Of a stretch of 64,000 nucleotides of DNA, positions 1 to 64,000 are shown one piece after another. The notes below the pieces were generated by a model. The model worked only from the letters and a program-made list of their open reading frames with translations. It was not told the origin of the DNA and did no database searches. How positions within the stretch are numbered: position 1 is the first letter of the stretch; the number at the start of each line of letters is the position of its first letter. The stretch comes from Hydractinia symbiolongicarpus (taxonomy: Eukaryota > Cnidaria > Hydrozoa > Anthoathecata > Hydractiniidae): positions 15,640,001 to 15,704,000 of the forward strand of contig NC_079880.1 in the NCBI RefSeq assembly GCF_029227915.1, read 5' to 3'. Made by a program: the position numbers and the translations under genes.

Positions 1-157
1 AGGCTTTGACTGTAGGCTATACAGTACCCTCTTGTTGTTTCATTTCTTCCTTTCTTTTCTTCATCAGTGCCGCCAACTTGTGTCCCTACGCAACCCTTCC
101 CGGATGCTTTGCTGGCTTCGTGATGACTCTCTCTTCTTGTCTCGGTTCTTCACTCAT
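1..157 (-). pseudogene. Small basic membrane protein, N-terminal part (element A)
   Basis: The first part of the family seen whole in D (37986-38293), running off the window. It starts MSEE and continues with the ITKP.KHPGR..GHKLAALMKKRKEE pattern, rich in Lys/Arg. The start lies in the TAAATG context. An in-frame stop falls before GHKLA. The transmembrane half is outside the window. It follows the membrane-protein gene as in B, D and E. Function is unknown; conservation in every copy suggests a virion or membrane role. Confidence 0.6.
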
Positions 158-203
158 TTATCTTATAGCCCTTCAGAGCTTTAAGAAATTTCAATGTAGG
201 TCC

Positions 204-781
204 TCAAGGCTCTTTCTCCTTCTCCTCCGCCTCATCCTCCTTTTTGGTACTGATATGCCGGGCTGTATGCCCCGCTACCAAAATTGGCGCAAGACACTTG
301 CCGAATGTACAGTAGACCAGTATGCCCAAGTCTGCGAAGGAGTCTTTAATAATAGGGTCATTATTGATATCATTTTCAGGGCCTCAAAGCTATCCAAATT
401 TACAAAATTGTTAACCAGGTTGGCATATCGGGAGACAGCATGGGTGGCCAGCGCCCTTGACGTCTTCTCCCCTTTCTCTTGAAGCTCACGTTGTACGTAC
501 TCAGCATGTACCTTCTTGAGAGCTTCATCAGGGGCCTTGTCAATGAACCCTTCCGTACATTTCTTGGGTAGGAGATGTCCTTTGCCCTTACGCAGGGCTT
601 CTTTTAAAGCTTGGCGTTGATCCGTGGATTTCTCTACATGCTCATAGATTGATTCTGCAGAGGCTTCGTCAAATACTCGTGCAAGCTCTTACATCTTTAT
701 TAATAGCTTTTTGTATTTAAAAAAGCAAAACGCGATCAGGGCATACGGTAGAAGTATAGCAATACACAGACACACTTCCAT
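204..781 (-). pseudogene. Membrane-anchored conserved Polinton protein (element A)
   Basis: It starts MEVCLCIAILLPYALIAF, an N-terminal membrane span, followed by a basic stretch and a helical soluble domain with the family signature KEALRKGKGHLLPKKCTE.FIDKAP. The ATG at 781 lies just downstream of the polymerase stop at 786. An in-frame TAA falls after about 30 codons and a frameshift lies near 350, so it cannot make full-length product. Orthologues: B 11180-11701, D about 37122-37741, E 51841-52372. The fixed place after the polymerase is the main clue; function is unknown. Confidence 0.7.
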
Positions 782-785
782 GGCT

Positions 786-3700
786 TTATTCTCGGGTAGA
801 CACCCGGCGGTAATGGCAACGGGCTAGTGTAGACACCTGGTCCGGTTGTACAAGCCTTTTATCATCTGCCCTGTTTAATGCTAATTTGTTCACCTCCTGG
901 GTGTATACCTGATGGTTTTTGTTCTGAATCAATACCTGGCTTTTGTATATTACAATGCCCTCTTCCAGACATTGCCTATAGTCGTCAAAAGTGACAGACT
1001 TTTTGGTCACGCATCTTTTAACGCCCTTCGCTTTCCTGTCACCACCCTCTTTTGTAAGGCTCTCGTAAGCATGTAGCTTGGCCCTCAGTGTTATGAAATC
1101 TGTCATAACCTTCCCCACAAGCAGGTCTTTCATCAAACCAACCACTTTTTTGTTCTTGCCTGTTATCTTCCCTGCTATACGCACTCGTATCGAAACGTGT
1201 CTCAACATCGTTGGCGATATCGCGGTAGAAGTCCTCTGTTCGAATGTGGTACACAAAGCTGTCCGTGCCCATGTAACAGAGCTGCAACTTGCTACCATAT
1301 ACAGGCTTGTGCATCTTAATCTCCGTTTTACCCATTTCAACGCCTAGGAGGTGCTTGCTAAACCGGCTTCCACCCTTAAAGTTGGGTCTCATGACAAGCT
1401 TCATATACTGGTCCTCCTTGGTAACCAGCTGAATGTTGCGGTGCTTCCGGATATTCTCCATGGTTTTGTCAAAGACCGAGAGGTTCATCAGTTTGTAGAT
1501 ATCCTTGTCGAAGTCATTTTTGGCAGCAGTCCTCAGCCTCGTGTTGTGATCAATATACCCTTTAAGCCATGGCTTTTGGTTAAACTGGATGACCCTATGT
1601 ACCTTCTTCAGTTCAAGACCGTGTTTTAAGGCCTCGTTAAGGGCTCTGATATGCATTACGTATCCACGCTTGTTTTTTAAGTTCGGTACCAGTTTCTTGA
1701 CTTTTTTGATCGTCACGCGTTCTGGTAAGAACGGTAACTCATTATGTCTATCATGCAACCTCTCGGGATAGTCTATATCAACCTCTAAAATGTAACCATA
1801 CTTGTTCTTTTCGACAAGTTTTGCAATTCGTCCTTCGGTAAATGCCTCGACGTTGGAAATCCATTTAAAACCATCTGTTGGTAGGTCTTGACGCATGGCT
1901 CATCCGTATAGATTGTTAACATCGAGGCATTGAAGGTAGGAGGATTCAACCTCTGGATCGTACTGGTCTCCCATATACTTTTTGTTAGCTTTGGCATATC
2001 GGTGTACAGCCTGGGTTATACCTCCTCGGATACCTTTTTCAAATATGAGAAGCATGTCAGGATCCGTGAGGAGCTCTAACCTTATTCCGGTATACTTGAG
2101 TGCCGCCTTCCGGCAAGACACGGTGCAGAGTAGAAATGGGCAGGGTCAAGCTTGTAGTTTGTTGGACATACACCTCGGAACGTTTCAAATACGTCGGCCA
2201 ATAGTAGTACGTCCGTGGTGAGGTAGATATCGTGATAGTCTCCCATTGCAACATTATCACCCTCTTGGGTGATACAGTTCCATACCTTTTTTGCATATGC
2301 ATGATCATTGTCGCTAATTTCCTTCATGTTCAGCTTGCGGTAGAATGCATCCTTAGGAGGTAGTTCCGACTCTTCGAATCGTTGCCAATCATCCATGTAC
2401 TCGTACGGGTATACGCCTTTTCGAAGCATTAGCCTGAAAACATCATCCTTGTCGATGAATTTTGCCATGGATGGTACGTTTGCCTTTAGTTTGTCCCGAT
2501 TAAGTTGCTTCGTGGTATTTGAGTTGCAATTTTTACACCAAATTTTTGCCACAAACTCGGCGTCTATGCTCCGAAATTCAAGACAGTTATCCGCACAATG
2601 ATGACATTTCATACCAGCGGCGTTTGTCAGTTGCTTGCAAGTTTGTCTAGGCTTGAGGCCATAAATTGACAACTATCGATAAACCTGATTTCGATCTTCT
2701 TATACATTTCTCCATCGCCATACCCCATACCTGCAAGAGGTACCTTGATTTTGACATTAAAACTGATATATTTCTCGGTATTCTCTGCTATGCAACCAAT
2801 GTCCTGCGTGTCGTACTTCTCGCCCAGTTCCCGGATAAACAGGTGCACGTCATACCCGCTTAGATTATGGAAGATGACAGGTATATGACTAGGTATCTTG
2901 TATTTGAGATTGCAGCTGTTATGCGCTGCGCCCCTATACAGACCTGTATCATGACAGTGGTACCGAACTTTGCGATTATTCTCATCGTTAAAGGGCTTCA
3001 AACCTATATGCCATCCTGTGGCCTCGTTATGTTCCCTTTTTAACACCTCTGTCAGTTCTAGCATGGGTTGTTGCGGGAATATCCCATATAGCCTCTTCAC
3101 CTCATCCTCTAGGTGTGTGACGAATCGCTTGACGCAATCTTCACCACGATACACTGTTAGTGGATCTGGTACATCCCCATAGGCAAATGTACTCTATGTA
3201 CACCAACCAGATGGTATATGCTTACTCAGCTTCTTCGTCTCCCTGGCATCTTCTACCGGGACGAGTAGGCTCTCAAAATTGGCATAGACGCAGAAGGGTA
3301 CCCTGAACTGCATCTGACCATTTCTATATTGCAACCATTTCTCTGACTCGTTTGGCATTGTGACCTTGACTGCTTCGTGGTCCCTGCAGTAACCGTAATG
3401 CTTGTCCCTCGATTCAACCTTAGGAAAGGCTTGAAGGCAGTTTAGGCAGAAGTGCATTTTTGCCGTATCTTTCGAGGTCTCCTTGCCTAGGAGTCTAGAT
3501 GGGCTTTTTACGGCTGTGTAGTGGGTCTTTGAACCATCTGTGATAAGCAGCAGATTCACCTGCTTGCTACGCTTAATACTGTGTTCAGATCGTCTTAGGA
3601 TATTAATCTTCTTTCGCGTTATGTATAGGACATTCACCGCAATGTCCGTGTTATTCTTTTCGAACTTGAATATATCCTTAATGGTTGTTGGGAACTCTAT

Positions 3701-4845
3701 ATCATGCCAATTGTAGAGGTCTACGTAGGGTCTCAGCTTAGTGATTCTTTGTACATCTTCTCCAATCACTGTATGAAGTAGGCCAGCGATGACGCCCCAT
3801 CTAAAACACTCCTCGTCATCATTGTTTGGATTGATAATGGCCTTTTTTAAATCTATAAGTTTTGGGGGTTCTATATACGATGAACCCCTTGTTAGCCGCA
3901 ACTTATGGAAATCTATATCAAGGTGTATAATTCGACTAATCGTGAAGCCACTCTTAGGTAGTGCAGGATGTTCCAAGTGGGTCTTGATATTGGCAAACAT
4001 TATATCCATTTTGTCGTCTACATCGCTACCCTGGAAGATTTCTGTCATATTACTATTAAAGGCCTTCTTCACCTCAATGTACTCGTCGTTAGCACCCTTC
4101 GAGTTTGGTACTATTTTCTTCTTCCACATGATCCACAGGGCCAGCTGTACCTTTGCCGATCCCATTTCCACCACCTGCTCCTTAATCAAGGTTTTCACGT
4201 TAGGTCGCACCATCCCCATATACCCATCGACGTCGGCTCCTCCCATACCAGGAATGCGAAAACTTCGAAATGTCTTGTGGAGCGCATGCTCATGTTCATG
4301 TGGTGTAAAATCTTGCACTGGCTGATCATATAGATTTTGAATATCTTCGAGGTAGTCTTCTTCAGCCTCTTTTTCCACTTCGTCATGAAGCGTAGGTTTC
4401 GCGATGATGTTATTCGCACCATCATAGAGATTCATCATATTGCACTTAAAAGATGCATAGGTTCTCTTGATTCCCTCTTTTATAGACTTGGGAACAGCGT
4501 CCACTAACCATTTGTACCATCCATGCATCTTGGTTTTCACGATCGAACGATTTTTTGACAGTTTCTCCTTTTCAACAGTGTCCATTTCAGATGGGGTAAT
4601 AGTCAGTTGTGCAATTCCTGCATTTTACCCCGTATAGTTGGACGGGTCTTTAGCATCTCTTGCCTTTCAAATATGTTCATGACCTCTGGTGTTATAGGTC
4701 TGACTGGTTGTATAGCCCTCCTAGGTGGCCCCTGTGGTTGATATTCCAGCAAAGCAACCAGGTCGGCCTTGCGTATCCTGTAGTAACCAGTCAACCCACG
4801 GCTTTTCGCAATATCACGTAATTGTTTCACAGTGTGTGTGTTCAT
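786..4845 (-). pseudogene. polB: Protein-primed family B DNA polymerase (element A)
   Basis: About 1,300 codons. The N-terminus (MNTHTVKQLRDIAKSRGL) is a SAP/Rho-N-like DNA-binding segment. The central part has a Cys/His motif (CLNCLQAF..V.SRDKHYGYC), the exonuclease region follows (VYANFESL, HNLSGYDVHLF), then a palm motif A variant (CLDVNNLYG) and motif C. In motif C the catalytic Asp codon reads Gly (MGTDSF, 1267-1269), and about 22 residues just before it are missing relative to B. Several frameshifts (near 4600, 3190, 2640, 2080, 1900, 1340) break it. Such enzymes copy linear genomes from a terminal-protein primer. Catalytically dead and fragmented. Confidence 0.85.
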
Positions 4846-4901
4846 TCTTTATTATATGGATTATATTTTCTCAGAGGATTTCATCTTGGTCAATACTAAC
4901 G

Positions 4902-5203
4902 CATCTTTACTGCGCATGCGTTGATTTTTGATGAAGTCAGCACTATATAATGAATTTACAATAATGTGCGCTAGAAATTTTTTTACTCATTTGCAGCTTT
5001 CTTTGATGACGTCCCTGGTATGCATGGATAAACATAGCATACTAGGGACTTTACCTTGAACTCCATGACTAAGCACTGCATACTAGGGACTAAGCATGAC
5101 TCAACACCGTATGGTATAGATTTATTGTGGTTTGACCGTGGGAAGAACTTGATGGTCGTGCGCGAGATGTGCGTTGCGCCAGAACATACATTTCTCTATC
5201 TCT
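4902..5203. repeat. Terminal inverted repeat region of element A
   Basis: Non-coding DNA between the polymerase start and the outer end of A. It shares with the B and D termini a CGCATGCG palindrome (4913-4920) followed by a TTTTTGATGA.GTCAGCA block, and ends with the Polinton terminal 15-mer. It also resembles the right end of C (28450-28626), including the CAGAA.A terminal part. The partner repeat would be left of the window. Confidence 0.65.
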
Positions 5204-6268
5204 AGGCTACCTTAAAAGGAGAACTAACGATTGATAACAAGTTTGGCTTAAAATGTTCATTAAAGTGTGAATAAGAACTGTGTAATTTTTTTGCATTCTT
5301 GAGCCTTGGTTCTCGAGATATTTAAGGTCAAAGTGGTACTGTGGTCTCCGCCATGAGAGTGTCGAGGATGATTTTCTGTTCGGTAAATTACTTATCTGTG
5401 TAATCAAGCGGGAATTTAAACAAACGTATTTTGTGAACGAAGCGAGGGATTGACAAATGAATAAACCGTAAGTATTCCTTGGTGATAGTTTAGGATTAAT
5501 TTTTTTATTTAAAAATTTATTTCGTGGAAATAGAATGTTATTTTCGCTTTATAAATATAGTTTTGGGCGAAAATTGCAAGAGAATAAAAATACGAAGTCT
5601 TTTTTATCAGGTTTCTTATCTTCATACTCATAAGAGACACTTTCTTATAAGTATGTTGGCCTTGAACTTCGAGTCTGTCCTTTTTTTCTTCTTGCCTTGT
5701 TTTTATAATACTGTTTTTAATGATCGTAATAAAAATGTTAGAATATTCTTTTACAAAAAGTGTGTACTCGAATTCATTATGATTTTTTTGTGTGTCATTT
5801 TTGTATCAAAACAACCTTCAGGACATTTCTAGTCTCTGCTGTTCTATTACGTATAGGGCCTGTTCCAAATTGAAGCTTTTTTATTCGTATTTTTGTGCGA
5901 CACTAATTTCCTTTCAGCGCCAGCTGTTCATATACAACAGAAAAGGAAAAGAACAAAATTTGATTTTAAGCAAAGCTCAGTTTCATGCTAAGCTCTTTTT
6001 CATCTACAGTGCGTCAAGCGTGACTTCCAAGCTGAGTTGATGAATGCAAAACCAAAGAAATAGTTCCTTCTTGGTGCCGTACTAACGATATTCAAGCACA
6101 AAACTTACGACATTATTGATATGAATGGTACATCGGTAAACACACAAGCACCCTCATTAACACGTAGAAGAAACGGAATAAACATTGAAGGGGTAAAGAA
6201 AATTATATAAATAGGGATTATAATATAATTATATAATGTATTTATATAATTAACAATTATATTATAAA
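5204..6268. other. AT-rich spacer, nothing recognised
   Basis: About 1.06 kb between Polinton A and the Helitron array. The open frames are short, AT-biased and without recognisable motifs. It could be host intergenic DNA or an older unrecognised repeat. Confidence 0.5.
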
Positions 6269-6855
6269 CTAGTCGAGAAAGCCTGTAGAAATATCCCATG
6301 AGGCAGAATAAAAATGAAAAATAAGGGTTATGTAAATTTTGATGCAACACATCCACATCGTTGCCTCTATTGTGTAGAGCTTGAAGCGCTGATCAAGAAA
6401 ATGTATAGGATCATATGTTTTCGACGAACGCCTGAGGAGATGTAAGGGTTTAAAATTTTTGCTGACGTCAGCAAAGTCTCTATTAAAGTACAAAAAAAAA
6501 TTTCTTTAGAAATTTGTATACTTGTTGCATTTATCGTATAGATCATGAAACGCAGATTAAGAAAATGTATAGGTTCATGTATTTGACAAAGGGTTGCAGA
6601 GATATTGGGGTTTAAAAGTTTTTTGATGACGTCAACAAGCCTTCCGTCTTGAAATAGATTTAGGGACCCAGGTTTGGTAAAATTACCCAAATTGTTCCTA
6701 GGTGGTCCCTCTAGTTACCCACGCGGTGAAAAAACAATGACGTCACCACCTAGCTAACAAGTTATTTGGCCTCAAAGTATAAGTGCACTGTAATGGCTTC
6801 GTTAACTTAATATGGGATATTGACGTACACATACTCTCTGCATTATTATAAGAGA
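6269..6855 (-). mobile_element. Helitron-like repeat unit, non-autonomous
   Basis: The minus-strand 3' end lies at CTAG 6269-6272, preceded on minus by a degenerate hairpin. The unit contains two copies of a roughly 170-bp subrepeat (GATCAAGAAAATGTATAGG core near 6391 and 6555). The 5' end near 6841-6852 is degenerate (CATTATTATAAGAG). No Rep/helicase gene is present. It is called Helitron-like from the terminal structure shared with the other units. Confidence 0.5.
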
Positions 6856-7021
6856 CTAGTCAACAAAGCCCGTGGAAAAATCCACTAAGGCAGGATAAAA
6901 AAAGAAGCGCTATTTGAATTTTGATGACGTCAGCAACCGATCCACAAAAAAATAAGAACTTTCTTTTTACGTTGCTTCTATTGTGTCGAGCTTAAACTGC
7001 TGATCAAGAAATTGAATATGA

Positions 7022-7027
7022 TCATGT
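7022..7027. repeat. Left target-site duplication of Polinton B
   Basis: TCATGT, identical to 24991-24996. Six base pairs is the size known for Polinton insertions. Confidence 0.85.
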
Positions 7028-7301
7028 AGAGATAGAGAAATGTTCCTTCTAGCACAGGCGCACATCAAACACGCGCACACCACAGTCAAACACAACAAAT
7101 CCGCTGATCATCAAGTCCCTATAATGTTAAATCATACTAAAATGAGTAAAAATAATTCTGGCACACCTAGAGGTAAATTCCCCTGCACACTGCTGACGTC
7201 ATCAAAAATCAACGCATGCGCAGTAGCATCAGTGCTTAGTCATGCATAATAAATAAGTTCCCTAACATACAACAAATGAGCCCCCAACGCATGCGCAGTA
7301 G
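7028..7301. repeat. Left terminal inverted repeat of B
   Basis: Reverse-complementary to 24691-24990, with scattered substitutions and a gap of about 35 bases on the left. It contains a perfect TGACGTCA (7194-7201) and two CGCATGCG palindromes with the ACGCATGCGCAGTAG context. It probably carries the promoter of the polymerase transcript starting at 7361. Confidence 0.88.
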
Positions 7302-7360
7302 CTGTGTTAGTTTTGAGCAAGATGAAATCCTCCGACAATGAAAAATTTCATATAATAAAG

Positions 7361-10300
7361 ATGAACACACATACTGTAAAACAATTATGTGATATTGCGA
7401 AAAGCCGTGGGTTAACAGGGTATTACAGGCTACGCAAGGCTGAATTGATTGCCTTGCTGGAGGATGTACAACGAAAGCCAGTTAAGCCTATAACACCAGA
7501 TGATATGGATATTTTTGAGAGGCAAGAGATGCCAAAGACCCGTCCAACTATAGAGGGTAAAATCCGTGAATGGTATGATCGGATTTTACCGAAATCTGAA
7601 ATGGACACCTTTGAAAAGGATGAGATGAGAAAAAATCGTTCGATCGTGAAAACCAAGATGCATGGATGGTACAAATGGTTAGTGGACGCTGTTTCCAAGC
7701 CTATAAAAGAGGGAATCAAGAGAACCTATGCGACCTTCAAACGTAAAATTATGAATCTCTATAATGGGACAGATAACATCATCGCGAGACCTATGCTTCA
7801 TGATGAGGTGGAAAAAAGGCTGAGGAAGACTACCTCGAAGATACTAAAAACTATATGATCAGCCAGGGCAAGATCTTACACCTCAGGAACATAAGCACGC
7901 ACTGCATAAAACATTTCGAAGTTTCCGCATTTCTGGTGTAGGAGGAGCCGACGTCGATGGGTATATAATCGAGGACCAAGTAGGGGAAATGGGATCAGCA
8001 AAGGTACAGATGTCCCTATGGATCATGTGGAAGAAGAAGATACTACCAAAATCGGAGGAGGCTAACGACGAGTACATCGAGGTGAAGAAAGCCTTTAACA
8101 GCAAGATGACAGAAATCTTCCAGGGTAGCGACGTAGACGACGTGCTGGATAGGATGATTGCTGATATCAAACCACACGTGGAACATCTGGCACTACCCCA
8201 GAGTGGATCCACCATTAGTCCAATCCTACACCTTGATGTAGACTTTCATAAGCTACAACTAACAAGGGGTTCATCATATATAGAACTACCTAAATGGATA
8301 GCCTCAAAGAAGGCCATCATTAATCCAGTGAATGAAGATGAGGAATGTTTCAAGTGGGGCGTTATAGCATCCCTACACAATGCAGAGATGGGAAGGAACC
8401 CAAATCAAATATCTCATATGCAGCGATACGTAGACCTCTACAATTGGCAGGATATAGAGTTTCCGACAACCATCAAGGACATATCCAAGTTTGAAAAGAA
8501 TAACACGGACATTGCTTTAAACGTCTTGTATGTAATGGGAAAGAAGATCAATATCCTGCGGCGATCAGAACACAACATTGGGCGTAACAAGCAGGTGAAT
8601 CTGCTGCTTATCACAGATGAAGGAGACCTCGAAGAATAGGAATGCGATGTATTTCTGCCTGAACTGCCTACAGGCCTTTCCTACGGTTGAATCGAGGGAG
8701 AAGCATTATGGCTACTGCAAGGATCATGAAGCAGTCAAGGTCACAATGCCAAAGGAGGCTAAAAAATGGTTACAATATAGGGATGGTCAGATGCAGTTGA
8801 GGGTACCTTTTGCTGTATATGCAGATTTTGAGAGCCTACGCGTCCCAGTAGAAGATGCAAGGGGAATAAAGACAAAAAAACTGAACAAGCATGTACCGTC
8901 TGGTTGGTGTACCTATAGTACATTTGCATACGGCTCCATACTAGGTTCCCTAACAGTCTACAGGGGTGAGGATTGTGTCACGCGATTCGTAAACCATCTG
9001 GAGGAAGAGGCGAAGAGGTTATATAGGACATTCCCGCAACAGCCAATGTAAGAACTAACAGAGGTGTTAAAAAGGGAGCATGACGAGGCCAGAGAATATC
9101 ATATATGCTTAAAGCCGTTTAACGACGAGAATAACCGTAAAGTTCGGGACCGTTGTCACTATACGGGGTTATATAGAGGCGCGGCGCATAACAGCTGTAA
9201 CCTCAAATACAATATACCTAATCACTTACCTGTAATTTTCCACAATCTAAGCGGGTACGATGCGCATCTCTTCATCCGGGAATTGGGTGAAAAATATGAC
9301 AGCCAGGACATTGTTTGTATAGTTGAAAATACTGAAAAATAAATCAGTTTCAAAGTTAAATTCAAGGTACCACTTGCAGGTATGGGGTATGGAGATGGTG
9401 AGGTGTATAAGGAAATAGAGATCGGGTTCACTGACTCTTGTAGATTAATGCCCTTAAGTCTGGAAAAACTAGCAAGCAACCTCAACAATGAACAGTAGAG
9501 CTACCTCCCAAGGATGCATTCTACGCAAGCTGAATATGAGGGGGATCAGTGATGAGGATTATGTCTATGCGAAAAAGGTATGGAATTTCATTACCCCAGA
9601 GGGTGATAAGGTTACTATTGGCGGCTATCACGATGTGTACCTCGCCACAGACGTCCTGCTATTAGCCGACGTTTTTGAAACGTTTTGGGACGTATGCTTG
9701 ACAAAATAAAAGCTTGATCCTGCGCGCTTTTACTCCGCACCCGGTCTGGCATGGAAGGCGGCACTCAAGTTTACCGGAATTAGGTTAGAGCTCCTCACAG
9801 ATCCGAAGATGCTCTTGATGTTCAAAAAAGTTTTCCGTGGAGGTATAACCCAGGCGGTACACCGGTATGCGAGAGCTAACAACAAGTATATGGGAGACCA
9901 GTATAACCCGGATGAAGAATCCCCCTACCTGCAGTACCTCGATGCTAACGACCTATACGGATGGGCCATGGGTTAAGACCTCCCAACGGATACCTTTAAA
10001 TGGGTGTCAAATACTAAGGTATTCACCGAAGGGCGAAAAGCGAAACTCGTTAGCGACAATAAACATGGGTACATTTTAGAGGTTAATATCGAATACCCCG
10101 AGAGGTTACATGATAAACATAATGAGTTACCATTTTTACCCGAACACATGAGGATCAACAAAGTTGAGAAACTGGTATCAAATTTGAAAATATATATTGC
10201 ATATCAGAGCTGGATATATATTGCATATCGGAGCTCTCCATGAAGCTATAAGGCACGGGAGCTTAAGAAGGTGCATAGAGTCATTCAATTTAACCAACAG

Positions 10301-11179
10301 CCATGGCTTAAAGGGTATATGCATCACAACACCGATTTGAGAACAAATGCGAAGAACAAGTTTGAGAAGGATTTCTACAAGTTGATGAACCTCTCGGTGT
10401 TCGGCAAAACTATGAAGAACATTAGAAACTACCGCCACATTCAGCTGTTCACCAACGAGGAAAAGTATATGAAACTCGTGATGAGGCCCAACTTTAAAGG
10501 TGGAAGCCGGTTCAGTAAGCACCTCCTAGGTGTAGAGATGGGCAAGACGGAGGTCAAAATGAACAAACCGGTGTATAGAGGTCAAGTGATATTAGATATC
10601 TCAAAGCTAATCATGTATGAGTTCCACTACGACTATATGCAGCCCAAATATGGTAGCAAGCTGCAGCTGTGTTACATGGATACGGACAGCTTTGTGTACC
10701 TCATCCGAACAGAAGATTTTTATCGTGACAATGCGCAGGATCTTGAGGACCGTTTCGATGCGAGTGCCTATAATCCAGATGATGGGAGACCTCTTTCTAT
10801 AGGGAAAAACGAAAAGGTCGTTGGCCTCATGAAGGATGAATTAGGTGGGAAAATTATGACCGAGTTTATAACACTTAGAGCCAAGCTATATGCCTACGAG
10901 ATCCTCACAAAAGAGGGCTGTGACAGGAAAGCCAAGGGTGTTAAAAGATGCGTGACCAAAAAGTTTATCACTTTTGACGAGTATAGACGATGTTTGGAAG
11001 AGGGCGTTAATATCTACAAAGGTCAGGTGTTAATTCAAAACAAAAATCATCAGGTATACACACAAATCGTTAACAAATTAGCCCTTAATAGAGCGGATGA
11101 TAAAAGGCTCGTGCAGCAGGATCAGGTTACCACGCTTTCCCGTGGTCATTACCGTCGGTGTACAACTGAGTATGACTAA
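7361..11179 (+). pseudogene. polB: Protein-primed family B DNA polymerase (element B)
   Basis: About 1,270 codons, the most complete copy here. In order: SAP-like segment (residues 1-35), linker with DMDIF.RQEM, unknown conserved domain (HLDVDFHKLQLTRGSSY), zinc-like CLNCLQAF..HYGYC, exonuclease motifs (VYADFES, NLSGYDAHLF), palm motif A-like LDANDLYG (about 9940), motif B region KLMNLSVFGK (about 10378) and intact motif C YMDTDSF (10673-10693). Breaks: frameshifts near 7830 and 8620, TAA at 9049, TAA at 9340, shifts near 9495 and 9975, and a small AT duplication with shift near 10190-10250. The start follows TATAATAAAG. It would replicate the element from a protein primer; dead as it stands. 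Confidence 0.9.
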
Positions 11180-11701
11180 ATGGAAGTGTGTTTGTATATC
11201 GCCGTAATGCTACCCTATGCCCTGATCGTGTTTTTCTTTTTTCGTTACCGCCGTACTTTAAAGAGAATGTCAGAGCTTGCACAAATGTTTGACACAGCCT
11301 CAGAATCAACCTATGAGCATGTAGTGAAACCCACCGATAAACTCCAGGTCCTGAAAGAAGCCCTGCGTAAGGGCAAGGGGCATCTCCTACCCAAGAAATG
11401 TACAGAGGGGTTCATTGACAAGGCTCCTGATGAAGCCGTCGAAAAGGTACATGCTGAGTACGTACAACATGAGCTTCAAGAGAAGGGAGAGAAAACCGCT
11501 AGGGCACTATCTACTCACGTGGTCAGCCTATACGCGAACATGATTGGAAATGTCATAGATATCGACAATGTTGATGATTTATGTAGGGACATTGAAGAGG
11601 ATCCTCTAAATAGGAATAGCATGACAGATCTCAGGAGGTGTTTAGCTCCAATTTTGGTGGCGGGGCATACCGCGAGACATATGAGCAAAAAAAGAGGATG
11701 A
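11180..11701 (+). CDS. Membrane-anchored conserved Polinton protein (element B)
   Basis: A 173-residue open frame. It has an N-terminal membrane span (VCLYIAVMLPYALIVFFFF), basic residues, then a helical soluble domain with the family signature GKGHLLPKKCTEGFIDKAPDE. The polymerase stop TAA abuts its ATG (TAAATG). Relative to E it lacks about 11 residues near SMTDL and its last residues are in another frame, so the C-terminus is altered. It resembles a conserved cnidarian Polinton protein of unknown role, possibly an internal membrane or virion component. Confidence 0.7.
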   Translation: MEVCLYIAVMLPYALIVFFFFRYRRTLKRMSELAQMFDTASESTYEHVVKPTDKLQVLKEALRKGKGHLLPKKCTEGFIDKAPDEAVEKVHAEYVQHELQEKGEKTARALSTHVVSLYANMIGNVIDIDNVDDLCRDIEEDPLNRNSMTDLRRCLAPILVAGHTARHMSKKRG

Positions 11702-11745
11702 CGCGGAGGTGAAAGAGCCTTGAAGATCATGGCCTACATTGAAAT

Positions 11746-11773
11746 TTCTTATAAGCCGTAGGACTTGTAAGAA
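11746..11773. terminator. Intergenic hairpin before small membrane protein (B)
   Basis: The arms TTCTTATAAG and CTTGTAAGAA pair over 10 bp with one G-T wobble and an 8-base loop. It sits between two plus genes and touches the next ATG at 11774. Equivalent hairpins occupy the same slot in D (37962-37982) and E (52828-52851). Confidence 0.6.
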
Positions 11774-12127
11774 ATGAGTGAAGAAGAGAGACAACAAGAG
11801 AGAGTCATTACAAAGCCAGTAAAGCATCTGGGGCGTGTGCCCCAGGGACACAAGTTGGCGGCACTGATGAAGAAGAGGAAGGAAGAAATAAAACAACAAG
11901 AGGGTACTGTAGAACCTACAGTCAAAACTTCTTCTGGGGCCAGTTCCGTACAGTCAATAGACAACATCTACCTTTATGGTGTAGGGACTTTGGCCGTGCT
12001 TGCCATAGGAGATGTAGTCTGATACAAGTTTGGTAGAGGCAAAAGTGATGGGGGAACTAACAAGCTCACCTTTGAGCCTCAAAAGGGCAAAGCCCAGCCA
12101 CATATTGAGATTTTCAAAATGCTGTAA
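11774..12127 (+). pseudogene. Small basic single-span membrane protein (element B)
   Basis: A basic N-terminal half (ITKPVKHLGR..GHKLAALMKKRKE), a Ser/Thr linker, one hydrophobic span (IYLYGVGTLAVLAIGDVV) and an acidic/hydrophobic tail ending IEIFKML, as in E (DIDIFHMR). An in-frame TGA at 12020-12022 follows the span; reading beyond it stays in frame to 12127. Size and topology suggest a virion membrane protein. Function unknown. Confidence 0.65.
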
Positions 12128-12133
12128 TAATAA

Positions 12134-12389
12134 ATGAATACAAGCAACATAACCCCGAATTAGAAGGAGATCCTGGATATGCTCTATGAGACCGTTGTAG
12201 ATCTTAGTTTCACTTTTGCCTATGCCATGGCAGGTAAGAAATTCTTGGGAATTCAGAGGCCATCTACCAAAATGGATACCATCGATGTTCTTAAGATGGT
12301 GGCCTATTTTGCAGCAGGTAGGGAGTCGTGAAATGGCCGTCAAGAAAGGCTGGATATCAAGAAACCGGCAAGTCTCCGACGCTTGCTGA
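12134..12389 (+). pseudogene. Small hydrophobic protein with AMAGKKFLG motif (element B)
   Basis: Orthologue of D 38318-38557 and E 53202-53441 (intact). The signature is FTFAYAMAGKKFLGI.RPSTKMD followed by a second hydrophobic stretch. It has an in-frame TAG at codon 10 and a frameshift near 12325. The start is in TAATAAATG, six bases after the previous stop. Two predicted hydrophobic helices; function unknown. It always precedes the packaging ATPase. Confidence 0.65.
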
Positions 12390-12431
12390 GGTTGCTAGGG
12401 TATTACACCAACACGAGTATCGGAACAATAA

Positions 12432-12820
12432 ATGATCGATCCCGTCAGATTCGATAAAGAGATAAAACAGATTCAACAGGATGAGAATTACATGCTTTTT
12501 TACACCCTGTTCACGTATGACATTATAGCACGGTATATTGAACTTTTAAAGACACCGATCAAGATACCTTTTTTTAACCCCGGACCCTGCCCTGTCAGCC
12601 AGGAGAAGGCACGGCTCGTCAAGAGGTACCACCAAGTACTGCGTTTCCTGGAGGGTAAGATAGTGTTTGACACACTGCCTACCAAATATCATACTCGAAA
12701 GACCAAGTTTTGCCCTGCCTGCCGGGGTCTCTTGTTAGTAACCATGGGGGCGTATGGATTTGTTCTACCTGCGCGCGATATACCCTAAAATGCATAATAA
12801 GAAATGGTGTTATCAATAAA
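12432..12820 (+). pseudogene. Zinc-ribbon protein, possible VLTF3-like late transcription factor
   Basis: The start is in AATAAATG. About 95 residues of helical sequence (Y..LFTYDIIARYIELLK, EKARLVKRYHQVL) lead to CPAC, and after a frameshift near 12735 to CSTC, forming a four-Cys zinc ribbon. A helical region with R..KRYH followed by a central C-x2-C...C-x2-C is reminiscent of the VLTF3 family of large DNA viruses. This is pattern memory only. After the ribbon the frame runs without a stop into the ATPase, so the usual C-terminal part is missing. It could be another zinc-ribbon protein. No counterpart is seen in D or E. Confidence 0.35.
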
Positions 12821-13198
12821 ATGTTAGACGTAGTAAAAGACCAACATACGGCAATCTTCACTGATCCTACGTCTTGTGGCAAGACGCAACGTGTTCTGGA
12901 TCTACTGTAAATTGAATACAGGCATCACTATCACAACATTGTGATACTATGCCCTACCCTGCAATGGAATACGACCTATCTTGAGAGGCCTTTGCTCTGG
13001 AAGGACGAATATGTGTTCCTGATCGATCCTAAGGACCAGCTGTTTAAATCGATAGCGAAATTATCATCGTTACTAGCAGCTGAGGAGAGTTTGTTTGTTG
13101 TGGACGATACAAAAATGCTACCTGAACATATGGCTACTAAACAATATGGAGGAGGCCAAGAAATGTTCAAAACATTTTTTATCTATGGACAATTTTAG
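12821..13198 (+). pseudogene. Truncated genome-packaging ATPase (element B)
   Basis: FtsK/HerA-type (A32-like) ATPase. P-loop DPTSCGKTQ (first Gly of the consensus replaced), conserved ILCPTLQWN.TYLERP and Walker B LFVVDD. An in-frame TAA at 12908 breaks it. The last third (ELAISGR..KH..LLTQ.Y in E) is missing: the sequence passes directly into the HNH gene at 13146. The missing end is probably a deletion made when the HNH cargo arrived. Confidence 0.75.
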
Positions 13199-13805
13199 GA
13201 TCAAGGACAATAGCCAACAAACAAAAATGTGCATCAAATGCTTGGATGTTCTCAAGACGTCAAAGGAGCGTACAAAGTGTCCGCATCAAAGGCGGAGGTC
13301 AACCTGTAAAGAGTGTGGAGGAAGTCAGATCTGCGGGGACCATGGTAGGATAAGATCGCAGTGTAAGGACTGTGGGGGTGGTGGTAGATGCAGCGAACAT
13401 GGCAGGATAAGATTCACCTGTAAAGACTGCGGGGGTGGAAGCTTCTGCGACCATAAAAAACGAAAGCAGGAATGCCCCATATGCGATCCTACCGGACATC
13501 TGGCTGGTGTTGTACGATGCCGAGTCCGCGAGGCTTTACAAGGAAACAAGGAGCTCAGCCCCAAGGAGTATCTCGGGTGCGATATGGCTAAGCTGCGCTC
13601 CTATATTGAAGCCCAGTTTGTTTAGGGTATGACCTGGGACAATTATGGAGATTGGCACATTGATCACAGGGTGCCAATTAAATATAAGAAAAATGGAGAT
13701 GCTCCTTTGCTTGCCGAGGAGGCTAAAAGGCTTCACTACATCAACACCCAGCCCATGTGGGCGAGTGAGAACATATCAAAAGGCAATCGGTACATTACAG
13801 AATAG
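13146..13805 (+). pseudogene. HNH endonuclease with Cys-rich repeats (element B)
   Basis: 220 codons with one in-frame TAG at 13623. The N-terminal half holds three tandem zinc-type repeats of the form CK.CGG..CGDHGRIRSQ (about 13310-13450), then CPICDP. The C-terminal half has the HNH-like core GMTWDNYGDWHIDHRVP and the terminal LHY.NTQPMW..EN motif. Such nucleases are common in algal and giant viruses, where they cut DNA and may spread by homing. Related genes: E 48696-49196 and 51325-51859, D 36755-37090. Its place after the ATPase is unique to B. Confidence 0.75.
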
Positions 13806-13828
13806 GAAGCCCACACCCAACCAAACAC

Positions 13829-13858
13829 AATTTTACTACTCTTGCGTGTAGTAAAATT
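13829..13858. terminator. Intergenic hairpin after HNH gene (B)
   Basis: Perfect 11-bp stem AATTTTACTAC/GTAGTAAAATT with an 8-base loop, 24 bases after the HNH stop and before the BRO gene. Confidence 0.65.
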
Positions 13859-13896
13859 ACAGGTGAAATCTTCTGGATTACGTTGGTATATTAGAA

Positions 13897-14685
13897 ATGT
13901 CTCTTGCAAATGTCTCGGTTGATTATTTCCAAGGAAAACAAGTCCGATTATTTTATGTCCAGGATAAAGGTCAATGTATTGTAGCCCCCGATGTTTGGAG
14001 AGCTTTAGGATATAAACGAAGGGCCGGTGTACAAGCCATTCAGCGATATGTTCCTGACAAGTATAAAATGCGATTAGGTGACGCTATTACTGGTCCTGGG
14101 GGTGTACTCAGATCTGAGTACACCCAACCAAACACAGTTTTGCTGACTGACGCAGGCCATATACCTTCCTCCTGAGATGTGGTCAACCTGACGCAGAACA
14201 CTTTTTAGAGTGGGTTGTGAAAGAGGTGCTACCCAGGGGAATGCGAAAGCTTGCTGTGGCAATCGAGGACAGAGATATGGTCCTGACATTCCTCGCGGAC
14301 GAGATTGAGGATAGAGACAACCAACTCATTGTGTTTGGTGTTGGGGGATGAACTCGAGGTACAGACCCAGGAAAATGCAAGGCTTCGGGAAAGACGTTCC
14401 CAATGCTCAGGACCCCGGAAAAGACAACGTCATCATAATCCATAGAAAGTGCACAAGATGACGATGAGTACCATTATCTTCCCTATTACTGCACGCGCGT
14501 TCAGAGGCGCAATATTGGCAAGAAGAGATTGTGATTCAAGGACAACTACTCAGGTGCGGAGGAGATTTTTGTCATCGACAACCCCAATGGTATACACGAC
14601 TTTAATCGGTTTGAAGAGGTTGGACATGTGGAGCGTTACTCAGGATGACTTGTACGATTTGGGTGTTCCAGCACTGGAGGACTAG
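13897..14685 (+). pseudogene. bro: BRO family protein, Bro-N plus DUF3627-like C-terminus
   Basis: Residues 1-85 match the Bro-N DNA-binding fold: VRLFYVQDKGQCIVAPDVWRALG, then a polar helix and KYKMRLGDAI. After a frameshift near 14150 come a coiled segment and a C-terminal part with YHYLPYYC..R, DNPNGIHDFNRFEE and, in a third frame, DLYDLGVPALED. This matches the BRO C-terminal domain of nucleocytoplasmic viruses. At least three shifts or stops occur. BRO proteins are repressor-like DNA-binding proteins spread among large DNA viruses. It lies at the convergent point before the integrase; D has a remnant in the same slot (39821-40030). Confidence 0.7.
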
Positions 14686-14694
14686 GCAGACGCT

Positions 14695-14726
14695 AATTTT
14701 TACTACTCCTTTAAGGAGTAAAAATT
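14695..14726. terminator. Convergent-gene hairpin BRO/integrase (B)
   Basis: Arms AATTTTTACT and AGTAAAAATT pair perfectly, with an inner ACTCC/GGAGT extension. It lies just after the BRO stop and before the 3' end of the minus-strand integrase. Confidence 0.65.
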
Positions 14727-14778
14727 ATAGGTAAAAGTGAGGGGGTTGCCACCATACCTCAGTCGGGCTCGAGAACTA

Positions 14779-15784
14779 TTACCACTCTTTAACACCCTCC
14801 ATAGGTACCTGAACATCCTCGGGAATAAGCATCAATTCTTCTGAAAGGAAGCTTCTGTCAGGACCGTCCTTTAAATAGTACAGCACGCGACTGCCTGCTA
14901 CAATACGATCCAACCTATACATTTTCCTGCTCCAAAAGGCGTCAGTTGCGCGTGTTTTAGAGTCGCGATGCTCCTCTTCTGGTTGTAACAGATAGAGATA
15001 AAGCCCATCCCAAGGTTGGGGCTTTTCTTCCGGGTATTGTTGACTTTTCGCAAGCGGTACATCATCTATTTTAATAGCCCTGCTAGGTTCCATGCCAATC
15101 ATGACAGTCTTGGTGTTGTTGAGACTTCACTATTGTATACAAATGCTTCACCCATGTACTGCTAGTTTCCACAGTGACCACCTCCTGTGCATCTTGAGGC
15201 TTATGAGCCTTTCAGCAAGTACCTTGTGGTAGGACTCTTCAAAGACTGTGAACGTATGGTGGTACTTAGTGGTGGCCCTCTTAATTTCCACCCCCTTGTC
15301 TTCTAGCAGCTTGGTTACATCTGATTTGAACTCACTACCATTATCACATTTAAAAATCTTGGGGTATCTAAGAAGTCCCGCTTTTTAAATGTCCTTGATC
15401 ATGTCAGGGACCTCGCTGGCTTTTTTGGTACGCAGAGGTCTCGCTACCTTGTACCTTGTACCTTGAAGCCACGTCCGTGAGAATTTACTTATACGTGTTA
15501 CCATACAACTTGTCATGAGGCATGTATAAGATATCAAATTGATGCATCTCATTGGGTCTTGTAATTTTGAAATGGGGGTAATCGATACGTTTCGGGCCTT
15601 TGATGTGTCTCAACCACAACACTTGCCTAGACAACCAGTGGGTAACCAGCTTTTTGGATAGACAGCTCTTCTTCGCGAGTAATTTGATGGCCTTGTGTCC
15701 AGTCCAGAGATGTTCTGGGGTATAGTAAATTTGACTTAGCTTTTCCGCCTCTTCCTCAGTAACAATGTGTGATGCTTTTAACAT
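14779..15784 (-). pseudogene. int: Retroviral-type (rve) integrase (element B)
   Basis: N-terminal helical segment (EEAEKLSQIYYTPEHLWTG), DDE core beginning HQFDILYMPHDKLYG with the second Asp in the degenerate DNGSEF region (about 15335), and a C-terminal chromo/SH3-like part (YRLDRIVAGSRVLYYL..GPDRSFLSEELM). An in-frame TAG near 15483 and shifts near 15430-15100 break it. It would insert the linear element with 6-bp duplications. The upstream membrane gene runs into it in frame with no stop, unlike D and E. Confidence 0.8.
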
Positions 15785-16174
15785 TTTGTATGCTACAAAT
15801 CCTAGCAGAGACAATGATCCAACAATGAACGTGAGTTTTCCATCTTTTTGTTGTTTGGAAGGTGTGTAATAATCAGACAATTTAGGTACCTTATCGTTTG
15901 AGGCTATATAGTACTTGTACATATCGTCTTCCAATTCTCTCAGGCTCTTCCCAGCCTGTAGTTGTAATTGCCGTTGTTTGTTGAACCAGTCGATCTTAGC
16001 CTGTTTGTCCCGGACCCATTGGGCTTAAGCATTTTGCAATTTTTCCATCGCTTCATCGTGTCTTTTCCGTTCTGCCTCACCGTGTCCTGAGAGTTTGCTA
16101 AATAGGAAGTTCGGGCCTCTAAAAGCTAATGCGTTGATTGCTGCACCTGCAACAAGAACAGCGATAGTTGTCAT
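15785..16174 (-). pseudogene. Coiled-coil membrane protein KLSGHGE family (element B)
   Basis: Hydrophobic N-terminus (IAVLVAGAAINALAF), signature FSKLSGHGEAERKRHDEAMEKLQ, charged coiled coil, SDYYTPSKQQKDGKLTF and a C-terminal span (IVGSLSLLGFVAYK). One in-frame stop near 16025. The start is in AATAAATG three bases after the capsid stop. The lost stop at the 3' end fuses it in frame to the integrase. A conserved cnidarian Polinton family of unknown role. Confidence 0.7.
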
Positions 16175-16177
16175 TTA

Positions 16178-17363
16178 TTAGTACTCAACGCTCTGGAAGC
16201 GGCCGTCTAGGACGTTCAGTTGGGCATCCTGAAGCAAATACACATAGCACCTGAAATCCCCAGTTCCGTCAGATTTCTTGGTCATGGGGAGGGTAATGCC
16301 GTCACTCAGACGTCGTAGGGGTCTTCCACTACCATGTAGGGTACGGTTAGGGGAAGCTCGGAAATTGATAAACAACGCATATTTCTCGTTGAAGAATTGG
16401 CCAACCGTGACGTTAGAATCGTGGCTGCCGAATAAATTGACGACCTGCTCCAGATGGTCCTTAGGAAGCATCGCGTGTGAGTACAATTCGTTAGACTCCC
16501 CCTCAACGGTGACGCTAATCTTCTCAATCTTAGGATTATAGAAGACCTCGTTGATACCGGAAAAAGTCTTCACTTTAGAAGGGTCCACAAACAATAATAG
16601 GATGCCTTTTAGGCTCTTTGCTGGAGTGTCAATCTGTAAATTATAGCTGGTGTCCTGTTTTTTTATGGTCACCACCTTGCTTCTTAGGATCTTTTCGTAG
16701 GGCAACGCTAGCCTTGCGTAACGGGACATCATAGCACTCGCTAAACACTCTTGAGTGACTTTGTCGAATTTTAACTTGATATTTGTGATTTTATTTGCGG
16801 CATCGGCCGGCATCTTTGATCACGTCGCTATGTGGAGCAAAATGTAGGACAAATTGGAGGCGGTCATGGAGCCTTGCCTGGTAAAATGGCAAGTCTCTCG
16901 TCAACTTAAAGAGCTTGCCCAAAGGAATACAGAAAGTATTACTATACGCTGCAGCGATGGGTTTTTCTTCATCAGTGCCAACATACTCGGTAGCTTTAAC
17001 ATGTAGGGCCCTGATGGTCCCATCGTTGGGGTTGATCCCTTCTAAGATGACGTTGTTGTCTCTATCAAATTTGGGTAACCATAAGTCCCTGTAGACCGCC
17101 AGGGTGCTGAAATCGCTAATATTCTGTACCTCGTTACCCTGAACGTTAATACGTAGATCGCGGACCAGGCTTTTGCTATGTTGTTGACTGCCCGGAAAGA
17201 TGACATCATTCTGCCCCATGTTGGGAATATCCACATATAGATCTTAATTCTGGTTAATTGTGGATGGCATGTTAGATATCTGAACCCTTTGTCTTCCACC
17301 TTTGATACCGAAGAGCTGCTTCGTCTCTGCGTAGGGGTCTAATGTTGTTCCAAACGCACTCAT
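16178..17363 (-). pseudogene. Candidate double-jelly-roll major capsid protein, copy 1 (element B)
   Basis: About 395 codons remain. Conserved blocks: SLVRDLRI, YRDLWLPKF, CIPLGKLFKLTRDLPFY, LHDRLQFVLHF, SRYARLALPYEKILRSKV, GILLLFVDP, FYNPKIEKISVTVEG, YALFINFRAS, LHGSGR, DGITLPMTKK and a terminus ending DAQLNVLDGRF. It is assigned as capsid by conservation, length near small DJR proteins and position; this is inference. A TAA near 17246, an internal deletion near 17186 and a frameshift near 16805 break it. The start at 17363 faces the coiled-coil gene start at 17393. Confidence 0.6.
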
Positions 17364-17392
17364 TTTATTATATAAGGGAAATCTTTAAATAA
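17364..17392. promoter_or_regulatory. Divergent start region capsid/coiled-coil (B, copy 1)
   Basis: Only 29 bases separate the minus ATG (17363, TAAAATG context) and the plus ATG (17393, AAATAAATG context). E has the same arrangement with 29 bases (57503-57531). It is likely a compact bidirectional promoter. The same sequence recurs at 19525-19553. Confidence 0.55.
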
Positions 17393-18500
17393 ATGGATAA
17401 CCCTAACTTTTCGCATGAAGATGATATTGGGGGGATGATAAACATGAAGATCATCCATCAACGCATCAACTTCCATCAATGCCAGGGACTTCAACGTCAG
17501 GAAAACAACAGCAGGGAGGTGCACTTGATAAACTCATGAGAGACAAACTAAAATCAGAGGTAAACGATTTTTACAAACATCTTGCTAAAAATTGGAACCT
17601 GGGACCTCTGGATGAAACCCGACTAGAAATAAATATAATTAATGGCAACTTCAAACGTGAAGAACAGCTTTTTTTCAGAGATATAATGGTTACAAGAGTG
17701 CATGGGAGTGGGTTTCTAGCATTAAGTACATCATTAAAAACAGATGGTTTTACGGCTCAAGACGTGCAAGATATGGGCTTTACTGAATTTGTCACTACGC
17801 CCAACAAAAGGGCAGCGATTCAGAAACTTGCGCTAGAGGTTGATGATATTGTGAAGAAGGGTGAAGAGAAGGCTCCTGATGAGATCATCCCGATGGAATC
17901 GTTAGATAATATCATGAAAGTTGTACATGATACAGAAAACCTTATAAAAGAGACTTCATTCACTAAATTTACCAAACGTGAATTAAGGGGCTTGACCTCG
18001 AACTTCAAACCTATCAGGGTAACATTAAAAGCTTAGAACATAAGATAATTTCGTATGACAGCGAGATTGACAAGGTAAAAGCCAGGCTGAAACAACTCGA
18101 GGATCAGAAAGATGGGGCATACGGTGGTGAGATTGATAACCTTGATATAAAAATAATAGAAAAGGTTGAGAAAAAAATTGAAAAATTGAAGGAGGAAAAA
18201 AATGCTGTGCAAGAAAAGGTGAAAGAACTCAAACGTGATATTTAGAGCCAGCTGAGACACATCAAGGAGGCGTTGATGAAAATTGCCGCAGATGACACGT
18301 CCATGCTCGAGAAACTCAAGATTTTGTTCAAGGAGCAGGGGCTGACTATGGCGAGTATCGTGTCGGATATTGGTCTACTGATTTCCACCATTGTACTCGC
18401 CGTTACGGGGAGAAGTGTCGCGGCAGGTGGTTCAGGAGGAAGTGCCGCAGGGAAGGGGTTTGTAGAGAAGAAGCTGGAAAGATTAGGGAAATTTTTATAA
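17393..18500 (+). pseudogene. Coiled-coil, glycine-rich membrane protein, copy 1 (element B)
   Basis: The start at 17393 is chosen by match to E (MADNP.., acidic DD) and the TAAATG context; a frameshift precedes 17479. In order: basic helical domain (DKLMRDKLKSEVNDFYKHL), KLALEVDDIVKKGEE, a long charged coiled coil (18040-18240), then FKEQGLTMASIVSDIGLLIST with a hydrophobic and Gly/Ala stretch. Stops at 18034 and 18245 break it and the last domain is cut by the duplication junction. A conserved Polinton protein, possibly minor virion. Confidence 0.65.
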
Positions 18501-18531
18501 TACCCAGCAGGTAAGGTGGGTGCTGCATTGC

Positions 18532-18731
18532 CGTCTAGGACGTTCAGTTGGGCATCCTGAAGCAAATACACATAGCACCTGAAATCCCCAGACCATCTGG
18601 AGCAGGTCGTCAATTTATTCGGCAGCCACGATTCTAACGTCACGGTTGGCCAATTCTTCAACGAGAAATATGCGTTGTTTATCAATTTCCGAGCTTCCCC
18701 TAACCGTACCCTACATGGTAGTGGAAGACTT
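18532..18731. repeat. Scrambled duplication junction with micro-inversion
   Basis: 18532-18590 copies 16205-16264 in the same orientation. About 18591-18729 is the reverse complement of 16321-16459. Then the sequence resumes at the equivalent of 16567. It joins the two 2.16-kb copies. Confidence 0.9.
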
Positions 18732-19524
18732 CACTTTAGAAGGGTCCACAAACAATAATAGGATGCCTTTTAGGCTCTTTGCTGGAGTGTCAATCTGTAA
18801 ATTATAGCTGGTGTCCTGTTTTTTTATGGTCACCACCTTGCTTCTTAGGATCTTTTCGTAGGGCAACGCTAGCCTTGCGTAACGGGACATCATAGCACTC
18901 GCTAAACACTCTTGAGTGATTTTGTCGAATTTTAACTTGATATTTGTGATTTTATTTGTGGCATCGGCCGGCATCTTTGATCACGTCGCTATGTGGAGCA
19001 AAATGTAGGACAAATTGGAGGCGGTCATGGAGCCTTGCCTGGTAAAATGGCAAGTCTCTCGTCAACTTAAAGAGCTTGCCCAAAGGAATACAGAAAGTAT
19101 TACTATACGCTGCAGCGATGGGTTTTTCTTTATCAGTGCCAACATACTCGGTAGCTTTAACATGTAGGGCCCTGATGGTCCCATCGTTGGGGTTGATCCC
19201 TTCTAAGATGAGGTTGTTGTCTCTATCAAATTTGGGTAACCATAAGTCCCTGTAGACCGCCAGGGTGCTGAAATCGCTAATATTCTGTACCTCGTTACCC
19301 TGAACGTTAATACGTAGATCGCGGACCAGGCTTTTGCTATGTTGTTGACTGCCCGGAAAGATGACATCATTCTGCCCCATGTTGGGAATATCCACATATA
19401 GATCTTAATTCTGGTTAATTGTGGATGGCATGTTAGATATCTGAACCCTTTGTCTTCCACCTTTGATACCGAAGAGCTGCTTCGTCTCTGCGTAGGGGTC
19501 TAATGTTGTTCCAAACGCACTCAT
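18732..19524 (-). pseudogene. Candidate major capsid protein, copy 2 fragment (element B)
   Basis: Duplicate of the 5' two thirds of the gene above. It carries the same internal deletion, stop and frameshift, so the copying followed inactivation. The 3' third is present only as scrambled pieces in 18532-18731. Confidence 0.7.
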
Positions 19525-20692
19525 TTTATTATATAAGGGAAATCTTTAAATAAATGGATAACCCTAACTTTTCGCATGAAGATGATATTGGGGGGGTGAT
19601 AAACATGAAGATCATCCATCAACGCATCAACTTCCATCAATGCCAGAGACTTCAACGTCAGGAAAACAACAGCAGGGAGGTGCACTTGATAAACTCATGA
19701 GAGATAAACTAAAATCAGAGGTAAACGATTTTTACAAACATCTTCCTAAAAATTGGAACCTGGGAACTCTGGATGAAACCCGACTAGAAATAAATATAAT
19801 TAATGGCAACTTCAAACGTGAAGAACAGCTTTTTTTCAGAGATATAATGGTTACAAGAGTGCATGGGAGTGGGTTTCTAGCATTAAGTACATCATTAAAA
19901 ACAGATGGTTTTACGGCTCAAGACGTGCAAGATATGGGCTTTACTGAATTTGTCACTACGCCCAACAAAAGGGCAGCGATTCAGAAACTTGCGCTAGAGG
20001 TTGATGATATTGTGAAGAAGGGTGAAGAGAAGGCTCCTGATGAGATCATCCCGATGGAATCGTTAGATAATATCATGAAAGTTGTACATGATACAGAAAA
20101 CCTTATAAAAGAGACTTCATTCACTAAATTTACCAAACGTGAATTAAGGGGCTTGACCTCGAACTTCAAACCTATCAGGGTAACATTAAAAGCTTAGAAC
20201 ATAAGATAATTTCGTATGACAGCGAGATTGACAAGGTAAAAGCCAGGCTGAAACAACTCGAGGATCAGAAAGATGGGGCATACGGTGGTGAGATTGATAA
20301 CCTTGATATAAAAATAATAGAAAAGGTTGAGAAAAAAATTGAAAAATTGAAGGAGGAAAAAAATGCTGTGCAAGAAAAGGTGAAAGAACTCAAACGTGAT
20401 ATTTAGAGCCAGCTGAGACACATCAAGGAGGCGTTGATGAAAATTGCCGCAGATGACACGTCCATGCTCGAGAAACTCAAGATTTTGTTCAAGGAGCAGG
20501 GGCTGACTATGGCGAGTATCGTGTCGGATATTGGTCTACTGATTTCCACCATTGTACTCGCCGTTACGGGGAGAAGTGTCGCGGCAGGTGGTTCAGGAGG
20601 AAGTGCCGCAGGGAAGGGGTTTGTAGAGAAGAAGCTGGAAAGATTAGGGAAATTTTTATAATACCCAGCAGGTAAGGTGGGTGCTGCATTGC
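18732..20692. repeat. Tandem duplication unit, copy 2
   Basis: Partner of 16571-18531. Beyond 20692 the sequence continues into the genuine C-terminal part of the coiled-coil gene, so the right-hand copy keeps the ancestral downstream context. Confidence 0.9.
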
Positions 20693-20835
20693 CTTGCATC
20701 ATTGGTACGGTTGTTTCATTGTTTCTGAGTGTAGCGGCAACCATTGTGGAAAATGCAGCGAAACATCTGTACATGGTAATTGATGCTGTCGCTGGTTTTG
20801 TTGTGGTATACGTTGGAATGAGGAAGAAGGCCTAA
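19554..20835 (+). pseudogene. Coiled-coil, glycine-rich membrane protein, copy 2 (element B)
   Basis: Same as copy 1, but its 3' end is the ancestral one: after RLGKFL a TAA (20659) and then AGKVGAALP.IIGTVVS, a hydrophobic span (VIDAVAGFVVVYVGM) and RKKA. Stops at 20195 and 20404 match copy 1. The C-terminal pattern of glycine-rich linker, amphipathic AGKxxAALPxIIG and a final span is conserved in D (43724-44972) and E (57532-58803). Confidence 0.68.
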
Positions 20836-20841
20836 TATTAG

Positions 20842-22064
20842 CTATTTTTTAAGCCAGATGTAGGCGATGATGAGCCCCACCTCTGCTGTGATCAATGCAG
20901 TTTTGGTATCCTCATGTTGTTACCCATGTAGGGTATGATCGGGAGTATGTTGAGGAGGTATAGCATTCTTAGGAGGTATAGTATGCTTATGAGGTGTAGG
21001 TGGTATAGCCTGTATAGGAGGTATAGTATGCTTAGGATGTATAGTATGTATAGGTATTTTGGGTATTTTTTTTGCCTAGGGAGTGGTTTGATGACCCTCT
21101 CCGTAGGCTCTACAATAGGCTTGTTATTCACGTCAACCTGGACCCTAACATTTATGTTGGCAGGTGCGATCAGGATATTGTTGTTATACCCTTCAATTTT
21201 GCCGATACGTAAGTTCATATTAGAAGGTAGCATGTACACGCTAGGCATCACCACAAAATTTGCTGGGGTTCGAGCATATTGCAGCACTTTCTGAAATTGT
21301 GTGATGTCATGCCCTACATTCTCTTCCCTACGCACCATACTTTGAAATTTTTGCAACAAGATATGCCTTGCCGTGTAGTTGTCTGCACCAGACCCGAGTA
21401 AGGATGTCTTGGCTCCTGCTTGCGACCCAAGCAACAAGACCACGTAGACGCGAATACTCTCGCTTAGCTATGCTAGACCTTCCGACGTCAAACCCTGACT
21501 TGTTGGTGTGATGAATTTGGCCCAATCACCATCAACCTGTGGCCACATTGAACTATTTGTCAATGACAACATGACAGCCTTAAATTTGTACAGACTATTA
21601 GGATCTGCACCGTAATCGCGACAGAATTGTGCATATCCGGATGTGCAATAGGGGTTTTTATATTGATGAAATCCATCGTCATAATGCATGGGTACCTTCA
21701 TCCTGGTAAGGATGCGGCGCATGTGTTTATAGACGTGAAATTTAAAGATCGAGTTGACAAGGGGTACGGAACCCGTCATGTGCTTAGCGGAGATGCCTAT
21801 TGCCGTCGTTGCACAGTGGGTAGCGAAACTACCCTGGATATTCCAATAGTCCAAGGCTTGTCCTGTCCAAGCCACTCTGACAGGGTCATTCAGCAAATTT
21901 GTGGGGATTTTTATGGCATATTTGCTAAATTCAGGGAATACCATGGAAATATGTGATTCTGTAGACACGTACAGGTCCTGATGCTCAAGGTTTGTAATAC
22001 CAAGGTGCCATTCTGCCCTGTTGGATTTGTACCTTGCATAGGGGTTGTATGAGTACATGTTCAT
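20842..22064 (-). pseudogene. Conserved capsid-region protein with C-terminal span (element B)
   Basis: About 400 codons, starting MNMYSYNPYARY. Conserved marks: LYVSTESHISM, FPEFSKYAI, QALDYWNIQGSFATHCATT, FKFHVYKHMRRIL, QFCRDYGA, LLGSQA.A, MLPSNMNLRIG and a final hydrophobic span after EDTKTALI. A frameshift near 21460 splits it, and a short-unit AT/GGTATA repeat tract (about 20935-21060) sits in the linker. It is divergent to the candidate penton gene across a palindrome. This family recurs in cnidarian Polintons; I cannot assign a function, though a structural virion role fits its place. Confidence 0.65.
20935..21060. repeat. Degenerate GGTATAGxxTG tandem repeat inside capsid-region gene
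   Basis: Repeated GGTATAGTATGCTTA-like units, about 15-24 bases long, extend the low-complexity linker just before the C-terminal span of the minus-strand gene (translated as repeats of Ile-Leu-Tyr-Leu). Absent from D and E, so a local expansion. Confidence 0.6.
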
Positions 22065-22065
22065 T

Positions 22066-22083
22066 GTTTTGTTATAACAAAAC
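22066..22083. promoter_or_regulatory. Palindrome between divergent capsid-region and penton genes (B)
   Basis: Perfect 18-base palindrome GTTTTGTTATAACAAAAC, directly after the minus ATG (22064) and ending one base before the plus start position (22085). C, D and E have palindromes of different sequence at the same place. Confidence 0.65.
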
Positions 22084-22084
22084 G

Positions 22085-22758
22085 ATAAAGCAACTGTATA
22101 TCACAGACATTGTAAAGCCTATAATATTTGAGGACTACTTAGGACATGATACGAGAATTGCCTTGAAATCCATAAGTATTCGACCTACATGGGTGAACAT
22201 TTATAGCAACAACGACTTTACAATTCGTAAGGTAGGACCTGATCAGAGGGTGACTCGGATCGCCATTATGAACGGTCTGTGCAAGATCGAGGATTTGGCG
22301 ACTATCGTTAACAGTCAAGCAGAGGATAAGACTAAACTGTTTGTCCTAAAAAATAGATTCTGTAGGCTCCGTGTCAGTGACGGGTACACGGTGGTGATTC
22401 ATAGACAACTCCAGGAGCTTTTAGGTCTTCCATACGACCCCAGTCAAAAATACTATACAAGTGGTGACTACGATGCAGTCTACAGGACTGAAGTTTATCA
22501 AAGATTGAGACTCGTTTGCCATCAGTTGGATGAAGACGACTGCCTGCTAGATGGTAAAAAGTGTAAAATTCTCGCTCTACTCCCCACCAAGGAGTTAAAC
22601 GCTTGGGGGGGGGGATATGTTGACCTGAAGTTTTGACACCTCAATTTACCTACTCCTAAAAGGCTCCACGGATCGTTCGGAGTTCATGTTAACAGACGAA
22701 TATCATCACGAGAAAAAGGTTTCGTTTACTGGATTAACGATTTATACTGATAGAATAA
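22085..22758 (+). pseudogene. Candidate penton / minor capsid protein (element B)
   Basis: Orthologue of the intact E gene (59954-60646). The start codon reads ATA where C, D and E have ATG. Signature: KQLYITDI.KP.IFEDYLG.DTRIALKSISIRP, LCKIEDLATIVNSQA, LRLVCHQLDEDDCLLDGKK.KILALLP.KELNAWG. A run of ten G (22604-22613) shifts the frame. The predicted all-beta pattern and fixed pairing with the capsid-region genes suggest a single-jelly-roll penton; this is inference. Its stop TAA abuts the next ATG. Confidence 0.55.
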
Positions 22759-23408
22759 ATGAATGATGTAACCAAGCTGTACCCAAATTTACCGAGTGCA
22801 CCTGCGCACATCGCCGACATGCCGGAGGAAAGCCAGGTCTACAGACTCAAAAAGATTGAGGAAATAGAACAGTATCTACGAAGTGAGGTTAGGGAGTGGG
22901 ACAGACTTGTCAAGAAGTTTAAAATGCATGGGACCTGGGTGAGGTATTGTGATCATGGTTTGTTGAGTGTCAGCATTATAACATCGGGCGTTGGGATCGG
23001 GGCGTTAGCCTCGGGCCTCGGAGCTCCCTCTGTATTCCCATGGGCAGTATCACAATAGCTGTAGGTATAGGACAAGCCGGTCTGCGGAATGCCTCAAAAA
23101 GATTAAGCGCTAAATCCAAAAAGCACGAAAGTATCAGGCTACTCGCGGAGACCAAATTAAATTCCGTCGTCGACCTGATCAGCCAGGCTGTAGAAAATGG
23201 GGTGATTAGCGACTACAAGTTTAGTCTCATTATGCAGGAAAAGCAACGGTAAATGCTGCCGAAGGAGCAAATACGACAACGCGTTAAACAGATAGTTGAT
23301 AGACTTAACGAACGAGAACGTGCCCAGCTGGTTCCGAAGGAAAGACAAGAAGGTAGGGATGACGTTTTAAAAAAACTTCAATCTGCACAGTATGCAACGC
23401 TACCTAGA
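22759..23408 (+). pseudogene. Coiled-coil and double-span membrane protein YRLKKIEEIEQ family (B)
   Basis: Pro-rich N-terminus (KLYPNLPSAPA), coiled coil (VYRLKKIEEIEQYLRSEVREWDR), HG.W..Y.DHGLLSVSIITSGVGIG hydrophobic segment, a second glycine-rich hydrophobic segment (ITIAVGIGQAGL), basic KSKKHE.IRLLAETKLNS, DLISQA.ENGVISD and a C-terminal coil. Frameshift near 23040, TAA at 23250, shifted end. E has the intact 216-residue form. A conserved cnidarian Polinton protein, probably membrane-associated. Confidence 0.7.
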
Positions 23409-23441
23409 GTCTCCACCTGTTTAGAAACCTTAATTTTGTAT

Positions 23442-23471
23442 ATTTTATAGGTCTTGTAGGACCTATAAAAT
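23442..23471. terminator. Convergent hairpin (B)
   Basis: Perfect 12-bp stem ATTTTATAGGTC/GACCTATAAAAT with a 6-base loop, between the 3' ends of the convergent membrane gene and minus-strand gene. C has a diverged counterpart at 27641-27676. Confidence 0.7.
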
Positions 23472-23481
23472 GTATGGTTTT

Positions 23482-23928
23482 TTAATCCTCACTCAGCAAC
23501 CATTCTTTTTTGAAGTCCTTATATCGACATTCCACAACATGTACCTGAGGGTAGTAGTTTTTACCTTGCATATACACAATTTTTGAGATATCAGCTCTTC
23601 GATCTTGGACCAGATTTGACGATATTTCTCGACACAGTCGGGGTTCTTTTCAAAATCAAGACTCATCGCTGGTAGAGCACTGGCATTGTACCGGGTGACC
23701 CCATGCGGGGACCAGATTTTACGTGTTTTTACCTTCAAAGCAACCACGAGGTCTCGTGTATGGTAGCCTATAATGTACCTAACCTCCAAGGTTATCCTTA
23801 CCTCCATTGGCAGGAATGGGATCTGACACTGTTAGATAGTCCACGTTGATATCATTGATGTCCGTAAAGGTAGTAGCAAATGAGTAGAAAATTTTGGGGT
23901 TGACAAGCTCAATCTCAAATTGTAGCAT
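23482..23928 (-). pseudogene. Conserved minus-strand protein, unassigned (element B)
   Basis: Begins MLQFEIELVNPKIFYSFATTFTDI, contains a VSDPI.AN.GKD block and ends QGKNYYPQVHVVECR...EWLLSED. Several shifts between. E 61578-62105 is the full form (175 residues). The family is unknown to me; an early replication-associated or nucleic-acid-binding role is only a guess from its place among minus-strand genes next to a terminus. Confidence 0.5.
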
Positions 23929-23934
23929 CTTGTT

Positions 23935-24129
23935 TTATTGAATTTCAAAAAAGCTCCGAGGATTGCTTCTCGTTTTACATACACAGCTACCCTCGTTACA
24001 GGTGATGTATTCCTAGTAGCAATACTAGCACAACATTTTTGCCTTTACCACAAACCTACGTCCGCAGGTACATCTATCATACTCATCGACACGATCGAGT
24101 ACCCGTTCACAGTCCTTACATTTTTCCAT
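23935..24129 (-). pseudogene. Small zinc-finger peptide (element B)
   Basis: Starts MEKCKDCERVLDR, then YDRCTCGRRFVVKAKMLC and YC: a six-Cys pattern (C-x2-C, C-x-CG, C-x2-C). The ATG is in AAATAAATG, where TAA is also the stop of the previous gene. Two in-frame stops after MLC. C 27985-28134 is intact. Possibly a DNA- or RNA-binding accessory peptide. Confidence 0.6.
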
Positions 24130-24312
24130 TTATTTACACTTATAAACATCATCCTCCAGGTCTTGAATCCTTCGTTCATTATCCTCTTCTTTTGATGATT
24201 CGTGCACTAAGGCCAACGCCATTAGTGGTAGAGATAGACCAATGCCAACTATAAAGATTATAGCTGCTAAGTTTTCCATAGCCTCTACTTTTGATTGACG
24301 ATTGATGCACAT
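24130..24312 (-). CDS. Single-span membrane peptide (element B)
   Basis: 60 residues: MCINRQSKVEA, one hydrophobic span (LAAIIFIVGIGLSLPLMALAL) and a charged coil (EEDNERRIQDLEDDV). The start is in AATAAATG and the stop TAA abuts the zinc-finger ATG. C has a homologue at 28140-28321. Function unknown. Confidence 0.6.
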   Translation of the reverse strand: MCINRQSKVEAMENLAAIIFIVGIGLSLPLMALALVHESSKEEDNERRIQDLEDDVYKCK

Positions 24313-24371
24313 TTATTAGTAGTATTTTTGATTTTATCTTACAACAAGGTTGTATGAAACCAAGGTTATCT

Positions 24372-24629
24372 TCACCTACATATAGGCATGTCCTGTGTTT
24401 TGAACTTGCTTGGCACAAGCCTTAGCAAACAGGCATGATACTCAACGGCCTTGTTGCACATGTCCTGCCTCTTAAAGTGGTATGGTACCCAACCTAGCAT
24501 GTCTGGCATCTCTTCTACAGCCTTATTGCACATGTCTTGAGTTTTGAATTGATTTGGTACATGCATGAGCCCCCGGGGCATATCCTCAACGGCTTTGTTG
24601 CACATGCCTTGCGTCTTGAATTGACTCAT
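24372..24629 (-). CDS. DUF4116-like repeat protein (element B)
   Basis: 85 residues made of four repeats of about 23 residues, each FKTQDMCNKAVE.MP...G.VP.. . This matches the DUF4116-type repeats of giant viruses and some phages, which form short helical arrays of unknown function. The start follows AATAATAAGG. It lies just inside the right terminal repeat. A decayed trace of it occurs in C near 28340-28410. Confidence 0.6.
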   Translation of the reverse strand: MSQFKTQGMCNKAVEDMPRGLMHVPNQFKTQDMCNKAVEEMPDMLGWVPYHFKRQDMCNKAVEYHACLLRLVPSKFKTQDMPICR

Positions 24630-24690
24630 CCTTATTATTAGGGTTACAACATTTTCTCACCTTAAAGGGTGGACGTTTTTTCACATCTTT

Positions 24691-24990
24691 ACTGCGCATG
24701 CGTTGGGGGCTCATTTGTTGTATGTTAAATAACTTACCTTGTTATGCATGACTAAGTACTGATGCTACTGCGCATGCGTTAATTTTTGATGACGTCAGCA
24801 GTGTGCAGGGGACTTTACCTGTAGGTGTGCCAGAATTATTTTTAGTCATTTTAGTATGGTTTAACATTATAGGGGTTAACCTTGATATGCATGACTAAAC
24901 ACAGCATGATCAGCGGATTTGTTGTGTTTGACTGTGGCGTACGTGTGTGTGTGATGTGCGCCTGTGCTAGAAGGAACATTCCTCTGTCTT
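24691..24990. repeat. Right terminal inverted repeat of B
   Basis: Pairs with 7028-7301. It has two CGCATGCG palindromes and TGACGTCA at 24789-24796. Confidence 0.88.
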
Positions 24991-24996
24991 TCATGT
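24991..24996. repeat. Right target-site duplication of Polinton B
   Basis: TCATGT, identical to 7022-7027. The flanking GCTTTTGATGAACGG continues the interrupted Helitron subrepeat. Confidence 0.85.
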
Positions 24997-25849
24997 GCTT
25001 TTGATGAACGGTTAATGAGATATAAGGGTTTAAAGATTTTGCTAACGTCAGCAATAGCCAGTCAAAACAAAAAAATAAATTTTTAAACATTTTTTATAAC
25101 TGTTGCTTTCATCGTATAGATCTTGGAACGCTGATCAAGAAAATTTACAGGATCATACACTTTTGACAAACGGTAGCAGAGATATTAGGGTTTAAAGGTT
25201 TTTTGATGACTTCATTAACCCGTTCATTCCGAAACGGATTTGGGGACCCATGTTTGGGAAAATTACACAAATTGGTCCTAGGTGGTCTCTAGTTACCCAC
25301 GCGGTGAAAAATCATTGACGTCACCACCTCGTTTCCAAGTTACTTGGCATCAAGGTTTTAAGTGCACTGTACTGGCTTCATCAATTTAATATTGGATTTT
25401 GTCGTTAAAGTAGTGTTATTGACGTCGCGCCGTAACGTCAGAAAATTTAACATATTAGACATGCATTATTCGGCAACATCAAAGGAAAATGAACACATCC
25501 ACATTGCCTGTTACAGGCAGACACAGTCTCTTTATTATTATATAGATGGTTGATAAGGACAATGGAAAAATAGGTTTTATTCTAGATTTTTTACTGACGT
25601 CAGCAGTGTGAGATACGAGAGAAATTGACGAAATTTTGTTCATTTGTTGCATGTAATGTGTAGAGGTTAAAACGCTGATAAAAATAATGTATAGCATCAT
25701 ATGTTTTCGATGAATGCCTAAGGAGATACAAGGGTTTAAAAAATTTGCTGTCGTCAGCAAAAACCAACAAATTTTTGGTTTGAAAAATTTGTATGCTTGG
25801 TGCCTTCATCTATAGATCTTGAAACCCTGATCAAGAAAATGTAATCTCG

Positions 25850-26294
25850 ACACACTTGTGCATGTCCCGAGGTGGAATAGGGGTTTTTATACTGCGAGAA
25901 CCCATCATCATAGGGCATGGGTACCTTCATTCTTGCCAATATGCGTCGCATATAGTAGTACACGTGAAATTTGAAGATCGAGTTGACAAAAGGGTACCGA
26001 ACCCGTCAGATGCTTGGCAGATATGCCCAAGGCCGTAGTTGCGCAATGGGTGGCGAAATTAACCTGGATATTCAAGTAGTCCAAGGTCTGCCCTGTCCAA
26101 CTTACTCTGACAGGGTCGTTCAGCAAATTAGTGGGAATGGATATGGTATATTTGGTAAACTCAGGGAATGCCACCTCAATGTGCGAGTCCGTAGACACGT
26201 ACAGACCCTGATGCTCTAAGTTGGTTACACTAAGTGCCCATTCGCCCCTGTTACTATTGTACTTTGCCTTGGGGTTGTATGAGTATATATTCAT
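25850..26294 (-). pseudogene. Conserved capsid-region protein, N-terminal part (C)
   Basis: Orthologue of B 20842-22064, starting MNIYSYNPKAKY, with LYVSTDSHI, FPEFTKYTI and QTLDYLNIQVNFATHCATT. A frameshift near 25970; the 3' two thirds are lost at the fragment edge. Confidence 0.65.
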
Positions 26295-26317
26295 CCTTTC
26301 TTAAAACAAAGGATGAA
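26290..26317. promoter_or_regulatory. Palindrome between divergent genes (C)
   Basis: Arms TTCATCCTTT and AAAGGATGAA pair perfectly and contain both divergent start codons (minus 26294, plus 26313). The sequence differs from the B and E palindromes at the same place. Confidence 0.7.
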
Positions 26318-26960
26318 ACAACTCTATAATACTGATATCGAAAAGCCTACGATATTTGAAGACTACCTGGAGCAGGACACGAGAATTGCCTTGAAGTCGA
26401 TCAGTATTCGGCCTGTATGGCTGAACCTGTATAGTAACAACGAGTTTACTATACGCAAGGTAGGGCCTGATGAGAGGGTGACTCGGATCGAGATCCTGAA
26501 TTGTTTGTACAGAATAAAGGATTTGGCATCCATTGTGAATAGTCAAGCAGAGGACAAGATTAAGCTTTCTGTCCTGAAAAATGGACTCTGCAGTCTCAGT
26601 GACGGGTACTCGGTGGTGATGGATCGACAATTTTAAGAGCTCCTAGGCCTACCCTACGATCCTGCAAATAAGTACTATATGAAGGGCGACTATGATGCAT
26701 ATTACAGGACCGATGTTTACCATAGGGTGAGACTCGTTTGTCCGCAGTTGGACGAAGACGACTGCCTGCTTGATAGCAAAAAGTCTAAAATTCTGGCCTT
26801 GCTTCCCACCAAAGAGTTAAACGCTTGGGGAGATATGCTGACCTGGAATTTTGGCACTCCTGTTTACCTTCCACTGAAGGGCTCTACGGACCGTCTAGAG
26901 TTCATGTTAACGGACGAATATCACCTTAAAAAGAACGTCTCGCATTCTGAAAGAATAAAG
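26313..26960 (+). pseudogene. Candidate penton / minor capsid protein (C)
   Basis: Close to B: KQLYNTDIEKPTIFEDYLEQD, LYRIKDLASIVNSQAEDK, LRLVCPQLDEDDCLLDSKKSKILALLP. TAA at 26634 and a shifted 3' end, so the frame runs into the next gene without a stop. Confidence 0.55.
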
Positions 26961-27611
26961 ATGAGCGATATCAGAAAACTGTATCCGAGTTTGCCGAGTG
27001 CACCTGCGCAAGGCGCCGATATGCAAGATGAAGGACAGGTCTTTAGGCTTAAAAAGATTGATAAAATAGAGCAATATTTACAAAATGAAATCAAGGAGCG
27101 GAACAGGCTTGCCAAGAAGTTTTAAATGCATAATACGTGGGTACGCTTCTGCGACCATGGTCTGCTTGATATAAGCGTGATAAATTCGGGGCTTATCATA
27201 GGAGCTATAGCCTCCAGCCTAGGAGTCCCCCTGGCCATTGCAATGGGGGGACTCACGATTGCAGCTGGGATAGGACAGGCCGGTCTTAGAAACGCTTCAA
27301 AAAGGCTCGGCGTCAAATCGAAAAAACATGAAGGTATAAGGCTATTAGCCGAATTGAAACTGAACTCTATCATTGATCTCATCTCAAAGGCAATGGAAAA
27401 CGGTGTGATTAGTGACTACGAGTACAGCTTGATCAGCAGGGAATAAGAGAGGTATATACTGCTAAAGGAACAGATGCGGTAGCGTTTTAGACGAATCGTG
27501 AATGCCATTAATGAACAAGAGCGTACCCAGCTAGTCGCTAAGGGCAGGAAAGAGGGAAGAATTGACGTTTTAAAAAAACTTCAGTCTGTACAGTATGCAA
27601 GCGCTACCTAG
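26961..27611 (+). pseudogene. Coiled-coil and double-span membrane protein (C)
   Basis: Same family as E 60647-61297. The start follows AGAATAAAG. Stops at 27123, 27444 and near 27479 break it, but the frame is otherwise kept to the end QYASAT. Both hydrophobic glycine-rich segments are present. Confidence 0.65.
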
Positions 27612-27640
27612 AGTCTCCACCTGAGTATAAGCCTTAATTT

Positions 27641-27676
27641 TATGTATTTTATAGGTCCTGTATGGCCTATAAAATA
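27641..27676. terminator. Convergent hairpin (C)
   Basis: 13-bp perfect stem TGTATTTTATAGG/CCTATAAAATACA with a 10-base loop, between convergent 3' ends. Counterpart of B 23442-23471 with changed loop and a longer stem. Confidence 0.7.
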
Positions 27677-27682
27677 CATGGT

Positions 27683-27984
27683 TTTTAATCCTCACTTAAC
27701 AACCATTCTAGTTTGAAGTCCTTACATCAAACATTCTGTAATATGTACCTGAGGGTAGTAGTTTTTGCCTTGCACATATACTGATGAAATAGCCAGGATG
27801 GCACTGGCTTGGTAGGGTTCATCGTAGGGTACTAGCATACCATAGAATTTGGTTGTGATCGCGTCCTTGTCGTATTTAAGCTTGGCGTTCACATAACGGT
27901 CCTTTTTCACGGGCTCCGTCGTCAATTGCTCAGAAATCAACTCCTCAATCTTGGACCAGATTTGGCGATTGAGGGATTTGCATG
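27683..27984 (-). pseudogene. Conserved minus-strand protein, partial (C)
   Basis: Keeps WSKIEELIS.QL....VKKDRYVNAKLK and, after a frameshift, the end GKNYYPQVHI.EC..EWLLSED. The N-terminal half is deleted; the upstream zinc-finger gene now ends where it begins. Confidence 0.5.
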
Positions 27985-28134
27985 TCACCGACATGCGCAA
28001 CCACTCCCATTATACGTGATATATTCATGGTAGCAGTACCAGCACAACATTTTACCATTTACCACGAACCGACGCCCGCAAGTACATTTATCATACGCAT
28101 CCAACATACGTATACAGTCGTTACAATACTCCAT
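27985..28134 (-). CDS. Small zinc-finger peptide (C)
   Basis: 49 residues, intact: MEYCNDCIRMLDAYDKCTCG, then RRFVVNGKMLCWYCYHEYI and a Cys-containing tail. Cys pairs at C-x2-C, C-x-CG, C-x2-C. The start is in GAATAAATG. Confidence 0.6.
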   Translation of the reverse strand: MEYCNDCIRMLDAYDKCTCGRRFVVNGKMLCWYCYHEYITYNGSGCACR

Positions 28135-28139
28135 TTATT

Positions 28140-28321
28140 CTATAATCTTCAAGACGGTCCTCTAAACCTTGAATCTTCCGTTCATTATCCTTCTACCTCT
28201 CTGATTCTTTTACCAGGGCCAGGGCCATAAACGGGAGGGAGATACCAATACCAGCCATATAGGTCATGAATGCTGCAGTTCCAAATATATCGAATTTTGA
28301 TTGCTGATAGTTAATGCACAT
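28140..28321 (-). pseudogene. Single-span membrane peptide (C)
   Basis: Homologue of B 24130-24312: MCINYQQSKF, a span (MAGIGISLPFMALALV) and a charged coil broken by TAG after ESER. The start is in AATAAATG. Confidence 0.5.
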
Positions 28322-28449
28322 TTATTATATAGTATTTTTGATTTCATCTTCCAATCCCGAAGTGTTGTGGGATGACTTATGAATTTCACATGTTGTTGCA
28401 CATGTCCTACGTCTTTAAATGATCCAAATAAATGATGAATTCTGCCTGT

Positions 28450-28626
28450 GCTAGAATTTTTACCCATTTGCAGCATTGATGACGTCACTGCTATACATCG
28501 ATAAACATAGATTATTAGGGAATAACCATGGCTAAGCACCGCATGATACCGGATTATCGGGACTTGCTGTGACGTCTGTGACGTGTGCGTGCGCGACTAT
28601 GCCAGAAGGAACATTTTACTATCTTT
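28450..28626. repeat. Terminal repeat of fragment C
   Basis: Resembles the outer 240 bases of element A, with TTGATGACGTCACTGC, CATGGCTAAGCACCGCATGAT and the terminal 15-mer. Confidence 0.6.
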
Positions 28627-30164
28627 GATACAAAAGTTTAAAAAAATTTTATTGACGTCGGCAATGGCCCGTCAAAACACACAAAATTTGTTTTTCGAAA
28701 TTTGTATACCTGTTGCCTTCCTTTAGATCTTAAAACGCTGATCAAGAAAATGTATAGGATCGTGTACTTTTGACAAACCGTTACGGAAATATTGCGGTTT
28801 AAATGTTTCTTGATGACGTCATCACCACCTCGTTTTCAATTTATTTGTCCTCAGAGTTTTAGGTGCACTGTATTGGCTTCATTACTTTAATACCAAAAAT
28901 GTTTTTTAGAAATTTGTATACCTGTTGCCTTCATCGTATGGATCTTGAAACGCTGATCAGGAAATATATAGGATCATGTGCTTTTGACAAACGGTTGCCG
29001 AGATATTAGGGTTTGAAGGTTTTTTGATGACGTCATTAACCCGTCCATTCCGAAACGGATTTGGGGATTCAGGTTTGGAAAACTTGCCCAAATTAGTCCC
29101 AAGTGGTCCCTAGCTACCCACGCAGTGAAAAATCATTGACGTCACCACCTCGTTTCCAAGTTATTTGGCCTCAAAGTTTAAGTGCACTGTAATGGCTTCA
29201 TTAATTTAATATAGGGTATTGACGTTAAAGTAGTGTTAATGACGTCGCGCTGTAACGTCAGAAAATTTAACATATAAGACATGCGTTTTTCGGTTACTTC
29301 AAAGAAAATTCCGGTAATATCAAAGGAAAATTAACATATCCGCTTTGCCTGTTACAGACACACGGAACTGGCCTATCGATAAGGCTCGTGAAAAAATCTA
29401 CTTAGGCAAAAGGTCATTAAAGAAATAAGTTTCTTTAGATGTAAAAATCAATCAGTTAACAACACAAAAGAATTTCTTTTTTAGTATGAGGATCCGTACT
29501 GCTCTTTACCAACAATTCTGAACCTAAATGTCATAAAATCAATAAGCGAAGAATAAACTTACTTGAATTAAAAAAGATCATTATTTTGGAAATATTGTAT
29601 ACGGTTCGTAAACAAAAACAGATTGGTTCTTGAGAAACACATCTTAATCAACAAAGATAATTTCATTCAGGATGCCGTATATTGCCATTACCCTTCAATC
29701 TTCCACAAAAAGGTTATGAAACAAATTAAAATTTAGAAAAAGTCATATCAGTGCATACAGTCATCGCCCATTAGATTACAAAATCAGAAACAAAACAATA
29801 ATAAATAACTTAACACATTAAAATACATCTTACTATCCTGCAAAAGTTCAAGTCTTTGAAAGATTTTGTAGGTATCTAGCTAGCTTGTTACATCATAATT
29901 CGTGCTCATAAAAGAAGACAAATTTGATAACTATAGTAGTTAGCTATAGATAATTAAAAAAGAGGAATAACAACAGAAATCATAGGTTAGAGCTAGCAAT
30001 GGGAGGGGGCGTTGGACTTGGAGGCTAACATTAGCTAGCTAACAGTAGCTAAGACACCCAGTTAAATATACTTAAACTGGGAACACTTAGCTAAAACTAA
30101 AGCTAGCTATTTATGCTTAGTAAAACACATATAAAAGGAAACAATGGTAATGTAAAAATAATAA

Positions 30165-30750
30165 CATTACAGTGAGCAGTAAGTTCAACAAACCAAAGTT
30201 TTCTGTTTGTTAGTCAGCTAACAGCTTTATGTAGCATGTTGAATTTTAGGACAAACACGTTAGTTACGCACCAGGGAAACATTGATTATGCAACAAAATG
30301 TAAACAAATATGGTGGCTAGGTTTTTTAAAAAAAATATAAAACTTCAAGAATTTGAGGCTTTTCTTGGAAAATGCGAGTCTGCTTGCTCCAGTGACATAA
30401 AAACCAAACGTCTGAAAACTTCAAAGTTCTTACTATTTGTGATTTCAAATCCACTTCAAACTCTAGCCTTTATTTTCTACCTTTAACTTTACTACTTTAC
30501 TTCCAGCTCTAGCTACCACTTCTTACTTCACTTCTTGGACTTTTCTTTCTCTGAATTACTGTTGCACTTTTTTCAAGACGAAGTGACCGTTCTGTTGTTG
30601 TTGTTGTTGTTTTCGGTGTCGAGGGACACCATTTTTGTAAAGAAAGCCGTTAAATTTATTTCAGCAAACCAAGTTGCTCCATTTCGATCACGTGATGTAA
30701 ACAAAGTAAACCCGCTAGTAAAATTGATATAACTTTTTCGAAACTTCAAA
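30165..30750. repeat. Long direct repeat, left copy
   Basis: Matches 33294-33925 in the same orientation, with indels. Shared blocks include GCGAGTCTGCTTGCTCCAG, CAAAGTTCTTACTATTTGTG and GAGGGACACCATTTTT. The two copies bracket the ISL2EU genes. Confidence 0.85.
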
Positions 30751-30929
30751 ACGATCGTTTACCTAACTTGAAAAAGAAACAAGAAAACATAGTCAAATGT
30801 TACAGCTGCTATGATCCAACCTTACATGATGGTCATGAAAGACAAATATTCACAAAATTGTTTCAAGTTGCACCAAAGGCAGCAATTTTTTAAAGTTTAT
30901 CATATGAATTTACTAATAGTAACAGCATA

Positions 30930-31905
30930 ATGAATAGAGATACAAGTGAAACGGATACAGATGACGAGACAGAAACAAATAGCTTGCCAGAGCCTCTTAC
31001 ATCACTTTTTGATTCTAGTTCAATAAATTTGACACATGATGAACTAATAAATAAAAGCACTAGATATTACAAGGAATATATACAATCAACATATGAGCAT
31101 CAGCTAAAAAACCTATGTGAAATAACAAAAAAGCAAAAATTATCGGATATATGGAATGTACATAGAAGTGGGAGAATCACAGCATCCATATCTAAAATGG
31201 CTTATTCTAAAAAATTAGAAGCACCATCTAGAACTTTTATTCAGACTGTCATGCAATATTGTGAGCCTGTAAAAGTGGCCGCCACTACATGCGGCACTAA
31301 AATGGAAAATGCAGCCAGGAGAGCGTATTTCAATTTGATGAACAAACATCACATTGACTTTCAAGTGTTGGAAACAGGATTACATATTGATCCAAATAAT
31401 TTATGTTTGGGGGCTAGCCCAGATGGAATAAGTTATTGTAAATGTCATGGGATTGGTATTTTAGAAATTAAATGCCCTTACAAGTACAAACAAGGTCTAG
31501 CAAAATGCTTTTCCGATTCAATTTGCCCAATAGATAACAATGGTTTAATTAAGGAAAATCATCAATACTATCATCAAATGCAACATCAGGTGTAGGTAAC
31601 TGGTTATTCATACTGTGATTTTTTTGTGTGGACACAAGGAAGAGAAAAAAAACGACAAGTTTTTAATTAGAATTGAAAAAATATGATGTTTTGCGAACGT
31701 TTGAATTAAAACTTTTAGATGTATTTCACAAAATAATATTACCAGAAATAGTTAGTCGAAAAAATGATCCGAATAATATCAATGTCGAAGAACGTTTTTG
31801 CATATGCCGTCGACCGCATTTTTCACCCATGATTGCATGCGACAGACCTGGCTGCAAAATAAAATAGTTTCATCTTTCTTGTGTATTAACACAACATTAA
31901 ATGGT
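30930..31905 (+). pseudogene. YqaJ-like exonuclease with PHD finger (ISL2EU)
   Basis: An acidic N-terminus, then a helical segment and the lambda-exonuclease/YqaJ core: GRITAS, G..ME..A...Y, LGASPDGI and EIKCPYKYK, and YYHQMQHQV. TAG at 31593 and a frameshift near 31665. A PHD-type Cys/His stretch follows (FCICRRPHFSPMIACDRPGCK then FHLSC), where the conserved Trp codon is TAG. ISL2EU transposons pair such a nuclease with a THAP transposase; its role in transposition is not settled. Confidence 0.75.
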
Positions 31906-31909
31906 TCTG

Positions 31910-33108
31910 TTCAATTATTTGTGATTTCTTTATCCGACACACGACCTCCCCATCCACTTGATAAGAAACTCACAACACCGGCTGGCGTAATACCAATAAA
32001 ATACTTTATTGTATTGTTGTTTTTATAGGATGACCAGGTTTGGGCCCTTGCATTCAAATTTAAGGGGCGCTCGATAAATGTTTCTGTGCAATCAATAATT
32101 CATATACAATTTTTGAATTTCTTAAAACAATTTGGTAAATTTTTTCTCACCACATCACGTTCCGGCCAAACTATAAAGGACTTTAACTAATTTGCCAACT
32201 TTGGTAGCCAATGTCGAACAATTTTTGATATAATAACAGGCTTGACACCAAATCGATAAGCGATATCTTTATTAAAAATGCCAAGTTTAAGTTTCATTAG
32301 GACAATCAGAAGATTATCCTCTTTGGTTAGACGCACCTTGTTGTACATTCAACATTCGAAAGTATCCACATAAATACTTCTTTTGTTACGCCATTATAAA
32401 AATTTAACTTTTCTTGGTCATTTTTCATGTTTGCAAATGATAATCTTGCATTTTCTAGTTCCTTTTTAGCAATATTCAATTCTTTTCTGAGACCCCTCTT
32501 TTCCTTTTATACAAAAGCAGTTTCAGTCTTTCTGTGATCCAACTTGAACACCTGAAAGTTTAAAAATAGATAAAAATACGCACTAAATTTTCTTTTTTCT
32601 ATAATATACATAAGAGTCATATTTTTTACCTTTATCATTATTGCTGTTTTCCGAACTACTTGACTCAAACACCTCCTTCTCATCTTCCTGTCCTACCTCT
32701 TGTGATAGATTTTTCTTCTTTCCAACAATTTTTTATGTCTTTCAACTTTTTGCTGTTTAGTTTTTTGGTCAACTTTTTTATGAGTAAATACAGATGGAAC
32801 ATTATCTGGATTGCTGGGGTCGTCTGATCGATGACCTAAAAAAGATAATTTTACCAAAGCTTTTAGAGCTAGCTCATAACCATTTATAATAATCTACTGG
32901 AAAGAATAGCATACAAACCTGTGTTAAAATGATCTCCACAAATACGAGCAGATTTTATTTGTTTCTCCGACCAATTCTCCCTTTTAATCGCCGTTAACCA
33001 GGGCTTTCTTCGATGACAATGTCTCTCGCCAGGAATGCGGTAAAAACTTTTAACACTACCCTTCTCTCTCCTGTTTACACAGCCAACAGCGCAACAACTA
33101 TCAGGCAT
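31910..33108 (-). pseudogene. THAP-domain DDE_4 transposase (ISL2EU)
   Basis: Exon 1 (33108 to about 32921) encodes a THAP zinc finger: CCAVGC, FYRIPG, AIKRENW, ICGDHF. A GT..AG intron of about 75 bases seems to follow, ending near 32837. Exon 2 encodes a charged coiled region (about 32836-32640). The DDE core (about 32400-31915) has [32 protein letters not shown] and [10 protein letters not shown]. Stops and shifts lie between. It would cut and paste the transposon. Confidence 0.7.
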
Positions 33109-33293
33109 CCCGTAAATAAACGCTTTAAAATGAAATAAGTAAATATAACTGTAAAGAAATTGCTACATAAATTTATGATCCCACTGTCTTCCTTGCGTTC
33201 CAACTAAAAATGGCGTGTTGCGTGTTTGTTTTGCCTGCCTTGTTTATCGCGCATGCGCATTACATAGAAAATTCGTAAACAAATAAATCGGTC

Positions 33294-33925
33294 TATAACA
33301 TTACAGTTCAAGAAACCAAAGTTTTCCGTTTTTTAGTCAGCCAACAGCTTTATGCAGCATTTCGAGTTTTAGGACAATACATTAGTTACGCGCCAGGGCA
33401 CATGAATTATGCAACAAAACGTAAACACGGTATAATATAAAACTGTGGCTTTTCCTGGGAAATGCGAGTCTGCTTGCTCCAGCGACATAAAAACCAAACG
33501 TCTAAAAATATCAAAGTTCTTACTATTTGTGATTTCAAATCCACTTTAAACTCTAGCCTTTGTTTTCTACTTCTAACTTTACTTTACATCTAGCTTCACT
33601 TCTCACTTTTCTTCAAGGTGAAGGGAACGTTCTTCTTTGCTTTTTTTGGTGGCCTTTATTTTCTACTCCTAAATTTACTTTACTTCCAGCTCCACGTAGC
33701 TCCACTTTCACTTCCAACTTTTCTTTTTAAATATGATTTTTTGAACCACTTATATATTTTACTTTTTTCAACATCGTTCTTTTGTGGGTTTTTGTGGTGG
33801 CGAGGGACACCATTTTTCAAAAGTAAGCCGTTAAATTTATTTCAGCAAATCAAATTGAGTCGTTTTCATCACGTGATGTTAACAAAGTTAACCCGCTAGC
33901 AAAATGGACATAATTTTTTCGGCGA
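33294..33925. repeat. Long direct repeat, right copy
   Basis: See 30165-30750. This copy runs into the 5' end of the Helitron-like unit (34015). Confidence 0.85.
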
Positions 33926-34350
33926 CTTCAAAGAGAATTTTGGCAACATCAAACGTAAATGACGATATCAACTTTGCCTGTCACAGACACTCGGAACTGG
34001 CGTATTATTATATAGATACTAGTCGATAAAGCCCGTGGAGAAATCCACTTAGGGAAGGAAAATGAAAAAATAGGTTGTTTTAATTTTTTGCTGATGACAG
34101 CAGTGCAGATACAAAAAAAAATTATCGAAATTTAATTTATTCGTTGCCTGTAATATGTAGAGCTTAAACTGCTGATCAAGAAAATGTATATGATCATGTG
34201 GTTTTGATGAGCGGTTAATGAGATATAAGGGTTTAAAAATTTTGCTGATGTCAGCAAAGACCTGCTAAGACACTAAAAAACTTTTTTTAGAAAATTGTAC
34301 ACCTGTTGCCTTTAACGCATAGATCTTCAAACACTGATCAAGAAAATATA

Positions 34351-34356
34351 TAGGAT
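34351..34356. repeat. Left target-site duplication of Polinton D
   Basis: TAGGAT, identical to 46983-46988. Confidence 0.8.
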
Positions 34357-34600
34357 AGTAGATAGTAGCAATGAACATAAGTACGTTTGACCTCCTTTCC
34401 AACCTTTACCCAGTCAAACCTCCGCTTCCACCCCCTCCACCCCCACCCCAGCCCTACCCTCCCAAAATCGGAAAATCCGACGGCATCCGAAAAAGTAATC
34501 CGATAGCATCCAGAACCCGATAATTCTTGGACATGCGCACACGCTATTAGTAATATTGCTGACATCAACAAAATTCAGAGCATGCGCAATTCAGTATGTG
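34357..34600. repeat. Left terminal inverted repeat of D
   Basis: Inverse of about 46740-46982. C-rich here (CCACCCCCTCCACCCCCACC), so G-rich on the other strand. Ends inward with GCATGCGCAA. Confidence 0.85.
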
Positions 34601-34686
34601 TATCCCCCATACTCAAAGGGTTGTCTATGAAATGCCGGTTTGGACCTGTGAGAAAATCCTGTCATAGTTAAAGCTTGTAAGAGAAA

Positions 34687-35006
34687 ATGAGCTCTTCCGA
34701 AGAATTATCAGACAGCGAGAAGGTCGGAGCGTATGACAAACTCACGGTAAAGGAGCTAACAAAGCTTTGTCGGATTTCTGCAATGGGATACATAAATCAC
34801 ATGCGGAAAGCTGAAATGATTGAAATGTTGAATCGTTACGATAACCCTTACCGCACAACCCTTTTGGTGCACCCGGTAGCGAGAGAAAGAGCATTAAGGC
34901 TGCACCCAAGATGTATCACATAGACAACAATGGTAAGCGGATACAAATGGATCCCAAGGATGTTGTTAACCTTATAAAGAAATGGAAAGAGGAGAACAAT
35001 ATATAA
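34687..35006 (+). pseudogene. SAP-like DNA-binding protein (element D)
   Basis: Acidic N-terminus, then a SAP/Rho-N-like helix pair (YDKLTVKELTKLCRISAMGY, MRKAEMIEML). A frameshift near 34890, then YHIDNNGKRIQMDPKDVVNLIKKW and a stop at 35006. In A and B the related segment is the N-terminus of the polymerase gene; here a hairpin follows, so in D it looks like a separate gene. Confidence 0.55.
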
Positions 35007-35035
35007 TGGGTGATGGTTAAATCAGGAAATTACAT

Positions 35036-35066
35036 GTTTGAGTAGGGGAAAGTCCCATACTCAAAC
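35036..35066. terminator. Hairpin after SAP gene (D)
   Basis: Stem GTTTGAGTA/TACTCAAAC, 9 bp, extended inside by GGG/CCC after one bulge. Confidence 0.6.
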
Positions 35067-35118
35067 AAGACCGCTTTTTTTTGATTGAGCCGTACCTATA
35101 ATAAAACAGTATAAGCTG

Positions 35119-36742
35119 GCTTAGGAATGCTATTAGCAAATTATATGACACCATATCAGCACCAGTAGCAGCAACCCGCAACGCCCTTGCCGATCGATTG
35201 AAGAGTGTGAGGGATACAGTTACTTTTTATTATAACAAGGCGAAGGAACAAATTTCATCAACAACAACGCTTCACGATGTTGTGGAACAAGAACAAGGCG
35301 AAGGAACAAATTTCATCAACAACAACGCTTCACGATGTTGTGGAACAAGAAGTACAAGAGGATTACCGTGGAATTGAGGACATCAAGCACCTGTTCCTGC
35401 AAGAGAGAAACCAATCAGAAGGTGTCGAAGATATTCAGGACATATTCGATGAAAATGACACGCAAATGCTAGAAGACGGAAATCGTGTCAAGACATGGCG
35501 ATTCAATAGGAATCTAAGCCAACTCTGACAGATGCCATCATGCAAAAAATCACGTCTCATATCGATATGAGAGTCACGGTAGTCTACAGTTTCAACTGTG
35601 ATATTCACAAAGGTGGTGGTGACGTGTCTGATTACCACAAGTCCAAGAGCGCCAAGTCATTATCGAGCATTACAGAAATCAAAGCCTTCATAGAGCAAGG
35701 CGAGATGACGCGTTTGAATCTGGAAGATGCGGAGTTTTGGACCAAGGTCTATCTACCACTCGACAGAATTATCGCGACCGCTGGATAGTCCGAAGGCAAA
35801 ATTGTTTTCAACCACGTGCAGATCAAGCTAATCTCTACGAGGAAGCCTTTACTTGGATATGGGCCTCTTCCGGACTGGTTGCGCGGCAAAAGGTGCATCT
35901 ATGGCTTTGACAAGGAAGATGAAAGAACCGACAGCCTGTGCTTTTTGAGATGCCTAACCGTGCACTACAGAGGAGAGCGCAAGCAGCGTGAAAAGCGCAC
36001 CACACAAGAATCCCTAGCCCTGGCTCGTGAGTACTACGAGAACCCCAAGCTAAAGCGTGAAGATGTGCGCCCTACAAAGCTGGTGGACTTTGAGGGTATC
36101 GCCAAGCACTTCAAGATCAACATCAGAGTCTTTGAGCCCAAGACGAACTCGGAAAAGGCTCCATGGGCGCTAGTCTATGGTCAGAATCAGTACAAGAAGG
36201 GGTTAGACACGATCAACCTTGGTATGCTCGAGGGTCACTGCTTCTACATCAAGAAGATGGATGTTTTGACACAACACTGGGAATGCGAGGCCTGCAATCA
36301 ACGCTTTACGCAAAGCAACAACCTCGCGCGACACAAGAATAACGAGTGTGAAGGTGTCAAGACGACAATCATTTGCAAAGGCAAAAATGTCGAGCGCATG
36401 CCGAGCAAATCAGAAAAGGTCTTTTACCCCGGTAAGGGTTTCAGCTATGCGGCGTGTCAATGGATAGAAGCCATGTCGGAGCAAACCGGAAATCATATAC
36501 ACCACGCGCTCTGTGGGCATGGCGGAGAACGAGTGATTCGTTACGGGAAGAGAGACAACGAGTTCTACAAGGTAGACGGCTATGAACCCCAGACCAAAAC
36601 AGTCTACGAATATCACGGCTGCAAGTGGCATGGATGCACCTGTCAACCGCTGAGAACCAAAGCAGATAAGAATCGGCACTCCGCGACTCTGGATAAAGAA
36701 GAGTCTATCCAAAAACTTGGCTATACCCTCGTGAATATCTGA
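35119..36742 (+). pseudogene. polB: Family B DNA polymerase, N-terminal half only (element D)
   Basis: N-terminal conserved domain (ADRLKSVRDTV, LLGYGPLPDWL, CFLRCLTVHY), a C2HC finger (WECEACNQRFTQSNNLARHK) and a nuclease-like block (VDGYEPQTKTVYEYHGCKWH) typical of a widespread protein-primed polymerase lineage distinct from A/B. Breaks: a 58-bp tandem duplication (35234-35291 and 35292-35349) shifts the frame, a stop lies near 35527 and a TAG at 35787. The exonuclease and palm are missing; HNH sequence follows directly at about 36750. Confidence 0.7.
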
Positions 36743-36754
36743 AAAGCATCATAC

Positions 36755-37090
36755 GAACTCAACAGATGCCACCATGAAAAACTACCAAGGCAATGCCCCA
36801 TATGTGATCACCCCGGGTATCAATACAACCTTATTCTAACCAGGATTAGGCATGCACTAGAACGTGATACAGAGATAGACTCCACAGAGTATCTGGGGCG
36901 CAGTATTTGCACTTTTATCGCTCATATTCAAGCCCAAGGACAGTGGCAAATGGATCATAAAATCCCGCTCAAGTACAGAGAGAACAGCGAGTACCCCAGT
37001 GAAGAAATGCAACTCGAGAGACTACACCAACATGCAGCCTATGTGGGTTGCGGAGAATCAGTCCAAAGGCCATCGATACACATCCAACTA
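36755..37090 (+). pseudogene. HNH endonuclease remnant (element D)
   Basis: Fragments matching E 51325-51859: CPICDHPGYQYNLILTRIRHALERDT, STEYLG, C.FIAHIQ, WQMDHKIPLKYREN and EEMQLERLH. Shifts separate the pieces. It is in the slot between polymerase and membrane gene, as in E. Confidence 0.6.
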
Positions 37091-37121
37091 GAATGCTCGC
37101 TAGATGTTTGTTCACCAACCA

Positions 37122-37741
37122 TCTAAACAAAATAGATTTATGTCTACATATCGTCGTACTGCTCCCATATATCATGGTCATCTACATCTTCTTGCGCTCC
37201 CGACGTGTAATAAATATGGTTCAAGATATCTCAGAGATTTTTTATGAAGTTGATAGCACACCAGCGCCAGAGCAACGTGAAAAATCTATTGACAAACGTC
37301 AAGCTTTGCTATACGTGGGGGGCAAAAGCATCTCTTGCCGAAAAAGTGCACAGAGGCCTTTGTTGACAAGGCCCCGCTTGAGGTGATCGAAAAAGCTTAT
37401 ACGGACTTTGTTCAACGTGAGCTCCGTGAGAAGGATGAAAAGACGGCCAAAGCCCTATCATCACAAGCTATTAGCATGCACACCAAGGTTGTGGGGCGCA
37501 TTGTACAGCTCGACAGCGAACACGCCCTGTCCAAAGACATTGAGGACGACCCCATCATCAAGGATTCCATGGCTGATCTTGGCCTACTCGTATATTCTGC
37601 CTTTGGTAAATTCCTAACTCCTCTTCTAGTTGCGGCGCACACCCACTCAGTTATCCGCGTCCAAGGTAGCTGAAGAGATAGCTGATGAAGAACAAGAGAA
37701 CAATGGGAAACAATCTATCAAAGATACGATTGGACAATTAT
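37122..37741 (+). pseudogene. Membrane-anchored conserved Polinton protein (element D)
   Basis: N-terminal span (CLHIVVLLPYIMVIYIFL), QDISEIFYEVDS, KRQALL then after a shift near 37315 LPKKCTEAFVDKAP, ISMHTKVVG, DDPIIKDSMADLG and FGKFLTPLLVAAHT. The expected start codon reads ATA. A second shift near 37645 leads to VAEEIADEEQENNG and a stop near 37741. The next 200 bases hold one more open stretch (to 37948) that I cannot identify. Confidence 0.65.
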
Positions 37742-37961
37742 GAAATTTATGAACGATCGAGAAAATTGGCCCACAACTTATACAGAATGTCACCCATAGG
37801 CTATTCGGATTGGTGCAGCATGACGGGAGACTGTGGTATACACGATCGCGAAATATTGACACCGGTGGCCGATAGATTCCCATCACACGTGTGCATTCTA
37901 GAGACAAGGGGCTATATGAACGAGAACGTGTATAAAGGTCGATATTAGATCCGGGTTATTT

Positions 37962-37982
37962 TTGTAGGTTTTAAACCTACAA
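37962..37982. terminator. Intergenic hairpin (D)
   Basis: TTGTAGGTTT/AAACCTACAA, 10 bp around one base, ending 3 bases before the next ATG. Same slot as B 11746 and E 52828, different sequence. Confidence 0.65.
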
Positions 37983-37985
37983 GAA

Positions 37986-38293
37986 ATGAGCGAAGAACAA
38001 GCACAAGAAGTGAGGGTAATTACAAAGCCAGTAAAGCACCCGGGAAGAGTAGCACAGGCCCACAAGTTGGCTGAAATCATGAAGAACAGGAACCAAGAAA
38101 AGAAGGCGGTCAAAGCAAGTACTGGTACCAGTCGCGTACGGTCAGGTGCCCTTGTCGGTGGGTGCCTCCTTGCCCTGCTCGCAGGGTGTCTTGGTGTAAT
38201 CTATATCTTCCGTAAAAAGCCGGTCCAGCATTGGAGCCACAGGCAGCCAAGCCAGAACCAAAGCCTGATATTGACATTTTTCGAATGCGCTAA
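37986..38293 (+). pseudogene. Small basic single-span membrane protein (element D)
   Basis: MSEEQAQE, VITKPVKHPGRVAQAHKLA, then a span (ALVGGCLLALLAGCLGVIYIF) and RKK. A frameshift near 38225 precedes the family tail DIDIFRMR, whose stop is at 38291-38293. Confidence 0.68.
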
Positions 38294-38317
38294 GCGATAA
38301 TATAAACTAGTTCAAAC

Positions 38318-38557
38318 GTGACACCTCAGCAAAAGGAGATCATCGATATGATATACAAGTGGGTAGTGGACCTTGGGTTCACGTTCGTATATGCCATGGC
38401 AGGTAAAAAGTTCCTCGGGATTTCGAGCCCCAGTACCAAGATGGATGCCAACGACGTATTGAAAATGGTCGCGTATTTCACAGCAGGTAGAGGCTTGCGT
38501 GAGATGGCAGTACCAAAGGGCTGGATACCCCCTTCGTTAGTGCCAAAACCCAAGTAG
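38318..38557 (+). CDS. Small hydrophobic protein AMAGKKFLG family (element D)
   Basis: 79 codons, open, beginning at GTG where B and E have ATG (start codon probably mutated). TPQQKEIIDMIYKWVVDLGFTFVYAMAGKKFLG, then STKMDANDVLKM and GWIPPSLVPKPK. Two hydrophobic helices. Function unknown. Confidence 0.6.
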   Translation: MTPQQKEIIDMIYKWVVDLGFTFVYAMAGKKFLGISSPSTKMDANDVLKMVAYFTAGRGLREMAVPKGWIPPSLVPKPK

Positions 38558-38605
38558 GCACCCATAAGGTTCATGTGTGCCCAACGGCAGACACGAGTGG
38601 AATAA

Positions 38606-39209
38606 ATGACCCTTGACATAGTCAAAGACCCGCAATATATACGGCAATATTTACAGGCCCCACAAGCTGTGGAAAGACCCAGCGCGTACTCGACCTTTTG
38701 GAAGGCGAATACAGAGGACATTTTGAAAATATCGTCATCCTTTGTCCTACTATTCACTGGAACAAGACTTACTAGGAGAGATCCTCACTGTGGCAAGAGG
38801 ACTACGTATTCTTGATAGAGCCGGGTGACCAGTTATTTGAATGGATCAACCCCCTATCGAAGCTGCTTGCGGGTGAAGAGAGCTTGTTTATTATTGATGA
38901 CATGATAAGCGATGAAAGTCTCGATAAAAAGCAGCAGCCCTTGCTCGAACTCGCTATCTCGGGTAGGCGCAGAAAACACAGCCTATGGCTCCTCACTCAA
39001 AACTACACGGCTTTACCAAAGAACCTAAGACGTCAAAAGAAGCAATTGTTTATGTGGTACCCCACGAAAGGAGCGACATGAAGCTTATCGACGAAGAGAC
39101 TAACATGATCTCGGATTGGGAGAGCATCAAGACCCAACTCAAAAAGTCGAAACATGCGGGCTTGTACGTGAGATTGGAACACCGTCGGACCTGGAAGATT
39201 TTGAAGTGA
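38606..39209 (+). pseudogene. Genome-packaging ATPase (element D)
   Basis: P-loop GPTSCGKTQRVLDLL, CPTIHWNKTYLGE, Walker B LFIIDD, sensor region LELAISGRRRKHSLWLLTQNY and NLRRQKKQLFMWYP. Frameshifts near 38640, 38800 and 39065. The start is in GAATAAATG. It would pump DNA into capsids. Confidence 0.75.
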
Positions 39210-39278
39210 CACAGACATCGGTTGTACCGGCGGGTACAACTCAAATTGGAGCATTTGCCTTGACTTTCAATTAAATAA

Positions 39279-39533
39279 ATGACTTGTATTGAGAAATTAC
39301 GTGAGAAAGAGATCCGGAAATTGGAGGAAACAAATAAGGACTTGGAAGCGAGTCTCGAGGAAAGAAATTGGGAGCAGTATAAGTTGAATCTGAGGGATAA
39401 ATATAACAAACGGATCGCTTTAGTTGCGTGCGTCTCCTCGCTAACTCTTACCATAATCTTGCTAACGAAGAAGGGTGCTGAAAAATTGCAAAGTCACGTT
39501 GAGATATCCCAAGCATTTCACGCCATGAAATAG
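39279..39533 (+). CDS. Coiled-coil tail-anchored membrane protein (element D)
   Basis: 84 residues: charged coiled coil (KLREKEIRKLEETNKDLE) then one span (IALVACVSSLTLTIILLT) near the C-terminus. The start is in TTAAATAAATG. The same position after the ATPase in E (54080-54283) holds a similar topology with little sequence identity. Confidence 0.6.
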   Translation: MTCIEKLREKEIRKLEETNKDLEASLEERNWEQYKLNLRDKYNKRIALVACVSSLTLTIILLTKKGAEKLQSHVEISQAFHAMK

Positions 39534-39553
39534 GGGTCGTTGCTAACGACCCC
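39533..39553. terminator. Hairpin at gene end (D), first
   Basis: GGGGTCGTT/AACGACCCC, 9 bp with a 3-base loop, overlapping the last base of the TAG stop. Confidence 0.7.
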
Positions 39554-39797
39554 CTTAGCAAAACTAAAAATCCTCATGATGCTTTTGTAAAATTGGACGG
39601 TGTCTTGGAGATAGTGCGTCGTCTCCAGCGACTTCCTTGGACCATGCGTCGTGACATTAGGCGGTGCCTTGTGCCGTTGATCGTGCGTCGTTCCAGAAAG
39701 CCCAAAGCCGTCGAGCTTATGGGATCGCTAGCGAAAAAAGGTGTTGAAAAATTATAAAGTCGGATCGGGATATCCCGAACATTTCACGTCATGAAGT
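39554..39797. repeat. Duplicated gene-end segment (D)
   Basis: The end of this stretch (about 39735-39797) is a diverged copy of 39470-39532, the end of the coiled-coil gene, including GTTGAAAAATTA.AAAGTC and ATATCCC.A.CATTTCACG. The middle (39600-39720) is open but unidentified. Confidence 0.6.
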
Positions 39798-39820
39798 GGG
39801 TGGTCGTAGTAGGACCACCC
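39798..39820. terminator. Hairpin at gene end (D), second
   Basis: GGGTGGTC/GACCACCC, 8 bp, at the same place in the duplicated segment as the first hairpin but with a different stem sequence. Confidence 0.7.
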
Positions 39821-40030
39821 GGTCTGGTATGCTAGGAGAAGGGAAAAATCCTCATGATATCGGGAAGTACAAAATACGGCTTGGCGACGCTATTACCGAT
39901 CTCCAAGGTGTGGACAGATCTGTCCACACCCAACTAAACACGGCGTTACTGACGGAGCTAGGCCTTTATTGCTTCCTCCTGGGGTATAGTCCTAAATGCG
40001 AACCCAAGCACACATTTGCTCTCGTTCGGC
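39821..40030 (+). pseudogene. bro: BRO Bro-N remnant (element D)
   Basis: The reading KYKIRLGDAITDLQGVDRS, HTQLNTALLTELGLYCFLLG matches the second half of the Bro-N domain seen at 14060-14170 in B. The first half and the C-terminal domain are gone. Same slot as in B, between ATPase and integrase. Confidence 0.55.
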
Positions 40031-40050
40031 TCCCGCCCCTAAATAAAAAT

Positions 40051-40275
40051 ATGACTGATGACACAATTAAGCAGCTTATGGAATGGATCGAGAAATTTGA
40101 GACCGAGCTCGCGTATGATAACATTTCGGACTCGGAATGCACCGAAACGGAATGGCTGCTCACCAACATACGGGGGGAATTGTGCAAAATTCGAGACCAG
40201 GCAAACTGGATCAGGAGGCTTGCCATTGTAGGTTCCATCATCATAATAGCTCGCGTAATATATCGAGGGCTGTGA
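40051..40275 (+). CDS. Small coiled-coil protein with C-terminal span (element D)
   Basis: 74 residues from ATG in TAAATAAAAATATG: helical MTDDTIKQLMEWIEKFETEL, acidic linker, then one span (LAIVGSIIIIARVIY). Unidentified. Confidence 0.45.
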   Translation: MTDDTIKQLMEWIEKFETELAYDNISDSECTETEWLLTNIRGELCKIRDQANWIRRLAIVGSIIIIARVIYRGL

Positions 40276-40316
40276 TACATTTTTTACCGACAGAGGTCTG
40301 GGTGCAAACCTACAAA

Positions 40317-41690
40317 TTACCATTGTTTTACATGCTCCGGAGGTACTTCAGCACCTTCGGGTACTAGCATCCATTTCTCAGCCACGAAGCTTCGATCAGG
40401 CCCACCATCTAGATAGTATAACAACCTTGTACCTGTCACGATACGGTCCAGTCTATACGTTTTCTTGCTCCACCAGGCATCTGTCGCGCCTCTTTTAGCA
40501 TCACCGTGTACTTCTCCAGGTTGTAGCAAGTACAAGTATAAGCCATAATCGGGTAGAGGCTTTTCATCCGGACGCTGCTCACTTTTCATAAGCGGTACTT
40601 CATCCAGCTTGATGTCTTTCGAAGGTTTCATGTCGATCATAGCCTTTTTACTATTGTTCAAACTTTTCACGATAGTGTACAAGTGCTTGACCCAGATGCT
40701 ACTTTGTTCATCAGTGACCAGCTCTTAAGCATCTTGAGGTTTGAACAGTCTCTGCGCGAGCACCTTGTTGTACGAGTCGACATGAGCCGTGAAAGTATGG
40801 TGGCACTTCGTAGTCACTCGCTTTAATTCGACGCCTTTGCCTTCTAGCAGCTTCGTCACATCTGACTTGAACTCGCTACCGTTGTCGCACTGGAAAGCCT
40901 TCGGATAGCGGAGAGGTCCCGCTTTGTAAATGTCCTTGATCATGTCAGCGACTTCGCTGGTTTTCTTGGTTCTCAAGGGTCTCGCCACTTTGTAGCGAGA
41001 AGCTACATCGACGCCCGTCAAAATGTATTTGTAGGTGCTTCAATAGAATTTGTCATGCAGCAAGTAGAGCAAGTCAAACTGATGCATCTCATTGGGTTTC
41101 GTAATGGTGAAGTGCGGGTAGTCGATGCGTTTAGGGCCTCGAATATGTCGTAGCCAAGCAAGTCGACGAGTCAGCCAATGAGTAACCCTCTTTTTGGAGA
41201 GACTACTCTGCTCAGAGAGCAATTTGATAGCTTTGCGTCCAGTCCAGAGATGTTCCGGGGTACAGTAGATTTGTCCTTGATCATGTCAGCGACTTCGCTG
41301 GCTTTCTTGGTTCTCAAGGGTCTCGCCACTTTGTAGCGAGAAGCTGCATCGACGCCCGTCAAAATGTATTTGTAGGTGCTTCAATAGAGTTTGTCATGCA
41401 GCAAGTAGAGCAAGTCAAACTGATGCATCTCATTGGGTTTCGTAATGGTGAAGTGCGGGTAGTCGATGCGTTTAGGGACTCGAATATGTCGTAGCAAAGC
41501 AAGTCGACGAGTCAGCCAATGAGTAACCCTCTTTTTGGAGAGACTACTCTGCTCAGAGAGCAATTTGATAGCTTTGCGTCCAGTCCAGAGATGTTCCGGG
41601 GTACAGTAGATTTGGCTTAGCCTTTCGGCTTCTTCCTTGGTAACAACGTTCGTTTTTTTAACCCTAACATCTTTATTACATGTCAAAAGC
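40317..41690 (-). pseudogene. int: Retroviral-type integrase with internal 341-bp duplication (element D)
   Basis: KEEAERLSQIYCTPEHLWTGRKAIKLL, HQFDLLYLLHDK (first Asp), TGVDVASRYKVARPL, CDNGSEFKSD (second Asp) and a C-terminal YRLDRIVTGTRLLYYLDGGPDRSF. 40931-41271 is repeated at 41272-41612, breaking the frame; stops lie near 41040, 40725 and 40685. Non-functional. Confidence 0.8.
40931..41612. repeat. 341-bp tandem duplication in integrase (D)
   Basis: Two nearly identical 341-bp units (40931-41271 and 41272-41612), differing at a handful of bases, in direct orientation. Confidence 0.9.
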
Positions 41691-41694
41691 GTTC

Positions 41695-42114
41695 TTACAT
41701 ATAACTGTTAACTCTCTCGACGAACTTGTACACCACGAAACCTAGTATAGCCAGAGATCCCACGATGAACGTCAGTTCGCCGTCCTTCTGTTGCTGCGAA
41801 GGATCGTAATAGTCCGAGAGCTGCGGAGCCTTCTCGATCGTTGCGATATAGTACTCTCGCATGCCTTCATCGAGCTCTTTCAAGCTCTCACCCGCTTGGC
41901 GCTTGAGCTCACGCTGCTTGTTGTACTAATCGTTTTTGGTCTGTCTGTCACGGATCCACCGTTCTTGAGCTGCTTGAAGTTGTTCGATTGCTTTGTCATG
42001 CCTCTTACGTTCTGCCTCACCATGCCCTGAGAGTTTGGAGATTAGGAAATTACTTCCGAAGAATGCCAATGCGTTAATTGCGGCACATGCAACAAGAACA
42101 CCGATAGTTGCCAT
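41695..42114 (-). pseudogene. Coiled-coil membrane protein KLSGHGE family (element D)
   Basis: IGVLVACAAINALAF, ISKLSGHGEAERKRHDKAIEQLQ, coiled coil, SDYYDPSQQQKDGELTF, then a span (IVGSLAILGFVVYKF) and its own stop at 41695. One in-frame TAG near 41929. The start abuts the previous stop (TAAATG). Confidence 0.7.
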
Positions 42115-42371
42115 TTATTGTTTGGCCTTCTTACACCCACCGCGCCTGTATTTCCTTTTTTCATAAGGGCAGATTTGGCTGCCCTTGCATTCCTTACAAT
42201 GGGACCTCTGTCTTTTATGAGGGCGCTTTGCACGATCGCTTGACGTCTTGGCAGCATCTAGACATTTGATGCACCGTTTTGTTTGTTTAAAATTTTTTAC
42301 ATGTTTACAATCACCTTGAATACATCCAATAAAAGACTCCTTCTACATTTTTGACAGCTCTTGCTTTCCAT
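42115..42371 (-). pseudogene. Cys-rich zinc-repeat protein without HNH core (element D)
   Basis: MESKSCQKC.RSLL then, after shifts, TKRCIKCLDAAKTSSDRAK, HCKECKGSQICP and a basic tail ending KKAKQ. It matches the N-terminal Cys-rich half of the B HNH nuclease but stops before any HNH motif. It lies between capsid and coiled-coil membrane genes, a slot empty in B and E. Confidence 0.55.
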
Positions 42372-42376
42372 ATTTT

Positions 42377-42410
42377 TTTTTGTATTTATCCAACATTGTA
42401 AATACAAAAA
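42377..42410. terminator. Hairpin after capsid gene (D)
   Basis: Perfect 12-bp stem TTTTTGTATTTA/TAAATACAAAAA with a 10-base loop, just past the capsid stop on minus. Confidence 0.68.
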
Positions 42411-42420
42411 TTGAGGTCTT

Positions 42421-43704
42421 CTAATACATTACATCTTCTACCCTACCATCCAAAATGTTTAACTGCGCGTCTTGGAGCAAGTATACATAAAATGTAATAT
42501 CACCGGTTCCGCCGGCCTCCTTGGTCATGTGCAAAGTGATCCCATCGCTAATTCTTTGCAAGGGCCTACCCGAACTGTGCAGCTTATTATCGTTGGAGAC
42601 TCTAAAGCCTATGAAGAGTGCGTATCTACTCGTGAAGAACTGGTCTATGGTTACTTTAGAGTGTGCACTTCCAAACAGTCCTGCAACTTGCTTGAAATGG
42701 TCCTTGGGTAGCATGGTGTGACTGTATAGTTCGTTCGGTTTACCTTCCACGGTGATCGCGATTTTTTCAATCCTGGGGTTGTAGAACGTCTTGTTTACGG
42801 CAAAGTATGGTTTCACTTCGGCAGGGTCTTAAAACAGTAATAGCACGCTTTTTAAAGACTTTGCTGGTGTATCGATCTGAAGGTTGTAGCTGGTATTCAC
42901 CTTTTGCATTTTCACAACTTTGCTACGGAGCACTCGCTCATACGGCAGCGCTAGCCTTGAATACCTTGACACCATAGCACTAGCCAGGCCTTCGTGGTAT
43001 ACCTTGTCAAACTCGAGCGCAATATTGGTAATTTTGTAAGTTGCATCTGCGGGTTTAGCTTCTACAACACTGGATCCAGACGCCGACCGGGGTGTGCCTT
43101 CATCTTTGATGACGGCGCTATATGGCGCAAAGTGCAGCACAAACTATAGTCTGTCGTGCAAGCCCGCTTTATAGAAGGGCAAGTCTCTCGTTAGCTCGAA
43201 GATTTTGCCGAGCGGGATGCAAAAAGTGTTGCCGTACGCCTTCGCGATGGCCTTCTCTTCACCATCTCCGGGTTTGAATGTAGATTTAACTTGCAGTTGC
43301 CTGGTTGCTCCATCTGGCACACCAATACCTTCGAGTGTGAATTCGTTTTCGCACTCAAATTTGGGCAGCCAAAGGTCCCTGTACACCGCAAAGGTGCTGT
43401 AGTCGCTAATGTTCTGCACCTCTCTGCTATTTAGAGGGATGCGAAGGTCTCGCACCAGGGTCTTACCAATTTTATTAACGATCGTGCGATTCGTGTTGGT
43501 CCCCGTGATTTCAAGATCAAAGAGGAGTTTGAGGGAGCCGGGGCAAATGACATTGTTCATGTCCATATTGGGAATGTTCACGTACATGTCCTCCTTCTGG
43601 TTAATCGTGCTGGGTGTGTGTGATACTTTCACACGCTGTCTCTTCCCCTTTATGGTGAGCATAGTGCTCGTTTCTTCGTATGGATCTAGTTCAATTCCGT
43701 ACAT
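42421..43704 (-). pseudogene. Candidate double-jelly-roll major capsid protein (element D)
   Basis: 428 codons in a single frame from MYGIELDPYEE (start taken at 43704, after ACTAATAAAC; an upstream ATG at 43725 is also open). Only two in-frame stops (43141-43143 and 42826-42828), so it is the best-preserved frame of this family. All family blocks are present, including LVRDLRI, YRDLWLPKF, CIPLGKIFELTRDLPFY, SRYSRLALPYERVLRSKV, YALFIGFRVS, LHSSGRPL and DAQLNILDGR. Capsid identity is inferred from conservation and context. Confidence 0.62.
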
Positions 43705-43723
43705 GTTTATTAGTAGAGTTTCC

Positions 43724-44972
43724 ATGACGATTTCACGGCGGAGGAAGACCTTGACCGTGGGGGAGAGCAGGGATCTTTCAGCAGATCCGAGGACATTCCT
43801 GGGTCTACCCCAACATCAGAAGAGCGGGGTCAATCGCCTAGCGGAGATATCACGACCTACGCAAGGGGAGAGTTGCTCAAATCGAAGGTAGACGATCTTC
43901 GTGATCTCCTAAGTAAGGAGCTACGCAGCCAATTGCGAAAATGTACGCAAAATTTAAAGCACGAGGAAACCAGCTCCTTTTCGATGGTGTGGAGCTTACA
44001 AAGGGGAGGGAGAATTGAGAGCTGTTGTCGAGATACAGAGGAGGTTGGGTGCGAAACGCCTACGAGCCATAAGCTTTACCGACTATAACACACCACACAA
44101 GGGCAGTAAGACGATGGCTCAAGGACTCCTTAACGAATTGGAGAATGTCAATAAAAAGGCTGATGAAATCGAGATGCTGCCACTACTCGGGAATGTTCTA
44201 GGCGAGACGGAGAGTCTTATCGAAGATACTTCATTTGGCGGGGATGGAAGCTTCTCGGAACGTGAAAGAATAGGGCTCAACCTCGAGCTTCAAACGCTAA
44301 GAGGCAATCTGAGGAATCTGAAAAGCAAGATGATCTTCTTTGATAGCGAGATAGACAAAGCAGAGGCCAAGGTGAAACGTCTCGAGAGCAAGAAAACTAC
44401 GCCTGGAGTATCTGAGGAGCAGCTAGCTATCTGAAATGAAAACATCGCGAAGGCCAGGGAAGAGATAGAGGGACTCCGTCAACAGAAGGAAGAAGCACGA
44501 AAAGCGCACGTTTTACTTTCTTCAGATACCCAGAGACAACTGAAAGCAATCAAGGATACTCTAATGAAGATTGCCGGGGATGCCACATCTTTACTAGAAA
44601 AGCTCAAGATATTGTTCAAGGAACAAGGCTTGACTATCGCAAGCATAGTCTCCGCCTTTGGCTCGTATCAACCATCGTGCTCGCTGTTACTGGAGGTGGT
44701 GGAGATGCTGCTGGAGTTGCTGCCGCTGGTGGTGGGAAAGGTTTTGTACGGAAACAGCTTGAAAGACTCGGGAAATTCCTGAAGTACCTAGCAGGTAAGG
44801 CTGGCTCAGCCCTGCCGGAAATATTGGTAGTGTTGTATCGTTCTTTTTCAGAGTTACGGCTAAGATTGTGGAATTTTCAGCCAAGCATCTGTACATGGCT
44901 TTGGTTGCTGCTATGGGTATTGTTGTTGCGTATGTGGGCAACAGGAGAAGTAAGGGTGGAAAGAGATCATAG
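43724..44972 (+). pseudogene. Coiled-coil, glycine-rich membrane protein (element D)
   Basis: Acidic DDFTAEEDL N-terminus in a shifted frame, YARGELLKSKVDDL, then KPHKGSKTMAQ-like block (PHKGSKTMAQGLL), a coiled coil (44300-44540), FKEQGLTIASIVSAFG, Gly/Ala linker, KGFVRKQLERLGKFLKYLAGKAGSALP and a final span (MALVAAMGIVVAYVG) with basic end GGKRS. Frameshifts near 43870, 44010, 44435, 44670 and 44820. Confidence 0.62.
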
Positions 44973-44975
44973 AGA

Positions 44976-45003
44976 GTCTAATATGTTGATCAACACATTA
45001 GAC
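44976..45003. terminator. Convergent palindrome (D)
   Basis: GTCTAATATGTTGAT/ATCAACACATTAGAC: two 6-7 bp perfect blocks around one mismatch. It lies between the stops of the coiled-coil gene (44972) and the capsid-region gene (45004), so the two 3' ends share it. Confidence 0.65.
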
Positions 45004-45918
45004 CTATTTCTTCATCCAGATGTATACGAGGCTTAGTCCTACTACCAACGTGATAACGGTAGCTTTGTTATTATCATGAACATCCGCAGGCCTGATCTGG
45101 GGTAGGGTGGGACCCTGCCACGTTTCATGACTTGGTGCTTGATGTTTCGTCGGCTGCGAGATCCTTCCAAGGGGGTCGACTCAATTTCCGGCGTTAATCT
45201 GCGGATTAACACCAATCGAGAGGTACTCCTTACTGATGAGTATCTTGTTCGTAAACTTCATGACACTCCCGATATGAAGGCTCATGTTGCTAGGAATCAT
45301 ATATACTCCATGCGCCACCGAGAGATCGACCTTGCTACGTGCATACTTGAGCACATTTTGGAATCGCCTTATTTCCTCACCCGTGTCACTAGGTCGGAGG
45401 ATCAGCTCTTCAAGGGTCGTCAAGTTCAAGCGTTGGGCATCGATTGAACTACCTTGATTGCCGATAATGTTGGACCTCGCGTTAGCTTGGCTCTGAAGTA
45501 TGAGGTAGGCGTAAAATCTTACCCCAAATTCACGTGCTAATTGCTGAAATTTTTGGTTGTTGAAAGTGTTGTTGAGACGTCGAAACCTATCGGAACCCAG
45601 TAGGGACACTTCGAGATCTTTAAGGATTTTACGAATCTGGAAGTACACGTGGAAGCGATAAACGGAGCGAATCCAGAGGCAAAGAAGTGGTTAGATGCTG
45701 CATAAAAATACCAATCTGAAGTGGCGCAGTAGGTAGCAAAATTGAGCTGAGTGGACCAGAGGCTGAAGAGGTGGCTTTGCCATGTATTCAACACCGCACA
45801 AGAGTGGAACTCGTAGTCGACGAAAAAGTTGGGGAATTTTACCTTGAACGAGTGTCTCGAGATATCGCCAATGTGTAGGGACATACTTTGTTCTAGGGTT
45901 ATACAAATAAATGCTCAT
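45004..45918 (-). pseudogene. Conserved capsid-region protein (element D)
   Basis: MSIYLYNPRTKYV, VKFPNFFVDYEFHS, TQLNFATYCATS, FRFHVYFQIRKILKDLEVSL, LAREFGV, YAYLILQSQANARS, AQRLNL, FQNVLKYARSKVDLS, MIPSNMSLHIG and a short C-terminal span. It lacks about 60 residues (the W..W.IEKSQG region of E) and has shifts near 45690 and 45180. Confidence 0.65.
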
Positions 45919-45935
45919 CTTTTCTTTTAAGAAAT

Positions 45936-46563
45936 ATGAAGCAGCTGTATGTCACAGATATCGAAAAGCCTACAATATTTGAGGACTACCTAGGGCAAGA
46001 CACGAGAATCGCTCTAAAATCGATGAGTATCCGCCCCAGGTGGTGGAATCGCTACAAAAAGAGCGAGTTCAACATATATAAAGGGGGGCCGGGATAAATA
46101 TCGGGCCGTTGGACATCCCAATCGAGCCGGGGTTGTATAGAATCGATGATCTCGCGGCAATAGTCAACAGTCAATCTGAGGGCAAGATCAAGCTTTCTGT
46201 GCTCTGTGTTAATTGATCAACCACTGCAGGACATTATGGATTATGGGCTGATGCCAAGGTACTATTCACAGAGGGAAACCATGATAGCCGCTAAAAGACT
46301 GACGTTCCCCAGCGGCTGAGACTCATGTGTAACCAGTTGGATACGGATTACTGTCTTTTAAATGGTGAGAAATCCAATATACTGACATTGCTCCACATCA
46401 AAGAGTTGACTGATTGGCGGGGGGCATGCTTACCTGGAGTTTCAATAACCTCGTATACCTCCCGCTTAAGAGTCAACAGACAGGCTGGAGTTTACGCTCA
46501 TAGACGAGTATCAAGGCGAGAAGAACCCTTTCGTAGGACTCACGATGCATGTTCTTATAGAAT
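45936..46563 (+). pseudogene. Candidate penton / minor capsid protein (element D)
   Basis: KQLYVTDIEKPTIFEDYLGQDTR, SMSIRPRWWNRYKKSEFNIY, GLYRIDDLAAIVNSQSE, then after shifts QRLRLMCNQLDTDYCLLNGEKSNILTLL. Several frameshifts and a deletion near 46205. Confidence 0.55.
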
Positions 46564-46567
46564 AAAT

Positions 46568-46708
46568 ATGAGCGAAATTACAAAGCTTTATCCGAGCCTG
46601 CCGAGTGCTCCTCATGAGGGGGAGGCTGATGAAGGCCAAGTGTACAGACTCAAGAAAATTGAGGAAGTCGAGCAGTACCTACGTAGCGAGATTAAAGAGC
46701 GGGACAGG
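46568..46708 (+). pseudogene. Coiled-coil membrane protein, N-terminal stub (element D)
   Basis: KLYPSLPSAPHEG, VYRLKKIEEVEQYLRSEIKERDR; then cut at about 46708 and joined to the terminal repeat. All genes to the right of it in B are deleted in D. Confidence 0.7.
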
Positions 46709-46739
46709 CATTGCTCCCTTGTGATGTTTATTTGGCACT

Positions 46740-46982
46740 CATCACCTACTCAACTGCGCAATCTCTATTTTTGTTGATGTCAGCATCATGTCAGTCGCTA
46801 TTGCGCATGCGTTGCATTTTATCGGAATCGGATTTGTTTTTGGAATTTTTTTCGATGCCGTCGGATTTTCCGGATTTGGGAGGATGGAGCTGGGGTGGGG
46901 GTGGAGGGGTAGAATCGGGGGTTTGACGGGGAAAAGGTGTGAAAGGAGGTCAAACGTACTTATGTTCATTCCTACTATCTAT
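46740..46982. repeat. Right terminal inverted repeat of D, G-rich
   Basis: Inverse of 34357-34600. Contains GCGCATGCG (46802-46810) and a run of G tracts about 46878-46938 (GGGG.GGGGG.GGAGGGG) able to form G-quadruplexes. Confidence 0.85.
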
Positions 46983-46988
46983 TAGGAT
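46983..46988. repeat. Right target-site duplication of Polinton D
   Basis: TAGGAT, identical to 34351-34356. Confidence 0.8.
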
Positions 46989-47118
46989 CATGTATCTTTG
47001 ACAAATGGTTGCTGAGAAATTAGGGTTTGAAGATTTTTTGATGACATCATCAATCCGTACATTCCGAAACGGATTAAGGGACCCAGGTTTAGGAAACTTA
47101 CCCAAATTGGGCTCAGGT

Positions 47119-48632
47119 GGTGCAAATATCCGTTGAGCAATTAGAGCAGAGACAAATGAAGATTGTCCAAAAAGTCAAAAAGATATATCCCAAGCCGGAT
47201 GATTTCGATATGCTCCCGGAACTCAAAATGCTCTGCACGAATGGATTAATCAAGTGACAGTGATCGGTTTAAACAGCAGCAAGAACGATATCAATATGAT
47301 AAAGCGGTATTTTGTCGAACAAATTGCGGATGAGGCTAATATCAAAGTGGCGAAAAAAGATAATGAATACATGTTTTCCACGGAACGAGGCGTATGAGCT
47401 TCTGCAAACAGGGATGGTAGGTGGCCCAGCGATCGTATTTTGCAGGTATCATGAGAGTGATGTGACGGGTATTTGCTCACATATTTATACTGAGCCAAAA
47501 AATACAAGACTATACTCGGGTATGACGCCAATATGCTCTACCCAAGCACACTACTACAAGATTTCCCTTGTGGTAAGGAGAAGCTGTTAAAAATGGCAGA
47601 CCCTGTTGGAGAATTAGATAATCTGGTGCAGAGCATTATAGACGGAGATCTCTTCGGATTTGCCCAAGTTGATATTGAGGTGCCTACTGAGTTGTACGAA
47701 AAATTCAGTGAAATGTCGCCGTTATTTGTGGTTAGAGAGATCCTTGATAGCCAAACACCGAGAAGATCCTGCTTTGTACGGACCTGCTTAAATGGTATAT
47801 TAATCATGGGTTAAAGATTACGGCTTGCTATCAAATACTTAAATACTCACGGGGTAAACCATTCGCATGGTTCCCGGAAGAAATTGCGGATGCGCGTCGT
47901 CAAGCTGATAAGGACCCTGATAAACGTATTGCGGGCGATACAGAAAAATTGAAAGGGAACTCGTTCTACGGGAAGATGATAGAGGATTTGGCGAGACATA
48001 ACAATACCACATTTACGAAGGATGAGAACGCAATAGATGCTGCAATGAGGAGCCCTTACTTGGAGGATTTGGAAGAAATCGGAGATGCGTATGAATTAAG
48101 GAGGAGTACACAGGGGGTTTTGATAAATAGGGCATATCAATGTGGAATCCTTGTATATCAATTGGCCAAGCTGCGGATGCTCGAATTTTACTATGATTTT
48201 CTTGACAAGTACGTAGATCGACGAGATTTCGAATATGTGTATAGGGATACAGACTCAGCGTATTTCGCAATCTCTGGAGATGAGCTACGTAATGTTGTTC
48301 GTCCTGAACTACTCGAGCAGTACGATGAGGCAGTGCCTAATTGGCTTGTTACTGACAAACACTCGAGTAGAACCGGAGGGTTATTCAAAGAAGAATTAAT
48401 AGGATCCAGAATGATAGCGCTGACAGCCAAGTGCTATTTCGTCGAAGGTAAAAAAGGCACGAAATTCTCCTGCAAGGGCATGTCGAAAAGGCAGAACGAA
48501 GTGACATGGTCAAGGTACATGGGAGCATTAAAAGGAGATTTAGACACTGCAAAAAATGTAGGCCGGGTCTATCAGCTTTTTACGATAAAAGGTTTGTGCA
48601 TGAGGATAACGTGCACACCTTTCCACTTATGT
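47119..48632 (+). pseudogene. polB: Family B DNA polymerase, C-terminal part (element E)
   Basis: TVIGLNSSKNDINMIK (exonuclease-side block), KKDNEYMF, then after a deletion ELLQTGMVGGPAIVFCRYHE, motif A GYDANMLYPS (about 47519), motif B KGNSFYGK (about 47952), motif C YRDTDSAYF (about 48238) and the end DKRFVHEDNVHTFPL. All catalytic Asp codons are kept. Frameshifts near 47385, 47515, 47765 and 48590. The lineage is that of D, not of A/B. The N-terminus is absent. Confidence 0.85.
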
Positions 48633-48659
48633 AAGAATAGTGTGGGGTTTGTCCAAAAG

Positions 48660-48684
48660 TTTTGTAAGGTGATACCTTACAAAA
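48660..48684. terminator. Hairpin after polymerase (E)
   Basis: TTTTGTAAGGT/ACCTTACAAAA, 11 bp with a 3-base loop, 27 bases past the polymerase end. Confidence 0.7.
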
Positions 48685-48695
48685 TGTAACAAAAA

Positions 48696-49196
48696 ATGGA
48701 GGAGACCAAGTGCTGTTCAAACTGTAAAAAAACTTTATCTTTTGATAATTTCGGGATCAACAAGCGCAATGGGCAACGGACAAAACAATGTATCAAATAC
48801 TTGGGTAGTCATAATGCGTCATATAAACGAAACAAATGCCATCATGGAAAAAGATATTATAGGGATTGTGATTTCCCGGGGTATATGCATCAACTTATTC
48901 TCCAGCGGCTTCGCGATGCTCTAAACCATGACACGCAGTTAGCCTCCACCGAATACATAGGGTGCGGTATCTGCACATTCATTGGTCACATCCAAGATCA
49001 ATTCAGAGACGGGATGAGCTGGAACAATATGGGTGCTTGGCAATTCGAGCACAGAATCCCCATTAAATATAGAGAGAACGGGGTATATCCAAGCGAAGAA
49101 GTGCAACTCGCGAGGCTCCACTATACAAACATGCAGCCAATGTGGATTGCGGAGAATCAAAAGAAAGGTTGTAAATATATCTCTTCTTCAGTATGA
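48696..49196 (+). CDS. HNH endonuclease 1 (element E)
   Basis: 166 residues, intact. Cys pairs CCSNCKK and a Cys/His stretch (CIKYL...NKCHHGK, YRDCDFPGY), then a helix (ILQRLRDALNHDTQLASTEYIGCGI), and the HNH core GMSWNNMGAWQFEHRIPIKYREN with the terminal LHYTNMQPMWIAEN. One of two HNH genes bracketing the RNA polymerase gene. Likely a DNA-cutting enzyme, possibly selfish. Start after AAAAAATGG. Confidence 0.78.
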   Translation: MEETKCCSNCKKTLSFDNFGINKRNGQRTKQCIKYLGSHNASYKRNKCHHGKRYYRDCDFPGYMHQLILQRLRDALNHDTQLASTEYIGCGICTFIGHIQDQFRDGMSWNNMGAWQFEHRIPIKYRENGVYPSEEVQLARLHYTNMQPMWIAENQKKGCKYISSSV

Positions 49197-49233
49197 GTCG
49201 GTAAAAACAAGAACAAACTCATTTGCCACATCC

Positions 49234-49260
49234 ATTCAGAAATGATAAACATTTCTGAAT
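49234..49260. terminator. Hairpin after HNH 1 (E)
   Basis: ATTCAGAAATG/CATTTCTGAAT, perfect 11 bp with a 5-base loop. Confidence 0.7.
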
Positions 49261-49261
49261 A

Positions 49262-49780
49262 ATCAAGAGGTTTTCTGTATGATGCGTAAATGACCTAACC
49301 GGTGATGCGTGAATTTTCACACAGGTAATACTCAAGGTGATACTGAATAGCTATATACGAAGCTCGATATATAGTAAGATTGTGGTACCAGGCTTAGACC
49401 TGGCTGAAGGGTACGGTTGAGCGGGCGAGACCATGCCTTACTTGGAGGCGGCCGTCTCACCCCGGTTTCTACCACACACTGTGCCAGTCGGGAAAAATTG
49501 TGCCAAAATGCCGGTTAAATGTCAGTGCTAGGAACGGCCTCTGAAAGTGCTCACTTAAAAAGGTGGGTTTCGTTAATGCGTAGTACAAGCACGACATTCT
49601 GTATAGAGTATAAAGAGCAAGTACGCTAAGCCTGCAAAGCAGGACAGCGCTGAAAAACACCTCGAATATGGAAAACCAAAGGCTCTGAGTGGTATACTCG
49701 CAGAATCAAAAACCCTTTGGGTTAAAAATATAAAAAATACACCCAGAGGGTTCCCTTACGAGGGTTTTGTTTTAGAAAAA
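49262..49780 (+). ncRNA. Candidate structured non-coding RNA (element E)
   Basis: About 500 bases with no long frame but dense pairing: CTATATA/TATATAG, GTACC/GGTAC enclosing CCAGG/CCTGG, CGGGCGAGAC/GTCTCACCCCG, CCTGC-AAA-GCAGG, GCGTA/TACGC, AGGTG with CACCT at long range (about 49571 and 49663), TCTGAGT/ACTCGCAGA and AACCC-TTT-GGGTT. Higher GC than the neighbouring spacers. No match to rRNA, tRNA or RNase P that I can recognise, and no clear group I core. Strand is assumed from the neighbouring genes. Confidence 0.4.
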
Positions 49781-49901
49781 CATGCTATGTGAGATATACC
49801 TATGTCTCGCTGTACTCCTTCCGTACACAAATATACAGCCCATGTGGTGGTAATCCATCACACTATCTGCCCTATTTTTTGCTTGACCTACACATTATAT
49901 C

Positions 49902-49931
49902 AAATTCTCCATGGTATATCATGGAGAATTT
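49902..49931. promoter_or_regulatory. Palindrome over RNA polymerase gene start (E)
   Basis: AAATTCTCCATG/CATGGAGAATTT, perfect 12 bp with a 6-base loop; the right arm contains the ATG at 49921. Confidence 0.65.
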
Positions 49932-51279
49932 AACCTATTTTAAATTATTGGGTATGATCAAAGACGTACTGCGTGGGCAGTGCACTAATCAGACACAGAT
50001 GGATATGCTCGTGGATGATTATGAAAAAATGATAAAGACCGCCATAGACGAATTTGGAGAGGGGGATTCTACGTGACGAGACGCTATGGAAAAAGTTGGC
50101 GGAAGAATTCGCATCATATCATAATTCACGCAAAACAAAGACTGGTGACACTGTAGGTATCATAGCAGCACAATCCATTGGAGAAACCAGCACACAGCTA
50201 TCGTTGAATTTTTTTCATTCAGTTGGATATGCTAATTCGACGCTGTTACAGGGTGTTCCACGTTTGAAAGCACTTATAGATGCATCGAAAGCCAAACATC
50301 CCATTAATATAGTAAGGACATCATTAAGTGATGTGGAGGTACTCGATAATGTCGTGGGATGAAGTCTACGGGAGGTTAGGCTGCATGTACTAATAAGGAC
50401 ATTTGATGTTATTGATAATCCCAATCCAATATGGCACAATAAGTGGATGGAACGACATCCCAAAATTGACGGATCGACTATAATTCGCCTTCATTTAGAT
50501 TTTAACAAATTGTTCTATTTTAAAGTTCATCCAGATATGATCGAAGTGGCCATTAATACATTTTTTTCAAAGGATGGTGGAGTAGCAATCGCATAACCGG
50601 TGGGGCTCGGAATCGTTGATGTTTTCACCAGCAACAAAACGAGCCCTGTGCCTGCCCTTGTGGAGGATGATTGCTCCAAATACCTGACGGTCACTTTTCA
50701 TATGACCTGGAATCAGAACATGGGAGCTTTGTTAATAGAATCCGACCGGCACGATACCAGCGAATCCAATACGCCTCCAATGTACTGTTGAAACTCGTTA
50801 TTTATGGAAAAAAAGATGTGATTAATGCTACATATTCCAGGGAGGATGATGGTACATGGAGCATCTACGCAATTGGTGGCTCCCTGGGAGATTTATGTAC
50901 GCTTTTATTTGTAGATGAACGAAGAAGTACATCCACATGCGTGCATCAGATCTCTCAGCATTTTGGCATAGCCGCGGCATGTATGTATATACAACGTGAA
51001 TTACATAAAGTCACGGGTGATAGTGTCAATAATGCCGATGCTCAATTGGTGGCTTCCTTTATGACATTTACTGGTACATCCATGACACGGTACACTATGC
51101 GAGATCAAAGCGGTGCTCTAGGCCGGGCTGCATTTGAGGAGCCGGTTGATATGTTAGTATCTGCTGCCATTAATGGAGAAGTAGATGGTCTATCTGGATG
51201 TTCATCTGCAATCGTTTGTGGAAAAGCACCACATGTTGGAACGAATGGGAACATATCATTATTGTATCGTGCAGGCTGA
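49921..51279 (+). pseudogene. rpb1-like: RNA polymerase largest subunit (Rpb1), C-terminal part only
   Basis: About 450 codons. The 5' half has TGDTVGIIAAQSIGETSTQ and LSLNFFHSVG..N....GVPRLKALIDASK, the trigger-loop region of Rpb1/beta-prime. The 3' half has MTFTGTSMTRYTMRD, LGRAAFEEPVDMLVSAAING and GCSSAIVCGKAPHVGTN, the end of Rpb1 domain 5. No heptad tail. Frameshifts near 50066 and 50705 and in-frame stops near 50360 and 50594. The catalytic N-terminal half is absent from the window; the extent resembles the separate archaeal A'' subunit. Divergence from eukaryotic Pol I-III (TSTQLSLNFFH) suggests a viral lineage. Absent from B and D. Confidence 0.85.
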
Positions 51280-51291
51280 TGTCCAGAAAAT

Positions 51292-51314
51292 TTTATGAAT
51301 TACGTATTCATAAA
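51292..51314. terminator. Hairpin after Rpb1-like gene (E)
   Basis: TTTATGAAT/ATTCATAAA, perfect 9 bp with a 5-base loop, 13 bases after the stop. Confidence 0.68.
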
Positions 51315-51324
51315 GTGTAAAAAA

Positions 51325-51859
51325 ATGGAAGAAATCAAGAAATGTTCAAACTGTACAATAGCTTGTTCTTTGGATAATTTTAGAATGAAGCGCAATGGGC
51401 AATGGACCAAAAGGTGTATCAAATACTTAGATAATGCAAGGGCATCAAAGGAGCGAAATAAATGCCACCATAAAAAAACAGCATGGCTTTTGCAAAGAGT
51501 ACGATTTCCCTGCATATATGCATGGGCTAATTCTGAATAGGATTAAGAATGCTCTAATCCATGACACGGAGATAGCATCCACCGAGTACCTGGGGTGCGG
51601 GATCTGTACATTTATCTGGCATATACAAAAGCAATTCAAAGATGGAATGTGCTGGAGCAATCGAGGGCAGTGGGAATTTGATCATAAAATACCTGTTAAA
51701 TATCAAGAAAATGGTGTTCCACCTAGTATGGAGACGCAGCTCGCTAGGCTCCACTACACTAATATGCAGCCATTGTGGGCAATTGAAAACCAATCGAAAG
51801 GCCATCGATTTATAACACTTTATACACAAAGCTGCAAAAAATGGATGCATTGCTATTGA
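51325..51859 (+). pseudogene. HNH endonuclease 2 (element E)
   Basis: Paralogue of HNH 1: KKCSNCTIACSLDNFRMKRN, CIKYLDNARASKERNKCHH, then after a one-base shift near 51480 the part STEYLGCGICTFI, GMCWSNRGQWEFDHKIPVKY and LHYTNMQPLWAIENQ. Start after AAAAAAATGG. Its end overlaps the next ATG (51841). Confidence 0.72.
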
Positions 51860-52372
51860 TCACGATTCTACTCCCTTATATATTGATACTTGCTTGTTTC
51901 TATCGCTGATATTTTTTATACAGAAACCGTTACGAAAAAACCTGATAAACGCCAGGCTTTGAAGGAAGCGATACATCAGGGAAAAGCACATTTATTACCA
52001 AAAAAATGTAGTGAGAGTTTTATCGATAAGTGCACGGGGGATGTAATTGAAATAATTCATGCTAATTTCATTCAACATGAATTCCAGGAAAAAGGGGAGA
52101 AAACTGCAAAGGCTTTGTCAACTCATGCCATTAATATGTATACGAAAGCCATAGGCAATATTGTACCTCTCGATAACCCAGAAGAACTAAGGAGGGATAT
52201 TGAGGATGATCCAATAATAGGAGATAGTATGGCTGATTTGGGAATTCTCGTTTATACAGCGTTTGGCAAATTTTTAGCGCCCTTGCTCGTTGCCGCGCAT
52301 ACAATTAATCACACAAAACTTTCACAGTCCATTGATGAAAAGGAAGAAATAGAGAAAGAAAAGAATGTTTGA
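51841..52372 (+). pseudogene. Membrane-anchored conserved Polinton protein (element E)
   Basis: N-terminal span (LLLITILLPYILILACF), one shift near 51897, then SIADIFYTE, KRQALKEAIHQGKAHLLPKKCSESFIDK, HEFQEKGEKTAKALSTHAINM, DDPIIGDSMADLG and FGKFLAPLLVAAHTINH with a charged end. Apart from the shift it is complete and overlaps the next gene by 8 bases. Confidence 0.7.
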
Positions 52373-52826
52373 AGAATTGGAAACAAGGCTTTTCGAAGAG
52401 ATTGTCATTCCACCTCCGGAACTTGGCGACATAATAGGAAATGTTTATACCCGACTACGGCAAATGTATATAGACACATCTTCCCACATCCTAGGCATTG
52501 GATTGAGCATTTCAGATGTGGATATCGGAGACGTTACTACTGACCCCAGCGATGGCGAGTGTATGGCCAGCGTGTATTTTACATTGAAACATGTTATTCC
52601 TAAACTGTGTCAAATCATATCACCCACAAAGGTGCAAAATTCTAATCCGGAGGTTATCTCCTTTGATAATTCAGACTATAAAATAGCAATCCGGTTTAAT
52701 GGTGACGATGATGATGAATATGAGATTACACTATGCCAGTACGTGGATCATGGTTGGAACAACCAGCTGCTGTCTTCCATCAGATTTGTATGTGTTTCCA
52801 CAGGTCCCTCGTGGTTAGGGAAGTGA
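52365..52826 (+). CDS. Conserved-looking 153-residue protein, possible Rpb7-like
   Basis: Intact frame. N-terminal beta/alpha part (LETRLFEEIVIPPPELGDIIGN, LGIGLSISDVDIGDV) then SVYFTLKHVIPKLCQII and an acidic beta-rich C-terminus. The order of a P..LG helix, a DIG turn and a VYF..K..IPK..QI strand recalls the tip domain of Rpb7/RpoE, but the similarity is by eye and weak. It is unique to E, as is the Rpb1-like gene. It may equally be an unrelated virion or early protein. Confidence 0.3.
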   Translation: MFEELETRLFEEIVIPPPELGDIIGNVYTRLRQMYIDTSSHILGIGLSISDVDIGDVTTDPSDGECMASVYFTLKHVIPKLCQIISPTKVQNSNPEVISFDNSDYKIAIRFNGDDDDEYEITLCQYVDHGWNNQLLSSIRFVCVSTGPSWLGK

Positions 52827-52827
52827 T

Positions 52828-52851
52828 TTTATAAGTCTCGCGTCTTATAAA
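52828..52851. terminator. Intergenic hairpin (E)
   Basis: TTTATAAG/CTTATAAA, 8 bp with an 8-base loop, directly after the stop at 52826 and 3 bases before the next ATG. Confidence 0.62.
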
Positions 52852-52854
52852 GAA

Positions 52855-53186
52855 ATGAGCACTGAACAACCGCAAGAAGAGAGCATCCTGGTAGAGTAGC
52901 ACAAGGTCATAGGTTGGCCGCACTGATAAAGAAGAGAAAGGAAGATATGAAACAACAAGAGGGTGCTGTACAACCTCCAGTCAAAACCTCTTCTGGAGTG
53001 AGTTCTGTACAGTCAAGCAGTGGAATATACATTGGTGGAAGCCTACTCGCGATCGCATGTATCGGGGGTCTCATATATTTTATACGTAAAAAATCCGCGG
53101 TTACCCAGCAGCCTCCACCAGCGGTTCATCAACCAAGCGTGAGGCAGGAGCCTAAGGCAGATATTGATATTTTTCACATGCGATGA
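52855..53186 (+). pseudogene. Small basic single-span membrane protein (element E)
   Basis: MSTEQPQEES, then a deletion with stop that removes the VITKP.KHPGR block; continues HRLAALIKKRKEDMKQQEGAV, a span (IYIGGSLLAIACIGGLIYFI), RKK, a Pro-rich linker and the tail DIDIFHMR. Confidence 0.65.
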
Positions 53187-53201
53187 GCCCTATAATAAAG
53201 C

Positions 53202-53441
53202 ATGAGTAGCAAAGAATATCAAAAAGAGGTTGTTGATAGCCTGTGGGAGTCCGTAAGACTATTATCATATACTATCCTACTAGCGCTAGGTGCGAAAAAG
53301 GCACTAGGGGTTTCAAGACCAGGTGCGAAAATGGATCTTGAGAACGGGGTTAAGCTCGCCGGATATATGACTGGTGCGATCTTATTTGATGATTATGCGA
53401 TAAAACAAGGCTGGTACAAGCGTTCCATGATGCCAAAATAA
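53202..53441 (+). CDS. Small hydrophobic protein AMAGKKFLG family (element E)
   Basis: 79 residues, intact: KEVVDSLWESVRLLSYTILL, ALGAKKALGVSRPGAKMD and a C-terminal GWYKRSMMPK. Two hydrophobic helices. Start after CTATAATAAAGC. Confidence 0.65.
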   Translation: MSSKEYQKEVVDSLWESVRLLSYTILLALGAKKALGVSRPGAKMDLENGVKLAGYMTGAILFDDYAIKQGWYKRSMMPK

Positions 53442-53457
53442 AAATTTTTTAAAGGTT

Positions 53458-53485
53458 TTGTTGTATGCCCATGGGCATACAACAA
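53458..53485. terminator. Perfect 28-base palindrome before ATPase (E)
   Basis: Arms TTGTTGTATGCCC and GGGCATACAACAA around AT (CCATGG centre), 16 bases after the previous stop and 2 bases before the ATPase ATG. Confidence 0.75.
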
Positions 53486-53487
53486 AC

Positions 53488-54073
53488 ATGAATATTGTTA
53501 AAGATCTATGCACTACAATATTCACTGGGTCCACGGGATGTGGAAAAACTCAACGAGTTCTCGATCATGTGGAAAATGAATACAGGCACTATTTCCACAA
53601 CATAGTAGTTTTGTGTCCAACGATCCGGTGGAACACAACGTACTTGGAGAGATCCTCGCTATGGAAGGATGACTAGATTTTTTTGATAGAACCGCAGGAT
53701 TTGAATGGATTGAACGATTATCAAATATCCTCGCCGGTGAGAGCACACTCTTCATAGTTGATGACATGATCGCGGATGAATCCATGGATAAAAAACGCCG
53801 GAGCCTGCTTGAATTAGCCATTAGCGGGAGGCACAGGAAGCATTTGGTATGGCTGTTGACTCAGAGTTATACCGCAATTCCAAAAACCTGAGGAGGCAGA
53901 AGAAACAGTTATTCATGTGGTATCCGCACGAAAGGAGTGACATGAAATTGATGGATGAAGAGACAAACATAATTAACGACTGGGAAGCGATCAAGAATCA
54001 GTTAAAAAAATCCAAACATGCCTGTTTGTATATTAGACTGGACCATCCCAGAGCCTGGAGTATAATGGATTAA
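53488..54073 (+). pseudogene. Genome-packaging ATPase (element E)
   Basis: About 195 codons. P-loop FTGSTGCGKTQ, VVLCPTIRWNTTYLERSSLW, Walker B LFIVDDMIADE, LELAISGRHRKHLVWLLTQSY and NLRRQKKQLFMWYPHERSDMK. One TAG at about 53674 and one single-base deletion near 53698 are the only breaks. The family powers DNA entry into preformed capsids. Confidence 0.8.
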
Positions 54074-54079
54074 ATAAAT

Positions 54080-54283
54080 ATGTTATACATACATCAATTA
54101 AAAAATCAGCTGGCTGTTTCTCACGAAGAAATGGATAGAATCCCCTATTTGGAGCGGAGCCTTGAGGCTATTGATGAAGATCTTCGTGATGTACTGGAAA
54201 GGGTAAGGTATCAGAGGAACACCATGTATTTTTTCATATTAATGTCAACTGTTCTAATGACATACATCCTGGTTGGAATATAA
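54080..54283 (+). CDS. Coiled-coil tail-anchored membrane protein (element E)
   Basis: 67 residues: coiled coil (QLKNQLAVSHEEMDRIPYLE, DEDLRDVLERVRYQR) then a C-terminal span (MYFFILMSTVLMTYILVGI). Same place and topology as D 39279-39533. Confidence 0.6.
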   Translation: MLYIHQLKNQLAVSHEEMDRIPYLERSLEAIDEDLRDVLERVRYQRNTMYFFILMSTVLMTYILVGI

Positions 54284-54346
54284 TTCGGAAAGTTATATAT
54301 TGACCGTTTCAACATATTTCACTATATAATTAAGCGTTAAAGAAAA

Positions 54347-54883
54347 ATGGAAAAGTACGTACAGAGTCAGCAATTTACAAAGTATTACGATGTGACGGTA
54401 CCGGTTCTGCGATGCTGTATCAATGCAGGTTCCACTACCGGTTATTGTTTACAGTGTTTGGAGAATTTTAATTATCGAAATGGCTAATACTGGGAGGGGT
54501 TTATACACCCGGATGCTGATGAGCTTTTAGATAGAGTGCAATCAGGAGAGAAGCCTTGGGTGACAATTGCATGTGAGGAAGAGGATTAAGTGCTCGAATA
54601 CAATATTGAGGATCGCAGGGGTCTGCATATTGTATCAGCGAACGTTAACGAGTAGGGGGTAATTTGCTATGAAATCATAAAGGATAAGGACCTAAAGCTC
54701 TCGGATCTGGCAGACTTGGAGAAAATTGGTGAGATATTAAAAATTCAAGTTGAGGATAGGCGCTTAGTCGATATCGATGACATTGATAACGAGCCAAATT
54801 TTATTAAAGGTATAGTCTATGGTTATCCATTCTATACACTACATCCTTCTGATTATACACGACTTCACCCTATTGATGATTAA
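54347..54883 (+). pseudogene. Unidentified protein with three in-frame stops (element E)
   Basis: A single frame of 179 codons interrupted at about 54485, 54587 and 54651. Features: VLRCCINAGSTTGYCLQCLENF (possible zinc site) and an acidic C-terminal part (DLADLEKIGEILKIQ, VDIDDIDNEP). Start after TTAAAGAAAA. It sits in the ATPase-integrase cargo slot. No family recognised. Confidence 0.45.
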
Positions 54884-54905
54884 AGGGATCTTGCTCGGTA
54901 GGTAT

Positions 54906-54930
54906 TAATGTGAACCATTGGTTCACATTA
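54906..54930. terminator. Convergent hairpin before integrase (E)
   Basis: TAATGTGAACC/GGTTCACATTA, 11 bp with a 3-base loop, between the convergent 3' ends. Confidence 0.7.
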
Positions 54931-54979
54931 AGTATCAACTGAGTGGTCCCCCCGCTACGGGGGAACCTGTGAAATAGCC

Positions 54980-55771
54980 CTACCAATCTTTCACATTCTC
55001 GGGAGGTATTTCAACATTTTCGGGCATCAGTAGCAATTCCTCTGACACGAAACTCCGATTGGGACCTCCATCGAGATAGTATAGCAGACGGGTACCTGTC
55101 ACGATACGATCCAGCCTGTAAGTACGCTTCGACCAAAAGGCATCAGTCGCGCGTCTTTTTTGATCCCCATGTTCTTCCCCAGGCTGCAGGAAGTACAAAT
55201 AGAGCCTCGAACTCGGACTCCACGAACGCTGTGAACGTATGGTGATATTTAGTAGTTGCCCTTTTAATATTGACACCTTTGGCTTCTAACAGCTTGGTCA
55301 TATCAGACTTAAACTCTGACCCATTATCGCATTGGAATTGTTGAGGATAGCGGAGACGTCCGGCCTTGTATATGTCCTTGAGCATGTCGGCTACTTCACT
55401 AGCTTTCTTAGTACGTAGCGGTCTTGCCACCTTATACCTCGAGGCAACGTCAATGCCTGTGAGGATATATTTGTACGTATTGCCATACAATTTATCATGT
55501 GGCATGTATAAGAGATCAAACTGGTGCATCTCATTGGGTCTCGTTATGGTGAAATGAGGGTAATTGATACGCTTTGGCCCTCGAATATGCCTGAGTCAGA
55601 GCAACTGACGACTCAGCCAGTGCATAACTCTCTTTTTTGAGAGGCCAGAGTTTTCAGCGAGCAGTTTGACCGCTTTCCGTCCAATCCAGAGATTTTCTGG
55701 AGAATAGTAGATTTGATTTAGCTTTTCAGCTTCCTCCCCGGTAATGATATGTGCTTTTGTTTTCCACATCT
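54980..55771 (-). pseudogene. int: Retroviral-type integrase (element E)
   Basis: EEAEKLNQIYYSPENLW, RITRPNEMHQ-like lead (TRPNEMHQFDLLYMPHDKLY), TGIDVASRYKVARPL, CDNGSEFKSDMTKLLEAKG and HTFTAFVESEFE: the D, D and E positions are all visible. A deletion near 55215 joins the core directly to the C-terminal YRLDRIVTGTRLLYYLDGGP in another frame. A stop lies near 55597. The start at 55771 follows GATAAAAG. Confidence 0.82.
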
Positions 55772-55797
55772 TTTATCAGATGTCGAAAAACATATAT

Positions 55798-56195
55798 CTA
55801 TGCCCATTTGTAAGCCGCAAGGCCGAGCAAGGCCAACGATCCCACTATGAAGCGAATTCACCGTCTTTTTGGCCTTTGCTAGGTGTGTAAAAATCTGAGA
55901 GCTTTGGGGCCTTCTCTATGGTTGCAATGAAATACTCCCGCATTCTTTCGTCGAGCTCCTTGAGACTCTCCCCAGCTTGCCTTTGTTCCTCCCTTCTCTT
56001 ATTGTATGCATCAATCTTCGCTTGCCTATCCCTTACCCATTGGGCTTGGGCAGCTTGCAGCTTTTCAACCGCTAAATCATGACGTTTTCTTTCTTCCTCG
56101 CCGTGCCCACTGAGTTTGCTGAACAAAAAAATTGACCCACTGAAAGCCAGAGCATTGATCGATGCTCCTCCAGCAAGAACTGCTATAGTTGCCAT
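55798..56195 (-). pseudogene. Coiled-coil membrane protein KLSGHGE family (element E)
   Basis: IAVLAGGASINALAF, FSKLSGHGEEERKRHDLAVEKLQ, coiled coil, SDFYTPSKGQKDGEF, one shift near 55852, then a span (IVGSLALLGLAAYKWA) and stop. Start in AAATAAATGG. Confidence 0.7.
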
Positions 56196-56198
56196 TTA

Positions 56199-56223
56199 TT
56201 TTGTAGACACAAGGCCTACAAAA
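56199..56223. terminator. Hairpin after capsid gene (E)
   Basis: TTTTGTAG/CTACAAAA, 8 bp with a 9-base loop, 15 bases past the capsid stop on minus. Confidence 0.6.
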
Positions 56224-56238
56224 ACAAATTTTGATCTC

Positions 56239-57502
56239 TTAATATTCTACACTGTGGAACCTGCCATCCAGGATGTTTAATTGCGCGTCTTGGATAGGGA
56301 AGACGTAGCACCTAATATCTCCATTGCCATCCGCTTTTTTCGTCATGTGCAGGGTTATACCGTCTGAAAACCTTTGCAGAGGCCGCCCACTACCATGTAG
56401 GCCCGATCAGGTGTTGCCCTGAAATCAATGAATAGCGCATAGCGCTCGGTGAAAAATTGACCTATGGTCACTTCACTATCATGGCACCCAAATAATTCAA
56501 CGATCTGCTGCAAATGATCTCGAGGGAGCATAGCATGTGAATACAGCTTATTGGGCTCACCCTCCACCGTGACAGAAATCTTCTCGATTTTGGGATTGTA
56601 GAATTGTTCATTGACACCCGCATAAGCCTTGGATACTCCAGGATCGACAAATAGTAGTAATATACCCACCAAGGATTTAGCAGGGGTATTGACTTGGAGA
56701 TTGTAGGATGTATCACATTTCTTCATAGTCACCACTTTACTCCTTAATACTCGTTCGTATGGTAGGGCGAGGCGGTTGTATCGCGACATCATAGCGCTCA
56801 TAGCACTAATTTTTCAAACTCGAGCGAAATGTTAAAGATTTTGTATTTAGCGTCAGCTGCCTTGGCTGCGGTTGAGCCCGCGGCTGGTGTACCGGCATCC
56901 TTGATTACTTGATCGTATGAAGCGGAATGTAGAACGAACTGTAGCCTATCGTGGAGTCCATGTTGATAAAAAGGGAGATGCCTCGTCAACTCGAACATTT
57001 TCCTGAGGGAGATCCAAAAGGTGTTTCCATACGCCGCGGCTATAGCACGCTCCTTATTTGTTCCTACATGGTCAGACGCTTTTACCTGTAAAGCGCGATT
57101 TGTCCCGTCATTTGGATTGATTCCCTCCAAAATCAGATTGTTCTCCCTATTAAATTTCGAAATCCAGAGATCACGGTAGACACTGAATACATAATAATCC
57201 GCAATATGCTGGACCTTATTCCCATTCTAAGTAATACGAAGGTCCCTCACAAGGACTTTTCCGATGTTGCTAACAATAGCACGCTTGGTATTCGTGCCGG
57301 TCAGTGCCATATCAAATAGTAGCCGGATACTCCCAGAAAATATAACATCGTCTCGACCCATGTTTGGTATTTCCACATAGAGATCCTCATTCTGGCCAAT
57401 CGTGTACGGTACATGACTCACCTTAACCCGCTGCCTCTTGCCTTTGACAGCGAGCATAGTCTTGACTTCCTGATAAGGGTTTAGTCTTCCGAAAGTATTC
57501 AT
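56239..57502 (-). pseudogene. Candidate double-jelly-roll major capsid protein (element E)
   Basis: 421 codons. Starts MNTFGRLNPYQEVKTML; LYVEIPNMGRDDVIF, IRLLFDMALTGTNTKRA, KVLVRDLRIT, DRLQFVLHS, SRYNRLALPYERVLRSKV, LLLFVDPG, YALFIDFRA and an end DAQLNILDGRF..VEY. A stop near 57226 and frameshifts near 56800 and 56395 are visible. The start is in CTAAATAAATG, divergent from the next gene with 29 bases between. Confidence 0.62.
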
Positions 57503-57531
57503 TTATTTAGGTAGGCTGGTGGTTGAAATAA
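57503..57531. promoter_or_regulatory. Divergent start region capsid/coiled-coil (E)
   Basis: 29 bases between opposing ATGs, both read as AAATAAATG outward. Same spacing as B 17364-17392, with little other identity. Confidence 0.6.
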
Positions 57532-58803
57532 ATGGCTGATAATCCGGGATATGAAGATGACTTTACGCCAGAGGAAGGCATTCAAGACGAAGCCGAGGAG
57601 TTTAGTAGCGAGAGCGAGATCCTTAGACCCGAGGATATTCCCACTACGCCCGCAACACCTTCACGAGGTGACACTCCCACTGCAAGGGGTAAACTTCTGA
57701 GATCGAAAATTGATGACTTATATAAAGCCCTTGATGAGGAGCTAGGGCAACCAAATGCCGGGCATTACGATAGCTTTACAATAGCAGGTAATCAGCTTAC
57801 CTACGATGGTGTAGAGCTCACGAAACAAAATGGTAAAATTAGGAAAGCTTTCGCGATAGTGAGGGATCTAGGCGTGGGACGATTGCGAGCCAAGGGATTC
57901 CCCGAACATACTAAACCACACAAAGGCAGTAAAAAGATGGCGCAGAACCTTGCGCTGGAGGTTGATGTTCTTGTTAAGAAGGGTGAGGAGACTTCGGGTA
58001 AAGAGGATGGTGAGATGATTGAAATGAAAACAATTGATAGCATTCAAAATTTTGCTCGTGACATAGAGGGTTATGCAGATACTTCGTTCGCGGGCATCGA
58101 CGATGAGATCGAGATCCCTGATATGAGAAAGTTAAAGCTCGACATTGAAAACCTGCAAAATACTATTAAGGAGGTGAAGGATAACTTTGTACAATATAAT
58201 AGCGAGATAAATACGAAAGAGGGTAAGTTAAAAGACCTTAAGAAGCAGAAGTCCGGGGTGCGAAGGCTTCAGGATATTGATGATCTTGAGAAGGAATTGA
58301 AGAAATTGAAGGAAGATAAGAAGGATGAACTGGGTAGGCACGGTGTTTTCTCCGAGATTTTTAAGCAACTGAGGTCTATTACGTCCGAGCTGATAAAGAT
58401 TGCTGGATATTATAAAACTCTGCTTTAAAAGTTTAAAACCCTTTTCCGGGAGCAGGGCCTGACTATCGCGAGCATCGTGAGTGCTATTGGCTTATTAGTA
58501 TCAACACTGTTCCTGGCTTTAACAGGTGGTAGTGGGGCAGCAGGATCAGCTAGAGGAGGTAGTGCTGCAGGCAAAGGGTTTGTACAAAAGCAGCTGGAGA
58601 GATTAGGACGGTTCCTTAAATATTTGGCAGGCAAAGCGGGAGCTGCCCTCCCAGGAATCATTGGTACCATCGTGTCGTTCTTTTTCCGTATAGCTGCAAG
58701 AGTCGTGGAGTTCGTGGCAAAACACTTGTACATGGGCATCGCAGGTGCTGTAGGTATCGTCGTTGCATACGTGGGAAACAGAAGGAGTGGGAAGAGATCG
58801 TAG
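57532..58803 (+). pseudogene. Coiled-coil, glycine-rich membrane protein (element E)
   Basis: 424 codons with a single in-frame TAA (58426). Acidic N-terminus (YEDDFTPEEG), KLLRSKIDDLYKAL, FTIAGNQLTYDGVEL, KPHKGSKKMAQNLALEVDVLVKKGEE, long coiled coil (58110-58340), FREQGLTIASIVSAIGLLVST, Gly/Ala linker, KQLERLGRFLKYLAGKAGAALPGIIG, IVSFFFRIAARVVEF and a final span. A family I recall from cnidarian Polintons; possibly a minor virion or membrane-remodelling protein. Confidence 0.68.
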
Positions 58804-58808
58804 ATTAT

Positions 58809-58834
58809 TCTGGTAAACCACCTAACTTACCAGA
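58809..58834. terminator. Convergent hairpin (E)
   Basis: TCTGGTAA/TTACCAGA, 8 bp, between the stop at 58803 and the 3' end of the capsid-region gene, which it overlaps. Confidence 0.6.
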
Positions 58835-59937
58835 TAACAATCGTAATGTTTCATCCATATATAGGTGATAATTAGCAATATCCCCACAGTGATAATAGTC
58901 TTAGTTTCCTCATGAGTTATTTCTGACGATGGAGCTGGTTGGGTATGCATCCTTGGCACCTTGGAGGGTTGATGATGCTTCCTTGGTATGGCAACAGCAT
59001 GCGGAGTGTTAATATTGGGATTGATACCAATCTTGAAATGGTCCTGACTGATCAGGATCTTGTTGTTAAATCCAGCCACATTCCCGATCCTCAGGTTCAT
59101 ATCGCTCGGTATCATGTAGACGCCATGGGCAACACTATAATCGACCTTGCTTCGTGCATATCTGAGTACGTTCTCGAATTCACTAATTTCTCTACCTGTA
59201 TTTGCAGGCCTAACACCAAGTATAGTCGTTGGGCATCGATAGAACTGCCTTGATTCCCAATAATTCCTGATCGCGCATTGGCTTGGCTCTCCAAAATCAA
59301 ATACGCGTAATATCTAACGCTTTGGGATAACTTTTCAATACCAATACGGGTATGGCCTTGGCTTTTCTCAATTACCCACCTCGACCATGAATTTTCATCA
59401 AAATAACTAGGTCCTGCACCGGGAAAATCTTTACGTTTGGCTTGCCAACTACTGAACAACGTTTCATTTTTCCATTCATGCTCACTTGCAGATACTCCAA
59501 ATTCACGGGCCAGACGTCTAAATTTTTCCATATTGAACGGATTGTTGATAGAATTAAATCGGGAGGAGCCAGGCAACGATACCTCCAATTCTTCGAGGAT
59601 CTTCCGAATTTGGAAATAGACATGGAACCTATACACGGCACGTACAAAGGGTAATGGAGACGTTAGGTGCTGCATCGATATCCCACAACCTGATGTTGCA
59701 GCGAATACAGCGAAGTTCAATTGTGTTGACCAGGGGCTGAAAGGGTGGGTCCTCCAAGCATGAATCGGAGGGTTAGCATGGAACATGTAGCCAACAAAAG
59801 TATTGGAGAATTTAACCTTGAATGAGGACCCGTCAATAACAATGTCTTAGTTCGTAATATCCGAGCCCTTTAACTGCTCCAGGTACCTGCCATGATTCGA
59901 TTTGCATTTTGCCTTTGGGTTATAGCTATATATTCAT
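58822..59937 (-). pseudogene. Conserved capsid-region protein (element E)
   Basis: About 370 codons: STQLNFAVFAATSGCGISMQ, VYRFHVYFQIRKILEELEVSL, FRRLAREFGVS, a WSRWVIEKSQGHTRIGIEKL block, VRYYAYLILESQANARSG, MIPSDMNLRIGNVAGF and a C-terminal span (TIITVGILLIITYIWM). A frameshift lies at codon 4 and others near 59850 and 59190. Confidence 0.65.
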
Positions 59938-59958
59938 GTTTCTTTAAAGAAACATGAA
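59933..59958. promoter_or_regulatory. Perfect 26-base palindrome with both divergent starts (E)
   Basis: TTCATGTTTCTTT/AAAGAAACATGAA. CAT at 59935-59937 is the minus start and ATG at 59954 the plus start. Confidence 0.75.
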
Positions 59959-60646
59959 GCAATTGTATATTACTGATATCGAAAAGCTTATAGTCTTTGA
60001 TGAATATCTGGGGGAGGATACTATGATCGCTCTAAAATACATAAGTATTCGACTTTGGTGGGTGATTCTTTATAAAAAGAGTGAATTCAATATCTTCAAA
60101 GCGGGTTCCAAGATGAGTGACGGGACGTTTAATGTAGAGCCATTGGAAGTCACAATCCAAATCGAGCTGGGCTTGTATAGAATCGAGGATCTCTCGGCTA
60201 TTGTCAAAAACCAAGCAGGGAATAGGATAAAGCTATTTGTACTCAGAAACGGCGTGTGTAGGATTAGGGTTAATAAAGGGTATGTTGTGATAATTGATCA
60301 ACTGCTGCAGGATCTTATGGGGTATGCTTTTAATGACAAGGTACTATTTTCAGTGGATGACTACGACAGCAAGTACAGCACAGACATTCATCAGCGGCTA
60401 AGACTCGTATGCCCCCAGCTGGATCCGGATTATTCTCTTTTAAGTGGTGAGAAATCCAATATACTAGCCGTGCTTCCAATCAAAGAGCTAAACGCTTGGG
60501 GAGATATGGTGACATGGAGTTTCGACACTCCTGTATACCTCCCTCTTAAAGGTTCAACAGACAGGCTAGAGTTCATCCTCATCAACGAGTTTGAAGACGA
60601 AAAGAACCCTTTCGTGGGAATTAACATGCATTTAATGATAGAATAA
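59954..60646 (+). CDS. Candidate penton / minor capsid protein (element E)
   Basis: 230 residues, intact. KQLYITDIEKLIVFDEYLGED, ISIRLWWVILYKKSEFNIF, ELGLYRIEDLSAIVKNQAG, RLRLVCPQLDPDYSLLSGEK, NILAVLPIKELNAWGDMVTW, FDTPVYLPLKGSTDRLEFIL. The G.Y.IEDL and CPQLD...L..GEKSNIL patterns recall Polinton proteins thought to form the single-jelly-roll vertex. Stop TAA abuts the next ATG. Confidence 0.6.
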   Translation: MKQLYITDIEKLIVFDEYLGEDTMIALKYISIRLWWVILYKKSEFNIFKAGSKMSDGTFNVEPLEVTIQIELGLYRIEDLSAIVKNQAGNRIKLFVLRNGVCRIRVNKGYVVIIDQLLQDLMGYAFNDKVLFSVDDYDSKYSTDIHQRLRLVCPQLDPDYSLLSGEKSNILAVLPIKELNAWGDMVTWSFDTPVYLPLKGSTDRLEFILINEFEDEKNPFVGINMHLMIE

Positions 60647-61297
60647 ATGACTAATGATGAGATTATGAAATTATACCCAAGCTTACCACCGAGTGCACCT
60701 GATCAAGAAAATAATGAGGGGCATGTATACAGACTCCAAAAAGTCAAAGAGATTGAGCAGTTTCTGCGAAGCGAAGTTAAGCAACGGGAAAAACTCGCTA
60801 AAAAATTTGGAATGCATGGAACCTGGATTCACTATATGGATCATGGATTGCTCGCAATAAGCGTGATAACATCAGGCGTAGGTATCGCTAGTATACTCAG
60901 CGGCATCGGAGTTCCTCTGGCCGTTGCGATGGGAGGAATCTCCATAGCCGTTGGATTAGGACAAACAGCCTTAAAACAAGGTGGGAAGAAATTGAACTAT
61001 AAACGTAAAAAACACGACTCAATAAGACTCCTTGCAGAGACTAAGCTGAATTCAATAGTTGATTTGATATCAAGGGCGATTGAGAATGGAGTGATAAGTG
61101 ATTATGAATTTTCACTAATAAACCAAAAGAAACAAAAATATCTCCTATTGAATGAACAGATCCGACAACGCACTAAGAAAATCGTTGAGACGATTAATGA
61201 ACAAGAAAGGCAGCAATTAGTAGCAAAAGGCAGAGAAGAGGGTAAACTCGAGTTGTTGAAAAAACTACAGTCTGCGCAATATGTAAGCACTACTTAG
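60647..61297 (+). CDS. Coiled-coil and double-span membrane protein (element E)
   Basis: 216 residues, intact. Pro-rich start (LYPSLPPSAPD), coiled coil (VYRLQKVKEIEQFLRSEVKQ), HGTWIHYMDHGLLAISVITS and two glycine-rich hydrophobic stretches (VGIASILSGIGVPLAVAMGG, ISIAVGLGQTAL), basic YKRKKHDSIRLLAETKLNS, DLISRAIENGVISDYEF and a C-terminal coil. Conserved in B and C. The paired glycine-rich helices suggest membrane insertion. Confidence 0.72.
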   Translation: MTNDEIMKLYPSLPPSAPDQENNEGHVYRLQKVKEIEQFLRSEVKQREKLAKKFGMHGTWIHYMDHGLLAISVITSGVGIASILSGIGVPLAVAMGGISIAVGLGQTALKQGGKKLNYKRKKHDSIRLLAETKLNSIVDLISRAIENGVISDYEFSLINQKKQKYLLLNEQIRQRTKKIVETINEQERQQLVAKGREEGKLELLKKLQSAQYVSTT

Positions 61298-61326
61298 ATA
61301 AACCGCCTGAATATTCATAATTTTAA

Positions 61327-61342
61327 TGTTTTGTACAAAACA
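61327..61342. terminator. Convergent palindrome (E)
   Basis: TGTTTTGT/ACAAAACA, perfect 16 bases, between convergent 3' ends. Confidence 0.6.
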
Positions 61343-61546
61343 CTAAATGACACCCACAATCTCACCAGTAGTTGCATCAATCATACAATCACCATTAGAT
61401 ATAATGGTTCGCATTTGTCTCGCGTCGAGGCCTCTGATATATCCCTCTAAAATTTTCATAGCCGCGATATCTGAGCATGACTTACAATAAGGACCGTCCG
61501 TCTGTGCTGAAGCATCCTTGTACTTCACTGTATGGATCTGAATCAA
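61343..61546 (-). CDS. Small Cys-containing protein (element E)
   Basis: About 67 residues: IQIHTVKYKDASAQTDGPYC, KSCSD, ILEGYIRGLDARQMRTIISN and an end TTGEIVGVI. The start is uncertain; upstream in frame lies QCNNPGHDIL, giving a possible four-Cys zinc site. Unidentified. Confidence 0.4.
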   Translation of the reverse strand: MIQIHTVKYKDASAQTDGPYCKSCSDIAAMKILEGYIRGLDARQMRTIISNGDCMIDATTGEIVGVI

Positions 61547-61577
61547 GATGTCGTGTCCTGGATTGTTGCACTGGTTT

Positions 61578-62105
61578 CTACTCTTCTAGAATAACCTGCA
61601 GATAGTTCTTATTCCCTTGCCGATAGATACTTGATAGCTTTAAAATGCAGATGCAGTCGCAGGGCTGCTTCAGTGGTACTGGTTGATCATGAAAATCAGT
61701 ATTAATCTCCCTATTCCATTCCTTTACTTTGGTACTAACATACTCTTTTTTAACTGGTGGGGTAGTGAATTCATTACCGTACAGTTTCTCTATCTTGGTG
61801 AGTATACTCTGATACCTTTCAAGCCATTCAAGATGATTGTGTAAGTTAAATGACATCGTAAGTGAGGAACTATCATCATAGTGGGATGTTCCATTGCTAT
61901 ATAGCCCCCCTGGTGTTCTGATTAGTAGGGCGGTAATTCTATTATCATTTTTGTAACCTATTACAAATCTAGCATCCTTGCCTTTATTGGCTTGTATTGG
62001 ATCGCTAAGTACAATGTTTTCGATCTTTATATCAAAGATGTTAAATGCAGCTAGGTTGCTATAAAAAGCCTTTGTTTCAATATCATTTCCATAAAATTTA
62101 AACAA
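61578..62105 (-). CDS. Conserved minus-strand protein, unassigned (element E)
   Basis: 175 codons, open. The first codon is TTG where B has ATG, so the start is probably mutated. FKFYGNDIETKAFYSNLAAF, IENIVLSDPIQANKGKD, MSFNLHNHLEWLERYQSIL, VKKEYVSTKVKEW, PVPLKQPCDCICILKLSSIY and the end GNKNYLQVILEE. Lies between zinc-finger peptide and the convergent membrane gene, as in B and C. Confidence 0.5.
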   Translation of the reverse strand: MFKFYGNDIETKAFYSNLAAFNIFDIKIENIVLSDPIQANKGKDARFVIGYKNDNRITALLIRTPGGLYSNGTSHYDDSSSLTMSFNLHNHLEWLERYQSILTKIEKLYGNEFTTPPVKKEYVSTKVKEWNREINTDFHDQPVPLKQPCDCICILKLSSIYRQGNKNYLQVILEE

Positions 62106-62187
62106 CCTGTTTATTTATGAAAATGACTCTAACTAGGGTTTTTACAAGGACAGCACCATTGTACAGCACCACTGTACGTGATAAACA

Positions 62188-62262
62188 TCATGTAATCCGC
62201 CCACACTTGCATCTATCATATTTATCGAGATCAATTCCACATTCATCACAATACTCAGTCAT
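62188..62262 (-). pseudogene. Small zinc-finger peptide, shortened (element E)
   Basis: MTEYCDECGIDLDKYDRCKC, GRIT, then stop: keeps the first two Cys pairs and lacks the third. Start in CAAATAAATG. Confidence 0.5.
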
Positions 62263-62362
62263 TTATTTGATAGAGCTCTGGTAACTGGCATGTATATATC
62301 ATTTAATATTATTTTGTGTTGGTTACGACCAATTTCATTGCTTTCAAACATTAATAAAATTT

Positions 62363-63418
62363 TTGCAACTTTTTATCTCAACAAGGAAGTTTTTTGAGAG
62401 GCAATTTGGCTTTAGAGAGAAACACTCGACTTTTCATGCTCTTACCAGCCTAACTGAACGTATTCGAGAATCTCTTGACAACAAAAACATGTCTATGGAG
62501 TTTTTATTGATCTTCAAAAAGCTTTTGACACTGTTGACCACAACATTTTACTTAAAAAACTTGAACATTATGGAATAAGAGGTACATCTAACAACTGGTT
62601 CAGATCCCATCTGACTGATAGAAAACAGTTTGTTTCAATTAATGGTTATGACTCGGACGTTTTAGACATCAGCATAGGTGTCCCTAAGGGTTCATACCTA
62701 GGTCCCTTGCTTTTTCTAATCTATATTAATGACCTACACATTGCCATAAAAAACTCTATTGTCCATCATTTCGCTGATGACACTAATCTTCTCCACATTA
62801 ACGACTCCATAAAACACTTTAATATACTCTTGAATCAAGACCTTCGTTCACTATGTAACTGGCTAAAAGCTAATAAAATTGCCCTAAATGTTGCTAAAAC
62901 TGAAGTCCTATATTTCAGACATCCAAATAAAGCTCAATGTCATACCATGAAGCTTAAACCTGACGCTAAAAAGCTATAGCCTTCTCAAAGTGTTAAGTAT
63001 CGAGGAGTGTTTTTAGATGAATTTCTATCCTTCAAGCCCCACACTATCCAACTCGTCAAAAAACTCAGAAAAGCTAATGGCATGATCTCAAAAATTAGGC
63101 ACTTTTTGCCATTAAGTATATTACGCGCAGTATATTCTGTAAAACTCAGTCAAGCGTTTGCTTACCTTCTCAAATTTCAGATCTCCAAGTAACCCTTATT
63201 TACAGTCAATTAAGCACCCCAAATTCAGATCACATATCCAACTACAAAATGCTCTTTTTGTAAACTCTGTTTTGTCTGGTACTGTACCTCAACCTGTAAT
63301 TGGTTTCTTTACAATGAGAAGAGATACTCATGGTCATGCCACCCGAAACGTCTTTTGTCTGACTCGCAAGAATGTCAGGACTACTAAATACGGTACTTGT
63401 TCAATAAGAAATCAATGA
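62363..63418 (+). pseudogene. Non-LTR retrotransposon reverse transcriptase fragment
   Basis: RT domain from QFGFREKHST through F..LQKAFDTVDHNILL, GVPKGSYLGPLLFLIYINDL, catalytic FADDTNLLH and LCNWLKANKIALNVAKTE to the C-terminal HATRN block. Frameshifts near 62505 and 63160 and a stop near 62980. No endonuclease domain, so it is 5'-truncated, as is usual for such insertions. Resembles CR1/L2/jockey-type elements. Confidence 0.8.
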
Positions 63419-64000
63419 ATAAGTGTATGAAACAATCTCGTTAACCTTGGCATAATTAATTTAAATAATTGGCCCATATAAAAAAATCCTGCCTATCCAA
63501 GGCTATGAAATTACACTTTAGTAATCTCTAACTGCCCAACACATGCTGTTTCGTCCGTATAAAATGTAGTATCTTGTTTTACTCTTATAGTTATATTTTC
63601 AATATATAGTCTGTTAAATTTAGATATATTTATAAATATAGATAGAGATATTTACATATTTAGATAAATATATCATATTTTTATTGTAAACTACGTTAAT
63701 GTACATAGTTTTTGTCTTTTTTCCTCTTTTGTTATTTTTTTATTTTTTATTTTTTATTTTTTTATTATTATTTTTATTTTTTTATGTTGTTGTTTTTTAG
63801 TGTTATTTTTTTGTCTTTTTTTATTTCTGGGAGAGTGTGGTAGCTTAGTTTATTGAACCTTCCAACACATTGCCAATTTTTCTTTGTTGATAATAAATCT
63901 TCCATTCAGGGCCATCGTCAGATTAGTTGTACTATATGACGGTCCTTATCTCTAGCTTTTCCTAAGTTAATATAAAATTAACTTGTATTTATTACTTTAT
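63419..64000. other. Retrotransposon 3' tail and T-rich low-complexity DNA
   Basis: No gene. 63640-63830 is strongly T-rich with TTTTTATTTTT runs. An AATAAATCTTCC lies near 63891. Probably the 3' untranslated part of the retrotransposon followed by host DNA. Confidence 0.5.

Follow-up and report, generated by a model that had tools for sequence, protein, structure and literature searches.

The window analysed here, a 64,000-nucleotide stretch of the 481 Mb Hydractinia symbiolongicarpus assembly (C6:15640001-15704000), contains a Polinton, termed 'element E', that spans positions of approximately 47.1 to 62.3 kb and that carries a homologue of the largest subunit of RNA polymerase. The element comprises (Table 1) the remains of a DNA polymerase gene (polB), an HNH-endonuclease-like gene (HNH1), the RNA polymerase homologue (Rpb1C), a second HNH-like gene (HNH2), two further genes (X and Y), an A32-like ATPase, an rve integrase on the opposite strand and a block of probable virion genes.

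Table 1. Features of element E and of the insert within it, numbered by position in the window
Feature	Position	Strand	Basis
polB remains, N-terminal part missing	47121..48689	+	Motifs by eye (KGNSFYGK, DTDS; YDANMLYPS in relatives)
HNH1, HNH-endonuclease-like, upstream of Rpb1C	48696..49196	+	ORF, homologues; family by eye
Conserved non-coding stretch; its end encodes X-like first residues MLCEIYLCLAVLLPY	49187..49826	+	Comparison with L152-L155 (without insert), where X follows directly
Left insert junction; X N-terminus joined to HNH C-terminus-like piece (YTNIQPMW)	49826..49827	.	Homology with L152-L154 stops
Rpb1C, A''-like C-terminal part of RNA polymerase largest subunit, broken	49921..51279	+	PF04998; PDB phmmer (L012, L011); frame changes and stops
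Trigger-loop region GDTVGIIAAQSIGETSTQLSLNFFHSVG...GVPRLKALIDASK	50138..50338	+	Translation; Pfam profile 67-121; tblastn (giant-virus Rpb1, bacterial rpoC)
C-terminal conserved block FVDERRSTS...FEEPVDML...GKAPHVGTN	50860..51246	+	tblastn with giant-virus Rpb1
Right insert junction	51270..51279	+	Homology with L149 (without Rpb1C) resumes in last 10 nt of coding sequence
HNH2, second HNH-like gene, frame-broken, directly 3' of Rpb1C	51312..51859	+	ORF, homologues
Gene X, short protein with N-terminal hydrophobic stretch, common Polinton gene here	51841..52372	+	ORF, homologues
Gene Y	52365..52826	+	ORF, homologues
A32-like packaging ATPase, in pieces	53458..54070	+	Pieces 90-92% identical to L012 ORF, itself matching Pox_A32 at 35.4 bits
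rve integrase	54980..55529	-	Pfam rve 42.1 bits for 55143-55529
Four ORFs at place of virion genes, putative capsid	55845..57502	-	Homologues in other elements

The polB and virion labels in element E rely on position, on motifs recognised by eye and on weak Pfam scores: DNA_pol_B_2 reaches 13.3 bits (below the cut-off) in a related element (L012), no Pfam polB match was obtained for four other polB pieces, and Capsid_N, which had no match among the element E ORFs scanned, reaches 13.1 bits (also below the cut-off) solely for positions 43144-43725 of the neighbouring 'element D'. The HNH genes, for which no Pfam HNH family match was obtained, were assigned by eye from their H..P, N, N..K pattern. 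Element E is left-truncated, because a search of it returned nothing for the N-terminal part of polB; only element D yielded terminal inverted repeats (34356-34494 and 46847-46984). Elsewhere in the window, positions 1-11926 form a long imperfect inverted repeat of ten arm pairs, 79-88% complementary (5-4592 versus 7594-11926), as if two related elements lay head to head. A 99% identical direct repeat (16564-16863 and 18725-19024, at a spacing of 2161 bases), alongside which the ORFs at the capsid position are also repeated, is probably a recent local duplication.

Rpb1C extends from the trigger-loop region of the largest subunit to its C-terminal GT block. The motifs by which the original prediction had recognised it are all present on the forward strand (GIIAAQSIGETSTQ, LNFFHSVG and GVPRLKALID in one frame, and FEEPVDML...GKAPHVGT in another), and the interval that it proposed agrees with the ATG (MENLTYFK) at 49921 and with the stop codon at 51277-51279. 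The suggested comparison with the Pfam profile RNA_pol_Rpb1_5 (PF04998) gave 56.6 bits (E 3.7e-15) for positions 50054-50362, well above the cut-off of 28.5 bits; the C-terminal part of the window copy (50671-51279) scored 19.3 bits (E 8.6e-4), short of that cut-off, which the same part attains in two other copies (31.5 bits in L012 and 28.5 bits in L011). When the N-terminal part of L012 was compared with PDB sequences using phmmer, an archaeal A'' chain (4qiw_C, 46.2 bits) was the top match, accompanied by many beta' and Rpb1 chains among the best 60 of the 93 distinct sequences matched. The C-terminal part of L011 matched archaeal Rpo1C (36ro_C, 51.9 bits) and Pol II (50.4 bits), with no bacterial chain among its 37 matches, and tblastn alignments of giant-virus Rpb1 and bacterial rpoC fall on the trigger-loop region. 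The Leu-Asn..Phe-His residues of the trigger loop are important, and the corresponding Q.SLN.FH pattern is kept in seven of the eight copies that were read (copy C14c has no match to it). A chance match is ruled out by these Pfam and PDB results together with the existence of eight similar copies; the presence of a largest-subunit homologue within a Polinton, given its rve and A32 context, is therefore real. Of the expectation that a C-terminal part with its own start and an extent like that of archaeal A'' would be found, the extent and the start codon hold, and the intact gene does not: the window copy is spread over two frames with stops, running in a first frame to approximately 50061, in a second (with in-frame stops) to approximately 50680, and in the first again to 51276. 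No introns were seen in Rpb1C, in contrast to the three host Rpb1 genes, which are split into exons.

Used as a genome-wide query, the Rpb1C protein matched 16 times, at nine loci spread over five chromosomes; of the 17 matches to PF04998, 7 belong to elements and the other 10 to three multi-exon loci (C3, C5 and C8). Given the nine loci, an assembly artefact is an unlikely source of the insert. Frame changes or stops are found at every one of the eight Rpb1C loci read, the ninth being a 40-residue match. Polintons themselves are very abundant in this genome: first-look searches returned 1635 candidates when gene X was the query and 1376 when it was the HNH gene. Among the 150 candidates scored for each of these two genes, many are without stops.

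The insert is missing from eight related Polintons (L036 and L149-L155) and from element D. The gene order in these relatives is polB-X (L036), polB-HNH-X (L150, L151 and element D), polB-HNH-HNH-X (L149) or HNH, approximately 620 nt of non-coding sequence, and X (L152-L155). In the carriers of Rpb1C, HNH1 is followed by the same non-coding stretch as in L152-L155, running into the first residues of X (MLCEI.LCLAVLLPY); at position 49826 of the window this X start abruptly becomes the HNH C-terminus-like sequence YTNIQPMW, after which come Rpb1C, HNH2 and a second, longer X. That short piece has a 24-nt exact match to L149, and its identity as HNH sequence is suggestive only. In a search with a query across the left junction, for which 40 of 154 candidates were scored, five Rpb1C carriers align through query position 676 and the other 35 end at positions 547-647, with 11 of the 35 ending at 646 or 647, which is the junction. 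The junction is aligned across in seven of the eight copies read (C7 starts after it); because it is shared, a single founding recombinant is probable, and Rpb1C was apparently gained only one time, with swaps among transposons afterwards. The suggestion that the gene had been 'captured' is thus upheld by the relatives without the insert and by the chimeric junction, and the slot occupied by HNH genes may be an entry place for cargo into Polintons. An alternative delineation of the insert, in which it comprised Rpb1C plus approximately 0.7 kb upstream, was dropped, as other Polintons also have that upstream stretch, located between their HNH gene and X.

The non-coding stretch of approximately 620 nt has features of its own. 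It is 87-95% identical among five Polintons and is missing from L149-L151, while the HNH proteins adjoining it in L152-L155 share only 60-75% identity with the L011 HNH1; its longest stop-free run is 66-100 codons, and no Rfam family matched it at threshold. It may be mobile or under constraint.

Comparison of the copies indicates that Rpb1C and its surroundings have different histories. Between C9b and C14b, dS is 0.042 for the N-terminal part of Rpb1C and 0.193 for its C-terminal part, versus 0.43-0.65 for polB, HNH2, X and A32 (HNH2, 0.59; HNH1, compared between C9a and C14b, likewise 0.59), and sliding identity between C14b and C9b, at 90-97% in Rpb1C, is mostly 75-89% across HNH1, HNH2, X and the end of polB. 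At four-fold degenerate sites Rpb1C differs less than its flanks in all five testable pairs (C8 lacks a comparable flank, and C9a was not included), significantly so in two: C7 (7/148 in Rpb1C versus 38/211 in the flanks, Fisher p 1.5e-4) and C14b (12/138 versus 107/305, p 8.9e-10). The remaining three point in the same direction without reaching significance (C6w, p 0.14; C14a, p 0.41; C14c, p 0.084), and in the comparisons with C14a and C6w a large part of the flank reaches the similarity of Rpb1C itself. For two pairs, these site comparisons show that the stretch was exchanged by recombination between diverged backbones. Such exchange is general rather than special to Rpb1C, because the comparisons with C14b and with C7 each have a second tract of low divergence (91-97% identical) in the later part of A32 and beyond; the elements are mosaics in general. 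Homing of the cassette driven by the HNH genes is not supported as its cause, because HNH1 and HNH2 diverge with the backbones and not with Rpb1C, and recombination between co-resident elements is enough to account for it.

The original prediction had placed element E in, or as a borrower from, a lineage with its own transcription machinery, for which the remaining parts of a polymerase would be expected. Six-frame searches of the 481 Mb assembly found no Rpb1 active-site domain (PF00623) in the elements, all nine matches lying at three host loci, and no Rpb2 (PF00562) in the elements, all 14 matches lying at three other multi-exon loci that are presumably the host second subunits. Consistent with this, archaeal A', giant-virus Rpb1 and bacterial rpoC, used as tblastn queries, located the A' half in the host loci and gave no A' match in the window or in eight other element stretches. 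Of the host Rpb1 loci, C3, which carries YSPTSPS heptads, is taken as Pol II, with C5 as Pol I and C8 as Pol III by similarity and elimination. Within the reach of six-frame searches, the Polintons of this genome carry only the A''-like part. Because the active-site half and the second subunit are missing, the Rpb1C product could not be a polymerase alone; an element-borne polymerase is ruled out in this genome, and the idea of an independent transcription machinery, with every copy read also broken, was not borne out. Alternatively, Rpb1C would be the last remnant of a complete Polinton-borne polymerase (A', A'' and Rpb2), comparable to those of yeast linear plasmids or giant viruses, the rest of which has disappeared. 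An A''-like unit with its own start would fit such a history, and viral models of similar length exist (403 residues in Klosneuvirus and 423 in an ascovirus); it is nonetheless very improbable in view of the host-only distribution of PF00623 and PF00562, of the examined relatives, which have no polymerase gene at the position of Rpb1C, and of the sharp insert junctions, which enclose Rpb1C and HNH sequence only.

The source of the captured gene was approached through trees and a structure search. Trees were built separately for the N-terminal part (144 columns) and C-terminal part (140 columns), with 17 rows each; references were 7 of 34 IMG/VR loci (19 + 15, with contigs partly shared) and 5 of 80 genome loci, or 12 of the 17 reference loci tried (L047, L050, L052, L053 and L060 were dropped), with Pol III left out of the C-part trees and the giant-virus group left out of the N-part approximately unbiased (AU) tests. 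The Rpb1C branch is very long (4.3 and 1.6 changes per column in the N and C parts), and no placement was rejected, either for the N part (Pol I, p 0.339; Pol II, 0.107; Pol III, 0.103; archaea, 0.33; bacteria, 0.457) or for the C part (Pol II, 0.35; Pol I, 0.15; L018/L020/L022, 0.377; L017/L019/L024/L048, 0.055). In the best C-part tree Rpb1C joins the archaea, weakly (58/72). Two observations concern the viral references themselves: the Rpb1 proteins of L017 and L019 end in YSPTSP-type heptads like those of the Pol II C-terminal domain, and that of L048 has a long in-frame extra segment within the trigger-loop motif (TLNS...ACRDTFHFAG), possibly an intein.

The 333-residue uninterrupted ORF of L011 gave a structure model of moderate confidence (pLDDT 64, pTM 0.53, with 99 of 333 residues below pLDDT 50), whose PDB matches include archaeal A'' and the Rpb1 of Pol II (best E 2.3e-14, first match 7oqy_C) and whose first match among the viral models of BFVD is RPB1 of Invertebrate iridescent virus 3 (E 5.3e-17, 21% identity). 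Together with the GTN ending that Rpb1C shares with L017 and L019, this last match makes a giant-virus donor a lead rather than a result; six IMG/VR scans returned no close relative. A bacterial origin was set aside despite the N-tree value, the beta' likeness being local to the N part and bacterial chains being missing from the C-part PDB matches. The host is a further candidate donor, through a retrocopy or exon capture from Pol I, II or III, and the AU values for those placements (p 0.10-0.35 over both parts) are compatible with it. The trees did not place Rpb1C within a host clade, however, and the low identity to host exons (47% in the case of the short exon that holds the Pol II trigger loop), the very long branch, the residues at conserved positions (IGETSTQ and GTN in Rpb1C versus LGEPATQ and GTG in host Pol II) and the lack of visible intron traces make such an origin rather improbable.

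The preserved fold and motifs make long-term constraint on Rpb1C clear. Constraint during its recent spread appears to have been at best weak: dN/dS between copies, pooled over non-independent pairs, is 0.51 over the C9a ORF, 0.66 over the C14a ORF, 0.80 for the N part and 0.51 for the C part. These values are barely below, or inside, the neutral expectation, for which simulations gave medians of 0.75-0.85 and 95% ranges of approximately 0.5-1.4 at 120 substitutions and 0.3-2.8 at 20; polB and X in the most diverged pairs have values of 0.14-0.21. Since Rpb1C lies near or within the neutral range, function during the spread is not supported. It might accordingly be argued that Rpb1C is a functionless passenger, a viral or cellular Rpb1 fragment picked up by accident in break repair and copied as part of the element, as would also be in keeping with its presence at only nine loci where Polintons are so numerous and with the broken state of all copies read. 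That account is somewhat doubtful, as the fragment would by accident comprise one complete A''-like unit, with its own stop and a start near that of archaeal A'', as the trigger-loop motif has survived in most copies read, and as dN/dS of the C part falls to 0.25 and 0.30 in two pairs.

The reading that we prefer, at a probability of roughly 60%, is that an A''-like gene was captured into the HNH slot, spread and was exchanged, with a product that perhaps bound a complete RNA polymerase. A Polinton would have captured a stand-alone A''-like gene into a slot held by HNH-endonuclease-like genes, and recombination would then have put an HNH end, Rpb1C, HNH2 and X into the gene X of an ordinary backbone; this recombination is shown by the junction, and the order of events is what we infer. 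The recombinant element would have multiplied to at least nine loci, with the Rpb1C stretch swapping among diverged backbones by recombination, as other stretches of the elements did, and with the eight copies read having since become broken. The product of an intact gene would, as a best guess, have bound a complete polymerase, either the host's own or one supplied by a co-infecting large DNA virus, acting as a substitute or a competitor for the matching part. A more specific notion, which is unlikely, is that some Polintons make a free A''-like trigger-loop protein to divert transcription to the element, the protein either inserting into or competing for the RNA polymerase that the host or a co-infecting giant virus provides; if true, the gene would be a virophage-like transcription parasite carried in a transposon.

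The capture of Rpb1C illustrates a way for RNA polymerase genes to join the gene pool of Polintons, and provides a multi-copy example with insert-less relatives and a readable junction. Polintons have been placed near the root of the giant viruses and linear plasmids, and according to the excerpted text of Sykora et al. 2018 there had been no report of transcription genes from Polintoviruses (both PMC6211774). The original prediction had taken multisubunit RNA polymerase genes to lie outside the known Polinton gene set. The available portions of that paper and of six others (PMC10328495, PMC11071296, PMC11071308, PMC12220804, PMC10120064 and PMC6431247) report no RNA polymerase subunit in a Polinton. 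Such a gene as Polinton cargo is therefore provisionally new, with respect to a partial literature that excludes the stony-coral polintoviruses.

Rpb1C is cargo and not a transcription system. It is like archaeal A'' (Rpo1C) in its extent from the trigger loop to the C-terminal block, and archaeal A'' is its top PDB match in both sequence and structure; unlike that subunit, it has no A' or B gene for company in the elements searched, and it is only 19-23% identical to three archaeal A'' proteins. With the Rpb1 of the nucleocytoplasmic large DNA viruses (NCLDV) it shares the GTN ending and the iridovirus match, but the giant-virus-like sequences (L017-L024) lie in ORFs of 991-1509 residues that extend well N-terminal of A'' and are not stand-alone A'' proteins. 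The yeast cytoplasmic linear plasmids (pGKL) are likewise selfish elements with RNA polymerase genes, and, in the passages of PMC6211774 that treat them, carry a two-subunit RNA polymerase, a capping enzyme and a helicase, where element E has one A''-like part. Element E itself is like the Polintons/Mavericks in its polB, rve integrase, A32-like ATPase and probable virion-gene block, and departs from the known ones in carrying a homologue of an RNA polymerase subunit.
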